NCBI GenBank assembly: GCA_018814305.1
Contig: JAHJAA010000083.1
Location: forward strand, 1-48,891
Length of the DNA: 48,891 bases
Reading direction: 5' to 3'
From: Pseudomonadota bacterium
Lineage (GTDB): Bacteria; Desulfobacterota; Desulfobulbia; Desulfobulbales; JAGXFP01
Part shown: positions 1 through 48,891 of the stretch, piece after piece
How positions within the stretch are numbered: the stretch's first letter is position 1
How the letters are laid out: every line of letters begins with the position of its first letter
Notes under the pieces: generated by a model
The model's database searches: none
What the model saw: the letters and a program-made list of their open reading frames with translations, nothing else
Told to the model about the DNA's origin: nothing
Translations under genes and position numbers: made by a program

Positions 1-66
1 GTTGCTAGAATTCCCATGGCTTTCTGGTTCAGGAGGTTGTTTGCCAGTCCGAATCCTGCCGTTTCT

Positions 67-330
67 CCATGAATGTCAATAAGTCAGGTCTGACCTTCAC
101 GCCTCGCAATTGAATTTTTTAAGAGCGTCCCACCCAGCCCAGGCTGCAGATAAAAGTTTCGGTCGCTTTGCCTTTTCGTTTCCCTTTCCGGGAGTTGCAG
201 CTGGTGCATTTTGCCATAATCAATTCATTCCTGAAAATATGCGGCTGTGTTCTTCATGGATGTCAATAAGTCAAACCAAGGTCCCACATCAGCCCGAATG
301 GTCCTTTTCAATTGAATTTCTTAGGAGCGT
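67..330. repeat. pair of imperfect direct repeats
   Basis: Two related blocks lie at 67-130 and 255-330. Each begins with a near-identical stretch around atgtcaataagtca (copy 1 at 71-86, copy 2 at 259-273) and ends with caattgaatttyttaagagcgt-like sequence (107-130 and 309-330); the middles differ. They flank a small decayed cysteine-rich reading frame on the minus strand. The arrangement marks the outer edge of the defence island downstream of the ABC-3C genes. The blocks are too divergent and too few to be a CRISPR array; they may be remnants of a mobile or repetitive element. Confidence 0.5.
119..217 (-). pseudogene. remnant of a small cysteine-rich (zinc-ribbon-like) protein
   Basis: An ATG at 217 opens a 32-codon frame ending at TAA 119-121. 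It starts MAKCTSCNSRKGKRKGKA and continues to an IC pair, giving CxxC, a KGKR basic run and a further cysteine. I recall small bacterial and archaeal proteins with a similar CxxC...KGKR...IC..C opening, but here the second CxxC knuckle is lost (the residues after IC are SLGW) and the frame stops almost at once. It is most simply a truncated leftover; similarity is from memory only. No clear ribosome site was weighed. Confidence 0.3.
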
Positions 331-367
331 TTCGCTCCCCTACATTTACTTGCTCCTCTTACGAGGC

Positions 368-2071
368 TCAGCTCCCGAACTGAACACCCAAGAGCTTATT
401 TGTCGGTTTATCTCCACGCAACACAAGCCGTATTGAAGATTCTAGCTGTTCCTGTTCATTTTCTGTCAAATGCCTGCACATTGCCGCGTAGTTCTCTGTA
501 TTGAGTGAGGCGATGTATTGCTTGCCCGTTCCCGGCAGCGCCGAGAACAGATAGCGAAACCATTTCGCCCTTGGCAGCGGATCTATATGTGCAAATAATC
601 GATTGTCATGCCAGAGGAAGCCCATTGAATGGTTGGCGCCATACATGGCTATTAGCCAGTCGAAAATAATTATTCGAGCTGCATTGATACCATCTGAGTC
701 TTCACCTTCTATGGTCACCGACAGGTCATAGCGAAGTTGGTTGTTCCCTGTGTTGTTTTCCATGACAATCCCGGCAGGGAGCCCCGGATACATCAGTTCG
801 GCAATCTCCTTAAAATGCTTATCCATTGGCTCAAGCGGATCCGTCCGCTCGTATTCTGAAGCTTTTCGGTCTTCTTCAATGCGTTTTTCTTTAATTTTTT
901 GGACTCTCTCCTGCAGCTTGCTGGAATATGACAAAAACTCTCGCAATCTCTCCAGCTCCTCCTGGAATACCGCATACTTCTGGGCCAGTGCGGCATATTC
1001 ATCCAAAGCGCGCTTTCCTTGAAGAGATTGTAATAGCTTATCGCGCTCATCGGCAATCGAGTTTCTCCGCCCCTCAAGCCCTTCGATTTCCCTTTGAAGT
1101 TCCAGCTTGTCCAGCTCCAGACGCTTTTTTCGATTTGCTGAAAGGCTGTTATGGAACTCTTCTACAGCATCAAAATGGGCAAGGGCATCTTCTGTGAAGA
1201 TTGAGGTTAACCCTTCATACAAACCGAGGAGGTCATCTTTGGAAATGTCCGGATGCTGAGTCAATGTCTTGCTTATTCCATTAATCTGAAAACGAATTAT
1301 TTCCTGTTTCTTTTCATTTTCACGCAGTCGCTGGGTAAGTTCTCCAGCGGACAGCTCAATTTGCCGGTAATCTTCAGCCACCTGAAAGGCATCAAGGTCA
1401 GCTTTAATACGCCCGAGTTCTCGCTCAAGCCATTCGGCACGAACCTTTGGCTTTGATCCTGCCCTGAACACCTCGTGCAGAATCTTGTCGTTTTTCCAGT
1501 TTTTCTCAGAGGTATTTATTGAGTCCAGGTCTAATTTGCTTTGTCTCTTGCTGAGAGCCAGTGAGGTGTCAACGCCCAGGAGAAAACTTGAACGGATTAA
1601 ACCGTCATAATCCTTTTCCGAAGATGTTATTATTGGTTCATTGCAGTCACTCTGTTTTAATCTGGCAAATCGTGGAAATAGAGATCGAAAGGTCAACCCC
1701 GGGATTTCTTTCTCAAGATTAAAGGGGCCTTTCGCATTGAGCCATCTTCGCAACTCGGTCACATTTGACTTTTTTCCATCCCGAAAAACTATTTTCCCAT
1801 TCCCGCTCCGTTCAATGACGTGTGTTTTGCCGCTGATTGAAAAATCCAACCGAAACATCCAATCAGGAACGGCAGCAGCTAATTTGGGGTTAGTTTGTGC
1901 CCCCAGACAAAGATGAATCAGTCCGAGGGAGAGAGTTTTGCCGACACCGTTGCTGCTTCCTTCACTGGAGTCATTTTTTGATCCATCACCCACGATCAGC
2001 GTAAGCCCTTCCGGATTGAAATGAAGAGTTTTGAAGGACGGTTGATCACAGGAAAGTTCAATCAGTTTCAT
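368..2071 (-). CDS. ABC-three-component (ABC-3C) system ATPase, DUF2326-like
   Basis: The product is a 567-residue SMC/RecN-like ABC ATPase. The start at 2071 is chosen because it has a GGAGG site 5-10 bases upstream and overlaps the end of the preceding gene by 14 bp; the frame stays open further upstream without support. An extended P-loop ending SSNGVGKT sits at residues 39-46, a long charged coiled-coil region spans roughly 200-415, and a C-terminal lobe contains a hydrophobic FLWHD segment typical of the Walker B/H-bearing half in DUF2326 proteins. ABC-3C systems pair such an ATPase with a small middle component and a protein bearing a C-terminal interaction domain, and are proposed prokaryotic conflict systems. 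The two genes just upstream fit these roles, so the function inferred is a sensor/motor for an antiphage or anti-plasmid effector. Confidence 0.75.
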   Translation of the reverse strand: MKLIELSCDQPSFKTLHFNPEGLTLIVGDGSKNDSSEGSSNGVGKTLSLGLIHLCLGAQTNPKLAAAVPDWMFRLDFSISGKTHVIERSGNGKIVFRDGKKSNVTELRRWLNAKGPFNLEKEIPGLTFRSLFPRFARLKQSDCNEPIITSSEKDYDGLIRSSFLLGVDTSLALSKRQSKLDLDSINTSEKNWKNDKILHEVFRAGSKPKVRAEWLERELGRIKADLDAFQVAEDYRQIELSAGELTQRLRENEKKQEIIRFQINGISKTLTQHPDISKDDLLGLYEGLTSIFTEDALAHFDAVEEFHNSLSANRKKRLELDKLELQREIEGLEGRRNSIADERDKLLQSLQGKRALDEYAALAQKYAVFQEELERLREFLSYSSKLQERVQKIKEKRIEEDRKASEYERTDPLEPMDKHFKEIAELMYPGLPAGIVMENNTGNNQLRYDLSVTIEGEDSDGINAARIIIFDWLIAMYGANHSMGFLWHDNRLFAHIDPLPRAKWFRYLFSALPGTGKQYIASLNTENYAAMCRHLTENEQEQLESSIRLVLRGDKPTNKLLGVQFGS

Positions 2072-2324
2072 CAGATACCCTCCTGACCCGCCCACTTGCT
2101 GCAGGTTCCACTTGACCAAGTGCAAACAAAACATCCAAGGCCAACACCACATGAGTAAAAGTCGGTTTTCCCGGCCAATCTGCGGGACGGCGGCTCACGT
2201 CAGACCAAAGCTCATCAACCGTCATCGGCTCAACAAGTCTGCTTCGCACCAGCCCGGCAAGAGCAATGATGGAGTCGCTGAATCGAACGTGCTTATGCGG
2301 TAAGAGTGCTGTCTGGATGCTCAT
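2058..2324 (-). CDS. ABC-3C middle component (MC6-like)
   Basis: A small basic protein of about 88 residues. ATG at 2324 is preferred over a TTG six codons upstream. It overlaps the 3' end of the upstream gene by 32 bp and the start of the ATPase gene by 14 bp, so translation of all three is probably coupled. The sequence has a helix-rich hydrophobic core (SIIALAGLVR, VVLALDVLFALGQV) with the WPGKPTFTHVVLALD pattern, which resembles the winged-helix-like middle components of ABC-3C systems that bridge the ATPase and the effector-bearing subunit. The family call rests on size, position between the two other components and remembered sequence pattern. Confidence 0.65.
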   Translation of the reverse strand: MSIQTALLPHKHVRFSDSIIALAGLVRSRLVEPMTVDELWSDVSRRPADWPGKPTFTHVVLALDVLFALGQVEPAASGRVRRVSDETD

Positions 2325-3243
2325 AGGCGTCACACGTTTCAAAGTACTTGGATAATATCACCTGAGCGGCCTCTCTATAGGCCTTCATGCTATGGGGGTG
2401 TTTCTTCATGGAATCAGGGATCAATTGGTCGACCATCCATACGTATCGAATATTCGGGGCATTATCTTCGGAATCGGGAATGACATTCTTTCCCTTCTTG
2501 TAAAGTGCGTTAATCTCCTTGGCAATTGATTGCGACAGGCCGACATCGCGACATAATAAAAAGTCATTAATGGTGGAGGCCTGATACAAAAAAATCTTTA
2601 AATACTCGCTCACCGGTTGAGTGAGTCCGTTAAAAATAATTTTCTCCGAAAAATCCGGGGCTTCCTCGTGCAAGAATGATGGGAAGATGTCGTTCTTGTC
2701 AGCAAGATGCGATAGCAGCTCACCAACGCTTCTTGGATCTACATGGGTTATTTCACAACTCGGAACACCGCCCACTATTACCTGCCGAATTTCTGAATCA
2801 AGCCCCATGAACATAGCCTCAAGGCCCGCTCCAGCAATGACTCTGGCATCGGTCAAACCATGCTTCTTTTTGAGTTGCTGTAACTCCGAAGCAACTGGAG
2901 CAGGCGCGCCGGTATAACGGTCGTTGTAAACAAAATAATAGTTTTTTACGTCTTCCCATTTTTCAGGAAGCTTTTCAAAATCAGTGACTGCCTTTTTTAC
3001 AACAGCTACCGGTGAAGCTGATGAGGTTGGTGTCGGTCCGTAAACTTGGTAGTAGCTGCCTTTAGACTCAATCCAGCCATCGTTTCCGCCATCTCCCCAA
3101 TCGCCCCAAGGCTGGATGGACTGGAATCCTTCAACACTGTACTGGAAGAGCTGGTTGATCAACTGCTGAAACGAGGTGCCGGATGCCTCGAACAACTTGA
3201 CCTTGAAGAGGGTTCTATACCAAAAATTATCGTTAGCACTCAT
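2293..3243 (-). CDS. ABC-3C C-terminal-domain protein with nuclease-like N-terminus
   Basis: A 316-residue protein, first of the three-gene ABC-3C set; its stop lies 32 bp inside the middle-component gene. The N-terminal 110 residues contain GDWGDGGNDGW (47-57) followed by YYQVYGP (64-70), an arrangement like restriction-endonuclease-fold domains in which an acidic residue precedes a strand with Q-x-Y/K; this is proposed as the effector. The rest, roughly 130-316, is mostly helical and would be the conserved C-terminal domain that docks to the middle component. ATG at 3243 has AGGAA 8-10 bases upstream. It starts 20 bp after the hsdS stop. Nuclease activity is inference; no full catalytic triad was proven. 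Confidence 0.6.
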   Translation of the reverse strand: MSANDNFWYRTLFKVKLFEASGTSFQQLINQLFQYSVEGFQSIQPWGDWGDGGNDGWIESKGSYYQVYGPTPTSSASPVAVVKKAVTDFEKLPEKWEDVKNYYFVYNDRYTGAPAPVASELQQLKKKHGLTDARVIAGAGLEAMFMGLDSEIRQVIVGGVPSCEITHVDPRSVGELLSHLADKNDIFPSFLHEEAPDFSEKIIFNGLTQPVSEYLKIFLYQASTINDFLLCRDVGLSQSIAKEINALYKKGKNVIPDSEDNAPNIRYVWMVDQLIPDSMKKHPHSMKAYREAAQVILSKYFETCDAYEHPDSTLTA

Positions 3244-3263
3244 TTTGATGATTCCTATTTCAA

Positions 3264-4478
3264 CTATAGCTGTCCCCGGAAAGCAGCATCAAGCAATGAA
3301 GCCTTGAGGTCATTGAGATCACTTAATTTCTCCTCGGTGGCTGTTTCAAGGGCGCTAGTACGTTCAGAGAGGGCGTCAAGTTGGGTTACGATTTGACCTT
3401 GTTCCTCAATAGGGGGGACTGGAAACTTATGCGACTGAAACTCTTTGTACTTCAAACTTTCAACTGTCACCCCCCCTTTGACGAGTTGGCTCAAAATGAA
3501 CGACTCATTCCCCTTCAGCATATATTGAAAATATTCCGGAGTTAGCGCCATAGTTGGGATAAAAACCTTGATATCCTGATTGACAGTAGCTTCAACGCGG
3601 TTAATACACACAGGGAGGGTATGCCTTAAAATGCCACTTCGCGCGACTATTAAAACTGAATTTCTAGGTATCATTTTGGCTGATGAGTTAGATACTCCCA
3701 AAGGTGTGATTTTCAATTCAGAGTCCGCTATTTCCCAAGCCTTCATATCCTTTGGAGTTATCCAAGGTATTTCTCCCTTCCAGTACTCCGACTTTCCTTT
3801 TGATGGCGTTCCACCACCTGTAAATTGGCCAATCTCATTAAGGGGTATGAGAGGCCACCCTCTTCCTTCACTTGATACAGCTTGCGCCAACGCACTCGCA
3901 AAAAGGGCCTTGGAGAGTTCAAGGGTTTCTTGGAGATGTGCAATGGCGGCGTCGATGCGGGTGAAGAGCGCGTCAAGTTTGGTGACGATTCGCTTTTGCT
4001 CATCGAGAGTGGGGATGGGGATTTTAATTTCGTTAATTTGTGCAGTGCTTAAATTAGGTTGAGCAGCACCAAGTGATTTCTGAAGGTTTTCTGTAACCTT
4101 TGCATTGAGGTAATAATATACATAGCTTCTGAGTACAGGATCAACGATAACAAATCGGCCAACACGCTGATTCTGCAATAATCGCTGACCAGATTCGTTA
4201 ATCGCAACCTTGCCTGTTGTTGCACCGGACATCGCAATGACAATGTCATTTTTCTCTACAAAAAAATTCGTGATCCTGTCATGTAAGAGATTTTCAGGGA
4301 CATAGGCCATCCTTTCAAATGAAATCCGCCCAGATTGTATGTTTGAAATACGAAGTACAGGAATACCAGACGGTCTAAAATCTTTACTTTTAAATGCATA
4401 GCCATTCTTAAAGTCAATGATAGAGCCGAGGCTTTCCCATTCCCATTTCTCCGGCAATTTATATAATTCCTGCTCCAT
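3264..4478 (-). CDS. type I restriction-modification specificity subunit HsdS
   Basis: This 404-residue subunit sets the DNA recognition site for both the methylase and the restriction complex. It shows the usual duplicated plan: target-recognition domain 1 (about 1-150), a conserved helical spacer beginning IPIPTLDEQKRIVTKLDALF, target-recognition domain 2 (about 205-345) and a second spacer beginning FPVPPIEEQGQIVTQLDAL. Each spacer is a coiled-coil arm that holds an HsdM. Length is normal and the two TRDs differ, so an asymmetric bipartite target is expected. It starts three bases after the hsdM stop, ahead of the ABC-3C genes, in the same operon. Confidence 0.93.
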   Translation of the reverse strand: MEQELYKLPEKWEWESLGSIIDFKNGYAFKSKDFRPSGIPVLRISNIQSGRISFERMAYVPENLLHDRITNFFVEKNDIVIAMSGATTGKVAINESGQRLLQNQRVGRFVIVDPVLRSYVYYYLNAKVTENLQKSLGAAQPNLSTAQINEIKIPIPTLDEQKRIVTKLDALFTRIDAAIAHLQETLELSKALFASALAQAVSSEGRGWPLIPLNEIGQFTGGGTPSKGKSEYWKGEIPWITPKDMKAWEIADSELKITPLGVSNSSAKMIPRNSVLIVARSGILRHTLPVCINRVEATVNQDIKVFIPTMALTPEYFQYMLKGNESFILSQLVKGGVTVESLKYKEFQSHKFPVPPIEEQGQIVTQLDALSERTSALETATEEKLSDLNDLKASLLDAAFRGQL

Positions 4479-4481
4479 ATC

Positions 4482-5954
4482 CTATCGTTCCCCCAGCAGC
4501 TCATCAATCTCACCCAGTAGATTGGTCACCGCCGTCTCCTTCTCCTGAATCAATTCCAGGATCTTTCGAGGAGGAAGATGTTCCACATCATTCTGCTTGG
4601 CCGGATTCTTGGCCGAGAGGTCATAGTCCTTTTTGAGCTTATCAATTGACACGGTCCATGAATGGTCGCTGGTGGTTCGCTTTGAGTACAACGCAACAAA
4701 TTCGGCAAGGTGGGTATCGTTCAGCGGCTTATTCTTGGTAAGTTTCTGCTCAGGTTCGCATTCATAAAACCAGGTCGCGGTTGTTCCACCGCTCCGCTCA
4801 AAAAAGAGAACATTGGTCTTCACACCTGAATAGGGCAGGAAAACCCCTGCAGGCAGGCTGAGGATGGTATGCAGATTAAAATGTTCCAATAACTCCTGTT
4901 TAATCTGGGTAAAGGCGCTATTCACCTGAAACAGAACCCCCTCAGGCACAACAATGGCAGCCTTGCCGCCGGTTTTGAGTGACTTCATGAAATGTTGCAG
5001 AAAGAGCAACTCAGTGGCGTTGCTCTGGATGGGAAAGTTCTGCTGGATCTGCGTCTTTTCCTTGCCGCCGAAGGGTGGATTGGCCAGGATAATGTCGTAA
5101 CGGTCTTTCTCCTGAATATCTCGGATGTTCTGAGTCAGGGTGTTGAGCCGGTAAAGATTGGGCGACTCAATCCCGTGCAGGATCATATTCATCATGCCCA
5201 TGACATAGGCAAGCGAGGTCTTCTCGTAGCCGAAAAAGGTATCGTCTTGAATTTTGTCCCATTGGGAGGTTGTCAGTTGCCTGCGCTTTTTCTTCAGATG
5301 TTCAAAGGCCTCAATAAGAAAGCCGCAGGAGCCGGCAGCGGCATCATAAATCGTCTGTCCCGGTTGGGGATCGATCACCTTGACAATGGCACGGATCAGC
5401 GGACGTGGGGTATAGAACTCACCTGCATAGCCGCCCGCATCGCCCATGTTCTGCAACAACCCTTCATAGACCTGGGAGAGTTCAAACAACTCGGTTTCCG
5501 ACTGAAAATTTAAGCCGTCAATAATATCGAGTACCTCGCGCAGGGTATGGCCGGAGGCTATTTTGTTGTCCAGATACTCAAAAATAGCGCCGATCTTGTA
5601 GCGAAAGGATTTGGGATCGGCCTTTGTGTCGCTGCGAAAAGATTTGAGATAAGGGAAGAGCGTCTCATTGACATACCGGTTTAAATCATCACCGGTGAGC
5701 GCCCTCTGAATATCCGCCTGCCCATTGGCCTTCTTGGGACAGGCCCAATTCGACCAGCGGTGCTTTTCGTCCAGCACCGGCGTGTAATCCTTGCCGGAGA
5801 GAATGGCCTCATCCGCTTTTTCAGCCTCATAATCATCAAGAAACTTAAGAAACAAAATCCAGGATGTCTGTTCCGTGTAGTGCATGGCGCCGGAGATACC
5901 ATCATCACGACGCAGAATATCGGTAATTCGATCTATTTTTTGTTGGAGTGACAT
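4482..5954 (-). CDS. type I restriction-modification N6-adenine methyltransferase HsdM
   Basis: A 490-residue DNA methylase that transfers a methyl group from S-adenosylmethionine to adenine in the site chosen by HsdS. An HsdM N-terminal helical domain (about 1-145) is followed by the methyltransferase domain with motif I DAAAGSCGFL and catalytic motif IV NPPF (in ILANPPFGG). Motif I has Ala and Cys where DPACGSGGFL is common, a modest deviation. Five bases separate it from the ATPase gene upstream and three from hsdS downstream. Length and motif order are those of an intact enzyme. Confidence 0.95.
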   Translation of the reverse strand: MSLQQKIDRITDILRRDDGISGAMHYTEQTSWILFLKFLDDYEAEKADEAILSGKDYTPVLDEKHRWSNWACPKKANGQADIQRALTGDDLNRYVNETLFPYLKSFRSDTKADPKSFRYKIGAIFEYLDNKIASGHTLREVLDIIDGLNFQSETELFELSQVYEGLLQNMGDAGGYAGEFYTPRPLIRAIVKVIDPQPGQTIYDAAAGSCGFLIEAFEHLKKKRRQLTTSQWDKIQDDTFFGYEKTSLAYVMGMMNMILHGIESPNLYRLNTLTQNIRDIQEKDRYDIILANPPFGGKEKTQIQQNFPIQSNATELLFLQHFMKSLKTGGKAAIVVPEGVLFQVNSAFTQIKQELLEHFNLHTILSLPAGVFLPYSGVKTNVLFFERSGGTTATWFYECEPEQKLTKNKPLNDTHLAEFVALYSKRTTSDHSWTVSIDKLKKDYDLSAKNPAKQNDVEHLPPRKILELIQEKETAVTNLLGEIDELLGER

Positions 5955-5959
5955 AGGCG

Positions 5960-7735
5960 TTATAATTTACTCACGATAAAGTTATACATATTTTTAATGT
6001 CTTCGCTGATCTCTGCGGGTGGAATCAGGTCGATATAGTTTTGCAGTTTTTGTCGGCAAAGGCCGTTATCATTATTTATCAGGGGATCGACGGTATCTTT
6101 GACTTCAAGGCGACGGATACCATCATTATCGCCCGGATTGTTTACTGCCAGATGATCGGCCTGCGCCAGGGTGGCACTGTTAATTTCTGCCAATTTCCCG
6201 TGGTGGCTTAACGCTGTGTGGGAAAGTAGGTAGTTTTTGATCTCACGTCGGCTCCAGGCAAGGAGGTGAACCTTAAGCTTCTTCCCTGTTACAATTGTTT
6301 TGATCCTATCAGAATATTCCTTCCCAAGAACCTTTACTTTTGTTGTTGGATCAATGTTAAGTGGTGCTTCGTCTCTATCGCAAATCAAGAAAACCTGGGT
6401 TGTTGCGAGAGCACAATCAACCTTGCTCAAATTTTCTGCCCACTGGAGTTTTGCCTTAGCAAAAGACTCCGTTGTTGACCCATAGCTGGATGTTTTCTTA
6501 AAGGCATATACAGAGTTAAGTTTCGAAATGTCCAAATCTTTGCGAGCTGCGAGCAGGAGAAAAATATCCCAATCGTTATAATCATCAAGTAATGCCATGT
6601 GGGGAATCTTGGCACATACTTCATATTCGACAGAGGTAGCTCGGGAAAGGATGCTGAGACGATCGATCAACTGCTTTAATTTGTCGTCATCACGGATACG
6701 GCCTTTTTCAACGACCTTGATGGCGTGGAAGTCATTTGCGGTAATGGAGTCGAGCAAATGGGTGGTGGTAATCGTCTGCCCCTTCAGACTATTAAGAATA
6801 CGCCACAGGCGATCAATATTCTGATAATGCAGATGTGAATCAGCCTCATCGAGCAGGAAGAGGGTTTTTTCATCATCGAAAAGATCAATTAACGCGTAGA
6901 GGAAGAGAAGCTGGTATTCGCCATCGCTGAGCTGATCCAGCTCAAGGCCACCTTTTAAAATAAGTTTCAGGTTGGTTCTATCGATGAAGTAATTATTGTC
7001 GGCGGCCTGGGTGAAAAAGCTGACGGTAGGATTATCCTCAATATTTTGGGCGGGAATTTCTCCTTCCTCATCTTCTTGACCAGGGCGTGAGGATGAATAT
7101 GAAGCAGCGAATAATGTATCGGAAGTCAATGCTACCGCTTTCTTAGTGAGTGGCCTGTCAAAATCGTAGTCTGGATCAATATTGGTAGCTATAAAGCTCA
7201 TCAAAGAACGGAAATAGGGTGTTGAGCGCAGAGTGTCCGTCTCCATTCCTGTTTCTTCTTTTTTAAGCGCCTCTTCAACTCTTTGGACATACTGTTTGGC
7301 TACCTTGAATTTGATATGAAGCGTGGTAGATATATCATCAAGTCGTCCATCAGATACCTCTTCTTCATCGACATAACCCCCATCCCGGAGAAACTGCCTT
7401 ACGCGGCCATCTGAATACAAACAGGTAGCAAGAAATATCAGCAGTTTCGACCAGGTTTTGTCATAATAAAAGCAATCAAGGTTAAGCGACCTTCCAGCCC
7501 TTCGTTCTCTATTGAGATAAGTGCTGAATCCTTGAGAAAAATTTTCATTCTGTCCTGAAGAGAAACAAACAAGACGCAGATCATCAAAGTCATTTTTTGA
7601 CAGTTTTGTGGCGAAAATCGCTTGGAGGATACAAGATTTCCCTGAACCGTTTTCGCCGATCAAGGTTGCGATCTTACCAAAACTCAAGGTTTGCTGATCG
7701 TTATAAAGTGGATTTGGGGCTATTGTAAGATTCAT
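5960..7735 (-). CDS. AAA/ABC-type ATPase with OLD-like TOPRIM/DUF4435 C-terminus, inserted in the hsd operon
   Basis: A 591-residue ATPase placed between hsdR and hsdM with gaps of only 3 and 5 bp. Walker A GENGSGKS is at residues 27-34; an ABC-like signature LSDGEYQLLFLYAL and Walker B FLLDEADSHLH follow near residues 270-300, the layout of OLD/RecF-type ATPases. The C-terminal third has ICDRDEAPLN and LLAWSRREIKNYLL, which match the acidic D-x-D and W-x-RREIENYLL features of TOPRIM-like/DUF4435 nuclease tails. Type I loci are often interrupted by accessory ATPases of this kind (RloA-like), proposed to add a second antiviral activity. Whether it acts with HsdRMS or on its own cannot be told from sequence. 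Confidence 0.75.
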   Translation of the reverse strand: MNLTIAPNPLYNDQQTLSFGKIATLIGENGSGKSCILQAIFATKLSKNDFDDLRLVCFSSGQNENFSQGFSTYLNRERRAGRSLNLDCFYYDKTWSKLLIFLATCLYSDGRVRQFLRDGGYVDEEEVSDGRLDDISTTLHIKFKVAKQYVQRVEEALKKEETGMETDTLRSTPYFRSLMSFIATNIDPDYDFDRPLTKKAVALTSDTLFAASYSSSRPGQEDEEGEIPAQNIEDNPTVSFFTQAADNNYFIDRTNLKLILKGGLELDQLSDGEYQLLFLYALIDLFDDEKTLFLLDEADSHLHYQNIDRLWRILNSLKGQTITTTHLLDSITANDFHAIKVVEKGRIRDDDKLKQLIDRLSILSRATSVEYEVCAKIPHMALLDDYNDWDIFLLLAARKDLDISKLNSVYAFKKTSSYGSTTESFAKAKLQWAENLSKVDCALATTQVFLICDRDEAPLNIDPTTKVKVLGKEYSDRIKTIVTGKKLKVHLLAWSRREIKNYLLSHTALSHHGKLAEINSATLAQADHLAVNNPGDNDGIRRLEVKDTVDPLINNDNGLCRQKLQNYIDLIPPAEISEDIKNMYNFIVSKL

Positions 7736-7738
7736 TTT

Positions 7739-10144
7739 CTATAAGCAATGGTAAAGTTCATGTTGTAAATGCCGAAAGGCAGCCAGTACATTTGCCGGAC
7801 TTCCGCCGAATGCCTGGGAGGCATCCCGCGTAGTCCCCAAGCCTGACATTTTTATCAAACCGGGCATTCGGTCTCGGGCAAGTTCAGAAACCCCAGTCTC
7901 CTCATACCGATTCAAGACAAAATAGAGGAAATCTCGGGCTGGTTTCTGGTCGAATTGTTCAAAAAAGGCGGTTTTGGCCCTAGTTGCCTCGGCCCGAGCC
8001 CGCCTTTTTTTCATGGGTTGCTCAAAGGCAAGGAAGGCAAGCAGATCAAACAAATCGCTTTCTTCTGCTGCAAACATACGCCGCAAGGTGGCAAGTTGTT
8101 CGCCGTCAAAGCCTGTCTGGGCAAGTTTGTTGAGTAACATTTCCCGTTGGTCGGGGTCTGACCAGGTTTCGCGGAGTTCTTCTGCCGAAGAAAACAATCC
8201 CGGCAGTTTAACCATCAGTCGCTCAACGAACTGCTGAGCTGAAAGTGGCCGTCCGTTTTCATCAATATAGCGAATCTCAACATCAACAACCTTAAACTCG
8301 CGGGTCTCGCTAAGCCTGACGGTGAGTTTTTCTGTTGGCTCTCGCTCTCTGGTCTCAAGGCCTCCATGACCGGTTGAAAAGCCGCTATCGTCTTCTGCAG
8401 GATGTCCGGCATAGTCCGTTGGTTGAGGTTCATCCGTGCCTAAGGTTGCTGTTGTTTCAACGCTCACAGGGTCGCCATCCCAATCTTCATCATAAAAGCG
8501 ATTTGTCGCACCACGAAAATCAACAATGGTAAAATATTCTTTACCATCGAAAACCCGCGTACCGCGTCCCACGATCTGTTTGAACTCAACCATGGAGCCG
8601 ATAGAACGATCCAGCACGATGTTCCTGACATTTCTTGCATCCACACCAGTGGTCAGCATCTGTGAAGAGGTGAGAATTGTTGGAATGTCTTTATCATTGT
8701 CCTGGAAACGCTCAAGCAAGTCCCTTCCCGGCTTGCCCTCATCACTTGTTACACGAACACAGTAGTAAGGATCAGCAACAGTTTTGTGTTTGTTAATCAT
8801 GTCCCGCATGGTCAAGGCATGGCCCTGGTTCGTGCAAAAGACAATGGTTTTTTCCAGGGGATTAATGTTTGCAAGAATAGCCTTGGCAACCAGTTCTGTT
8901 CGCTGATCCGCAACAATTTTATTGTCAAAGTCGTTGGTCTCATAAACATCCTGATTTGATTCACCTTTGAGGATCTCATCATCACTTGTCAGAACCAGTT
9001 CGTCGAGATTGGTGCGGATGCGCTTCACACGGTATGGGGTGAGAAAACCATCGTTAATGCCGTCTTTTAAAGAATATTCATACACTGGTTTGCCGAAATA
9101 ATTGTATGTATCGATATTGTCTGTTCGCTTTGGTGTTGCAGTGAGACCCAGGTGTACTGCTGGTTTAAAATGATCGAGAATCGCCCGCCATGATCCTTCA
9201 TTATTGGCCGCACCACGATGACATTCGTCGATTATGATTAAGTCGAAAAAATCTTCAGGATACTCCTTGTAATACCCACCGATGTTCTCCCGTTCAGCAA
9301 TTGCCTGATATATGGCAAAAAAGATATGGGCATTGGTTGGGACAACACCATTGCGGCGTCTGACTTCATCTCCGTCAATCTTTAATAGATCTCTCTCATA
9401 TGGATTAAAGGTATTGATCGCCTGGTCGGCTAAGATATTACGATCTGCGAGAAAAAGAATACGAGGGCGACGTGACCCAGGCTCTTGCCGGTTCCAGCGA
9501 GCTAGAAACAGTTTGTGAACGATCTGGAATGCGATAAAGGTCTTCCCTGTCCCGGTTGCCAGGGTTAATAAGACTCTCGGCTTTCCTGCCCCTATTGCAT
9601 CCGTTGCAGCGTGAATCGCAAGCTCTTGATAGTAGCGGGGACGCATTCCCGCATCGAGATGGAAGGGAATATTTCTTAGTTCCCTACCCAAGTCGGTTGT
9701 CATACCGACACGGCGTTTTAACAGACCCTCTGGAGTCGGATAATTATCGACAAAATCCCCTTTTCCAGTTTCAAGGTCAAACTCATAGATTTGCTCGCCA
9801 TTCGTGGAATAAACAAAACGAACAGCGAGTTTTGTGGCATATTCGATAGCTTGCTGGAGGCCTTGAGTGGGGTGTGTTGACCGTTTTTTAGCCTCAATAA
9901 TAGCAAGGTGCTGGTTTTCACTATGCAGTAAATAATCAACAAAACAACGTGTGCCGCGTTGCCCGGCAGCAAGTTTTCGGCCATCGGTGAAATAATATTC
10001 ACGAATGACCTGTCCGCTTTCCCAGCCAGCCATGGCTAGTGCTGGATCGATGAAGTTTGCGCGAGTATCGGCTTCGCTCTGGTTGGTGTTAACTGAAGTA
10101 GTCACTTTTTGATAATCTTTTAAAATCGATTTCCCCGGCTTCAT
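7739..10144 (-). CDS. type I restriction endonuclease subunit HsdR
   Basis: An 801-residue motor and nuclease subunit that translocates and cuts unmethylated DNA. The N-terminal PD-(D/E)xK-type nuclease is visible as VDYLL followed by IIEAKKRS near residues 65-90. SF2 helicase motifs follow: Walker A ATGTGKT (about 195), DECH box, [16 protein letters not shown] and QIVGRGTR. An EcoEI-R-type C-terminal domain ends the protein. All motifs are intact, so the enzyme should be active with HsdM and HsdS further down the operon. Its ATG overlaps the stop of the upstream Abi gene in an ATGA-type 4-bp overlap, indicating translational coupling. Confidence 0.95.
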
Positions 10145-11037
10145 AATTGCCCTCTCCAGATCGGTCGATCCCGCCAGTCATCTGGGAAACCCACATTGCC
10201 TTCGCGTACCTCGGGATGTTTGGCCAGTAGCGCTCCCAACCGTTTCTTCCAGCTATGTGGATTGATCCGGTCCAGCAGGTAGGCCAGCATAACCAGGGTG
10301 TTATAAATCTTTTTGCCATCCGTCACATTGAAATTTTCCACAAGACCCGCCGGCTTCACCCTCGGCAGTTTCCAGGCAAAGGTGAATTCCCGGTTCCAGA
10401 GCCGGGCGTGGTGGGCGCAGAGGTTGCGCACGATACTCAAGTGATGCAGGAAGGAGGTCAGATTAACTTCGTCAAACCCGTAAGTCCGCGCAATGGCGTT
10501 GCGGTCCCGGCTATGACATAGGTTGGCGTACCACTTGGAAAGCTGACCCAGAGTCATAATTTCGCAGACGGCCCACAAAGGAGGCAACTCTTCATCGTAG
10601 GTGTCGAAATGCCGGATAAAGACCTCGGCGCTGACGCGAACCACATCTTTCAGGTTCTGCACATTGTCCGGGTGCGACCAGCGGCCCCGTTTAAATATGC
10701 CGCTGTCAAGATGGGCGTGGGGGCCATATGAATGGGAAAGATGGTAGGCCCACCGGGTACGCAGGGAGACTTCAAGGCGCTCGATGGCATCCATAACCAG
10801 CAACCGCAATTCCCGGTCGAAGATATAATGTTCGAGAACGATATTGAAGCTGGTGCCCGGCCTGAAACGATGGGTTGGATGGTCTTGCTCGTAGGGTAAC
10901 CAGTAGGCGGCCAGGCGGTAATAGTTCAAGTGGGAGAGATAGCGCTCGGCACGTACTGGATCTTCAATCTCCATCCCGCGCGAGACGAGAAGTCCCACCT
11001 GCTCGGCAAAGGTCTTCGGGGGTTTGTTAAAACGCAT
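10141..11037 (-). CDS. Abi_2 (AbiD/AbiF-type) abortive infection protein, HEPN fold
   Basis: A 298-residue Abi_2 family protein, expected to be a HEPN RNase or RNase-like sensor that stops growth of phage-infected cells. The family signature near the N-terminus is present ([18 protein letters not shown], about 31-48). The catalytic HEPN Rx4-6H motif is seen as RNLCAH at 204-209, followed by HARLWNREF; a second R...H (RTRWAYH, about 93-99) lies upstream. It is the first gene of the eight-gene tight operon and overlaps hsdR by 4 bp. Linkage to restriction genes is common for Abi_2, but a single transcriptional and translational unit with HsdR suggests co-control. Upstream DNA holds only gene remnants, so the operon promoter probably lies within 11040-11510. 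Confidence 0.88.
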
Positions 11038-11177
11038 TCGTCACCCCCTGAAAAAAAGTAACCCCCCATGGTGCGCAGAGCTTACGAGATGCGTGGGGGG
11101 TGTTGTTCGAGTATTGGTGTGTGACTTGAAAATATAATAAATTCATTTGTCCATAAATGCAAGGAGTTATTGCAGTC

Positions 11178-11269
11178 GCGGCATATGCCTCTTTGGTGTT
11201 GTGCATTTCCCCGTCCGAACTATACTTTAACAACGGCAGGAAAAATGATTGAAAATCGGGTACGGCCAA
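11178..11269 (-). pseudogene. fragment of an Mrr-type restriction protein N-terminus
   Basis: On the minus strand the frame reads AVPDFQSFFLPLLKYSSDGE and then MHNTKEAYAA, which is the opening of the Mrr N-terminal winged-helix domain (usual pattern: PDFQ...LPLL...DG..H...EA). The only start is a TTG at 11269, similarity stops after about 33 residues, and the following codons look unrelated. No Mrr catalytic domain occurs nearby. It is a broken leftover of a modified-DNA restriction gene, showing earlier content at this island position. Confidence 0.5.
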
Positions 11270-11334
11270 TGTATTTCTCCATGTCTTGTCGGTGAGATCC
11301 GTTATTCAACGATACTCTCACATGTACTTTTCAA

Positions 11335-11505
11335 CTATCCTGATTCACCACCTGTCTGCCCTTTTCGGGCAGCCAATATTTCTGCTTGCTGCTTACTGTT
11401 TGTTGGCGTATCCGGGATGGTCATTTCAATAAATTTGGCATCCAGCAAAGGCCTGAGCACTTGGTCCCGACTTAGTCCCAACTTGGTTCCTACCGGCCAT
11501 TCAAT
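11335..11505 (-). pseudogene. fragment of a RecG-like/AlbA_2 protein C-terminal winged helix
   Basis: A 56-codon frame, closed by stop codons at both ends and lacking a start, reads TKLGLSRDQVLRPLLDAKFI, then EMTIPDTPTNSKQQ. The last part matches the C-terminal winged-helix end of AlbA_2/HATPase_c_4 proteins often annotated as RecG-like helicases (usual pattern: LIEMTIPDKP.S..Q.YRLT). The intact AlbA_2 protein in the window (12032-13771) has a different C-terminus, so this is a piece of another such gene. With the Mrr fragment beside it, it records gene loss at this junction. Confidence 0.5.
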
Positions 11506-11512
11506 TCATCAC

Positions 11513-11941
11513 TCATAATTCACCCGACACTGTTGGCTTTCTCTCCAAGCTCTCTTCATCCCACATTTCCCGATAAAACCGGACATATTCAGTAGCTGCA
11601 TGTGGGTCAATGAACCAATAGTGACGGCAAAGCGTTTTGAACAGGGTCAGTGCCGTTTCGTCGAAAGCAACCTCAAGCAGTTGATCCAGCACTCGTTCTA
11701 TGCGCTGGCTATCATTGATCTTCCTGCTGAAGATCTCTCGCACTTCCGGCTGACACACGGCAAGGGTCTGTGTAACGGCTTCATTTCTCAGGGCTTGAAC
11801 CTGCCCGGCCAGTTGAAGAATGTCGTCGGATTCATTTACCATCAGGCTTTCGGCCCCATTGGCTTTTCCTGCAGGCTTAATGCTTTTGTCCCTGGCTAAT
11901 CTTCCCAGCTCATTATTCCCATTGTTTTTCCCGAGTATCAT
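11513..11941 (-). CDS. hypothetical protein, small acidic defence-island gene
   Basis: A 142-residue protein of unknown function, soluble and helical, without signal peptide. The C-terminal part (LFKTLCRHYWFIDPHAATEY, then FYREMWDEE) is aromatic-rich and looks conserved; I recall similar small proteins beside restriction or mobile genes but cannot name a family. ATG at 11941 is taken as the start, with an internal ATG at residue 34 as alternative. It lies 90 bp downstream of the AlbA_2 gene on the same strand and could share its transcript. Confidence 0.6.
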   Translation of the reverse strand: MILGKNNGNNELGRLARDKSIKPAGKANGAESLMVNESDDILQLAGQVQALRNEAVTQTLAVCQPEVREIFSRKINDSQRIERVLDQLLEVAFDETALTLFKTLCRHYWFIDPHAATEYVRFYREMWDEESLERKPTVSGEL

Positions 11942-12031
11942 TGAAGTAATACTCAGGTAGCATAAGCATAACTTATTTGATTTACTCAGTTTTAGCTAAT
12001 GGCCTCCACTTTTTCTTTTGCTTTCTTTTGC

Positions 12032-13771
12032 TCATTTATTGCTTTTATTAGCATCTTTGCCAGAAACGACCCACTGGGGAATTTTTCTCGTGCCGATATT
12101 TCTGATACGCTTCATTTTTCCAGAAAGAGCGTAAAGCAGGTTGTGAATTTTCTTCTTTTTCTGCACCTCAGTGAGGACATCTGGAAGTTTATTCATAAGC
12201 AGTCTGTCGATATCCCGTCTTGAAACCGGCCCGTGTTCACGGATCAGTTCGACAAGTATGTCCCTGTAATATTGATTATCGAACCCTTTATATCGAATAT
12301 GCTCGGCTTTGCCTCCTGTTGCGGCGGCAATTTCCGAGGAGATAAAGATATTGGGATACCGGCCTTCCACCACTCTCAGCGCCTTGAGTCGTTTATGTTC
12401 ATCCCTGGAGATCATCATCTTCTTTTGGACCTTGTCGAGGAGGATGACGGTCCAGAGGTCGAAATCCGTTTTTTCCATCAGCATTTGGGTATATTTTTCA
12501 TCAATGATTTCTCCCCTGATTGTCACCTTGACCCTTCCTGGATCGCTCAAGTCATAATCCGGTAAAGGGAAAAACCGTTTCATCTGGATATGAAACATTT
12601 TTTTGATCCCGCCGCCCTGGGTATCAATCATGTTGAGATTAACCATGGCATCGGCCAGAAATGAGTTACGGTAGACTTCCGGTGGCGCGTCCTGCCGGAT
12701 CACCGTCTCGACGCTGCCGGGCATGAAACTGCCCACATTGGCCAATAACAGAGATGAGGGCGTCTCCACCAGAATAATTCTGCCGCCCAGACTGTAGTCC
12801 TGGTGGGCAATGCAATTATGGAGGACTTCCCGTATTACCCACCGGTCATATTGAGAAATTTCCAAGGGAAAAAGGGTACCGCTTGGCAAATGCCGATAGG
12901 TCAAATTACGGACTTTTGCATAGACGGAATCCACATTGAGGAGAAAAGGCGGTCCGAAATGCTCGTAATCTTTCTCCCGATTCTGTTGATCTTTGAGTAT
13001 CCAGGAGATTTTCGCCACTGCCGGTGATATCAACGATGCTGATTCCGGCCTGCCAAGCAATAGAATGGCGGCATTGGTCACCTGGCCTTGAATGGTAAGC
13101 CTGATCTTATTCAGAAAGGTCGTGTCATCCCAGCTATCGACTTCACCGGTTTTGCGGGGAAATTTGCTTTTGTACTCGATTCTTGCCCTTGCGATGGCTT
13201 CAAGGCTAAGATCACTCAGGTGGGCATCCTTGCATATCGCCGCGGACCAGTCCACTTTTTCAATGGTCTCGGAAAGAATGGCGCTTTGCCGTTCCGGGCG
13301 AAGTTCCGCTAGACTGTCTCCCACACGCTGCCATGCTTTATCATGGGCATAAACAGGAAGGCGGGGGCGATGTTTTGGTACCCTGAAGACCCACACCGTT
13401 TTACCGGAATCTATGGTCAGGTAGGGATCAACCCGGAAGCTTTCCGAGTCCAAATTGGTGCATTTGCCGAGAATCCGCTGCTTGATGTTTTCCGGGGTAT
13501 AATCGTGAAGACTTTCGATCCCGACAATGCTGAGTGTCTTGTCCTTCACGCCGACAACCAAACAACCGCCCTCCATGTTGGCCAGGGCGGAGATATAAGA
13601 AATAATGTCTTCTCCTTTTTTGCCCGAGACCGCGTGCTTGAGATTTTTGAATTCTTTCCATTCACAACCCTCGTTTTCCTCTGGACAGAGGCTTTTGAGA
13701 TATGTGAAAAGTTCCTTTTCCTTCATTGCAAAACCTTCGTTGTGAATCCATCTACCAGATTCATCCTTCAT
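12032..13771 (-). CDS. AlbA_2 (Schlafen-type) domain protein with HATPase-like domain, RecG-annotated family
   Basis: A 579-residue putative transcriptional regulator or DNA-associated ATP-binding protein. Residues about 20-160 form an AlbA_2 domain with the typical LANMEGGCLVVGV and the following WQRVGDSLAEL. A HATPase_c_4-like region follows, with REVLHNCIAHQDY (about 325-340) and VETPSSLLLANVGSFMPG. The C-terminal 200 residues look like winged-helix segments rich in basic residues. ATG at 13771 overlaps the HTH gene stop in an 11-bp overlap; an internal ATG at 13726 has an AAGG site and is an equally good start. Such proteins are often called RecG helicases, but no helicase motifs are present. 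Confidence 0.8.
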   Translation of the reverse strand: MKDESGRWIHNEGFAMKEKELFTYLKSLCPEENEGCEWKEFKNLKHAVSGKKGEDIISYISALANMEGGCLVVGVKDKTLSIVGIESLHDYTPENIKQRILGKCTNLDSESFRVDPYLTIDSGKTVWVFRVPKHRPRLPVYAHDKAWQRVGDSLAELRPERQSAILSETIEKVDWSAAICKDAHLSDLSLEAIARARIEYKSKFPRKTGEVDSWDDTTFLNKIRLTIQGQVTNAAILLLGRPESASLISPAVAKISWILKDQQNREKDYEHFGPPFLLNVDSVYAKVRNLTYRHLPSGTLFPLEISQYDRWVIREVLHNCIAHQDYSLGGRIILVETPSSLLLANVGSFMPGSVETVIRQDAPPEVYRNSFLADAMVNLNMIDTQGGGIKKMFHIQMKRFFPLPDYDLSDPGRVKVTIRGEIIDEKYTQMLMEKTDFDLWTVILLDKVQKKMMISRDEHKRLKALRVVEGRYPNIFISSEIAAATGGKAEHIRYKGFDNQYYRDILVELIREHGPVSRRDIDRLLMNKLPDVLTEVQKKKKIHNLLYALSGKMKRIRNIGTRKIPQWVVSGKDANKSNK

Positions 13772-13967
13772 CTTTCCTTTTGGTCGCCGAGGTACTTTCC
13801 GCCATCCACTGGTCGATGATATCCCGCCTGAACCGCCAGTGCTTGCCCACCTTCTGGCCGGGGACCTCTCCCTTCTGGGCCAGCTTATACAAGGAAGACT
13901 TGGAGATTTTCAGATAGACAGCCAGCTCTTCGATGGTGAGTATATTGTCCTGATTTACAGTCATCAT
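13761..13967 (-). CDS. excisionase-type helix-turn-helix DNA-binding protein
   Basis: A 68-residue protein with the standard excisionase/MerR-like HTH: LTIEELAVYLKISKSSLYKL, then GEVPGQKVGKHWRFRRDIID and W. This fold binds DNA in recombination directionality factors and small regulators. It overlaps the AlbA_2 gene by 11 bp, so the two are made together and may form a regulator pair controlling the island or a lost integrative element. Starts at 13967 or 13964 (adjacent ATGs). No integrase lies in the window. Confidence 0.85.
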   Translation of the reverse strand: MMTVNQDNILTIEELAVYLKISKSSLYKLAQKGEVPGQKVGKHWRFRRDIIDQWMAESTSATKRKDEG

Positions 13968-14080
13968 ACGATCCGCATTAGATTGATTGATAATATCCGT
14001 TTTTAGCAGTTAATAGCCGAATTGGTCAAGGAGTTTTATTGCCAGGATTCAGTGGGTTTGGTTTGAATTCCACTACGTGG

Positions 14081-14215
14081 TGAATTGGGGTCATGAATTG
14101 GGGTCACAAATTGGGGTCACAAATTGGGGTCAGGCTTGACTTCTTGATATTTGATTTAAATTTCGCGCAAATTGGGGTCAGGCTTGACTTCTTGATATTT
14201 GATTTAAATTTCGCG
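14081..14215. repeat. 13-bp tandem units feeding into a perfect 48-bp tandem duplication
   Basis: Four back-to-back 13-bp units of (tg/ca)aattggggtca occupy 14081-14132. The fourth is the start of a 48-bp unit (14120-14167) that is followed immediately by an identical copy (14168-14215), including ggcttgacttcttgatattt. The rest of 13968-14423 shows nothing else recognisable. Runs of attggggtca are something I associate with leader sequences of IS200/RAYT-type transposase genes in related bacteria, but no transposase is present here, so this is probably a scar marking the island boundary. Confidence 0.85.
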
Positions 14216-14423
14216 TGTTCCCCCTTCATTCCGTTTGAAACCAAATTCAGCCGCCATCTTTTATCCGTCTTTGTCAAAAACAGTGGATTACCATTTCTTA
14301 GACAGCATATAATGCAAATACGACCTGAATATTTTCTATGGCACGGTTATGGGTGGGGGCGGATTCAATTCCAAAAAGAACCGGATCACGGCGATGACAA
14401 AATGACTGGATTACGAACCAACT

Positions 14424-16103
14424 ATGAAAAAATTAAGTAACCGAGGAATTTTAAGGCTGATCGTCTCGACTTCTTTTCTGATTGCCCTGGTGCTGGCGGC
14501 CTTCAGTCTATTGATCGTAACACCGTCTTTCACCAAGATGGTAGAAAAGAACACCGAGCAGGAAGCAGTGCGCGTTGCCCGCCATCTCATGGAAATGCTG
14601 GAAACCAATGCCACCCTGACCAATGAGTCCATCAAGACGACCACTGCCTTCCAACACATGGCCACCAAGGTGGTCAATGATCTGGATGTGGTGAAGATCA
14701 AACTGTTCTCCAGTTTCGGAGAAACCATCTATTCCACCTCGAGTTTAGATATCGGCAAACTCAACGAGCACGACTACTTCCAGGATGTAGTCGCCCAAGG
14801 CAAGATCCTTACCAAGCATGTCAAGAAAGAAAACAAATCCCTGGAGGGGCAGGTATATTCGGTCGACGTCGTGGAAACCTATGTCCCCATCATGGTCGAG
14901 GGACAATTTCTGGGGGCCTTTGAGATTTATTTAGACATCACCAAGGAGGTGGAAGACCTCGGTTCCCTGCTGTTCATGCTGAATGGGGTCATGCTGACCA
15001 TCGCCTCTTGCCTCATCCTGGCCATGCTGTTCATTTCCTGGCGGGCCCTGCTGAATTTCATCGCCCAGGAACATGCTGAAGAAATGATCCTGGCCCAGGG
15101 GCGAGAACTTGCGACCAAGAATAGTGAACTCTCGGTGATTAATACAATCTCCCAGACCTTAAGTTCTTCCATCGATCTGGACAATCTCCTGCCGAAAATC
15201 CTGCAAACAGTGATCGACCGTCTGGCAGTTCTCCGCTTGGCCCGCAAGGGCGGCATTTTCCTCCTCAACGGTGATCGCCTTGAACTGGCAACCCACATCG
15301 GGCACCCGGAAGAGTTCCTGTCCCTCCACGAAAATCTGACCATCAATGACTGCCTCTGCGGGTTGGCAGCCAGGACCGGCGAGGTCGTCTATTCAGCCAA
15401 CTCCCACGAGGATGAACATCATACCATCTGTTATCCCGGCATGGACCCACACGGCCACATTATCATCCCGCTCCTTTCCGGGAAAAAGGTCGTGGGCGTG
15501 CTCTACCTCTATTTGCCCGCCGGGATAGAAGTCGACCGGAGCAACCGGGAACTGCTGAAAAGCATCGGCAATCAGATCGGCATGGCCGTTGACAACGCCC
15601 GGCTCTATGAAGAGACCAAACACCTTGCCCTGCACGACCCCCTGACCGGTCTGTCCAACCGCCGCTCCATGGAAACAAATCTTCAAAAGACCATCGGTAT
15701 GGCTGAGCGTTACCAACAACCCTTGACGGTGGCCATGCTGGATATCGATTACTTCAAAAAGTACAATGACACCCATGGCCATGCCGCCGGAGATAAACTC
15801 CTGGTCAAGGTGGCCAAAGCAATCACCAACTCAACCCGCATCACCGACCATCCCCCGGCTCGTTATGGTGGCGAGGAGTTCCTGATCCTGCTTCCGGCAA
15901 CCGAGCTTGAGGGTGCCATGATCCCGATGGAAAGGCTAAGGCAGACCATTGAAGAGGAATTGGAGATAACCATCAGTATCGGGCTGGCCCAGTACCGCCG
16001 AGGAAGTAACCGCGATGAATTGGTCAAGGCCGCTGATTCTGCCCTTTACCGCGCCAAAGAGAATGGCCGGAATCGGGTTGAGTGCTTTCACGCTGATGAA
16101 TAA
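14424..16103 (+). CDS. membrane diguanylate cyclase, periplasmic sensor-GAF-GGDEF
   Basis: A 559-residue enzyme expected to make cyclic di-GMP. TM1 (about 9-31) and TM2 (about 182-206) flank a periplasmic sensor of about 150 residues, probably Cache-like. A linker helix leads to a GAF domain (about 245-395) and a GGDEF domain (about 400-555) with the active-site loop ARYGGEEF (GGEEF at 482-486) and substrate residues LDIDYFKKYND. The RITD that would form the inhibitory I-site sits six instead of five residues before GGEEF, so product inhibition may be altered. The ATG at 14424 has no strong ribosome site. It precedes the hybrid kinase by 18 bp and the two probably form an operon. Confidence 0.9.
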   Translation: MKKLSNRGILRLIVSTSFLIALVLAAFSLLIVTPSFTKMVEKNTEQEAVRVARHLMEMLETNATLTNESIKTTTAFQHMATKVVNDLDVVKIKLFSSFGETIYSTSSLDIGKLNEHDYFQDVVAQGKILTKHVKKENKSLEGQVYSVDVVETYVPIMVEGQFLGAFEIYLDITKEVEDLGSLLFMLNGVMLTIASCLILAMLFISWRALLNFIAQEHAEEMILAQGRELATKNSELSVINTISQTLSSSIDLDNLLPKILQTVIDRLAVLRLARKGGIFLLNGDRLELATHIGHPEEFLSLHENLTINDCLCGLAARTGEVVYSANSHEDEHHTICYPGMDPHGHIIIPLLSGKKVVGVLYLYLPAGIEVDRSNRELLKSIGNQIGMAVDNARLYEETKHLALHDPLTGLSNRRSMETNLQKTIGMAERYQQPLTVAMLDIDYFKKYNDTHGHAAGDKLLVKVAKAITNSTRITDHPPARYGGEEFLILLPATELEGAMIPMERLRQTIEEELEITISIGLAQYRRGSNRDELVKAADSALYRAKENGRNRVECFHADE

Positions 16104-16121
16104 TACTTGGGGCTGTCAAAG

Positions 16122-19100
16122 ATGAAAAATCATCAATGGTTCAAATCCACCACAGCTCTTTCCATAATGCTTCTGGCCGCCACCTTTTTCGGCTTGAGCG
16201 ATCGACCAGCCCTGGCCGATCAGAGCCAGCCAATTCCCCCTGTTTTGAAATCGGCCAGTGAACTGGATTACCCGCCCTTTGCCATTGTTAAGGCCGATGG
16301 AACCGCCGATGGCTTCTCAGTCGACCTTCTCAAGGCCGTGGTCAAGGCGGCCAACCTGGAGGTGAACATCAAGGTCGGTCCCTGGCATGAGATCAAGCAG
16401 CAACTGACCGATGGTCTACTCGACGTACTGCCCCTGGTGGCTTATACCCCCGAGCGTGACAAAATATACGATTTCACCGTCCCCTACCTCGATATGCACG
16501 GGACGATTTTTATCCGGAAAGGTAAAACTACCATTCAGAGCGAGGCAGACCTCAAGGGCAAGGAAGTTTTGGTAATGCGCAATGATTCCTCCCATGAATA
16601 TGCGGTCGCCCACGACTTGACCAATCAACTGATCCTGACCGATACCTTTGAAGAGGCGATGCAGTTACTCTCAGAAGGCCGGCACGATGCCGTACTCTGC
16701 CAGCAGCTCATGGGTTTGCAAATCATCAAGAAACTCGGCATCACCAATGTGGTCAGCGTAGCGGCTGAAGATGAAATAAGCATAAAGCCTCGCGGGATCG
16801 CGGTTTCGGGCCTTGAACAAAAATTCTGCCTGGCGGTTCCGGAAGGACGGAAGGAGTTGCTGGCCTTGTTAAATGAAGGGCTGGCCATCGTGTTTGCCAA
16901 CGGGACCTACGACACCCTTTACAGTAAATGGTTTTCACCGATCCTGCCTGCTCCCTCCGTTCCCCTGACAACCCTAATCAAATCTTTGCTCACCGTCCTG
17001 GGACCAATCCTGCTTATTTTCGCGGTTTTGGGGATCTGGTACCTGAAAAGAGAGGTTAGCCAGAAAACCCAAAGTTTACGGGAGGAAATTACCGAACGGC
17101 AAAAATCGGAACTGGCCTTACGGGAAAGTGAGCATAAATTTCGCCTCCTCTTTGAAAATATGCTCAACGGTTTTGCCTATCACAAAATCATTACCGACAA
17201 CACCGGCACGCCCATTGATTATGAATTTATCGAGGTCAACGAGGCCTTTGAAAAACTCACCGGTCTCAAGCGGGAAAATATTCTCGGCAAATGCATCACC
17301 ACCATTCATCCCGGCATCGAAAAGATGGAATTCGACTGGATCGGCATTTATGGCAGGGTTGCCCTGACCGGTGAACCAGTCAATTTCGAACAGTATTTCG
17401 ACCCGCAAAAGCACTGGTATGCTGTATCAGCCTATTGCCCGCAGAGAGGCTATTTCGCTGTCACCTTCGAAAATATCACCGAGCAGAAACAAGCCACAAA
17501 AGAACTCCAAGACTTCATAAAATTTCATGAACAGATCATCCAATGCGCCCAAGATGGGATCATTGTTTATGACCGTGAACTCCGCTATCAGGTCTGGAAT
17601 CCGTTCATGGAACGGGTCAGCGGCAAAAAGGCCGCCGATGTCCTGGGCAAACACCCACTGGAGGTTTTTCCCTTCCTGGAAGAAGTAGGCGTAATCAGCA
17701 AACTTGAAAAGGCATTGCAGGGGGAAATTCCTCCCGCCGTGGATTTTCGGTATTCGTTACCCGAATCAGGGAAATCGGGGTGGACCTCGGACACTACCTC
17801 GCCACTGTTTGATGCCGAAGGAAAAATCATCGGAGTCATCGGGATCGTTCGCGAAATTACCCAGCAAAAGCAGGCGGAGTTGGCCCTCCAAGAAAAAACT
17901 GCCTTCCTGGACGCGATCATCGAAAGTTCCGCCCTGAGCATGTGGATTTCCGATGAGAAGGGAACCGCCATCAGGGCAAATCCCGCCTGCTTCAAGCTCT
18001 TTGGGGCGGCCGAAGAGGAGGTTATCAGTAAGTACAATCTCTTCCAGGATACGGTAATCAAGAAACAAGGATTCATGCCGATCGTGAAAGAGGTTTTTGA
18101 AAAAGGGGTGGTTGCCGACATCAAGCTTGAATACGATTTCGGAGCGGTTGACCACGTGGAAGTATCCCACCCCAGCCATAAGTTCATCAATTCTATTTTC
18201 ACCCCGATTCTCGATGACAACGACAAAGTGAGGAATGTCATTGTCCAGACCATTGACCTCACCGACCTCAAAAATATTGAACTGGAGAAAGCGAAACTGG
18301 AAAACCAGGTCCGCCAGGCCCAAAAAATGGAGGCCATCGGCACCCTGGCCGGTGGCATTGCCCATGATTTCAATAATATCCTGAGCATCATCCTCGGCTA
18401 CACCGATATGGCCATTGATGATGCTCCACCCGGCTCAAAACAGGTCGATGATCTGATCCAGGTCCAGGAAGCAGGCAATCGCGCCAAAGAGCTGGTTAAA
18501 CAGATTCTTGCCTTCAGCAGGCAGGATGAGATCAAACGGATACCGATCCAACTCCAATCACTGATCAAAGAGGCCTTGAAAATCCTGCGCTCCTCCATCC
18601 CCACAACCATTGAAATCCAGCATGAGATTGACTCGGAGTGTGGTGTGGTTTTGGTTGACCCGACCCAGGTTCATCAGATATTGATGAACCTCTGCACCAA
18701 TGCCAACCACGCCATGGAAAAAAGTGGCGGTATACTGAAGATAGAACTGAAAAGTATTTACATTGAGCAGGATACCCACGGGAAGGCGCTGAACATTAAA
18801 CCCGGGAAATATGTCAACTTAATCGTCTCCGATACCGGAACCGGAATCGGCCCGGACGTAATTAATAAAATTTTCGACCCCTATTTTACCACCAAGGAAT
18901 TCGGCAAAGGTACCGGGATGGGCCTGGCTATCGCCCACGGGATTATCACCAGTTACGGAGGATGGATCACGGTCGAGAGTGCCCTGGGAAAGGGAACAAC
19001 CTTTCAAGTTTACTTCCCGGTGATCAATCAACAGAGTTTACCGCTGATCAAAAGCATTGAAAATCTTCCCCGGGGTAAGGAGCGGATTCTCTTCATCGAC

Positions 19101-19454
19101 GACGAAGACCTCCTGGCCGAGATGGGGAAAGCCATGCTCGAGCGACTTGGCTATACCGTGACGGTTCGCCAAAGCAGTCTTCATGCCCTGACCACCTTCC
19201 AGAATAGTCCTGAGGCCTTTGACCTCATCATAACCGACCAGACCATGCCGGGCATGACCGGTTCCGATCTGGCCCGTCGCCTGATGCAGATCCGTCCTGA
19301 TATCCCGATTATCCTCTGTACAGGATACAGCACCCTTATTGACGAGGATTCCGCCAAGGCAATGGGGATCAGAGAGTTTGCGCTGAAACCACTGACCAAA
19401 GAAACATTAGCCACACTTATCAGAAAGGTTCTGAGAAACAACCATCCGGGTTAA
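16122..19454 (+). CDS. hybrid sensor histidine kinase with solute-binding sensor domain
   Basis: A protein of about 1110 residues. ATG at 16122 with GGGG nine bases upstream is chosen over a TTG 15 bases earlier. Order (numbered from this ATG): signal peptide (to about ALA, 32), periplasmic SBP_bac_3-type domain (about 40-275; YPPFAIVKADGTADGFSVDL), one TM segment (about 283-308), a coiled linker, three PAS modules (about 335-455, 465-580, 595-720), HisKA with phospho-accepting His748 (GGIAHDFNN), HATPase (NANHAM, DTGTGIG, GTGMGLAIA) and a C-terminal receiver with Asp1039 (IITDQTMPG). The sensor probably reads an amino-acid-like ligand, as in BvgS/ArtJ-type domains. No dedicated output regulator lies beside it; the cyclase upstream is a possible partner. 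Confidence 0.92.
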   Translation: MKNHQWFKSTTALSIMLLAATFFGLSDRPALADQSQPIPPVLKSASELDYPPFAIVKADGTADGFSVDLLKAVVKAANLEVNIKVGPWHEIKQQLTDGLLDVLPLVAYTPERDKIYDFTVPYLDMHGTIFIRKGKTTIQSEADLKGKEVLVMRNDSSHEYAVAHDLTNQLILTDTFEEAMQLLSEGRHDAVLCQQLMGLQIIKKLGITNVVSVAAEDEISIKPRGIAVSGLEQKFCLAVPEGRKELLALLNEGLAIVFANGTYDTLYSKWFSPILPAPSVPLTTLIKSLLTVLGPILLIFAVLGIWYLKREVSQKTQSLREEITERQKSELALRESEHKFRLLFENMLNGFAYHKIITDNTGTPIDYEFIEVNEAFEKLTGLKRENILGKCITTIHPGIEKMEFDWIGIYGRVALTGEPVNFEQYFDPQKHWYAVSAYCPQRGYFAVTFENITEQKQATKELQDFIKFHEQIIQCAQDGIIVYDRELRYQVWNPFMERVSGKKAADVLGKHPLEVFPFLEEVGVISKLEKALQGEIPPAVDFRYSLPESGKSGWTSDTTSPLFDAEGKIIGVIGIVREITQQKQAELALQEKTAFLDAIIESSALSMWISDEKGTAIRANPACFKLFGAAEEEVISKYNLFQDTVIKKQGFMPIVKEVFEKGVVADIKLEYDFGAVDHVEVSHPSHKFINSIFTPILDDNDKVRNVIVQTIDLTDLKNIELEKAKLENQVRQAQKMEAIGTLAGGIAHDFNNILSIILGYTDMAIDDAPPGSKQVDDLIQVQEAGNRAKELVKQILAFSRQDEIKRIPIQLQSLIKEALKILRSSIPTTIEIQHEIDSECGVVLVDPTQVHQILMNLCTNANHAMEKSGGILKIELKSIYIEQDTHGKALNIKPGKYVNLIVSDTGTGIGPDVINKIFDPYFTTKEFGKGTGMGLAIAHGIITSYGGWITVESALGKGTTFQVYFPVINQQSLPLIKSIENLPRGKERILFIDDEDLLAEMGKAMLERLGYTVTVRQSSLHALTTFQNSPEAFDLIITDQTMPGMTGSDLARRLMQIRPDIPIILCTGYSTLIDEDSAKAMGIREFALKPLTKETLATLIRKVLRNNHPG

Positions 19455-19521
19455 TCTCAGGGTATGATATTTCCTCATGACATGTCCCAGCCTGGAGAAA
19501 TATAAAAATCAGGCAAATAGC

Positions 19522-19549
19522 TTGACAGGTATAAAAAAACTACTACAAT
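19522..19549 (+). promoter_or_regulatory. sigma-70 type promoter for candidate sRNA
   Basis: TTGACA (19522-19527) and TACAAT (19544-19549) are separated by 16 bp, six and five matches to the housekeeping consensus. Transcription would begin near 19556. It lies after the hybrid kinase stop and well before the FKBP gene, with a strong terminator only about 70 bp downstream of the predicted start. Confidence 0.6.
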
Positions 19550-19555
19550 GTGGTA

Positions 19556-19660
19556 TAGCAATTCTTCTCTCCTCGAAATACCGGTATATTCAATCCCCCA
19601 GTTATTTTACCGGTCATTTCACAAAGCCGGTTGTCGATTCCCTGACAACCGGCTTTTTTT
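19556..19660 (+). ncRNA. candidate small RNA of about 105 nt
   Basis: A strong promoter at 19522-19549 is followed after about 70 nt by an intrinsic terminator, with no credible coding frame between. The predicted transcript carries the palindrome ataccggtat, a further taccggtc, and the terminator stem with gccggttgtc, so an accggt/gccggt motif recurs three times and could offer alternative pairings. A 63-codon frame covers the area but lacks any family features and reads through the terminator. No known sRNA family was recognised. Expression is inferred only. Confidence 0.45.
19624..19660 (+). terminator. Rho-independent terminator
   Basis: A perfect 12-bp stem aagccggttgtc (19624-19635) pairs with gacaaccggctt (19644-19655) around an 8-nt loop and is followed by a run of T. 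It ends the candidate sRNA and possibly read-through from the hybrid kinase gene. Confidence 0.9.
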
Positions 19661-19820
19661 CTTATTAAGCCCCGTTTCTAGTTGCCATTTTCCCAAAAAA
19701 GAACCGCAGACCCCCAATTTCCGATGATCATGAGCAGGTTTTCAGCGCATGGGTGTAGCATGATCTCAAGGGATGGATTATAGTCCCAGGATTGTTTCGG
19801 GATTCCCGGGCACTATTAAC

Positions 19821-19837
19821 GGATTCATATCGAATCC
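19821..19837. promoter_or_regulatory. inverted repeat upstream of FKBP gene
   Basis: GGATTC-atatc-GAATCC forms a perfect 6-bp dyad 36 bp upstream of the FKBP start and 20 bp before its AGGAGG site. It could be an operator or an mRNA hairpin in the leader. No regulator is identified. Confidence 0.3.
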
Positions 19838-19872
19838 ATCCAATGAGATGATAACCAGGAGGAACTATAACC

Positions 19873-20568
19873 ATGCGGAAATTATTCATGGCAGTGGGAA
19901 TTGCCGTCGCCCTTAGCGGAACGGCATGTGCCACAGAAAAACAAGATGTTGATCTGTCAGGTGTGGCCGCTCAGCAAGGATATGCCATTGGCTACCAGCT
20001 GGGTTCCGATTTCAAGAGTAAAAATATCGAGGTCACCCCCGAGGCTATGGCCGCAGGGGTCAAGGCCGCCATGGCAGGGGCCGCTCCGGCGATTACCGTT
20101 GAGCAAATGGATCAGGTCATGACCGACCTCAAGAAACGGGTCAATGACGAACAGATGGCTTTGCAGCAGAAAGCCCTGGATGAGAATAAGCAGCTCAGTG
20201 AAAAATTCATGGCCGATAACGCCACCAAGGAAGGGGTAATCACCCTGCCCAGCGGACTCCAGTACAAGATCATCACCGCCGGTGAAGGTGAGAAACCCAC
20301 CGCCTCATCCAAGGTGACGGTCCACTATCGCGGCACCCTGCCGGACGGCACCGAATTCGACAGTTCTTACAAGAGGAATCAACCAGCCACCTTCCAGGTC
20401 AACCAGGTCGTGGCCGGGTGGACCGAGGCCCTCCAGTTGATGCCGATGGGCTCCAAATGGATGCTCTTCCTACCCTCTTCGCTGGCCTACGGCGAGCGAG
20501 GTGCCCCTCCCCGGATCGGCCCCAACCAGGCCCTGATCTTTGAGGTTGAATTGATCTCCAAGGAGTAG
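19873..20568 (+). CDS. FKBP-type peptidyl-prolyl isomerase, exported (Mip/FkpA-like)
   Basis: A 231-residue periplasmic or envelope folding factor that isomerises Xaa-Pro bonds. A signal peptide (about 1-20, ending TACA) precedes an N-terminal helical dimerisation domain (about 28-110, with the Mip-like YAIGYQLG and a long helix rich in Gln/Lys). The C-terminal FKBP domain (about 120-231) has VTVHYRGTLPDGTEFDSS, VVAGWTEAL and the ending ANQALIFEVELI-like strand (here PNQALIFEVELI). AGGAGG lies 9 bases before the ATG. The Cys near the cleavage site is not in a good lipobox, so lipidation is doubtful. It is a single gene followed by its own terminator. Confidence 0.93.
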   Translation: MRKLFMAVGIAVALSGTACATEKQDVDLSGVAAQQGYAIGYQLGSDFKSKNIEVTPEAMAAGVKAAMAGAAPAITVEQMDQVMTDLKKRVNDEQMALQQKALDENKQLSEKFMADNATKEGVITLPSGLQYKIITAGEGEKPTASSKVTVHYRGTLPDGTEFDSSYKRNQPATFQVNQVVAGWTEALQLMPMGSKWMLFLPSSLAYGERGAPPRIGPNQALIFEVELISKE

Positions 20569-20599
20569 ATCGATCAAAATTGATCCTGCTCCATTTTAA

Positions 20600-20631
20600 A
20601 AAGGGAATCCGACTTCGGATTCCCTTTTTTT
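20600..20631 (+). terminator. Rho-independent terminator of FKBP gene
   Basis: Stem aaagggaatccg (20600-20611) pairs with cggattcccttt (20616-20627) around the loop actt, followed by more T residues. It begins 31 bp after the FKBP stop. Confidence 0.9.
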
Positions 20632-20699
20632 GTACCGAACCTTCCATCGCCACCGATCAAAATTATTATTCCCCCTTCCCGAGACATTTAAATCATTCT

Positions 20700-20729
20700 T
20701 TGACCGAAGCTTCTGCTTCAGACTATAAT
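20700..20729 (+). promoter_or_regulatory. sigma-70 type promoter with long leader before flagellin
   Basis: TTGACC (20700-20705), an 18-bp spacer and a perfect TATAAT (20724-20729). Transcription would begin near 20736, giving a leader of about 245 nt before the flagellin ATG at 20983. The leader has a small hairpin (gcaacc/ggttgt, 20866-20882) but I matched it to no known riboswitch. No sigma-28 consensus (TAAA-N15-GCCGATAA), the usual flagellin promoter, was found in this gap. Confidence 0.5.
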
Positions 20730-20982
20730 GGTATAGAAAGAAGATACTGCCGACCGTGTCAGGGAGGACCAGGGCAGCGTTCTCCGGAGGAGTTAGGAGC
20801 CGTAAAGAAATAAGATGGCCATATAGCGCCGGATTTTTCATTGTATTCAAGGTGCAAAAAGGAAAGCAACCTCCCCGGTTGTGTCCTGTTTTGCATTGAA
20901 GAAGACGATGAAAAAGACAAGTAAGATGACCATGTTATTTATTGAAGACTCCTTCGCACCTTCACAACAAGGAGGGTCAGCC

Positions 20983-22899
20983 ATGGTCACTTCATCTATC
21001 AAAGACGTTTCTGCGCTGTACGGACTTGCTTCCCTGCAGAAAACCAGTAGATCCCTATCCCAATCTCTGGAAAAGCTGGCCACCGGCCGCAGAATCAACC
21101 GAGGAGCGGATGACGCCGCCGGGATGACCATCGCCGATTCCCTGGAAAGCCAAAAACGGGGATACGCCCAGGCCATCCGCAACACGGTTGACGCCATCGC
21201 CCTGGTCCAGACTGCCGATGGGGCCATGGCGGAGATGGGCTCAATCATCCAGGATATCCGCACCAAGGCCCTGCAAGCCGGTTCCGCCTCCCAATCTCCG
21301 GAATCACGCCAGGCCCTCCAGGCCGACATCAACCGCTCCCTGGAATCGCTGACCAAGATCAGCGAAACCACCTCCTATAACGGGCAGCACCTGCTCTCCG
21401 GAGAATTCAGCAACCGAGAATTTCAGGTCGGCAGCGCCTCCGGAGAAACGATTAGGGTCACCATCGGCGACATCCGACCGGACACCCTGGGCCGAACCTC
21501 GCTTGGATCTGACCAATCTACCCCGGCGTCCCCGACTCGTCTTCCTTCCGACCTTAAACTGCAAAGCGACTCCACAACCATCCAGGGATCTACCCTGGAT
21601 AGCGGCTCTTCCCTTGCCGCCGGCACCCAGATTCAGGGGGGCTCCACCCTTGGTTTCAATCTCACTGATACCGCGTTGTCAGCCGACATTACGGTTACCG
21701 ACCGAACTGTGCTCCGGGCTGGATCAACGCTGGCGGCGGGAAGCATCATCGGCCGTGGAACAACTGTCGGTGGGGATATTAAACTTGCCGAGACCATTTC
21801 GACTGCGGAACCATCAACCCTGGCCTCGGCTTCTACCCTGATCACAGGCTCGACGCTGGCCGCTGGCTCCAGGCTCAGTTCAGCCATGACCATCAACGGC
21901 AACTCATATCTCGCTGGAGAAACCCTGGCCAACGATATTACCCTGAACGAAGATCTAACCATGAGCGGTGGATTGGCCCTGGCAGTCGGTTCAGAACTTG
22001 AGGCTGGCTCCACTATTGCCCAAGGATCGACGGCGGGCAATGGAATAACCCTGGCCGAAACCGCAACCATGCAGATCGGTACCGAGCTTACGACGGGCTC
22101 GGTGATCGCTGATGCAATCGGCACAAATCTAATGTCAGGCTCTTTGATTGGCGGGGAGTTCAATCTGACCGAAGAAACCGCCGTGACCCGCGACATGGAC
22201 CTGGCCACCGGCTCACTGCTCTCCGCCGACAGTACCCTGGCCGGCGGGTCAACCCTCGGTGGCCGGGCAACCATCGCCACCGAGCTTGCCGTCAGTCGCC
22301 CGATGACCCTGGGAGCCGGCAGTGTCCTGGAAGAAGGAACCTTGTTGGCCAAGGGCACAGTCCTCAGCCAGGATACCAGAATTCAAGGTGGTAATGTCTT
22401 AGCGGCAGGCACCGTTCTGACCGGTGACACCATCACCGAAGCCGTTACCTTTCTGGGTCGAGACCAGACCATCCAGGCCGGATCACGCCTGGCAATCGGC
22501 TCCACCCTGGCCCCCAGCCGCCCCACCTCAGACCAGATGCCTAAAACAAATACCATAGGCGACGCGCCCCTGTCTCTGATCAGTTTAACGGAAATCGATG
22601 TCACCGGAATGGCCGGGGCTCAGGATGCGATCAAAGCGGCCGACCAGGCCCTGACCCAACTGAATCGAACCCGAGCCGATCTGGGCTCGACCCAGAACCG
22701 GCTGATCTCCGGTATGGCCAACCTGTCGGTGACCATGGTCAACACGGCGGCAGCGGAATCCACCCTGGCGGATCTCGATTTTGCCGAGGAATCGACCAAC
22801 CTGGCCACCTTCCGCATCCTCCAGAAGGCGCAGATTTTCGCCCAAGTCCAGGCGGGAAATGTCAAAGGGGCCAATATTATGAGTTTGCTTCAGGGCTAA
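20983..22899 (+). CDS. flagellin with hexapeptide-repeat (beta-helix-like) variable domain
   Basis: A 638-residue filament subunit. ATG at 20983 has AAGGAGGG at the right distance. Residues 1-165 are the flagellin D0/D1 N-terminus (LEKLATGRRINRGADDAAGM) and about 545-638 the C-terminal D1/D0 helices ending SLLQG. Between them, about 175-535, is a nearly unbroken series of about 55 six-residue units of the form [LIV]-[AGx]-x-[GD]-[ST]-x, for example LAAGST, IGRGTT, VGGDIK, LEAGST, LAKGTV. This is the consensus of left-handed beta-helix hexapeptide repeats, so the surface domain is probably a long solenoid. No fliD, fliS or other flagellar gene is adjacent. It ends tail-to-tail with the KamA-like gene, the stop codons sharing bases. 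Confidence 0.9.
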   Translation: MVTSSIKDVSALYGLASLQKTSRSLSQSLEKLATGRRINRGADDAAGMTIADSLESQKRGYAQAIRNTVDAIALVQTADGAMAEMGSIIQDIRTKALQAGSASQSPESRQALQADINRSLESLTKISETTSYNGQHLLSGEFSNREFQVGSASGETIRVTIGDIRPDTLGRTSLGSDQSTPASPTRLPSDLKLQSDSTTIQGSTLDSGSSLAAGTQIQGGSTLGFNLTDTALSADITVTDRTVLRAGSTLAAGSIIGRGTTVGGDIKLAETISTAEPSTLASASTLITGSTLAAGSRLSSAMTINGNSYLAGETLANDITLNEDLTMSGGLALAVGSELEAGSTIAQGSTAGNGITLAETATMQIGTELTTGSVIADAIGTNLMSGSLIGGEFNLTEETAVTRDMDLATGSLLSADSTLAGGSTLGGRATIATELAVSRPMTLGAGSVLEEGTLLAKGTVLSQDTRIQGGNVLAAGTVLTGDTITEAVTFLGRDQTIQAGSRLAIGSTLAPSRPTSDQMPKTNTIGDAPLSLISLTEIDVTGMAGAQDAIKAADQALTQLNRTRADLGSTQNRLISGMANLSVTMVNTAAAESTLADLDFAEESTNLATFRILQKAQIFAQVQAGNVKGANIMSLLQG

Positions 22900-24680
22900 A
22901 AGAAATACCAGATAGTGTCATAGTCCGAGACACTCTCCCCAGCCGCCTCCAGCCTGGTCAAATAATCCAGGATCGGGACGTCCGGGGTGGCATAGGTTCG
23001 AATCGAGGTGGAGATGTTCTTCTCCCAGGAATAAAACTCATACATCCTGGCGCCGTCGGGCATGATGGCGACCAAATCCCGATGTTCCCGGGACTTCAGA
23101 TAATTCTTGCCCAGCCGGGGAACATTGAAGACCGCCTCGTCGGTCCGCTCAAGCCCCGGCAACAAGCGGGCCTCTTCCTGCTGTTCCTGGAGAAGCCTGG
23201 CGATGGGGACCCGATAGTTTCGGGTTTCCGCTTTACCCTTGGTATTAAAGGTATAATAGGGATCAATCCCCACCAGCCGCACCAACCGCCGCAGGGCACA
23301 GGCTTCAAACCGCCTGGAGGCGTAAAAGGTGTAGACCATCTGGTTATAGACCGGCACCCCACGTTTCCGCAAGAGGTCCACCGCCTGGACCACCTCGGGA
23401 GTGATCTCGTAAACGTGCTGAACATGGGTGACCACCGCAATTTCCCGGCGCCCCGGCACCCGGTATTTGCCGATGATATCAGCCAGTTGCTCGGTCATCC
23501 GCATGGGCATGGTGACCAAGGTCCGGGTCCCGATCCGAATCCGGTCCACCGAAGGAATCTCCGCCAACTTCCCAAGAATATTATCAATGACCCCATCGCC
23601 CATGGCCAAAGGGTCCCCGCCGGTGACCAGAACCTCATGAATCCCAGGATGCTCCCGAATCCAATTGATCGCCGCATTGATCTGCTCCATACCGGCAAAG
23701 GCCCCGCTGGCCATGGCATCATCGATCTCCCAATTCCGCTGGCAGTAGACACAGATCTGCGGGCAGGTATTAAATGGCTTCAGGATACAGATGGCCGGAT
23801 AACGCCGGGTAATCAAGTCAAAGGGTGAGGTATCTTCCTCGCCCATAAAGTCCAGAGCGGAAGTATCCATGACGGCCACATGCCGAACATAATCCAATGG
23901 CGGCAGAACCTGGGCCCGAAGGGCGGCATCGCGCCCCCCCGGCTCGTCGTCGAGGAGGGAGAGATAATACGGGGTAATACTGAAGGGCAGGGAATGATTC
24001 ATGGCTTCCTGAAGCCCGACCCTTTGGCCATGATCCAGATGAACCAAATCTTCCAACCTGGAAAGATCATCAATAATATTGTTTACTTGCCAGCACCAGT
24101 CCTGCCATTGCTCCTCCGAGGCCCCCATCAGCCGACAAATCCGCTCACGCCTCAATCGACGCCGTTCGATGGCCTCCTTACTCAGACCACTGGAATAAAG
24201 TGCCATCCGGCGATCAACCTCAGTCCGGAGATGATCGAGTTGCCCGGATCGCTCTACTGCCGCTTCTCGTCCCCGCAACGTCCCAAACGGGGTGACATAA
24301 AGATCCTCCAGGGCCTTACTGGAACCCCTGCCCTGAATCCCCTTCAGAATATGCAGAAGATCGGCAAAAAAGGCTGGGGAAAGATCCGGCCGGGAGCGCC
24401 CCAGGGCCAAATCATGGAGCGCCTGAGCCATACTGAAACCAGCCAACTCATCGGAGCGCTCCTTGAGCATATTCCGCAAGACCTGACCGCAGTCCCTGAT
24501 CCGGGCAATGGCGGTAATCGACTGATCCGCCGATTCCCGAGCCGCCTCAAATTCCATGGTTGTAAACAGTCGGGTCAAACGGACCCGCAAGGCTTCAAGA
24601 TCCGAACATTGGCGGGCCACTTCAAAGACCTGGGGTGACCTCTTAATCAATTCTTCGGGTTGGAATAAGGAGAGATTCAT
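22896..24680 (-). CDS. KamA-family radical SAM protein with long N-terminal extension
   Basis: A 594-residue protein related to lysine 2,3-aminomutase and EpmB. The radical SAM cluster motif CPQICVYC (Cys306, 310, 313) is intact, followed by EVLVTGGDPLAMGD, typical of the family. A GKNYL segment near residue 530 could hold the PLP lysine. The usual enzymes are about 340-420 residues with the cluster near residue 120; here about 180 extra N-terminal residues, mostly helical, precede it. The substrate is unknown: lysine, a beta-amino acid product, or a protein lysine are all possible. The ATG has GAGGA nine bases upstream. The gene is divergent from the YihY gene and convergent with flagellin. 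Confidence 0.85.
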   Translation of the reverse strand: MNLSLFQPEELIKRSPQVFEVARQCSDLEALRVRLTRLFTTMEFEAARESADQSITAIARIRDCGQVLRNMLKERSDELAGFSMAQALHDLALGRSRPDLSPAFFADLLHILKGIQGRGSSKALEDLYVTPFGTLRGREAAVERSGQLDHLRTEVDRRMALYSSGLSKEAIERRRLRRERICRLMGASEEQWQDWCWQVNNIIDDLSRLEDLVHLDHGQRVGLQEAMNHSLPFSITPYYLSLLDDEPGGRDAALRAQVLPPLDYVRHVAVMDTSALDFMGEEDTSPFDLITRRYPAICILKPFNTCPQICVYCQRNWEIDDAMASGAFAGMEQINAAINWIREHPGIHEVLVTGGDPLAMGDGVIDNILGKLAEIPSVDRIRIGTRTLVTMPMRMTEQLADIIGKYRVPGRREIAVVTHVQHVYEITPEVVQAVDLLRKRGVPVYNQMVYTFYASRRFEACALRRLVRLVGIDPYYTFNTKGKAETRNYRVPIARLLQEQQEEARLLPGLERTDEAVFNVPRLGKNYLKSREHRDLVAIMPDGARMYEFYSWEKNISTSIRTYATPDVPILDYLTRLEAAGESVSDYDTIWYFF

Positions 24681-24748
24681 GTTCTCGAATCCTCTTCGAT
24701 CTCACAGGAGCACAAGCCCCTCTATTAACAAAAGAAGCAGAGACCCCA

Positions 24749-24766
24749 AACAGATGTTACTATCTG
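24749..24766. other. short hairpin in the divergent intergenic region
   Basis: ACAGAT-gttact-ATCTGT forms a perfect 6-bp dyad between the divergent KamA-like and YihY genes (24681-24957). Nothing else recognisable was seen in this gap; promoters for both genes should lie here. Confidence 0.25.
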
Positions 24767-24957
24767 TCTTGATCTGCTTGTGGGTTATTAGGGATGAGCC
24801 AAACTTGGACGCCACCAGAAAAACCTGAAGATTCAACCGGGGGGTTCTATAATATAGCAGAATAGACCATAAAAAGGAACCCCGCCCCCCTTGCAACAAC
24901 CAGGGCGGACGTGGTTAATACAAGAATCAACCAAAATTGCATGAATGGAACTCAAAA

Positions 24958-26355
24958 ATGACAATCGACATATCCGCCCTCAACTCATTGACCCAAACAT
25001 GGCATTCATTTTTGGCCTGGATTCAAAAGGCTCCCCAACCAGGCCCCCTTTCCATCCAGGAAAGAGTAAAAGCCATCATCAGGGTCATCTTCATCGTCAT
25101 CCGTGAATTCCGCTCCGATGATATTCCCCTCCGGGCCAGCGCCCTCACTTTTACTATCATCCTTTCCCTGGTACCCCTGCTCGCCCTCGGGACTGCCGTG
25201 CTGAAAGGGATCGGGGCCGGCGATGAATTCCGCCAGACCGCCCACCGGTTTATCGATCAACTGGATAAACCGGAGTATGAAGTCACGATAGTGAACCCGG
25301 AAGACCAAACCCTTCCCAATCAGGAAACGCCTCAACAACTCAAGGGCTCCAAATCCCTGGATATCTCCGCCCCTCCCAGCCTATCCTTCCATCTTCGGCA
25401 GGCAATCGATCGAATTTTTGATTATGTGGATCGGACAAACTTTGCAACCATTGGAACTTTCGGGATCATCGGCCTTCTGATATCGGTACTGGTGGTCCTG
25501 GGCAGTATTGAAATGGCAATGAACGCAGTCTGGCAGGTCGACAACAATCGTTCATTCTCCCGGAAGATTCTGGATTATCTGGCCTTGATGATTCTATTGC
25601 CTCTGACCCTCAATCTGGCCCTGGCTGCGGAAGCCGCCATCCGAAGTCCAGCCCTGCAAAACCGACTGACGGACATCCTTCATATCACCTGGCTGGGGCA
25701 TCAATTTCTCAAAATATTCCCCATTGTGCTCGTCATCTCATCGCTGACCATTCTGTATCGCTTCCTGCCCAACACCAGAGTAAACCTATGGCCGGCACTG
25801 GCCGGGGGCCTTTTTGCCGGGGGCAGCTGGTTTATGGCCCAAACCGCCTACCTGCGATTGCAAATCGGAGTAGCCCGGTACAACGCTATTTACGGCTCCT
25901 TCGCCACCCTCCCCCTTTTCCTGCTCTGGCTCTACCTGGGTTGGCTGATCTTTCTGACCGGGGCTGAAATGGCCTTTGCCATCCAACGCTGGCGAATCTA
26001 TCTCTGGCAGAATCCATTACCATCGGCACTGGCTAGACTGGCCCTTGCCTTTAACATCATGGGACTGATCAAGGAAGACTTTACCGCTGGAACCATAACC
26101 ACCCTGGAAACCTTGGCAAATCGGCTGCAAATATCCGAAGTCCCCATCAACTCGATCATCACCAGCCTGATCGAGGCAAATCTGCTTCGCCGGCATCTCG
26201 ACCCCATACCGGGATTCATCCCGGCCAACGCCCATGCCGTTCTTGATCACGGGGAGATCATTGATGCCATACTTGGTAAAGTGGAAGGAGATGCGACAGG
26301 GAGTTTGCTGGCGGCTCGAGCGATCACGGCAGCCAAAAAAGAACTGATGGGATAA
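24958..26355 (+). CDS. YihY/BrkB-family inner membrane protein with C-terminal winged helix
   Basis: A 465-residue integral membrane protein of the UPF0761 family. ATG at 24958 is chosen over an upstream TTG. About six hydrophobic segments are visible, including LRASALTFTIILSLVPLLALG, split here by the family rule of a conserved AL.Y/F.....L.P motif, and later LFAGGSWFMAQTAYL and IYGSFATLPLFLLWLYLGWL. A hydrophilic insert of about 90 residues follows the first segment. The C-terminal 100 residues (ITTLETLANRLQISEVPINS) look like a winged helix, as in longer family members. The old name ribonuclease BN is wrong; the function is still unclear, perhaps transport or envelope integrity. Confidence 0.88.
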   Translation: MTIDISALNSLTQTWHSFLAWIQKAPQPGPLSIQERVKAIIRVIFIVIREFRSDDIPLRASALTFTIILSLVPLLALGTAVLKGIGAGDEFRQTAHRFIDQLDKPEYEVTIVNPEDQTLPNQETPQQLKGSKSLDISAPPSLSFHLRQAIDRIFDYVDRTNFATIGTFGIIGLLISVLVVLGSIEMAMNAVWQVDNNRSFSRKILDYLALMILLPLTLNLALAAEAAIRSPALQNRLTDILHITWLGHQFLKIFPIVLVISSLTILYRFLPNTRVNLWPALAGGLFAGGSWFMAQTAYLRLQIGVARYNAIYGSFATLPLFLLWLYLGWLIFLTGAEMAFAIQRWRIYLWQNPLPSALARLALAFNIMGLIKEDFTAGTITTLETLANRLQISEVPINSIITSLIEANLLRRHLDPIPGFIPANAHAVLDHGEIIDAILGKVEGDATGSLLAARAITAAKKELMG

Positions 26356-26508
26356 CCGCCCCAACGAAAACAAAGCTGCGCTTTATACCTGTACGTGACA
26401 GTTTTGCGACAATCCAGTATATAGCAAAGCATCCCACTCCCGGGCACAAACCAAGGATAATTCACCAACTTAAACGGCCCCACCGCCGCCCTTCAACCAA
26501 GGTGTACA

Positions 26509-27675
26509 ATGCATCCCAACTCCACAATCCTGGAAATGCTGTCCTTAATCTATGAAGATCTGGACATCGATACCATTGAGGAACGATTTGTCTCCCTGGT
26601 CGCGGAACTTTTCCCCTTTGACCGAGTCGGCCTCTTCTTTGTCAAACATAAAAAAGGGCTGCTCCAAGGCAAATTATGCCGGGGTTTTGGCGAAGGATCG
26701 ATCAGCACCATCGAGGCGCCCATCGATGGCCAGTATCTCATCACCAGACCACTGGTCACCGGTTTTCCGGTATGGAACGAATCAAGCAGCAATGACCCCT
26801 TTCTATGCAACCTGAACCTGAACCACTTCGCCCTGATCCCGGTGGTCAACCGAAAACGGATCCCCTGCTGGCAGATCACCGATTGCCGGGCCGAGGACTG
26901 CCCTGCCTACGGTCGACAATGGCTGCGCTGCTGGCTGGTTACCGGGACAAAATGCAAGGACAAGATCCAACGTTCTGTGGAAGGAAAAACATCACTGTGT
27001 ACGTTATGTCCCGTGTTCACCAGTCAGGACAACAACGCAGTGGAAGGCATTATGCTGGTGGACGGCCAGACCCCCATCGACGACGAAACAGTGACCATTC
27101 TCTCGATCATCGCCCACGGAGTGGGTTCGGCGATCAATAACTCAAAAAAGTACACCAATGTCTTGCGCGAGTCTATTCGTGACGACTTGACCGGGCTCCA
27201 TAACCGACGGTATTTTAATGAACGACTCCTGGACGAAATCGAAAGAGCCCGCCGGTATGGTGGAAAAATCAGCCTGCTCTTCGGTGATATCGACCACTTT
27301 AAGAATATCAACGATCAGTATGGCCATCCCACCGGTGACGCGGTTTTGCAGATGATCGCTGCTATCTTCAACAAAAAATTACGCCACAGCGATATTGTCG
27401 CCCGCTATGGAGGTGAAGAATTTGCGGTTCTGCTTTTCGACAACACCCCGGAACAGGCCAAGACCATTGCGGAAGGGCTTCGACTGGCAGTGGAGGAATC
27501 GACTCTACCCACTAAGGATAAGATCGGCGTCACCATCAGTTTCGGAATCGCCTGGATCTCCAAGGAGACCTCAACCCTGGAAGGACTCATCGGCAAAGCT
27601 GACAAGGCCCTATACAGCGCCAAGGCCCAAGGGAGGAATCGGATATGCATGGCCCCATCTCAGGAAGAGGCATAA
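26509..27675 (+). CDS. diguanylate cyclase with cysteine-rich GAF-like sensor
   Basis: A 388-residue soluble cyclase. The N-terminal GAF-like domain (about 5-210) carries a cysteine-rich insert with Cys120, 126, 131, 141, 149, 164 and 167 (CWQITDC..., CPAYG, RCW, LCTLCPVF), a spacing that suggests a metal or Fe-S site or redox switch. The GGDEF domain (about 222-385) has the active loop ARYGGEEF (301-305), the LFGDIDHFKNIND metal/substrate loop and a canonical I-site RHSD (292-295) exactly five residues before GGEEF, so the enzyme should be active and product-inhibited. AAGGTG precedes the ATG. No membrane segment. It stands alone, about 150 bp after the YihY gene. Confidence 0.9.
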   Translation: MHPNSTILEMLSLIYEDLDIDTIEERFVSLVAELFPFDRVGLFFVKHKKGLLQGKLCRGFGEGSISTIEAPIDGQYLITRPLVTGFPVWNESSSNDPFLCNLNLNHFALIPVVNRKRIPCWQITDCRAEDCPAYGRQWLRCWLVTGTKCKDKIQRSVEGKTSLCTLCPVFTSQDNNAVEGIMLVDGQTPIDDETVTILSIIAHGVGSAINNSKKYTNVLRESIRDDLTGLHNRRYFNERLLDEIERARRYGGKISLLFGDIDHFKNINDQYGHPTGDAVLQMIAAIFNKKLRHSDIVARYGGEEFAVLLFDNTPEQAKTIAEGLRLAVEESTLPTKDKIGVTISFGIAWISKETSTLEGLIGKADKALYSAKAQGRNRICMAPSQEEA

Positions 27676-28212
27676 AGAGTGGGGAGGTCGCCTCCCGCAA
27701 CGCTGCATATCCATGAGGTTACATCAAAGTCTGATTTCGGATTTCTATCCGGCAGACCAGACCGGAACAATCAAATAATTCCATACTCGCAGAAAACAAA
27801 TAAACCAGCTGACCCGAGGATAAAAGAAGGGCGCCGCCGCCTTGACGGCGGCGGCCTGGGGTGAAGTCCGAAGGCCGGCATGGCGGAGGAGTTCATGCCG
27901 GCTTTCGAATCCCGAAGCGAAAAACTTTCAGGGGGAGGCGAAGTGTTTTTCCCCGGGCGACAAAGGAGAGAAACGCCCAGGGAGATTACGCCTTTCCTGC
28001 AAATCTTCCATAAAGGGGTCAATCCCCCTCATGGCCTACTCCGTTCGGGGACCCCCCCGCCATCCCCCGGGATGGGGTATGACGAGGGGGGTGGGGAGGA
28101 AGATTTGGTGGGAAGACCGTCACCAGTCGGAAGGAGCAAGACCGACCGGTGACGCAATTCATAGTGCGGGTTTTAAGCTTTTTCAACAGTCCTTACAATG
28201 GACCATTGACCA
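27676..28212. other. non-coding gap with several strong hairpins
   Basis: More than 500 bp without a credible gene. It is unusually G-rich and contains perfect stems at 27833-27841/27847-27855 (gccgccgcc/ggcggcggc) and 27874-27882/27894-27902 (gccggcatg/catgccggc), and a 13-bp stem with one mismatch at 28118-28130/28142-28154. Several open frames of 80-130 codons cross it but they overlap each other in different frames and show no family features. It could be a structured RNA, a decayed element, or the tail of the cyclase transcript. Confidence 0.4.
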
Positions 28213-28686
28213 TCATCCTTGTTGTTTCTCCCATACATGGTATTGAGTCATCTGCTCTTTTGACAATACGGTAACCAGGGCAGTTTCAGTTTCCAGGTCG
28301 ATGGCTTCCATCCCAATCCGAACCGTATACCGATTTGCCTGCTGCCGAGCCCATAAATATTCAATTAAACGCCGTCTCTTTTTAACAGACGAGAACATGA
28401 TCGCCTTGACCGCAATCTGCTGACCAATGGTCATATCCAGACAATCGGCCAGTTGTTCATATCGCCCGTCCGGAGAAATTTCGGCGGGATCACATTCATA
28501 AGTCAAACCACTTTCCAGGCCAGCGATGGCTGGCATCAGGACGGAAATCATCCGGTCATACCCTGAAGATTCAGGACACGCCCCATCATGATCCAGGCAA
28601 TCATTCATTGAAGAAGCCAGTCCATTGCATAAATGCACTGCATCATGACCGGGGTTGATATTTGCTGTTTTAAGATTATGGTTCAT
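28213..28686 (-). CDS. hypothetical protein, divergent partner of cpxRA-like genes
   Basis: A 157-residue protein not recognised as any family. AAGGAG lies seven bases before the ATG, so it is probably real. No signal peptide. The N-terminal half has cysteines at about 20, 30, 37 and 64 and is acidic; the C-terminal half is basic and more structured (FSSVKKRRRLIEYLWARQQ, then strands TVRIGMEAIDLE and TALVTVLS). It is transcribed away from the response regulator gene, the place cpxP occupies in enterobacteria, and a possible CpxR-box array sits just upstream. It is not CpxP by sequence. Confidence 0.65.
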   Translation of the reverse strand: MNHNLKTANINPGHDAVHLCNGLASSMNDCLDHDGACPESSGYDRMISVLMPAIAGLESGLTYECDPAEISPDGRYEQLADCLDMTIGQQIAVKAIMFSSVKKRRRLIEYLWARQQANRYTVRIGMEAIDLETETALVTVLSKEQMTQYHVWEKQQG

Positions 28687-28736
28687 CGCATATCTCCTTG
28701 CTCTGGGTTATCACTTCATGTCGTATCCTGAGGTTC

Positions 28737-28800
28737 ACTATAGGGCCATTTGAAAAACGTTGCTGTTAAGTTCCCGTTAACTTGTGTAAAGTTTTGTTAA
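28737..28800. promoter_or_regulatory. array of four GTWAA boxes (CpxR-like operator) in divergent promoter region
   Basis: GTTAA at 28765, GTTAA at 28776, GTAAA at 28786 and GTTAA at 28796 repeat at 11, 10 and 10 bp, one helical turn apart. The known CpxR site is GTAAA-N5-GTAAA. On the minus strand a TATAGT (28737-28742) without a recognisable -35 would place the boxes at about -35 to -70 of the unknown gene, an activator position. A TACAAT at 28855-28860 with a poor -35 may serve the regulator gene on the plus strand. Autoregulation is likely. Confidence 0.5.
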
Positions 28801-28917
28801 CCGACCCCCCACTGTTCTTTGCAATTCTTTACGGTGACCGGAATTAATTTCGACTACAATGTCTGAAGGTACATCCCGTCAACCCATGAGATCCCTTTAA
28901 TAAGGTCGCTCCATAAA

Positions 28918-29634
28918 ATGACCAGCCTCTTAATTATTGATGATGATACGGAACTCTGTGAACTGCTGGCCGATTACCTCGGCCGGGAAGGTTTTCAAAT
29001 CGCGGCGGTCCATAACGGGACGGATGGTGTGACTCAGACCCTCACCGAAGAGTATGACCTAATTGTTCTTGATGTGATGTTACCGGGGTTGAACGGCTTT
29101 GATGTCCTCCGCAAGATCAGGCTGGGATCGATGGTTCCGGTATTGATGCTGACCGCCCGAGGAGACGATGTGGATCGTATCGTCGGCCTGGAATTGGGCG
29201 CCGACGACTACCTGCCCAAACCCTTTAACCCCCGGGAACTGGTGGCCCGGATCCGAGCGATCCAACGGCGGATCGGGAGTACCAGGGAAGGTTCTTCGGT
29301 GAGTCCGGAAACGTTTTCGGGAACCATCACCGTGGGCGACGTGACTCTGAATCCGGCAACCCATACCGTCCACCGGGATGAATCCCAGGTGGAACTGACC
29401 GCCGTCGAATTTTCCCTGCTCCACTACCTGCTCAAAAAAGCCGGGCAGGTGGTACCCCGGGATGAATTGGCCGAAAAGGTTTTGGGACGCAAGCTGGAAC
29501 TCTTTGACCGCAGTATTGATGTCCACATCAGTAGCCTTAGAAAAAAACTGGGGAGCAGACCCGGGGGCCGGGACAGGATTATCTCGGTGCGCGGGGTGGG
29601 CTATCAGTATCCTTTTGAAGAATCTGGGAGTTAA
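28918..29634 (+). CDS. CpxR-like OmpR-family response regulator
   Basis: A 238-residue regulator. The receiver domain (1-120) has the acidic pair in IIDDD, phosphorylated Asp52 (IVLDVMLPG), the conserved Thr in MLTARGDD and Lys in YLPKPF. The winged-helix effector domain (about 135-235) has ELTAVEFSLLHYLL and the recognition region SIDVHISSLRKKLG. The overall sequence pattern is that of CpxR, which controls envelope-stress genes. It lies 8 bp before its kinase gene, and candidate binding boxes lie about 120-150 bp upstream. Confidence 0.9.
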   Translation: MTSLLIIDDDTELCELLADYLGREGFQIAAVHNGTDGVTQTLTEEYDLIVLDVMLPGLNGFDVLRKIRLGSMVPVLMLTARGDDVDRIVGLELGADDYLPKPFNPRELVARIRAIQRRIGSTREGSSVSPETFSGTITVGDVTLNPATHTVHRDESQVELTAVEFSLLHYLLKKAGQVVPRDELAEKVLGRKLELFDRSIDVHISSLRKKLGSRPGGRDRIISVRGVGYQYPFEESGS

Positions 29635-29642
29635 CCGCACGA

Positions 29643-31019
29643 ATGTCCCGACTATTCATCAAAATATTCCTCTGGTTCTGGTTGGCAACCACCCTGATTG
29701 GAGCGCTACTGGTCACCCTGGCCCTGACCACCAACCATCGCCAGGCCTTTATCGATCGCCAGAAAGAACGGCTCACCGAACACGGAATGCAATTGATCCT
29801 GATCTATGAGGATCAAGGTGCCAAGGGCCTTTCCGAGGCCGTCTCCCGCTATCTGCAAGAAGAAAAGATCCGCCTGGCCCTGGTCAATGTCAAGACCCAG
29901 TCGCTCGGCAGAAAACCCCTGGAGCCCAGACTCCGGGAGTATGCCCGGCAGGAGATGATCGACAAACTCATGTGGCCCATGTTTCGGGGGGTCTCTCCCC
30001 AGAGCGATAAAGAGCTCAACTCCTTTGCGATCCCCTTGATCGACGATTATGTCCTCCTCGCCGAGATGCCCAAACCCACCATGCTAGAATTATTCCTCGA
30101 TCCCCAGGCCCTGGCCTTACGACTGGGAATCACCTTTTTAATTGCCGGAATCATCTGTTACCTGCTGGCCCGCTCAATCACCGCCCCGATCATGCGTCTC
30201 CGAACCGCCACCCAGGAATTTGCCGCCGGAAGACTTTCGACCCGGGTAACCCCTCTCCTTGGTGGAACCGGGGGCGAGTTGGCCGATCTGGCCCATGATT
30301 TTGATAGCATGGCGGAACAGATTGAAAACCTGCTCCACTCTCAGCAACGTCTCCTCCGTGACATTTCCCATGAACTCCGCTCCCCCCTGGCCCGGCTCAA
30401 CATCGCCCTGGAACTGGCCCGACTGGATCCGGTCGGTAATCAAGGCGCCCTGGACCGGATCGAGCTGGAATCCGACCGCCTAAACGAACTGATCGGGCAG
30501 CTCCTCACCATCACCCGCCTGGAAGAACAGAGCGATATCCGGGAGAGCTCTCCGGTTGAACTCAATGGCCTGCTTCAACGGGTAGTGGATGATGCGAATT
30601 ATGAATCACAGGTCAAGGGCCGTTCTCTCCGGCTGACCTGCTCTGCCCCTGGCCTTCTGGTCATGGGTTCCGCAGAACTACTGCACCGGGCCGTGGAAAA
30701 TGTGGTCCGCAACGGGTTACTCTATTCTCCGGAACACTCGACCGTGGATATTGATCTGACTGAAACGCCGGAAGGAAGGGCGACCATCACAGTCCGGGAT
30801 TATGGGAAGGGAGTACCCGAAGAGGCCCTGGCCGAGTTGTTCCGACCTTTTTATCGGGTTGGTGAATCCCGTGATCGAAAGAGCGGTGGAACCGGGGTAG
30901 GACTGGCCATTGCCGAACGGGCGATCCACCTACACGGCGGCACAATCACGGCGGCCAACGCAACGTTAAGCGGCCTCAAAATCACCATGACCCTGCCCCT
31001 CATCCCCAGGACCACCTGA
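29643..31019 (+). CDS. CpxA-like sensor histidine kinase
   Basis: A 458-residue inner membrane kinase. TM1 (about 8-29) and TM2 (about 160-177) enclose a periplasmic domain of about 130 residues (family CpxA-type by context). HAMP (about 177-230) is followed by HisKA with His243 (RDISHELRSPLARL) and HATPase with NVVRNGLLYS, DYGKGVP and GGTGVGLAIA. It phosphorylates the regulator encoded 8 bp upstream. The periplasmic region is shorter than or similar to the enterobacterial protein and was not aligned. The pair ends at a terminator-like hairpin. Confidence 0.88.
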   Translation: MSRLFIKIFLWFWLATTLIGALLVTLALTTNHRQAFIDRQKERLTEHGMQLILIYEDQGAKGLSEAVSRYLQEEKIRLALVNVKTQSLGRKPLEPRLREYARQEMIDKLMWPMFRGVSPQSDKELNSFAIPLIDDYVLLAEMPKPTMLELFLDPQALALRLGITFLIAGIICYLLARSITAPIMRLRTATQEFAAGRLSTRVTPLLGGTGGELADLAHDFDSMAEQIENLLHSQQRLLRDISHELRSPLARLNIALELARLDPVGNQGALDRIELESDRLNELIGQLLTITRLEEQSDIRESSPVELNGLLQRVVDDANYESQVKGRSLRLTCSAPGLLVMGSAELLHRAVENVVRNGLLYSPEHSTVDIDLTETPEGRATITVRDYGKGVPEEALAELFRPFYRVGESRDRKSGGTGVGLAIAERAIHLHGGTITAANATLSGLKITMTLPLIPRTT

Positions 31020-31053
31020 TCGTCCAAGAACGCTCCTCCCCCTCCCACCTGAG

Positions 31054-31078
31054 AAGAGTCTTCCAGACTTTTTTTCTT
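31054..31078 (+). terminator. probable terminator of the cpxRA-like operon
   Basis: aagagtct (31054-31061) pairs with agactttt (31065-31072), one G-T pair, around a 3-nt loop and runs into a T tract. The stem is short, so efficiency is uncertain. Confidence 0.5.
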
Positions 31079-31191
31079 TTCAGATTTTGCGCCTGCGAGC
31101 CGATATAGAAGGCATGAAAAGAGTCTCAGAAATCAGGGTTTGTTAAACAAGACTCCGGCAAGTTCCTCGTTCCTGAAAGCTCAGAGGCCCC

Positions 31192-32238
31192 ATGCGTATC
31201 GATTCAGCTCAAATATCCATGACCGGCAGCCATGATTTACACCGGGAATATCTCCGGGAAGAAACCCTGCGGTTCTGGCGGGATACCCCGACATCGTTCC
31301 CAGCCGATTCACTGATCCCAATCGCCACCGACCAGGTGAGTGTATCAACCCAGGCCCGCAATCTGGCCACGCTGAGTGGTAACAGTTCCTGTCCCAAAGC
31401 AGAAATCGATCACATTTCAGAAGACCCACGACTTAGAACCATCCGCCTGGTGCTTGAGGTCTTGACCGGCCGAAAAATTCGAGCGACCACGTTCAAAGAA
31501 CCGCAGGCGACTGAAGTTCCGACACCGTCTACCCCAAGCGATGGAGGTATTCCCCAACCCGACCGGGTTGGCTGGGGCCTTGAGTACGACCATAGCGAGA
31601 CCCAAATCGAGCAGGAAAAAATGACCTTCTCAGCCCAGGGAACAGTTCGAACCAGCGATGGTGGGATACTTAAATTTGAAATTCACCTGGCGACCTCCAG
31701 GGAATTCACCAGTTCAACCGAGCTCCACCTCCGAGCCGGAGATGCCACCCTCACCGATCCACTGGTCATGAACCTGAATGGCCAAAGCGCCGAGTTATCC
31801 GACCTGACCGTGGCCTTCGACCTGAACAACGACGGTAACGATGAGGTCCTGCCCCAGTTGAAACCGGGCAGCGGCTATCTCTTCCTGGACCTTGATAATA
31901 ACGGAATCGCCACCGATGGCAGTGAACTCTTCGGCCCAGCCACCGGAGACGGCCTCTCCGAACTGGCCCACCTCGACCAGGACAATAACGGCTGGCTCGA
32001 CGACAACGACCCCCTCTTTAAAAAACTCAAAATCTGGGCCCGGGATGCGGCTGGCAATGACAGTATCACCTCCATGGCCACCCACAACATCGGCGCCATC
32101 CTCCTGGACCGTCAATCAACCCCATTTACCCTGACCGGCTCAAATAACGTCTTGCGTGGGCGCATCACCGACACCACCACCTTCCTCAGAGAAGACGGGA
32201 CCCCGGGTACCGTTCAGGAGATAGATCTGGCAGTCTAG
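31192..32238 (+). CDS. hypothetical protein with calcium-binding (EF-hand-like) C-terminal repeats
   Basis: A 348-residue protein. The N-terminal 120 residues are low in recognisable features and there is no signal peptide. The C-terminal half has a beta-rich domain followed by several Asp/Asn-rich loops: FDLNNDGNDE, LDLDNNGIATDGSELFG and HLDQDNNGWLDDNDPLF, the D-x-D-x-N-G pattern of calcium loops. The same LDLDGDGI..DGSELFG arrangement occurs in many uncharacterised proteobacterial proteins, some linked to surface structures. It is a single gene; export route and role are unknown. ATG at 31192 has only a weak ribosome site. Confidence 0.75.
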   Translation: MRIDSAQISMTGSHDLHREYLREETLRFWRDTPTSFPADSLIPIATDQVSVSTQARNLATLSGNSSCPKAEIDHISEDPRLRTIRLVLEVLTGRKIRATTFKEPQATEVPTPSTPSDGGIPQPDRVGWGLEYDHSETQIEQEKMTFSAQGTVRTSDGGILKFEIHLATSREFTSSTELHLRAGDATLTDPLVMNLNGQSAELSDLTVAFDLNNDGNDEVLPQLKPGSGYLFLDLDNNGIATDGSELFGPATGDGLSELAHLDQDNNGWLDDNDPLFKKLKIWARDAAGNDSITSMATHNIGAILLDRQSTPFTLTGSNNVLRGRITDTTTFLREDGTPGTVQEIDLAV

Positions 32239-32400
32239 GGGCCTGTCGAACCTGGACATAATTCTGCGGCTGGAACGTTTTTTCCCCTCCCTCAATTTTC
32301 CCCTTGCATTTCAGCTCTCTCGGATGCATATGATCTTGCAGAATCGATAGGAACGTGGCCCTTGTCCGTTCCGGTATCAGATACTTTATTTGGTGACTGT

Positions 32401-32925
32401 ATGAGCAAAATTGATATCACCCGAATTTCTGATGAATTGCGCAACCATCAGGGCTTTGATCACCGGGGATGCTTCGGCACGGCCTGCGATGATAAATGCT
32501 GTCAATGGGGCGCCGATGTGGATCGAGAGGCCTACGACTTAACCATCACCCACCGCAACCGAATTGGGGCCATGCTGGGTCGTAAAGTTGAAGAGTGCTT
32601 TGAGCCGACCTGGTCCGGCGAAACCGATTTCCTTGGCCAAAACTCCATCGCCACCACCATCATCAATGGGACCTGCTCCTTCCGAAATCCAACCGGCCGG
32701 GGCTGTGTCCTCTTTTATCTGGCCGTCAAAGAGGATTTTCCCAAACGAATTGTTCCCTCAACCTGCCGGTTGTTCCCGATCAGCTGGGACAAGGGAGAAA
32801 TGATTCTGTTCAAGGGTATTCTGCCGACCTGCAATTGCCTTGCCCCAGACAATCCCGGCTCACGAAAAGTGCTGGAGACCCAGCAGGAAGCCATGGAGGA
32901 TATTTTTCAGATCCGGCTGTCATGA
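32401..32925 (+). CDS. YkgJ-like cysteine-cluster protein
   Basis: A 174-residue soluble protein. ATG at 32401 is chosen because conserved features begin soon after; an in-frame GTG/TTG extension to 32362 lacks support. Cysteines cluster as GCFGTACDDKCCQWG near the N-terminus, then GTCSF, GRGCVLF, PSTCRLFPISW and TCNC. The xxCCxx...C...C.LFP arrangement is that of the YkgJ/DUF3109 cysteine-cluster group, thought to bind zinc or iron. The biochemical role is unknown. It stands alone between the calcium-loop protein and the MFS gene. Confidence 0.7.
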   Translation: MSKIDITRISDELRNHQGFDHRGCFGTACDDKCCQWGADVDREAYDLTITHRNRIGAMLGRKVEECFEPTWSGETDFLGQNSIATTIINGTCSFRNPTGRGCVLFYLAVKEDFPKRIVPSTCRLFPISWDKGEMILFKGILPTCNCLAPDNPGSRKVLETQQEAMEDIFQIRLS

Positions 32926-33182
32926 CGATATTTCATAATATGCCGGCGACCCAGACTTATTATTCTGTTGAGAACTAAACTCTACAGACACCGTAACAGA
33001 CTGTTCATCTTTTAAGTTTAAGTCGAAATCTCTCTTTAGATTTTCGAAGGCTGTATTTATCAAGGGATCTCGACTGGAACATCTCCGATCAGATCTCTCA
33101 AGCCTTCCGATCCACCCATGGTATTTGCCAACTGAATACTGTAGACTTCCTTATACACTTTCTTTTTCAGGAAACAGTCACC
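32926..33182. other. intergenic region with possible decayed minus-strand frame
   Basis: No functional gene seen. On the minus strand a protein-like stretch (VYKEVYSIQLANTMGGSEGL, then a double stop near 33061) is followed in another frame by NTAFENLKRDFDLNLKDEQ running to a stop at about 32922. This could be a frameshifted remnant, but no family was recognised and chance cannot be excluded. Confidence 0.2.
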
Positions 33183-34577
33183 ATGCGGACTCCCTTATCC
33201 GGGCTGGGTCGGTTGCCCAACGCCTCCCGGCGCTTTCTCTTTTTTTCGACGATCAACGTCATCTCCTGGCAATGTATTGTCGGACAGGTGATGATCCTCA
33301 TGGCCCGGTCCATCGAGATGCCACCGTCTTGGGTCGGACTCCTGATTGCCTTCATGCCCCTTTCCATGCTGCTGGTGGCCGGAACCGTTCCCCTGGTGGA
33401 GTGGTTGGGACCACGCCGGATCCTCACCCTGGGTTGGCTGTTCCGGAACCTGATCACCCTGCCGGTCTTTGCCATCCCTTGGGCTATGGTGGCCTGGGGA
33501 CGTGAGGGTGGTTGGCTTCTGCTCTTGCTCGCCACCCTTGGCTTCTGTGTGGTCCGCGCTCTGGCGGTCGGCGGCTGGTTCCCCTGGCTCCATGAAGTCA
33601 TCCCGCCGACCCAACAGGGTGATTACTTTGCCACCGAGACCGAGCTGACCCAGATCGTCAACATCCTGATGGCCGTCGCCACCGCAATTATCCTGAACAT
33701 TTCCGATACCCTGGCTGGATTTTTAGGGGTCTACGGGATCGGCATCGGAGCCGGTCTGATCAGCGTCATCGCCATCCAGTTCATCCCAGGAGGACATCGC
33801 CTGCCCTCACGCCCCCCATCGGCAATACCGACGGCAATATCATCAGAACAAAACCGAAAAACCTCCTACGAGTCGGTCATGGAAGACCCAACTTTCCTTC
33901 GTTTTGTCCGGCTCTCCATCATCAGTATGGCAGCCCTCATGTGGCAGGCCAGTGCCTCAATCATGTACCTCCGGGACATCCTTGGCTACAGCAATACTCA
34001 TATCATGATGCTGACCGGTGCCGGTAGCCTGGGGGTGGCCCTGGTCATCGGCGCTTGGGGCCGACGCGCCGACCATCGCGGCAGCAACCAGCCGATGATC
34101 GAACTGCAGCTGGGCCATGCTCTCTGTGCCCTATTGTGGCCTGCCTTACTTCCGGACCGGGGTTGGACTGAGATCCTGGCCTTAGTACTCATGGTGGGTA
34201 GCACCATCTTCCTGGCGGCCTTTCAGATGGTTGCGGCCCGAGGTATGCTCTGCCGAGTCCCGACTGAAGGCAAGGTTGGCTATACCAATATCTGGATTAT
34301 CGGTTCTTCGCTGGCCATGGGGATCCCGCCCATCCTGGCCGGCATGGTTATCAATCACTGGGGACTGGCCGGATTTCGCCTCTGTTTCCTGATTTCAGGG
34401 ATCGGCGGGCTCGCTGCCGGGGTCGCCCTCTTTCGGCTGCCCCCCGAAAAGGGCAAACCAACCCTACCACACCTCATGGAGCTTATTCGCCCGAGTCAAC
34501 CCCTTCGAGCCCTGGCCCGTATCGTCTGGATGAACAATGAATCACCCAAGGAGGCCCATAAAAAAGATCCTCTTTGA
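33183..34577 (+). CDS. major facilitator superfamily transporter
   Basis: A 464-residue membrane protein with about 12 hydrophobic segments in two groups of six, separated by a cytoplasmic loop near residues 200-235. A motif-A-like loop after TM2 reads VEWLGPRRILTLGWLFRNL, and the second half begins after SVMEDPTFLRFVRLS. It belongs to the broad MFS group of uncharacterised exporters; substrate and direction cannot be told. The C-terminus is extended by a polar tail of about 40 residues. It is followed after 68 bp by the SpmAB gene. Confidence 0.85.
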   Translation: MRTPLSGLGRLPNASRRFLFFSTINVISWQCIVGQVMILMARSIEMPPSWVGLLIAFMPLSMLLVAGTVPLVEWLGPRRILTLGWLFRNLITLPVFAIPWAMVAWGREGGWLLLLLATLGFCVVRALAVGGWFPWLHEVIPPTQQGDYFATETELTQIVNILMAVATAIILNISDTLAGFLGVYGIGIGAGLISVIAIQFIPGGHRLPSRPPSAIPTAISSEQNRKTSYESVMEDPTFLRFVRLSIISMAALMWQASASIMYLRDILGYSNTHIMMLTGAGSLGVALVIGAWGRRADHRGSNQPMIELQLGHALCALLWPALLPDRGWTEILALVLMVGSTIFLAAFQMVAARGMLCRVPTEGKVGYTNIWIIGSSLAMGIPPILAGMVINHWGLAGFRLCFLISGIGGLAAGVALFRLPPEKGKPTLPHLMELIRPSQPLRALARIVWMNNESPKEAHKKDPL

Positions 34578-34645
34578 TTGCCATCCCATATTTACTTGTC
34601 TTTTCATGCCAATGCGAATAGACCAACCTTGGGAGGAGAAAGACC

Positions 34646-35941
34646 ATGAGTGAAACTGCGACAAAACCGGCCGCGATAAATATCATCTGGCTGAGCATGA
34701 TACTGGTGGCCACGGTCACTGCAGCCTACACCGGCCGCATGGACGAACTCACCAAGGCGTCCTTTGATGCCGCGAAATCATCGGTGACCCTGGCCATCGG
34801 CCTCATCGGTCCCATGGCCCTCTGGCTCGGCATCATGAAGGTAGCCGAGGCCGGGGGATTACTCAGATTACTGGCCCGGGCAATGCGCCCCTTGATGACC
34901 CGACTCTTCCCCGAGGTCCCCCCGGAACATCCGGCCATGAGCGCCATGGTCATGAATCTTGCCGCCAATGCCCTGGGGCTGGGGAATGCCGCTACCCCCA
35001 TGGGGATCAAGGCCATGCAGGAGTTGGATAAACTGGCCGCTGAAAAGGGAACCGCCACCAATGCCATGTGCCAGTTTCTGGCGATCAACACCTCCAGCGT
35101 GACCCTGTTGCCCCTGGGAGTAATCACCGTTCGGGCCGCTGCCGGAGCCCATGACCCCGCCGGGATTCTGCTGCCGTCACTGGTGGCCACCGTTTGTTCT
35201 ACCGCCGTGGCCATCATTGCCGCCCGCACCATGGCCGGCCCGGATTGTTCCGTGACCACAGCCACCTCTACAAAAAGCGCCGAAGGAAACAAAGCGAAAC
35301 CGTCATCGACTCCTCGCCCCGGCCCCATCGGACGATTCATGGTGATCACCTTTGTGGCCCTCATGATCGGTGCCATGGCCTATCAATCGCTCACTGGCTC
35401 GATCCCTGAGAACTTCACCGGCCTGGTCTCGGCCGTCTCGGCCTGGCTGATTCCCATAATTTTCTGCGGGCTATTGCTCTTTGGATACCTGCGCGGGGTC
35501 AAGGTTTATGAGTCCCTGACCGAAGGGGCTACCGAAGGATTCTCCACGGTGATCCGAATAATTCCCTTCATGGTGGCAATTTTCGTGGCCATTGGCATGC
35601 TCAGGGCAAGTGGTGCCCTCGACCTGATGATCCGATTTCTTTCCCCCCTGACCACCAGAGTCGGCCTGCCGGCCGAGGCCCTCTCCATGGCCCTCTTGCG
35701 TCCCCTCTCCGGCTCCGGTGCCTTCGGCCTGATGAGTGAGATCGTCAGCCGCGATCCGGACAGCTTTCTTTCCTATCTGGTCTCGGTCATGCAGGGCTCA
35801 ACCGAGACCACCTTCTACGTCCTGGCCGTCTATTTCGGGGCAGTAGGCATCAAAAGGACTCGCCACGCCCTCCCCGCCGCCCTCTGCGCCGATGCCGCAG
35901 GGATTATCGCTTCAGTTGCGGTCTGTAATCTACTGTACTGA
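34646..35941 (+). CDS. SpmA-SpmB fusion, nucleoside-recognition (Gate) domain membrane protein
   Basis: A 431-residue membrane protein. GGAGG precedes the ATG. The N-terminal half (about 1-205) matches SpmA, with MNLAANALGLGNAATPMGIK and AINTSSVTLLPLGVI; the C-terminal half (about 230-431) matches SpmB, with RIIPFMVAIFVAIGMLRASG and LRPLSGSGAFGLMSEI plus QGSTETTFYVLAVYFG. In Bacillus these are two separate spore maturation proteins; in non-spore-forming Gram-negatives the fused form is common and its role, perhaps nucleoside or ion movement, is unknown. Both gate motifs are intact. Confidence 0.88.
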   Translation: MSETATKPAAINIIWLSMILVATVTAAYTGRMDELTKASFDAAKSSVTLAIGLIGPMALWLGIMKVAEAGGLLRLLARAMRPLMTRLFPEVPPEHPAMSAMVMNLAANALGLGNAATPMGIKAMQELDKLAAEKGTATNAMCQFLAINTSSVTLLPLGVITVRAAAGAHDPAGILLPSLVATVCSTAVAIIAARTMAGPDCSVTTATSTKSAEGNKAKPSSTPRPGPIGRFMVITFVALMIGAMAYQSLTGSIPENFTGLVSAVSAWLIPIIFCGLLLFGYLRGVKVYESLTEGATEGFSTVIRIIPFMVAIFVAIGMLRASGALDLMIRFLSPLTTRVGLPAEALSMALLRPLSGSGAFGLMSEIVSRDPDSFLSYLVSVMQGSTETTFYVLAVYFGAVGIKRTRHALPAALCADAAGIIASVAVCNLLY

Positions 35942-36062
35942 TGGTGCGGTCTTGGGAGCGGAAATGAATCAGCTCCGAAAAAACATCGCGGGCCAACAGT
36001 ACTGATCGACATTTTTTGCGTATCGCTCTTCCTTTATGCTACACCATATTAGGAGGTAGGAG

Positions 36063-37052
36063 ATGGCGCAGAATCTCACCCAATTTGACGAAGCCTCGCT
36101 TCGGAAGCTCATGAATGATCATGGCGATCCCAAGCGGGTCCCGGCCCGGTTCAAGATCATTACTGATACCTCAGATTTTTTCCGGGTGGAATACGATGAC
36201 GTGGTGCTCCTGGGCGAAACTCCATACTGGATCAAGGGGTATGAAAAAGAGGGCCGGTTCGGGCTTGATGATGAACCAAAATACTGGGTGAGGCGGGCGA
36301 TCAATCTCCTGGACGGCTCAACCAGAATTATTAAACTGGTCTTTCACGAGAAATTCGAAACCCGCATCGGTGATGTGGTCATCGAATGCTTCCGCAGCCC
36401 CCGAAAAGAGGCGCGCATTCTGGACCTGGTCGGCGAACACCCTAACTTCATGCACGGATCCTGGGTCCTGGACTCGGTCGGCAATAACGTCAGAATCCTC
36501 GAATACATTCACGGCCAACGGTTTGACGATGTTATTGAAACCACCGGCACCGACCACTTTGACTATTTCATCCACTTCTTCCCCGACTTCCTAAATCAGT
36601 ACATCGAACTGGTCGAGGCCATCGGTTTTCTCCATGCCCATAAGGAAAAACATGGTGATATCCGCCGCGATCACATCCTCCGAGACCGGATAACCGGGTC
36701 CAACCGCTGGATCGACTTCGATTATAACTACCGCCATGGCGAATCAATGTTCTCCTTTGACCTGCAGGGGCTCGGCAATATCCTGATCTTCCTGGTCGGG
36801 CGCGGTGATGTCCTGGTCCCTGATCTTTATCACCATCAAAAAGCGATCTTCGATCGGCTGTGGGGAGAAGACTTGAGCATATCGTACAAAAACAGGGTGG
36901 CCAACTTGAGGAAGGTGTTCCCGTATTTGCCCGAATCATTGAATACAATCCTGCTTCATTTTTCAGTCGGGGCGGGAATAACCTATGAAACTACCGGGCA
37001 GTTCCTCGAAGATCTGGCTGAGGCAAGAAACGACTTATCCACTTTGATATAG
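36063..37052 (+). CDS. protein-kinase-like fold protein, atypical catalytic motifs
   Basis: A 329-residue soluble protein. AGGAGG lies just before the ATG. It resembles Ser/Thr kinases: candidate nucleotide Lys91 (IIKLVF), a helix C-like KEARIL, catalytic loop HGDIRRDH (197-204) and metal-binding DFD (218-220). The loop has the catalytic Asp199 but His in place of the usual Asn, and DFD instead of DFG; the glycine loop is not obvious and the N-terminal 90 residues are unusual. It could be a divergent active kinase or a pseudokinase. The universal stress protein gene follows 140 bp downstream on the same strand, suggesting a stress-linked role. Confidence 0.65.
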   Translation: MAQNLTQFDEASLRKLMNDHGDPKRVPARFKIITDTSDFFRVEYDDVVLLGETPYWIKGYEKEGRFGLDDEPKYWVRRAINLLDGSTRIIKLVFHEKFETRIGDVVIECFRSPRKEARILDLVGEHPNFMHGSWVLDSVGNNVRILEYIHGQRFDDVIETTGTDHFDYFIHFFPDFLNQYIELVEAIGFLHAHKEKHGDIRRDHILRDRITGSNRWIDFDYNYRHGESMFSFDLQGLGNILIFLVGRGDVLVPDLYHHQKAIFDRLWGEDLSISYKNRVANLRKVFPYLPESLNTILLHFSVGAGITYETTGQFLEDLAEARNDLSTLI

Positions 37053-37192
37053 CACGTACCAGTGGTTTTCGAATTTTTATGGCAAAACTTGTAATAAACA
37101 GCATACCCTTAACAACTTGGACCTACTGAGAAGGTACTTATCCAGGGCCTTAATCTGCTTTCCAGTCTATCTGGATTAGGAAGGAGAAAAAC

Positions 37193-37681
37193 ATGGTTAA
37201 AACAAACTTCGCCGACCTCAAACAACGTGATACGGAACGGCATCTTCTGGTGGCCGTGGATGAATCGGAGAATTCCCGCCGGGCGGTGATGTACCTGGCT
37301 GATTTTTTCGGTTCTTCACCGAATGTTTTTGTCACCCTGCTGTCAATTCTACCGGAACCCTCGGAAGACTTCTTTGCTGAAGACTCTGAACGCAAGGCCT
37401 GGCTGGCCGAAAAAAAAGCAGCGATGGAGGAGATGCTCAACAAGGACCAGGCCATGCTTATGGATGGTGGTTTCCCAGAAGAACGGATCAACATAAGCCT
37501 GGTGGTCCGAGATTGTACCTCCATTGCCGACGCAATACTTGAGGAACAGGCCAAGCTCAAATGCTGCATCGTGGTGGTCGGTAGGAGGGGCCTGGCCCAC
37601 CATGAAGAGTTTATCTTCGGCTCGACCTCAAATAAGATCCTCCATCAGGCGAAAAATTGCGCGGTGATGGTGGTGGAATGA
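37193..37681 (+). CDS. universal stress protein, UspA family
   Basis: A 162-residue protein with the Usp fold: strand 1 HLLVAVDESENSRRAVMYLA and the C-terminal ATP-binding motif G-x2-G-x9-G-S-T at VGRRGLAHHEEFIFGSTSN, all key residues present, so it is of the ATP-binding subtype. AGGAAGGAG lies before the ATG. It acts as a cytoplasmic stress or signalling protein of undefined target; its neighbour is the kinase-like protein. Confidence 0.92.
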   Translation: MVKTNFADLKQRDTERHLLVAVDESENSRRAVMYLADFFGSSPNVFVTLLSILPEPSEDFFAEDSERKAWLAEKKAAMEEMLNKDQAMLMDGGFPEERINISLVVRDCTSIADAILEEQAKLKCCIVVVGRRGLAHHEEFIFGSTSNKILHQAKNCAVMVVE

Positions 37682-37756
37682 GGGGCAGGACCTAAACTTC
37701 CTAAAGCTGTGGATTGTTTTTGCGAGTTCATCAACCTTAACTATAGGCACTTTTTA

Positions 37757-38611
37757 TCACCGGCAGACCCGGCCAACAACCAGGCTGACCATAAACCAGC
37801 CGCAGGCAATCAGAATGATGGTCGCTCCGGTGGCGGTCCCGGCCCACTCCTGGGCTGAGATGATGAGACCAGCCACTGCCGAGGTTGCTCCCACCAGAAG
37901 CGCCCACCAGAACATGGCGCCGGCAGTCCGGGTCAGATTGCGGGCAGTGGCTGCCGGAACGATAAGCATTGCTGTAACCAATAACACCCCAACCGCCCGA
38001 ACCGAGAAGGTTACCACCAGGGCCAAAAGCGCGGCATAAAGATACTGATACCCAGCCACCCGGACCCGGTGGGCACCAGCCAGGACCGGCGAGACCCCGA
38101 TATAGAGCATCCGGTTATAGCCAACCCACTGAAAGATCATAATCGCCACAAACAACAAGGCCAGCCAGCGGATCTCGGTGGGACCGATGGTTAGAATATC
38201 ACCGTAGAGAAATTGCTGGAGATTTCTGGCCAGATGGCGATCCCGGCTGACCACGGCCAGACCGAAGGCGACCAGGCCGGAAAAGAAGACCCCGATCACT
38301 GTATCTGAAGAGAGGCTGCTCTTCCTCTGCACCCCGATAATACCCAAGCCGACGAACAGACCGAAAACGGGCATGGTCCAACCGGGATTCAAACCGGCAA
38401 TCAACCCAACTGCAATCCCGGCAAAGGCGGAATGGCTGATGGCATCGGCAAAGAAGGCCATCCGAAAATTGACCACCTGCACCCCCATGGCCGCAGCCAT
38501 GGGGGCCAGCAGGACCAGGCCGAGCAAGGCCTGTTGCATAAACCGGGCTTGAAGACACTCAAAAGGTAATAGCCGAGGGATTAACTCGTAAAGAACCGTC
38601 AACTCACTCAT
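37757..38611 (-). CDS. znuB: zinc/manganese ABC transporter permease
   Basis: A 284-residue inner membrane permease of the ABC-3 (ZnuB/TroC) family. ATG at 38611 is chosen: it overlaps the ATPase gene stop by 8 bp and starts just before the first hydrophobic segment; the open frame extends further upstream without support. Eight or so TM segments are visible, including the family signature region AFFADAISHSAFAGIAVGL. It forms the membrane channel with the ATPase and the binding protein encoded upstream in the same operon. Metal choice (Zn or Mn) is inferred from the binding protein and is not certain. Confidence 0.88.
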   Translation of the reverse strand: MSELTVLYELIPRLLPFECLQARFMQQALLGLVLLAPMAAAMGVQVVNFRMAFFADAISHSAFAGIAVGLIAGLNPGWTMPVFGLFVGLGIIGVQRKSSLSSDTVIGVFFSGLVAFGLAVVSRDRHLARNLQQFLYGDILTIGPTEIRWLALLFVAIMIFQWVGYNRMLYIGVSPVLAGAHRVRVAGYQYLYAALLALVVTFSVRAVGVLLVTAMLIVPAATARNLTRTAGAMFWWALLVGATSAVAGLIISAQEWAGTATGATIILIACGWFMVSLVVGRVCR

Positions 38612-39395
38612 CCGCTGCCTCCTCACGGCAACAGGGAGCCGTACAACTCCCGTCACCAGCGGGCATGGCCCGAGCATCCACCAGTCCCATATGCAGACCA
38701 AACATGGCGGTCAAGACTTCCCGGGTCAACACCAGGCCGGGCGGCCCCTGGGCCACCACCCCGTGATTGATACAGATGACATGATCGGCATGATGGGTGA
38801 CCGTGGCCAGATCATGACTGACCATTATCTGGGTAAACCCCAGGCTGCGCCTGAGATCCTCAAGAAGTTCACAGAAAACCAGCTCGCCCTGGAAGTCAAC
38901 ACCGGCGGTGGGTTCATCAAGAATCAGAAGGTCCGGTTCCTCCTGAAGAGCCAAGGCCAGAAGGACCCGTTGCAGTTCCCCGCCGGACAGTGCTCCGAGC
39001 CTCCGAGGAGCCAAGCTATCTGCCTTAACTGCTGCCAGGAGCTCTAGAGCTCTTTCCTTCCCCTTCCCGCAGCCAAACCAGAACGGCAACCGCTGCCGCC
39101 CCATCAGCATAAACTCCATAACCGTCAGCGGCATCCCCCGATCAAAGGCAAAACGCTGGGGAACATACCCAAGCCGGGGGCGATGCCGGGATGAGCCATA
39201 GCGAATTTCCCCCCGATAGGGAACAACCCCCAAAAGGGTCTGGAGGAGAGTGGTCTTACCGGCGCCATTAGGACCGACCACTGCGGTCCAGCAGCCCTTG
39301 GGGACGGCGGCATCCACTCGATCTAGGATGGTCATCCCCCGGGAGGAGACTGTTACCTGTTCAAAGGTGATTGCGGACTCGCATTCACTGATCAT
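38604..39395 (-). CDS. znuC: zinc/manganese ABC transporter ATPase
   Basis: A 263-residue ABC ATPase that powers metal uptake. Walker A GPNGAGKTT (about 40-48), signature LSGGELQRV and Walker B LLILDEPTAGVD are all intact. ATG at 39395 is preferred; GTG codons a few positions upstream are alternatives, and the long upstream open frame runs into the binding-protein gene and is not used. The C-terminus ends with a short Cys-containing tail (CTAPCCREE), which is unusual and could bind metal. It lies 31 bp after the binding-protein stop. Confidence 0.88.
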   Translation of the reverse strand: MISECESAITFEQVTVSSRGMTILDRVDAAVPKGCWTAVVGPNGAGKTTLLQTLLGVVPYRGEIRYGSSRHRPRLGYVPQRFAFDRGMPLTVMEFMLMGRQRLPFWFGCGKGKERALELLAAVKADSLAPRRLGALSGGELQRVLLALALQEEPDLLILDEPTAGVDFQGELVFCELLEDLRRSLGFTQIMVSHDLATVTHHADHVICINHGVVAQGPPGLVLTREVLTAMFGLHMGLVDARAMPAGDGSCTAPCCREEAADE

Positions 39396-39426
39396 ATTCA
39401 CCACGTTCACGTTCTCACCTGCCGCC

Positions 39427-40353
39427 TCACTCCCGGGTCCCAAGGATATTGGCCATAACCTCAAGATTGCGGCGCATGACCGTTTCATAATATTCAAGGG
39501 GAGCATTCTCTGGACCACTGGCAGCCGGATCGAGGGTTGCACTAGGCACCCCGGTCTCATTGGCAATGGTTCGACCGACCCCATCAGAGTATTGCGGTTC
39601 GGTGAAGATCGCCCCGACCTTTTGCTCCCGGGCAATCCTGATTAACGACAAAATCCCGGCGGCCGAAGGCTCGCTTCCCGGGTGAACCTGGACCAACCCC
39701 ACCACCTCAAGCCCGAGATCACGGGCCAGGTAATCAAAAACACCATGCTGGGTAATAATCCGATTATTACCCAGTCGCCGACCAAGGGCCGTAAAATCAG
39801 CCGCCAACCGGTTCATCCTCTCACCATAGCTTCTGTAATTGGCCCGAAAGAGTTCCGCATCTTCCGGGAAGAGACCCTCCAGAGCTTCGGCAATATTCTT
39901 GGTCAACAGGCCGGTCATGACGGGGCTGGCAAAGAGATGAGGATTGAATCCGCCCCGATGCTCATCATCGGCCTCATCACTCTTGTCATCAACTTGATCC
40001 TGCAATAACCCGCTGATCCCCCGGGAACTGTCAATAATCACCAACCCAGGATTCGCCCGCGCCAGGGGGGCACCAAGAAATTCCTCCATCCCCAGTCCGT
40101 TGATAATCAACACATCGGCCTTGGCGAGCTTTCTCATATCCTTAGGGGTCAGGGCATAATCATGGGGACAACCGAGTTGTGGCGAAATGAGCGAATCGAC
40201 CTGTAGGGAGCTCGTCCCGGCGGTCACATTGCGGGTAGTCTGGGTGATGGGAAAGGTACTGCAGAGGATTAATTTTCCGCCCCCTTCAGCCCATGCCGAA
40301 CCGGCTGACAAAAAAAGGAACAGAAACGACAGGAGGCCACGTTTTATGATCAT
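39427..40353 (-). CDS. znuA: zinc/manganese ABC transporter periplasmic binding protein
   Basis: A 308-residue cluster-9 metal-binding protein. ATG at 40353 is chosen because GGAG lies six bases upstream and a clear signal peptide follows (LLSFLFLFLSAGSAWA). Likely metal ligands are His in GCPHDYALT, NPHLFAS and ITQHGVFDY, and an acidic residue in TEPQYSDG. A short acidic and histidine-containing loop (DDKSDEADDEHRGG) sits before the second ligand, shorter than the His-rich loop of typical ZnuA. First gene of the znuACB-ordered operon. No Zur-type palindrome was seen upstream. Confidence 0.88.
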   Translation of the reverse strand: MIIKRGLLSFLFLFLSAGSAWAEGGGKLILCSTFPITQTTRNVTAGTSSLQVDSLISPQLGCPHDYALTPKDMRKLAKADVLIINGLGMEEFLGAPLARANPGLVIIDSSRGISGLLQDQVDDKSDEADDEHRGGFNPHLFASPVMTGLLTKNIAEALEGLFPEDAELFRANYRSYGERMNRLAADFTALGRRLGNNRIITQHGVFDYLARDLGLEVVGLVQVHPGSEPSAAGILSLIRIAREQKVGAIFTEPQYSDGVGRTIANETGVPSATLDPAASGPENAPLEYYETVMRRNLEVMANILGTRE

Positions 40354-40383
40354 AATCTTCTCCATTCTGACGAAACAAGCTGT

Positions 40384-40412
40384 TACATAGCCCGAATACC
40401 CGGTAAAGTCAA
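40384..40412 (-). promoter_or_regulatory. possible promoter of the metal transporter operon
   Basis: On the minus strand TTGACT (revcomp of 40407-40412), a 17-bp spacer and TATGTA (revcomp of 40384-40389). The -35 is good, the -10 only fair. It would start transcription about 20-25 bases upstream of the binding-protein gene. Confidence 0.3.
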
Positions 40413-40486
40413 TATTGCCAAGGAAAGACGATTCTTTGGTCATCACTTGAACGGATTGTTTCTTTCAGGCATACTATCATTAGTTT

Positions 40487-40704
40487 GATTGGTTTTGTTG
40501 GTTGAATTGGTTGAATTCGTTCTAAGATGCCCCATGGCAGGCGGAGGTTCTTTTGTATGAATATTTGTCAGGTAAGCAACGGCCTCCAACCCATAAAGCC
40601 CTCGAATAGAGATCCGGGGCAGCTCTTAGATTTTCCTTGCGCCGGTCTCTACCATCGTCACCCAAAACCCGTTTTTTCAACCAATCCAACCAACAAAACC
40701 AATC
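40487..40704. repeat. 29-bp inverted repeat bounding a 160-bp non-coding segment
   Basis: The stretch 40487-40515 (starting gattggttttgttggttg) is repeated in inverse orientation at 40676-40704 with one mismatch in 29 bp. The enclosed 160 bp has no credible gene. The arms are made of ttggtt-rich simple sequence that also spills over both ends (ttgaattcgtt). It could be a small non-autonomous element or a large hairpin in the divergent region between the metal transporter and LapG genes. No target-site duplication was identified. Confidence 0.7.
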
Positions 40705-40749
40705 CAACGAATTCAACTAATTTATCCTTTCTTTCCTGGTGAAACCCTA

Positions 40750-41439
40750 ATGCCGGAGAGAAGCTACAGATCCCGACACCATGTTCCAATCATTCCCTGG
40801 GTTATTACTCTTGCTCTTTTGTTCAGTCAACCAGGGTCAGCCCTCACCCCCGATTTTGACCACCTGTTCCAACTGGCTCAAAGCCGCTATGGCACCACCG
40901 GTCTTGCAACAATCCGCTCATGGGAGACGTTTCTCAGACAAAGTAAAGATCGGGAACGCCCTGAAATTATTGAGCGGGTTAATCTTTTTATCAATAATCA
41001 TGTGGTGTATCGTGATGACCAGGAAATCTGGTCGGCCCAAGACTATTGGGCCACCCCCCTCGAAACCCTCGGTCGCGGCCTGGGGGATTGCGAGGACTTT
41101 GCCTTTGCCAAATACGTAAGTCTGCAGATTTTAGGGGTGCCGATCGAACAGATGCTCATGACCTATGTTCGGGCCAAGATCCTTGACGGGAGCGGCAAGG
41201 CCCGGGCCCATATGGTCTTAAGCTATTATCCGGACCTCAATCAGGAACCGCTTATCCTGGACAGTTTGACCGACGAGATTCTCCCAGCATCACAAAGAAA
41301 AGACCTGTTTCCGATCTTCAGTTTTAATACCCAAACAATAAGGGTCGGCGGGACCTCCCAACCCGCGGCCGATCCAATGGCCCGCCTTTCCCACTGGCGT
41401 GATCTGATGGCCCGCATGGGCCAGGAGCGATGGCAATGA
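40750..41439 (+). CDS. lapG: LapG-type periplasmic transglutaminase-like cysteine protease
   Basis: A 229-residue exported protease of the BTLCP family that releases LapA-type adhesins by cutting near their N-terminus. A signal segment (about 12-31) precedes the domain. The catalytic triad is visible as Cys114 (GLGDCEDFAFAK), His154 (ARAHMVLSYY) and Asp171 (ILDSLTD). In known systems the protease is held inactive by LapD when cyclic di-GMP is high and needs calcium. The LapD-type receptor gene follows 34 bp downstream and a giant adhesin lies beyond it, so all three working parts are together. Confidence 0.9.
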   Translation: MPERSYRSRHHVPIIPWVITLALLFSQPGSALTPDFDHLFQLAQSRYGTTGLATIRSWETFLRQSKDRERPEIIERVNLFINNHVVYRDDQEIWSAQDYWATPLETLGRGLGDCEDFAFAKYVSLQILGVPIEQMLMTYVRAKILDGSGKARAHMVLSYYPDLNQEPLILDSLTDEILPASQRKDLFPIFSFNTQTIRVGGTSQPAADPMARLSHWRDLMARMGQERWQ

Positions 41440-41473
41440 ACCGACCTGACGCAACCCATAAAAGGAGCTACCA

Positions 41474-43375
41474 ATGTCACTGAACCGACAACTGTGGCTG
41501 GCCGTACTGATCATGATGCTGTTTTCTTTTGGCGGGACCTTTACCCTGAGCATGTATTCGGCCAGGCATTACCTGGAACAACAACTCTCAGTGAAAAATC
41601 AGGATAATGTCACCTCCCTGGCCCTCTCCATCTCCCAGTTGGACAAGGATCTCACCAGCCTGGAACTCTTGATTGCAGCCCAGTTCGACAGCGGCCATTA
41701 TCAGTTCATCCGCCTGTTGGACACCTCCGGCAACACCTTGATCGAACGGAAAAATCCTCCGTTGACTCTGAGTGTTCCCGAATGGTTCACAACCTTGGTT
41801 CCGCTCCACATCACCCCCGGAACCGCCCGGATTCAGGATGGCTGGAAACAATTCGGGAGCCTCATACTGGAGAGCAACAGCCGCTTCGGCTATGCTTCCC
41901 TGTGGAAACAGACCATTAATCTGCTGATCTGGTTTATCATCGGCATGGTGGTCTGCGGACTGGCCGGGACCCTCATCCTGAAAGCCATCCTGCACCCCCT
42001 GGAGGAAGTGATAGGTCAGGCGGAAGCCATTGGCGAACGAAGGTTCATCTCCGTGCCCGAACCGGCCACCCTTGACTTTCAACGGGTGGTCCGGGCCATG
42101 AACAAACTCACCGATCGGGTCAAACTGATGCTGGAAGAAGAAGCGGCCCGCCTGGAAAAGCTCCGGATTGAGGCCCATTTCGATCCCATGACCGGGATGA
42201 TCGGCCGCCAACATTTCCTCAACTCCTTCGAGTCCCTCCTGGAACAGGCCGACAGTTCTTCAGGATCGCTGATCATCGGCCGAATTGCTGGAATGGAAAC
42301 AATGAACCGTGCCCTGGGTCGAGAAATGGTCGATCAGATGTTGATCAGGGTTGGCACCCGGCTTATGGAGCTCACCGAAGATCATCCAAACTGGTTGGTG
42401 GGTCGGATCGGCGGGGCCGATTTCGGATTATTGACCCCCGGTGCCAAGGAGACCATGGAGATTGCTCAAATGATGTCTGCCCAACTCCATCTGGCGGTGG
42501 ATGGAGCCAATCTCGAAGGAGAACAGTTAATCCCGGTTGGCGGCACTCAGTTCCAGTCGGGGGAAAATCTTTCGACGATCCTTTCCCGGGCGGACGGCGC
42601 CCTGATCAACGCAGAACAGGAAGAAGGAACGGCTGTACGAGTCACCTCCCCAGGCTCGGAAACATCCAGCCCAACCAACCTGGTTGCCTGGCGGGTGGCT
42701 TTAACCATCGCCCTGGACAACAATGAAATCTCCCTGGCTGAGTTTCCAGTCCGGGACCGGAATGGAGGATTACTCCACCACGAAGTGCCAGTCCGCCTCC
42801 GCCTGGATGAAATCTGGCAACCGGCTGGGGTTTTCATCCCCTGGGCCGCCCGGCTCGGACTCCTGCCTCGGCTGGATGCATACGTCATCGACGCAGCTCT
42901 TGTGGCCTTACGGGAGCGAAAGACCGATATCGGTGTCCATGTTTCCGCAGAAGCACTCCGGGATACCCTTTTTTGTGAGAGCATCATCAACAACCTGCGA
43001 GACGATCAAGAGACCGCCTCCAGACTATGGATCGAAATCCCCGAAGCGGCCGCCTTCCGGCAGCTCAATGAGTTTCGTCATATTTGTAAAGCATTAAAGG
43101 AATTGGGTTGCAAGATCGGACTAGAACATGTCGGCAGCCATTTCTCACGAATCAATGAACTGCACGACCTGGGGCTTGACTTCATCAAGGTGGATGCGGC
43201 CCTGATCCGGGGCGGACTTGAAAATCCGCCCGGTCAGGCCTTTTTGCGGGGCCTCTGTATGATCGGCCACGCCATCGGCCTCCTGGTCATCGCCGAAGGA
43301 GTCCGCCATGAATCGGAATCGATCAAACTGGTCAATCTCGGTTTCGACGGGATGACCGGACCGGGGATCAAATGA
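41474..43375 (+). CDS. lapD: LapD-type c-di-GMP receptor with degenerate GGDEF and EAL domains
   Basis: A 633-residue inner membrane receptor. TM1 (about 7-27) and TM2 (about 147-169) frame the LapD_MoxY_N periplasmic output domain, with the conserved pattern GW...G.L...S..GYASLW around residues 123-144 (Trp124 matching the tryptophan that binds LapG). HAMP (about 170-220), GGDEF-like (about 232-390; active site reads RIGGADFG) and EAL-like (about 405-633; EVPV instead of EALL/EVLL) follow, both lacking catalytic residues, so it binds rather than makes or breaks cyclic di-GMP. AGGAG precedes the ATG. Same strand as LapG, 34 bp after it. Confidence 0.9.
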   Translation: MSLNRQLWLAVLIMMLFSFGGTFTLSMYSARHYLEQQLSVKNQDNVTSLALSISQLDKDLTSLELLIAAQFDSGHYQFIRLLDTSGNTLIERKNPPLTLSVPEWFTTLVPLHITPGTARIQDGWKQFGSLILESNSRFGYASLWKQTINLLIWFIIGMVVCGLAGTLILKAILHPLEEVIGQAEAIGERRFISVPEPATLDFQRVVRAMNKLTDRVKLMLEEEAARLEKLRIEAHFDPMTGMIGRQHFLNSFESLLEQADSSSGSLIIGRIAGMETMNRALGREMVDQMLIRVGTRLMELTEDHPNWLVGRIGGADFGLLTPGAKETMEIAQMMSAQLHLAVDGANLEGEQLIPVGGTQFQSGENLSTILSRADGALINAEQEEGTAVRVTSPGSETSSPTNLVAWRVALTIALDNNEISLAEFPVRDRNGGLLHHEVPVRLRLDEIWQPAGVFIPWAARLGLLPRLDAYVIDAALVALRERKTDIGVHVSAEALRDTLFCESIINNLRDDQETASRLWIEIPEAAAFRQLNEFRHICKALKELGCKIGLEHVGSHFSRINELHDLGLDFIKVDAALIRGGLENPPGQAFLRGLCMIGHAIGLLVIAEGVRHESESIKLVNLGFDGMTGPGIK

Positions 43376-43480
43376 GGGAGTGAGGAGTGAGGGGTGAGGG
43401 GTGAGGGGTGAGGAAAAATACCTTCCAACCGTAAACACCACAACTTTAGGCACTTATAACTTAAGGCACTTTAGGCACTT
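43373..43480. repeat. heptanucleotide tandem repeat and ttaggcactt repeats
   Basis: Starting at the LapD stop codon, about six TGAGGGG-like units run from 43373 to 43413, three of them perfect. A second set of three ttaggcactt / ttaaggcactt units lies at about 43446-43480. Both sit in the gap between convergent genes. The first set could vary in length by slippage but is outside the coding frames except for the stop codon. A lone relative, taggcactttt, occurs near 37744. Confidence 0.7.
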
Positions 43481-43484
43481 TCCG

Positions 43485-43832
43485 TTATATAATATCTTCT
43501 TCCCCAATCAACAGATCCAGGCCTCCCTGCAATTCCGAGCGGATGGTTTGCCGCTCGAGGAGTTTGTGCCGAGCAACCTCGGGGAGATCTGATAAACAGA
43601 TCACCCCCTTGCCGATCAAGAGATCAATCAGATCCTCAAGCACCCTGACCAGATGAAGATCCGTGGCGGAAAGAGCCGCCTTGCCGGTGGTCAGGGTATT
43701 CAAGAGGCCAGTCCGATCCTGATCGCTGGCCAAAAGCCTAGGCTCAAAACCTTCGCCCTGAATCAAAGACACCTCCACAATCTGCCCCAGGTCATCCCGC
43801 CGGACAAAAATTCTTTCGGACTGGTTGGTCAT
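43485..43832 (-). CDS. hypothetical protein linked to the Lap-type adhesin
   Basis: A 115-residue soluble protein. GAGGT lies before the ATG and overlaps the adhesin stop region; the start is only 9 bp after the adhesin stop, so the two are probably translated in sequence. The C-terminal half reads DLHLVRVLEDLIDLLIGKGV and CLSDLPEVARHKLLER, a conserved pattern I recall in small proteins that are often misnamed tryptophan synthase beta-like; no enzyme motif is present. The N-terminus (ERIFVRRDDLGQIVEVS) also fits that group. Function unknown; it may aid adhesin export or retention. Confidence 0.75.
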   Translation of the reverse strand: MTNQSERIFVRRDDLGQIVEVSLIQGEGFEPRLLASDQDRTGLLNTLTTGKAALSATDLHLVRVLEDLIDLLIGKGVICLSDLPEVARHKLLERQTIRSELQGGLDLLIGEEDII

Positions 43833-43841
43833 CTTTCAACC

Positions 43842-46800
43842 TCAATCGGTGATCAGCTTGCCATTGGTGATCATATCCTGAATGATCTGGAGATCGGTGT
43901 TTGATCCAACCAGGTCGATTCCCTGCAGGATGATGGTCTGATCTTCAGCTCCAGCAACATAACCACTCCCGAACCCTCCGGTGCTACTGATGTGAACTAT
44001 TGTATTGCCTGCGGACTGTTCAAAATGAAGATAATCAACAAGATTTCCTAATGCTTGACTTTCGCTCTGGAGCAGATCCCGCAGATCAAGGATATCACCA
44101 CCGTTTTCCGGAGTAGATACATTAAAATCAGTCACAGTATCAACCGCAGGGGTGCCAGGAGTTCCGGGATCAGCCAGATGGTATCGAATGGTATCGACCC
44201 CGAGCCCGCCGGTAATGGTATCATCGCCACCACCACCGATCAAGGTATCCTTGCCCTCACCACCGCTCAAAGTATCGTTACCAAGACCACCGTCGAGATA
44301 ATCACTACCGGCACCGCCATCAAGGGAATCGTCCCCACCATGACCAAGCAGGGCATCCATGCCGCCGGCAGCGATCAGGGTATCACCGGAACTGCCACCC
44401 ACCAGTATTTCATCATCGGCGCTACCGGTGATGGTGCTACCGGACACTCCGTGCACCTCAACCGTAGCAGTATCCGTAGTACCGGAAGAATCGATCGTAT
44501 AGTTGAATTGACCGATTACTCCAGGAGAAACGGCCCCGGTCGGATTATAATCGACCGGATCGGTCCCGCTGGTCGTTCCTCCGATAACATTCCCGGTCGA
44601 GATTACAACGGCTCCACTACCGGTGGCATCGTTATGCATCAAGGCCGCAGCATCGATTGAAATATCACTGCTGTCAAGAATATTGGTGATGACCACATCT
44701 CGATTGGCATCAAGATTCGCCACATAATCGAGATGAAAGGTCATGTTGACGCTATGGGTATCCCCGTCATTATCAATACCGGTAACCAAGAAGGTCTCCT
44801 GCTCGCCCTGGATGGTGGCATTCACATCGACGTAATAGCTGTAGGCTCCGGTAACGAAATTGATGTCAAGGTAGGCACCCTTCGGAGTGTCGATCGTAAT
44901 CTGGGAGGGATCTCCAGCCAGGGGATCGTAACTGTATACCGTCCCGTTGATCTCGACGCTCTGGATATAACCGCCATCGGCACCGATCGCGAGGCCCGAT
45001 TCTCCGCTGCCGGTCAGAACCGAGACGTTACCGACCACAATTCCCCCGTCAACCGTGCTCAGCAGGGTATTCACCAGCTGGGTGGCATCGGTGACTTTGA
45101 TGGCGTAATCTTCGTTACCATCGAGGTTCGTATCGACATTAGGGAAGGCGACAGGCAGGAGGGAGGTGAGACTTACTTCTCCGATGCCGATACCGAAGGA
45201 GATGTCACCATTGGCACCAACAAAACTTTCCCAGTTGGTCTGCACTGTGCCCGTTGCTTCATATCCGGCTGTGGGTTCCCCATCTGAAATGAAGTAAAAA
45301 ATAGTTTTATCGGCACCGGCCGGAGGATTAAAATCGGTCATAACAGCGTTCAATGCAGTACTGTAATAAGTATTACCATTAGGGTTGACTCCATTGATGT
45401 AGTCGATGGCGCTATATTTATCATCCACAAACCAGGCACTTTCGTTGACCGTATTCGAGAAATCGACGATCTGAACATTAACGTTGCCAAGGCCGTCGTA
45501 TTTTTCAATCAACTGTTCGAGGGCATCCTTGGCAATATCCATCCGCACAGTCGTCGGATCAAAACCCGCTTGCCCTGAGCGCAATCCATTGGCATCCCAG
45601 CCCATACTCCCGGACCGATCCAAGATAATAACCAGATTGTAGGTAGCCGCACCTGAGGCCGCCTCCAGGGTATGTTCCACATCACTGCCGAACGGAGCAT
45701 CATCAACGATATTGATCGAAAGGTCGGCACTGCCGGTTCTCCCGCTCGAATCCTGGACCGTATAGGTAACGGTATCGACATCGTCGACCCCATCAGTCGA
45801 CGGGGAAGTCAGGGTATAGGTATAATCCCCCATCCGATGTCCACCGCCGTCCTGGGCATAGACGGTCAGGGTCCCGTGGGCGGTATTGACCGTAATCACC
45901 CCGCCGGTGGCCGTCTGTCCGTCCACATTCGTGATACTTGCCCCAGCCCCGATCCCGAGATCGTTGTCAATCAGATTGCCACTTGTAGTAATTGAGGCAA
46001 CCCCGGCTTCGGTACCAGCGGGCAAACCTGCCTCGTCCACATTGGCCACATCATCGGTTGCAGCAAGGGTCGTATCATGGCTGATCGTCAGATCGGCAGC
46101 CGAGGTATCACCATCCGCATCCGATAAAGTATAGGTAAAAACATCATCCGCCGGCGGAGCAACTACTTGCTCGTAGGTAAGACCCCAGATATTGTACTCA
46201 TCATTGTTATCAGACCCGGTAAAGACCAGATACTGAAAATTACTACCAGGATTAATATTAACCACCAGCTCTGAGTTATTGCCTCCGGAGACATAAAGAA
46301 AAGTCCCTGTCCCAACCTGGTCGCCACTAGCATCATATGCTCTCCAGGTACCGCCATCGTCCGTATCAATGTCTCGTAAAATGACCTGAGCACTTACAGC
46401 TAACTCACCTAAATCTATGGCGATCGCTTCGCTATTGCCGCTCCGCCTATCAAGTTCGTTCCCGTCTCCTCCGCCGGCGAGGTATAGGCCATTTCCATTC
46501 CGATATGCAACAGTCACATCCGCCCCAGAAAGATCCAATTTGCCACCACCGACAAAACTAGTACCGGCATCAAACCCGTACAAAGTCGAATTCCAAGTCC
46601 CCAGATTACCACTGCCATCTGAAACCATCGGCGCGGCAGCAGTAGAGGTGTAGGTATAATTACCGCTCTGATCGATCACCAGCGTGCCGCTGGCAGCAGT
46701 AATTGTCCAGGCCCCACCACTGAGACTGGCAGTGGTATAGGTTGTGCCGCTGTATGCCACCTGCGAAATCACGGTGGTATCGGCCCCAATGGTGTCGCTG

Positions 46801-48891
46801 CCACTGCCCGTTCCGCCAACCCCGGTTATAACATTCCCCATAACCGTACCGCCATAACCAAGACTGTCAGTATCATCAACCGCCACCGGGGCGGTATCGA
46901 ACACTTCGACATTAAAATTGCCCGAATTGGAAGCGGTGTCACTGTTTGCTGACTCAGTTGCGATGGCGCTAAAGGTCAGACTGTATGTGGTTGACGTTCC
47001 ACCGGAACTACCCATGAATTGCAGGTTGGCCAAATTCCAACCAGTCAGGTCCAAGGTGTTTGATCCAGAACTTGCAGTGAAAGAGTTCGTCCCGTCGGTC
47101 ACCGAGGCCCCGTCCGGAATATTATCCAGGGTCAAAGAGCCAAGTGTTTCGGAGCCATCGACATCAACCAGAGAAGCGGAGATGGGTGCCAGACTGATCC
47201 AGGTACCTTCATTACCGGAGACATCGGTGGCCGTTGTCAAAGGCGTGTCCGCCACCGGAGTAACCGTAATATCAAGGGTACTGCTTAATCCGGTATTGGT
47301 GGTATAGGTCACCTGCGGCACATCCCCGCTCCAGTTGGCATCAGGGGTAAAGGTATAGGATCCGTCCGTATTCAAGGTGAATGAACCCTCGGTAAACGTG
47401 GCCGTATCTCCACCATTGTATGTTGTGGCGTTGACGGTGAAGGTGGCAACGGTTAAGGTATCATCCACGTCAATATCGTTGGTAAGGACATTACCCGAGG
47501 CAACATTATCCTCATCAACGGTCTGACTATCAACGGAAAGCACGGAGACATCATCAGTACCGGTAATCGTTACCGTAATCGCCTGCGCCGTGCCGTCTGT
47601 GGCCGTGTATGTGATCGTATCGGTTACCGTATCACCTGCATCAAGATCCTGAACCGCACTCTCGTCAAGGGTATACGTCCAGTTCCCGCTCGAAAGGACG
47701 AATGAACCGTACCCGTTATCACCAACCGTACTGCCTACGTCATTGAATGCCGGACTATCGTCGGCATCCACATCGCTGATACTCAATGTGCCAGTTGCTG
47801 TTACCGCTGCGTCGCCAATGTTGCCTTCATCCACTGCTCCGGTGAAGGTGCCAGCCACCACTGGGGTATCGTTGGTTCCGGTGATCGTTATCGTGATCGC
47901 CTGCACCGTGCCATCTGTGGCCGTATACGTGATCGTATCAGTTACCGTATCACCTGCATCAAGATCCTGAACCGCACTCTGATCAAGGGTATATGTCCAG
48001 TTCCCGCCCGAGAGGACGAATGAACCGTAACCGTTATCACCGACCGTACTGCCTACATCGCTAAACGCCGGACTATCGCTTGTATCAACATCGGAAATAC
48101 TCATCGTTCCGCTGGTCATTACTGCAGCATCACCAATATTGCCTTCCGATACTGCTCCGCTGAAAGTGCCGGAAACGACTGCAATATCGTTGGTCCCGGT
48201 TATTGTGACAGTAATCGTCTGGGTGGTAGCACCGTCACTTGAATCAACGGTAAAGGTCTCTACCTTCGTTTCACCAGCACCGAGGTACTGAACATCAGCG
48301 TTCGCGACGGTGTAAGTCCAAACGCCCGCGGAAGTAATACTTAAACCACCAAGGGCGCCACCGGCGGTTGTATCAACCACACTCGCTGTATCGAAAGCCG
48401 CTTCACCAGTATCAGAATCAGTGATGGTAAGAGTACCACTATCCGTTAAGTTAGGTGCAGTGGCATCTTCAGTTACTGCTCCGGTGGCATCGCCCGCAAC
48501 GACTGCGATATCATTCGTACCAGTGATCGTTACAGTCACCGTCTGGGTGGTAGCGCCGTCTGCGGAATCTACGGTAAAGGTCTCTACTTTGGTCTCGCCG
48601 TCCTTCAGGTACTGAACATCGGTGTTGGCTACCGTATAGGTCCAGACGCCGGCTGAAGTAATACTTAAGCTGCCAAGGGCGCCACCCGCAGTTGTATCAA
48701 CCACACTTGCCGTATCAAAGCCTGCTTCGCCGGTATCGGCGTCGGTGATGGTGAGCGTACCCGTATCCGTTAAGTTCGGGGCAGTTGCATCTTCAGTAAC
48801 TGCACCAGTTGCATCGCCGGCAACAACTGCAATATCGTTCGTGCCAGTGATCGTCACCGTAACCGTCTGGGTGGTGACACCGTCGCTTGAA
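43842..48891 (-). CDS. giant LapA/RTX-type repeat adhesin, N-terminus beyond window
   Basis: At least 1680 residues, open through the right edge, so partial. From the window edge inward: four VCBS-type repeats of 106-108 residues ([11 protein letters not shown]..., [20 protein letters not shown]), a cadherin-like segment ([16 protein letters not shown]), further beta domains, a VWA domain (about residues 1065-1275 of the visible part) with an intact MIDAS LDRSGSM, another beta domain, and a C-terminal RTX block ([20 protein letters not shown]) followed by a type I secretion signal region. This is the plan of LapA-like adhesins exported by an ABC type I system and anchored until LapG cuts them. 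The retention module, TAAG-type cleavage site and transporter genes must lie outside the window. Confidence 0.92.
47562..48845 (-). repeat. four tandem VCBS-coding repeats, two sizes
   Basis: Counting from the codon for the Gly of GTND/GTDD, boundaries fall at 48845, 48521, 48197, 47879 and 47561, giving two units of 324 bp followed by two of 318 bp. Units of the same size are close in DNA sequence, including a shared block accgtatcacctgcatcaag in both 318-bp copies; the two sizes differ clearly. More copies probably continue past the window. Such arrays can change copy number by recombination and complicate assembly. Confidence 0.85.

Follow-up and report, generated by a model that had tools for sequence, protein, structure and literature searches.

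Defense genes embedded in type I restriction-modification (R-M) operons are already known and, as mentioned in PMC11411939, have been treated by Payne et al. EcoprrI/PrrC has an anticodon nuclease gene inside a type IC R-M operon as a backup against anti-restriction (PMC3874165, PMC12707154); TgvAB, encoded within the VPI-2 type I R-M cluster of V. cholerae, is a second defense system and is active without HsdR (PMC11411939); and the RptR-RMS-DarTG2-M48 island of EPEC combines a type I R-M operon with toxin-antitoxin cargo and the RptR repressor, its authors describing the hsdS–hsdR interval as a potential recombination hotspot (PMC12255303).

We analyzed a 48,891-nucleotide stretch of DNA, here called the window, in which an ATPase gene lies between hsdR and hsdM. 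For the core order hsdR-ATPase-hsdM-hsdS, we coined the label RAMS. Judged by description, RAMS resembles EcoprrI/PrrC in having an accessory gene within a type I R-M operon, but its ATPase belongs to an EcoAI-like system and is set apart from PrrC by allelic replacement and flanking cargo. TgvAB is a GmrSD-type pair, unlike the RAMS ATPase. Features of the EPEC island recur in two RAMS loci, L110 and L112, where an RptR-sized HTH gene (79 aa) with two TAGCTA sites lies ahead of the core. In contrast to that island, the window contains no RptR-like gene detectable by tblastn with the L110 protein, RAMS cargo follows hsdS in an operon of R-A-M-S order, and the ATPase alleles are a RAMS feature with no counterpart in the excerpted EPEC description. 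Among the open-licence PMC papers listed in our searches, we found no account of an ATPase with exchanged alleles between hsdR and hsdM.

Anatomy of the window locus and conservation of its core

The earlier note described the locus as an eight-gene compound defense operon. ORF coordinates confirmed eight minus-strand genes, free of internal stops, in the order Abi_2, hsdR, ATPase, hsdM, hsdS, ABC-3C effector, MC6, and DUF2326. Neighboring genes overlap by 4, 32, or 14 bp or are separated by 3, 5, 3, or 20 bp (Table 1). The MC6 and DUF2326 genes were taken to start at ATG codons inside longer ORFs (2058-2342 and 368-2152, respectively). Family models also bore out the defense affinity of every module. 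HsdR matched NF046051 (EcoAI/FtnUII; 870 bits, cut-off 550) and carries GTGKT, DECH, and EAK motifs; HsdM matched N6_Mtase (PF02384, 219 bits) and HsdM_N and carries NPPF; and HsdS matched Methylase_S (PF01420) in two stretches, corresponding to two target-recognition domains. By these models, the three subunits are predicted to form an EcoAI/FtnUII type I R-M system. The Abi_2 protein matched PF07751 (185 bits) and PADLOC AbiD (243 bits), and contains an Rx4H sequence (RNLCAH at residue 204), which we take to be the HEPN motif; domain and motif together place it with Abi_2/AbiD HEPN proteins.

Table 1. Features of the window locus and its island neighbors.
Feature	Position	Strand	Remarks
Abi_2/AbiD-like HEPN protein, 5' cargo	10141-11037	-	298 aa; overlaps hsdR by 4 bp
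hsdR, restriction subunit of EcoAI/FtnUII type, core	7739-10144	-	801 aa; NF046051; motifs
AAA ATPase, ABC/SMC-like, encoded between hsdR and hsdM; position part of the core, body exchangeable in relatives	5960-7735	-	591 aa
hsdM, N6-adenine methyltransferase, core	4482-5954	-	490 aa; PF02384, HsdM_N, NPPF
hsdS, specificity subunit; recognition part variable, 3' end conserved among relatives	3264-4478	-	404 aa; PF01420
ABC-3C effector, REase-like N-terminus and CTD10; first gene of 3' cargo	2293-3243	-	316 aa; PF20275
ABC-3C middle component MC6	2058-2324	-	PF20293; overlaps effector gene by 32 bp
ABC-3C SMC-like ATPase, DUF2326 C-terminus	368-2071	-	PF10088; overlaps MC6 gene by 14 bp
AlbA_2 (Schlafen-like) and HATPase_c_4 protein, island neighbor	12032-13771	-	PF04326, PF13749
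HTH_17 small DNA-binding protein, candidate regulator	13761-13967	-	PF12728, 59 bits; overlaps AlbA_2 gene by 11 bp

The last three of the eight genes encode a CTD effector (CTD10, 40 bits against a cut-off of 28.1, with Mrr_cat scoring under its own cut-off), a middle component (MC6, 52 bits, cut-off 27.2), and an SMC-like ATPase (DUF2326, 91 bits, cut-off 28.7), and thus, by three Pfam models and adjacency, have the composition of an ABC-3C system as given in a review (PMC10586767). The DUF2326 ATPase matched PADLOC PDC-M68B along its length (240 bits), but the effector matched PDC-M68A only weakly (17 bits); matches to Lamassu LmuA (22 bits, E 3.8e-5) and LmuB (20 bits, E 7.1e-5) were weak and covered short stretches. 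Where E. coli Mrr has PD-QxK (PMC12707154), the effector has QVY in the window and QVF in a related ABC-3C system of Cupriavidus. That system has no R-M gene within 15 kb in the incomplete PLSDB annotation, and another relative, on a Vibrio plasmid, adjoins an AAA ATPase/UvrD helicase pair.

The HTH_17 and AlbA_2 genes lie upstream of the eight, outside the interval originally noted, on the same strand and in the same low-GC stretch; the AlbA_2 protein shares 45% identity with a protein encoded in the 3' cargo of L002, another RAMS locus. GC3 was 0.67 for Abi_2, 0.45 for hsdR, 0.44 for the ATPase gene, 0.61 for hsdM, and 0.42 for hsdS. Promoter-like sites in positions 1-14500 numbered 27, compared to 19.2 ± 4.5 in shuffled sequences. 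The proposal of a single transcription unit gained plausibility from the gene overlaps and from the RptR-sized HTH gene that precedes the core in L110 and L112, and the operon may be co-transcribed in this genome.

The RAMS core was found in 13 loci (the window, L002-L007, L018, L019, L110-L112, and L116), spanning Gammaproteobacteria, four plasmids, two Tn7-like sites, and the window genome; a search for relatives among viral contigs and phages found none. In the 12 loci other than the window, the four core genes keep order and strand, with spacings of 1-3 bp (hsdR–ATPase), 3-6 bp (ATPase–hsdM), and 2-5 bp (hsdM–hsdS), except that hsdM and hsdS overlap by 4 bp in L019; the grouping of the core is therefore more than chance. 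These loci were collected via ATPase searches, so sampling was steered by the ATPase. Without an ATPase query, we recovered three HsdR matches of this lineage among 54 EcoAI-family matches and four plasmids with HsdM more than 90% identical (the other 3,306 being below 60%), and all seven carry the ATPase. This gene was present between hsdR and hsdM in 0 of 40 other EcoAI-family HsdR loci with a downstream HsdM; the same interval holds other cargo elsewhere (GmrSD_N/AlbA_2 in L056, AlbA_2 in L090).

Conservation of gene order thus extends to the four-gene core and not to the eight-gene set. The window's Abi_2, CTD10, MC6, and DUF2326 had no tblastn match (1e-3) in the sequence retrieved for the other 12 RAMS loci, and related ABC-3C systems also occur without R-M genes. 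We therefore rejected the idea of a conserved eight-gene system.

Allelic replacement of the ATPase body among RAMS relatives

The ATPase contains AAA_21/AAA_15 domains (Pfam), with Walker A (GENGSGKS), SDGE, and Walker B motifs. Its best PADLOC match was mad3 (67 bits), followed by AriA (57 bits) and AbiLi (53 bits). The domain thus resembles the mad3 model of MADS, but scores against the curated models were below their cut-offs (MADS2, 91 of 720 bits; MADS5, 45 of 400). It also resembles the AriA model of PARIS, but no AriB/DUF4435 half was detected by Pfam or hhalign with thin alignments, and we did not assign it to PARIS. TIGR04435, the restriction system-associated AAA ATPase model, scored 39 bits where 300 are required. 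A PDB sequence search returned generic ABC/SMC-type ATPases only, and an AlphaFold model of the ATPase from three sequences had a mean pLDDT of 38. The earlier label of OLD/RloA-like held for the ABC-type ATPase half, and the protein is presumably similar to RloA in this respect. The TOPRIM half found no support: five acidic residues (D384, D388, D453, D455, E498) are invariant in 12 aligned ATPases and have a TOPRIM-like look, but the C-terminal regions of nine ATPases matched no DUF4435 or TOPRIM model of Pfam up to an E-value of 10, and hhalign of the C-terminus against three DUF4435 proteins, with shuffles, gave at most 2.1% probability, both with thin alignments.

In all 13 RAMS loci, the ATPase gene lies directly 5' of the N6-methyltransferase gene, and it also directly precedes such a gene in three settings that we read outside RAMS (E. 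coli, two strains; L020; L021), suggesting that the ATPase may work with the methyltransferase.

Across ten loci, hsdR and hsdM are 75-95% identical at the nucleotide level, compared to 51-60% for the ATPase gene between three allele groups. For the L007/L005 pair, identities were 91% for hsdR, 89% for hsdM, and 54% for the ATPase gene; for L110/L112, they were 92%, 89%, and 58%, respectively. Identity drops within the ATPase gene and recovers in its last 120-220 bp, and the C-terminal 21 residues are 95% identical between allele groups. Among identical residues of L007 and L005, identical codons were used at 565 of 727 positions in hsdR, 331 of 458 in hsdM, 69 of 193 in the middle of the ATPase gene, and 30 of 35 in its last 45 codons. 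Trees of the two proteins also disagreed: the HsdM tree joined L110 with L112 (100/100) and rejected L111+L112 (AU p 2.9e-19), whereas the ATPase tree joined L111 with L112 (100/100) and rejected L110+L112 (p 2.2e-7). L002+L007 was rejected neither by the HsdM tree (p 0.395) nor by the HsdR tree (p 0.146), and there is thus no tree conflict for allele I. L110, whose hsdR is split into two ORFs, was excluded from the HsdR tree, and its synonymous-codon count carries no meaning. Thus, our results show that the ATPase body has been replaced as an allele between relatives of the window copy.

Faster evolution of the ATPase gene, the alternative account of these differences, fits the long branches of the ATPase tree (1.8 changes per column for allele groups I and III). 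However, the fraction of identical codons is low in the body and as high as in hsdR and hsdM in the last 45 codons, and the trees conflict over L110, L111, and L112; we regard faster evolution only, rather than replacement, as very improbable.

Cargo slots and their joints

In the relatives, cargo has also turned over. Between hsdS and the 3' slot lie 9 bp (20 in the window and 33 in L003). Cargo in this slot is SIR2, Shedu, an ATPase-like protein of 672 aa, a HipA-like set, or one of two kinds of ABC-3C. L116 carries the second kind (MC3/DUF3732) at an identical joint, showing that the pairing of R-M with ABC-3C recurs in kind. The 3' joint consists of the last 15 nt of hsdS and the 12 nt up to the cargo ATG. 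Ten of the 13 loci agree with the commonest 27-mer at 26-27 positions, and L006 agrees at 21; the window and L003 joints match at 8 and 11 positions, respectively, and recent exchange is therefore shown only for the other 11 loci. First cargo genes are of four kinds among these 11 and of six among all 13. Near-identical joints border both exchanged parts, the ATPase body and the 3' cargo, and L004 retains a SIR2 remnant of 43 aa at the 3' joint and a PIN remnant of 50 aa before hsdR. The 5' slot is weaker, with an adjacent same-strand gene or remnant in 8 of 13 loci, mostly small regulators or XRE/PIN.

An apparent tie of ATPase allele I to SIR2 was considered and rejected: it is broken by L004 and by L110 (allele II) and L112 (allele III), which carry the same Shedu and 672-aa proteins. 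This uncoupling argues against control of the cargo by the ATPase. The cargo slot was likewise rejected as a RAMS specialty. Of 35 other EcoAI-type operons, all lacking this ATPase, 24 likewise have a gene tightly following hsdS, and post-hsdS cargo is thus general. The automatic control could analyze 35 of 51 loci, 16 being dropped (nine without downstream HsdM, two without an HsdR ORF, four without hsdS, and one cut contig), and called hsdS by length and place alone in a few (L055, L056, L080). The 24 tight genes include an integrase (L091) and, in L056, where hsdS was mis-called, a housekeeping gene; 20 were searched in Pfam, and seven of these had no match.

Interpretation and meaning

We consider it probable that the window copy was acquired horizontally and belongs to a distinct EcoAI-like type I R-M lineage, RAMS, with a fixed chassis, exchangeable parts, an ATPase sensor, and backup cargo. 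HsdR and HsdM would form the chassis; the recognition parts of hsdS, the ATPase body, and the cargo upstream of hsdR and downstream of hsdS would be exchangeable, most likely by homologous recombination in the short near-identical joints at gene ends. In the window copy, Abi_2 fills the 5' slot and a complete ABC-3C system the 3' slot. HsdR2M2S would restrict unmodified DNA as a first line; the ATPase, acting with the methyltransferase, may sense phage-encoded inhibitors or other triggers through its diversified body, as PrrC or AriA do; and Abi_2 and ABC-3C may be abortive backup effectors that share expression of the operon. A more specific and rather unlikely version makes the ATPase a polymorphic phage-sensing locus, in which a fixed C-terminal tail would dock on the methyltransferase and frequency-dependent selection would act on swaps of the body among highly diverged alleles, as with hsdS target-recognition domains. 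Through its short joints, the whole R-M operon, carried by plasmids and Tn7-like elements, would then serve as a platform for recombination, reloading abortive effectors (SIR2, Shedu, ABC-3C, HipA-like) after hsdS.

The locus might instead be an ordinary defense island of independent systems adjoining by chance in one orientation, with overlaps reflecting compaction and the ATPase as one more hitchhiker. The occurrence of related ABC-3C without R-M, the differing GC3 values, the tight post-hsdS genes of the control operons, the hsdR–hsdM cargo in L056 and L090, and the uncoupling of ATPase allele from cargo are all consistent with this account. However, presence of the ATPase in 7 of 7 lineage loci found via HsdR or HsdM alone, compared to 0 of 40 other EcoAI-family loci, and preservation of joints and gene spacing argue against it, and we judge it unlikely. 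A doubtful but possible alternative casts the ATPase as a modulator of restriction or methylation of the MADS Mad3 type, its variability reflecting co-adaptation or escape from phage inhibitors. The mad3 match, the methyltransferase gene found next to it at each locus that we read, and the 95% identity of the C-terminal 21 residues, which would suit docking to a conserved partner, fit such a role. On the other hand, related EcoAI-type operons lack this subunit, and the ATPase allele does not follow the hsdS type: hsdS genes are related (72-85% nucleotide identity) across L007 (allele I), L110 (allele II), and L111 and L112 (allele III).

These results bear on why defense systems cluster and whether clustered systems cooperate. 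RAMS loci are a natural operon set in which the ATPase allele or cargo differs around closely shared hsdR and hsdM, and direct tests of what each module contributes, and of whether the cargo needs the chassis, are thus possible. If the proposed reading is true, restriction operons would contain a new kind of recognition element worth looking for: an accessory subunit that undergoes exchange as the specificity subunit does.

The window operon and its surroundings

The eight minus-strand genes of the window operon are packed as the earlier note had described: the ORF listing bore out a 4-bp overlap between Abi_2 and hsdR, gaps of 3, 5, 3, and 20 bp at the hsdR–ATPase, ATPase–hsdM, hsdM–hsdS, and hsdS–effector junctions, respectively, and overlaps of 32 bp (effector/MC6) and 14 bp (MC6/DUF2326), with internal ATG starts used for the spans of MC6 and DUF2326. 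None of the eight genes contains an internal stop. Family searches agreed with the module families named in that note (Abi_2, HsdR, HsdM, HsdS, ATPase, and ABC-3C): HsdR belongs to the EcoAI/FtnUII family (870 bits versus a cut-off of 550), HsdM and a two-domain HsdS accompany it, the ATPase is of the ABC-type AAA kind, and CTD10, MC6, and DUF2326 make up the ABC-3C trio. The REase-like N-terminus of the effector keeps D-x-G-N-D-G followed by QVY, with QVF in its Cupriavidus counterpart; QVY/QVF occupies the place of QxK in Mrr-type sites, a putative REase-like site.

The window spans all of contig C59, from a draft genome of 4.15 Mb, and ends 367 bp beyond the operon. Mean GC content over the listed rows was ~47% in the first 14 kb versus ~54% in the remainder; a tRNA search across the window found none, and an Rfam scan of it found no family at gathering score. 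The stem-loop pair upstream is possibly an element end. The 142-aa ORF had no match in Pfam, NCBIfam, or PADLOC scans. The AlbA_2 protein shares 45% identity with the product of the third 3' cargo gene in the Aliidiomarina locus L002, and AlbA_2 domains also lie between hsdR and hsdM in two EcoAI-type control loci (L056 and L090); AlbA_2 thus recurs as a partner in type I R-M operons.

Features of the window and of related loci (5' and 3' cargo lie before hsdR and after hsdS, respectively)
Locus	Coordinates	Strand	Feature
Window	2293-3243	minus	ABC-3C effector
Window	11513-11941	minus	142-aa ORF between AlbA_2 and Abi_2
Window	12032-13967	minus	HTH_17 gene and AlbA_2/HATPase_c_4 gene (12032-13771), upstream of operon; 11-bp overlap between them
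Window	14126-14191	plus	identical pair of stem-loop units with 48-bp spacing; upstream edge of low-GC stretch
Window	20881-22899	plus	672-aa ORF; by eye, flagellin-like ends and long middle of degenerate GSTLAAGS-type repeats
L010	13798-14763		Cupriavidus effector counterpart
L008, L009	14335-17966		E. coli ATPase and overlapping N6-methyltransferase gene, beside nanCMS/fim
Window			5' Abi_2; 3' ABC-3C of MC6/DUF2326 kind
L002			3' SIR2, HerA, AlbA_2
L003			3' PDC-M59A-like gene, HipA_2 kinase, DUF3037
L004	about 11516-11668		5' 50-aa PIN remnant, same 15-bp distance as in L005/L006
L004	18425-18556		3' 43-aa SIR2 remnant
L005, L006			5' XRE/ImmA-like, PIN
L005, L019, L111			3' 672-aa protein (L111 copy open at contig end)
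L006, L110, L112			3' Shedu, 672-aa protein
L007			3' SIR2, truncated HerA
L007, L116			5' 71-aa HTH_26 gene
L018			3' 672-aa protein, RhuM
L110, L112			5' 79-aa HTH_73 protein
L116			3' 375-aa protein (no match in Pfam), MC3, DUF3732, then DUF3800

Conservation of the core and turnover of its cargo

With the ATPase as query, we found relatives in two loci on genome contigs (L002 and L003, the latter from a gammaproteobacterial MAG), and in 4 of 72,556 plasmids (Vibrio campbellii, Salinivibrio, Vibrio fluvialis, and Shewanella baltica); the 50,697 phages searched yielded none. Whole-genome searches of overlapping taxon sets matched at least 1 of 395 genomes in the window's own phylum (the window's own), at least 5 of 394 in the order of Aliidiomarina (G395; three with RAMS, our label for the hsdR-ATPase-hsdM-hsdS core), and at least 1 of 369 in the class of genome G396 (G396 itself), these three counts being lower bounds from three first-look candidates scored per genome, as well as 5 of 157 in the family of G640 (four RAMS) and 2 of 152 in that of G687 (both RAMS). 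All 13 distinct RAMS loci (the window, L002–L007, L018, L019, L110, L111, L112, and L116) have this gene order on a single strand, with 1–3 bp separating hsdR from the ATPase and 3–6 bp separating the ATPase from hsdM. Because the loci were found via the ATPase, its presence in all 13 is partly by construction; two ATPase-independent searches were run, via HsdR and via HsdM. Three of 54 EcoAI-family HsdR matches were of the RAMS lineage (71–72% identical to window HsdR, all others being 33–46%, broken fragments aside), and all three had the ATPase. HsdM matches occurred in 3,310 plasmid records; the same four RAMS plasmids exceeded 90% identity, and the other 3,306 fell below 60%.

The earlier note had proposed a search for conserved co-occurrence and order of all eight genes. 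The four-gene core is conserved but the eight-gene set is not, because the order held in all 13 loci and tblastn with window Abi_2, CTD10, MC6, and DUF2326 gave no hits at 1e-3 in the sequence fetched for the other 12; AlbA_2 alone matched, in L002.

An adjacent same-strand gene or remnant precedes hsdR in 8 of 13 loci; in L116, XRE and PIN relatives lie downstream of the cargo instead. TAGCTA palindromes lie 39 and 30 bp ahead of the start of the 79-aa gene in L110 and L112, and tblastn with the L110 protein hit only these two of the 13 loci. PMC12255303 describes RptR as a repressor that is 79 aa long, binds TAGCTA, and acts on type I R-M islands; the 79-aa gene is a candidate RptR by its length, its TAGCTA sites, and its place beside hsdR. 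The RAMS-plus-Shedu operons of L110 and L112 adjoin a glmS-like gene (SIS and GATase domains in L110; an 89% identical protein in L112) and TnsA-like and TnsB-like genes, so these copies probably ride Tn7-like elements. The L110 hsdR is split into two ORFs.

On the 3' side, same-strand cargo begins 9 bp after hsdS in 11 loci; the distance is 33 bp in L003 and 20 bp in the window. The 672-aa cargo protein had no match in Pfam or PADLOC; by motif, it has a GHKL-like ATP-binding look. The L116 cargo is an ABC-3C, because of its MC3. Seven loci (L002, L004–L007, L018, and L019) agree at 38–44 positions of the final 45 nt of hsdS, and the preceding 60 nt match at 17–44 positions. Across a 27-nt joint (the last 15 nt of hsdS plus 12 nt through the cargo ATG), ten of the 13 loci match the commonest string at 26–27 positions, L006 at 21, L003 at 11, and the window at 8. 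L116 and L004 are 94, 94, 89, and 78% identical in R, ATPase, M, and S, respectively, with ABC-3C cargo in the former versus a SIR2 remnant in the latter. The SIR2 and PIN remnants at the cargo joints of the L004 plasmid operon are a trace of cargo turnover.

As controls, we fetched 51 EcoAI-type loci, namely the 54 HsdR matches, which came from 51 of 394 genomes, minus the three RAMS. HsdM lay downstream of HsdR in 40 of 51, and in none of these 40 was a RAMS-type ATPase found between the two (blastp, E 1e-5); L072 has an AAA ATPase (30% identity) after hsdS. The hsdR–hsdM interval is open to cargo, because L056 (a GmrSD_N plus AlbA_2 protein) and L090 (an AlbA_2 protein) hold tight genes there and L058 a looser one. 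In 35 controls, R, M, and S were all present and the flank was long enough; 24 of them had a tight gene after hsdS (same strand, ≥150 aa, −110 to +60 bp relative to the hsdS end). Pfam, run on 20 of these 24, identified AAA_15/21 ATPases (L053, L072, L080, and L084), GmrSD_N (L057), Abi_2 (L067), a reverse transcriptase (L068), SIR2_2 (L081), AAA_11 below cut-off (L075), SEC-C (L062), DUF3800 (L065), an integrase (L091), and a housekeeping gene behind a mis-called hsdS (L056), with no match for seven. These counts and contents make the post-hsdS cargo slot general for EcoAI-type operons, and Abi_2 recurs there. The L067 operon, which lacks the ATPase, provides a second pairing of Abi_2 with type I R-M: its Abi_2 gene and the hsdS end share 1 bp.

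Exchange of ATPase alleles

We calculated pairwise DNA identities for 12 RAMS loci. Among the ten compared when the window and L003 were set aside, hsdR and hsdM were 75–95% and 77–91% identical, and the ATPase fell into three allele groups with 51–60% between-group identity: I (L002 and L007; 95% within), II (L004, L005, L006, L018, L019, and L110; 71–95%), and III (L111 and L112; 85%). The L116 ATPase belongs to group II (79–94% to four members compared), and those of the window and L003 form a fourth branch (67% nucleotide identity to each other). In sliding comparisons of L007/L005, L002/L004, and L110/L112, identity was 79–100% (mostly ~90%) in hsdR, 25–63% inside the ATPase, and 84–98% again in the last 120–220 bp before hsdM. 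Identical codons among identical residues for L007/L005 numbered 565/727 in HsdR, 331/458 in HsdM, 69/193 in the ATPase middle, and 30/35 in its last 45 codons; seven further pairs showed the same drop in the middle, with partial end recovery in L002/L018 (17/28) and L007/L018 (19/26). The last ~50 nt of the ATPase gene and the start of hsdM are almost letter-identical across groups I, II, and III. Between-group protein likeness was highest at the signature/Walker B region (residues 271–300, 67–83%) and the last 21 residues (95%), with low stretches at residues 121–150, 181–240, and 391–450.

Trees were compared for clades picked after the identities were seen, so that p-values are indicative: the HsdM tree joined L110 with L112 (100/100) and rejected L111+L112 (AU p 2.9e-19), whereas the ATPase tree joined L111 with L112 (100/100) and rejected L110+L112 (p 2.2e-7), L002+L004 (p 3e-25), and L007+L005 (p 1.2e-6). 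The HsdR tree rejected L111+L112 weakly (p 0.032). An L002+L007 clade was not rejected by HsdM (p 0.395) or HsdR (p 0.146); thus, identity levels and codon counts carry the case for exchange in group I.

A role for the ATPase

The best PADLOC models for the window ATPase were mad3 (67 bits), AriA (57), and AbiLi (53). For a nuclease half of the TOPRIM/DUF4435 type, Pfam models run on the C-terminal parts of nine ATPases and hhalign on thin alignments gave no support. Related ATPases outside RAMS directly precede an N6-methyltransferase gene in E. coli (L008 and L009), L020, and L021, which points to the ATPase working with the methyltransferase. In L020 and L021, the following gene is a methyltransferase-specificity fusion, the L021 ATPase being cut by the contig end; the E. 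coli pair faces a separate type I R-M operon in convergent orientation. Partial DNA matches to the ATPase query occurred in 99 of 5,426 E. coli genomes, covering 15–20% of the query among the matches listed.

In the mechanism we propose, HsdR2M2S would restrict, as its family membership suggests; the ATPase may dock on the methyltransferase via its conserved tail and bear a variable sensing body; Abi_2 (HEPN, Rx4H present) and the ABC-3C effector would, judging by their families, provide abortive backup; and shared expression is suggested by the overlaps and the RptR-like gene in two relatives. PrrC inside EcoprrI (PMC3874165, PMC12707154) and AriA in PARIS (PMC12409363) set a precedent for systems that sense phage proteins or the subversion of restriction, which makes a sensor reading of the ATPase reasonable, not proven.

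Every module of the window operon belongs to a known family, and published type I R-M operons already include embedded defence genes: PrrC, TgvAB (PMC11411939), and DarTG2 with RptR, with a hotspot remark (PMC12255303). Our literature searches, which covered open-licence PMC papers, found no report of an hsdR-ATPase-hsdM-hsdS lineage in which ATPase alleles are exchanged and the hsdS-cargo joint is shared. The speciality of RAMS is its ATPase and the alleles of that ATPase, not the cargo slot.

Follow-up and report, generated by a model that had tools for sequence, protein, structure and literature searches.

The flagellin gene at positions 20983 to 22899 of the DNA analysed here (the window, 48,891 nucleotides, is one entire contig, G000:C59, of the 4.15-Mb assembly of a Desulfobulbales-type bacterium) encodes a protein in which a core that elsewhere lacks any surface domain carries a long solenoid of hexapeptide repeats at the tip of domain D1. 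We consider it rather likely that this protein, P0001, is an accessory filament subunit, and that its solenoid, probably a left-handed beta-helix (LbH) set on a small-flagellin core, matches the surface lattice of the major flagellin and stiffens or thickens the filament. The gene runs on the + strand from the ATG at 20983 to the stop at 22899 and encodes 638 residues. Its parts, together with the signals upstream of it, are the following:

20700 to 20729, + strand: candidate sigma-70-like promoter, TTGACC-18-TATAAT, 11 of 12 positions (a consensus match only; two such sites in the region against a chance expectation of 1.1)
20970 to 20976, + strand: ribosome-binding site AAGGAGG (AAGGAGGGTCAGCCATG), 6 bases 5' of the start codon, as read from the sequence
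20983 to 22899, + strand: accessory flagellin gene, 638 residues and stop, with Flagellin_N and Flagellin_C matches
20983 to 21477, + strand: N-terminal D0/D1 half, residues 1-165, which groups with small flagellins devoid of an outer domain
21478 to 21558, + strand: linker, residues 166-192, with no regular hexads (repeat segmentation, alignment)
21559 to 22527, + strand: hexapeptide-repeat solenoid, residues 193-515, at the D1 tip; about 53 hexads, which in an LbH would make about 18 coils with 18 residues each
22528 to 22596, + strand: linker, residues 516-538 (repeat segmentation, alignment)
22597 to 22896, + strand: C-terminal D1/D0 half, residues 539-638 (Pfam, core tree, alignment)

The two ends of the protein are those of a flagellin. 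Namely, Flagellin_N (PF00669, residues 11-141, 4.6e-38) and Flagellin_C (PF00700, residues 550-636, 1e-16) both exceed the Pfam cut-off, in keeping with the standard D0/D1 ends of the original prediction, and the model core matches known flagellins with Z scores of 19-23 in structure comparison. Could the gene nevertheless be a decaying paralog without a role in the filament? It is located apart from flagellar genes, the D0 N-terminus is divergent and devoid of the usual INTN motif, and no flagellar promoter was recognised, i.e. searches for sigma-28 and sigma-54 consensus sequences upstream of the gene gave no convincing site. We regard this as very unlikely, however, given the full-length frame, the intact D0/D1 halves, the good ribosome-binding site and the inward positions of the solenoid, discussed below, which are still nearly free of charge.

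As for the surroundings of the gene, its 3' end overlaps by 4 bases the 3' end of a gene on the - strand (22896-24680) for a KamA-family radical SAM protein, which scores well over the subfamily cut-off but reaches none of the 2,3-aminomutase equivalog cut-offs. Two GGDEF proteins and a hybrid sensor kinase are encoded at 14424-19454 and 26509-27675, and since they lie no more than about 7 kb from the flagellin, the latter is flanked by c-di-GMP signalling genes. At 41474-48857, a LapD-like protein (LapD_MoxY_N, GGDEF, EAL) on the + strand adjoins a 1671-residue protein on the - strand near the contig end, with cadherin-like, VWA and RTX repeats, and the two look like a c-di-GMP-controlled large adhesin system. 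Finally, the genes at 5960-13771 on the - strand, for an HsdR-like type I restriction subunit, an AAA ATPase (AbiEii/OLD-like) and a Schlafen/AlbA_2 protein, are likely a defence island.

The variable region between the D0/D1 ends follows a six-residue period. In particular, the autocorrelation of L, I, V, M and F at lag 6 over residues 161-550 is 0.38, more than 7 standard deviations above shuffles (10,000 shuffles, mean 0.00, sd 0.05, maximum 0.19), and aliphatic autocorrelation is also present at lags 12, 18, 24 and 30. The region contains 30 copies of the strict motif [LIVM]xx[GDN][STA]x, whereas shuffled versions contain 7.8 on average (sd 2.5), and in a best-path segmentation of the region 53 of 65 steps are exactly six residues long, with L-A-A-G-S-T as the commonest residues at the successive hexad positions. 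We also ranked 295 segments of 150 residues, drawn from long frames at three loci of the same genome, the window being one of the three, and the four segments from this region came out on top. Originally, about 55 hexads had been predicted to run almost without interruption for about 360 residues, within residues 165-545. The repeat is real and comprises about 53 hexads, but the regular run is shorter, extending for about 320 residues from around residue 187 to 514 or 515, and both flanks (165-190 and 515-545) are linkers; what is more, it contains slips of 4, 5 or 7 residues near 223-232, 310-315, 375-383 and 479-491. A search for a tandem array at the DNA level in the repeat region found none, and the repeats are therefore old and diverged.

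What fold would such a repeat adopt? Judging from its sequence, the best-supported fold of residues 193-515 is probably a left-handed beta-helix. Namely, Hexapep (PF00132) exceeds the Pfam cut-off in P0001, all nine members of an alignment of the domain match both Hexapep and the eIF2B LbH model, and the protein displays the tandem-hexad pattern of the LbH superfamily, [LIV]-[GAED]-x2-[STAV]-x. Against the PDB, the domain profile finds 44 sequences at E<=1, including gamma-carbonic anhydrase, PglD, DapD, QdtC, GlmU, LpxA, LpxD, eIF2B and CcmN; 43 of the 44 belong to families that we take to be LbH, and the sole other match is the last in the list (E 0.96). The distribution of charge points the same way. 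In an LbH, position +4 of the hexad faces inward. With the hexad phase set by the aliphatic residues alone, the six positions of the P0001 repeat hold 0, 5, 12, 15, 1 and 7 charged residues, so that both the aliphatic position and position +4 (1 of 40 charged, p=0.0007) are nearly charge-free, while G, N and D are enriched at +3. In the pooled homologs, 22 of 455 residues at +4 are charged, as opposed to 91 expected.

Structure prediction, which had been proposed as a check, was less decisive. Two AlphaFold2 models, each run with nine sequences, have strands every six residues throughout, at mean pLDDT values that are low both for the full-length protein (49) and for the domain (53), and no confident non-solenoid fold or disorder was seen. 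Since confidence is low even in the ordinary D1 helices (the best 10-residue block reaches 81), these models neither prove nor refute the fold, and they do not settle the geometry and handedness of the coils, which we infer from the repeat pattern. The top structural match of the low-confidence domain model is LpxA, an LbH protein (Z 14.6, but rmsd 12.2); Foldseek gave no match of that model in the PDB at E<=0.001, as expected at such confidence, and no significance attaches to the absence of bactofilins and other LbH families from its list. The remaining matches (VIA, Foldseek) are mostly right-handed helices and pentapeptide-repeat solenoids, with Z of 10-13 and rmsd of about 3, and they would suit a right-handed beta-solenoid, bactofilin-like or autotransporter-like, with the same role at the surface. 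Such a fold is in our view unlikely, in that the signature of LbH is just such a strict six-residue phase, with G, N or D at +3 and small residues at +4, and the sequence profiles match LbH families almost exclusively. In addition, AlphaFold2 is biased toward beta-solenoids for perfect repeats (PMC11795689), for which reason we give little weight to the domain model either way. Pfam does not list the bactofilin family for P0001 or its domain relatives, an absence that by itself excludes nothing. The predicted left-handed beta-helix is partly supported, namely by the sequence evidence, but it finds no confident counterpart in the structural models.

With LbH proteins such as LpxA, GlmU, gamma-carbonic anhydrase and the LbH domain of eIF2B, the P0001 solenoid shares the hexad pattern and the profile matches; it differs from them in being longer than most, in sitting on a flagellin and in its complete lack of histidine (residues 190-515). 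LbH enzymes act via histidines near trimer interfaces, and as no catalytic or metal-binding histidine is present here, the solenoid is unlikely to be an enzyme of this type. Each 18-residue coil of an LbH rises by about 4.8 angstrom, a geometry that would give the domain the shape of a rod about 8-9 nm long. Alternatively, one might picture no rigid rod at all, but a flexible, Ser/Thr-rich region of low structure that serves as a glycosylation platform. Indeed, Ser and Thr account for 88 of the 326 residues at 190-515, the AlphaFold2 confidence is low, and the genome encodes one MptE-like/Maf-type protein (PF01973), from a family that presumably includes flagellin glycosyltransferases. We find this quite improbable, however, because an aliphatic six-residue period, a length that stays fixed among divergent relatives and the exclusion of charge from inward positions would hardly be expected if there were no packed core. 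That said, a rod does not preclude glycosylation, and the single MptE-like/Maf-type protein may leave room for glycosylation of Ser and Thr on the solenoid.

The ancestry of the core is best seen when the insert is set aside. Besides a larger flagellin, many relatives encode a solitary one, about 280-340 residues long, whose halves have no insert between them. In a tree built from the joined D0/D1 halves, all inserts left out, P0001 falls in a clade with 16 of these small flagellins (L054-L069; a 17-row set, support 100/99) and is sister to L065 (support 100/98). These are its closest core relatives and, like it, are encoded by solitary genes; unlike it, they have no outer domain. Between the D0/D1 halves there are 373 residues in P0001 and 7-31 in the small flagellins. 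At the junction the alignment reads ...SGETIRVTIGDIRPDTLG, solenoid, ..LTEIDVTG in P0001 and ...SGETISVSIGSVTPDQLGGG NLSELNV in L065, i.e. the insertion is in the D1 tip loop. The simplest account is that the small flagellin of this lineage gained a solenoid; in a tree of the solenoid itself, the P0001 copy sits on a long, unplaced branch, which points to no particular donor. Would P0001 not rather be a shorter derivative of the major flagellin, P0002, that has lost the Flagellin_IN (D2-like) domain? The solenoids of the two do align in register from end to end, but we give this idea very little credence: the P0001 core is 57% identical to that of L065 and lies within the well-supported clade above, its grouping with the cores of solenoid flagellins is rejected (AU p=0.0075), and no other small flagellin is encoded in the host genome. 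The genes next to P0001 were not found to recur next to the small flagellins of relatives, except for generic kinase matches. Among the hits that were opened, no second full-length flagellin of the same make-up was found in the order. One candidate for a second chimera, of 636 residues (G624:C39, L075 2710-5145), was rejected, being the tail of a full-length larger flagellin with one in-frame stop; the stop may reflect a pseudogene, a sequencing error or recoding.

The solenoid as such is not restricted to P0001. P0002, the other flagellin of the same genome (806 residues, contig C64, adjoining FliD and a FliS-like gene), has the same solenoid in register, with 38% identity over the solenoid and the C-terminal part. 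The search for further flagellins with this hexad profile, which had also been proposed, was run as a profile search. It detected the solenoid in 19 of 58 relatives (46 of the 58 have any flagellin-type protein); within the order, 38 of 258 genomes have it, and so do six families in other parts of the phylum. The named contigs that bear it come from Desulfobulbaceae, Desulfobacterales and Deltaproteobacteria assemblies. An alignment scan of genome contigs with two rows gave no match, and with six rows it gave eight relatives. A search of viral contigs gave no match, and plasmids yielded nothing beyond weak, partial matches, to hypothetical proteins of Skermanella. Shorter stretches occur in the genome taken as Desulfurivibrio alkaliphilus AHT2, whose cells are called non-motile in its paper. 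The original prediction knew of no flagellin of this design. Indeed, we found no description of a flagellin with a hexapeptide repeat, beta-helix or solenoid in the open-access literature, but the design extends to P0002 and to many relatives. What is unusual in P0001 is a solenoid on a core that elsewhere has no surface domain.

The larger solenoid flagellins (P0002; L008, L010-L012, L014, L034, L037-L043) resemble P0001 in having a homologous, in-register solenoid in the variable region, of about 325 residues in many of them. Across most full-length relatives its length is 323-329 residues while identity to the P0001 copy is only about 33-40%, and this constancy despite strong divergence suggests selection on size. 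They differ from P0001 in their D0/D1 cores and in a domain of about 190 residues between D1 and the solenoid, which contains a Flagellin_IN match in the three tested (P0002, L034, L027) and which is absent from P0001. The flagellins of Campylobacter and Helicobacter (6x80, 9ygu, 9yh1) share D0/D1 with P0001 and the next domain with the larger relatives only, and no hexad solenoid was matched in them. A second, divergent set of solenoid flagellins (L013, L015, L016, L027, L028, L029; starts e.g. MTINVNIDAYSLAA, MSITLNTNPSGEVA) occurs alongside the major type in several relatives.

Giant flagellins (PMC6248924) likewise carry large inserts in their variable region, some of which contain internal repeats, and that study's tree includes a giant flagellin of Desulfotalea psychrophila. 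At 638 residues, P0001 is below their size criterion of more than 1000 residues. Moreover, their DE region repeat is a different, longer unit, and neither beta-helix nor hexapeptide is mentioned there. Some relatives studied here do exceed 1000 residues, with open frames of 1196-1405 residues in G031, G050 and G606; frames of 1024-1405 residues with several solenoid matches (L017/L030 in G050, L019/L033 in G031, L020/L035 in G012) fall in the giant-flagellin size class. Very large hook-associated proteins occur as well, namely an 839-residue FlgK-like and a 1101-residue FlgL-like protein (L005 5373-11213, G000:C18), both with similar-looking repeated segments in their long middle regions.

How, then, might P0001 act? 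The host genome has one FliD gene, which suggests a single filament system, and P0001 thus probably shares a filament with P0002; this pairing rests on binning, as the assembly consists of 92 contigs with 1.74% estimated contamination. P0001 would pass through the export apparatus that also serves the major flagellin, would be assembled under the same cap, and would join the latter flagellin in the filament as a minor subunit. Its core would descend from the solitary flagellin type of about 290 residues that has no surface domain in relatives, and its D1-tip loop would carry a solenoid of about 320 residues like that on the larger flagellins of the order. If LbH, the roughly 18 coils would form a rigid rod that either sticks out from the filament or lies against the filament surface. 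The likely benefit would be an accessory subunit that matches the solenoid lattice of the major flagellin, and so a stiffer or thicker filament. A stiffening or surface-lattice role seems most likely by analogy, because outer domains in other bacteria stabilise filaments and help swimming in viscous surroundings (PMC8931119, PMC10256154). The adhesion and the evasion of phages that had also been proposed originally would be further possible roles. More tentatively, and with somewhat less than even confidence, we suggest that the Desulfobacterota possess an undescribed class of filaments with a surface of LbH rods, in which an accessory flagellin independently gained the rod and so keeps the beta-helix coat continuous.

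The outer domains of flagellins vary greatly, and their role in motility in viscous media has been shown only recently (PMC8931119, PMC10256154). If our reading is true, the filaments of widespread sediment and groundwater bacteria would, with their beta-helix of fixed length, represent a new surface architecture. What is more, P0001 would be a natural example of a rod placed on an otherwise rod-free core, and it would offer, with its small relatives, a matched comparison between flagellins that have and that lack the rod.
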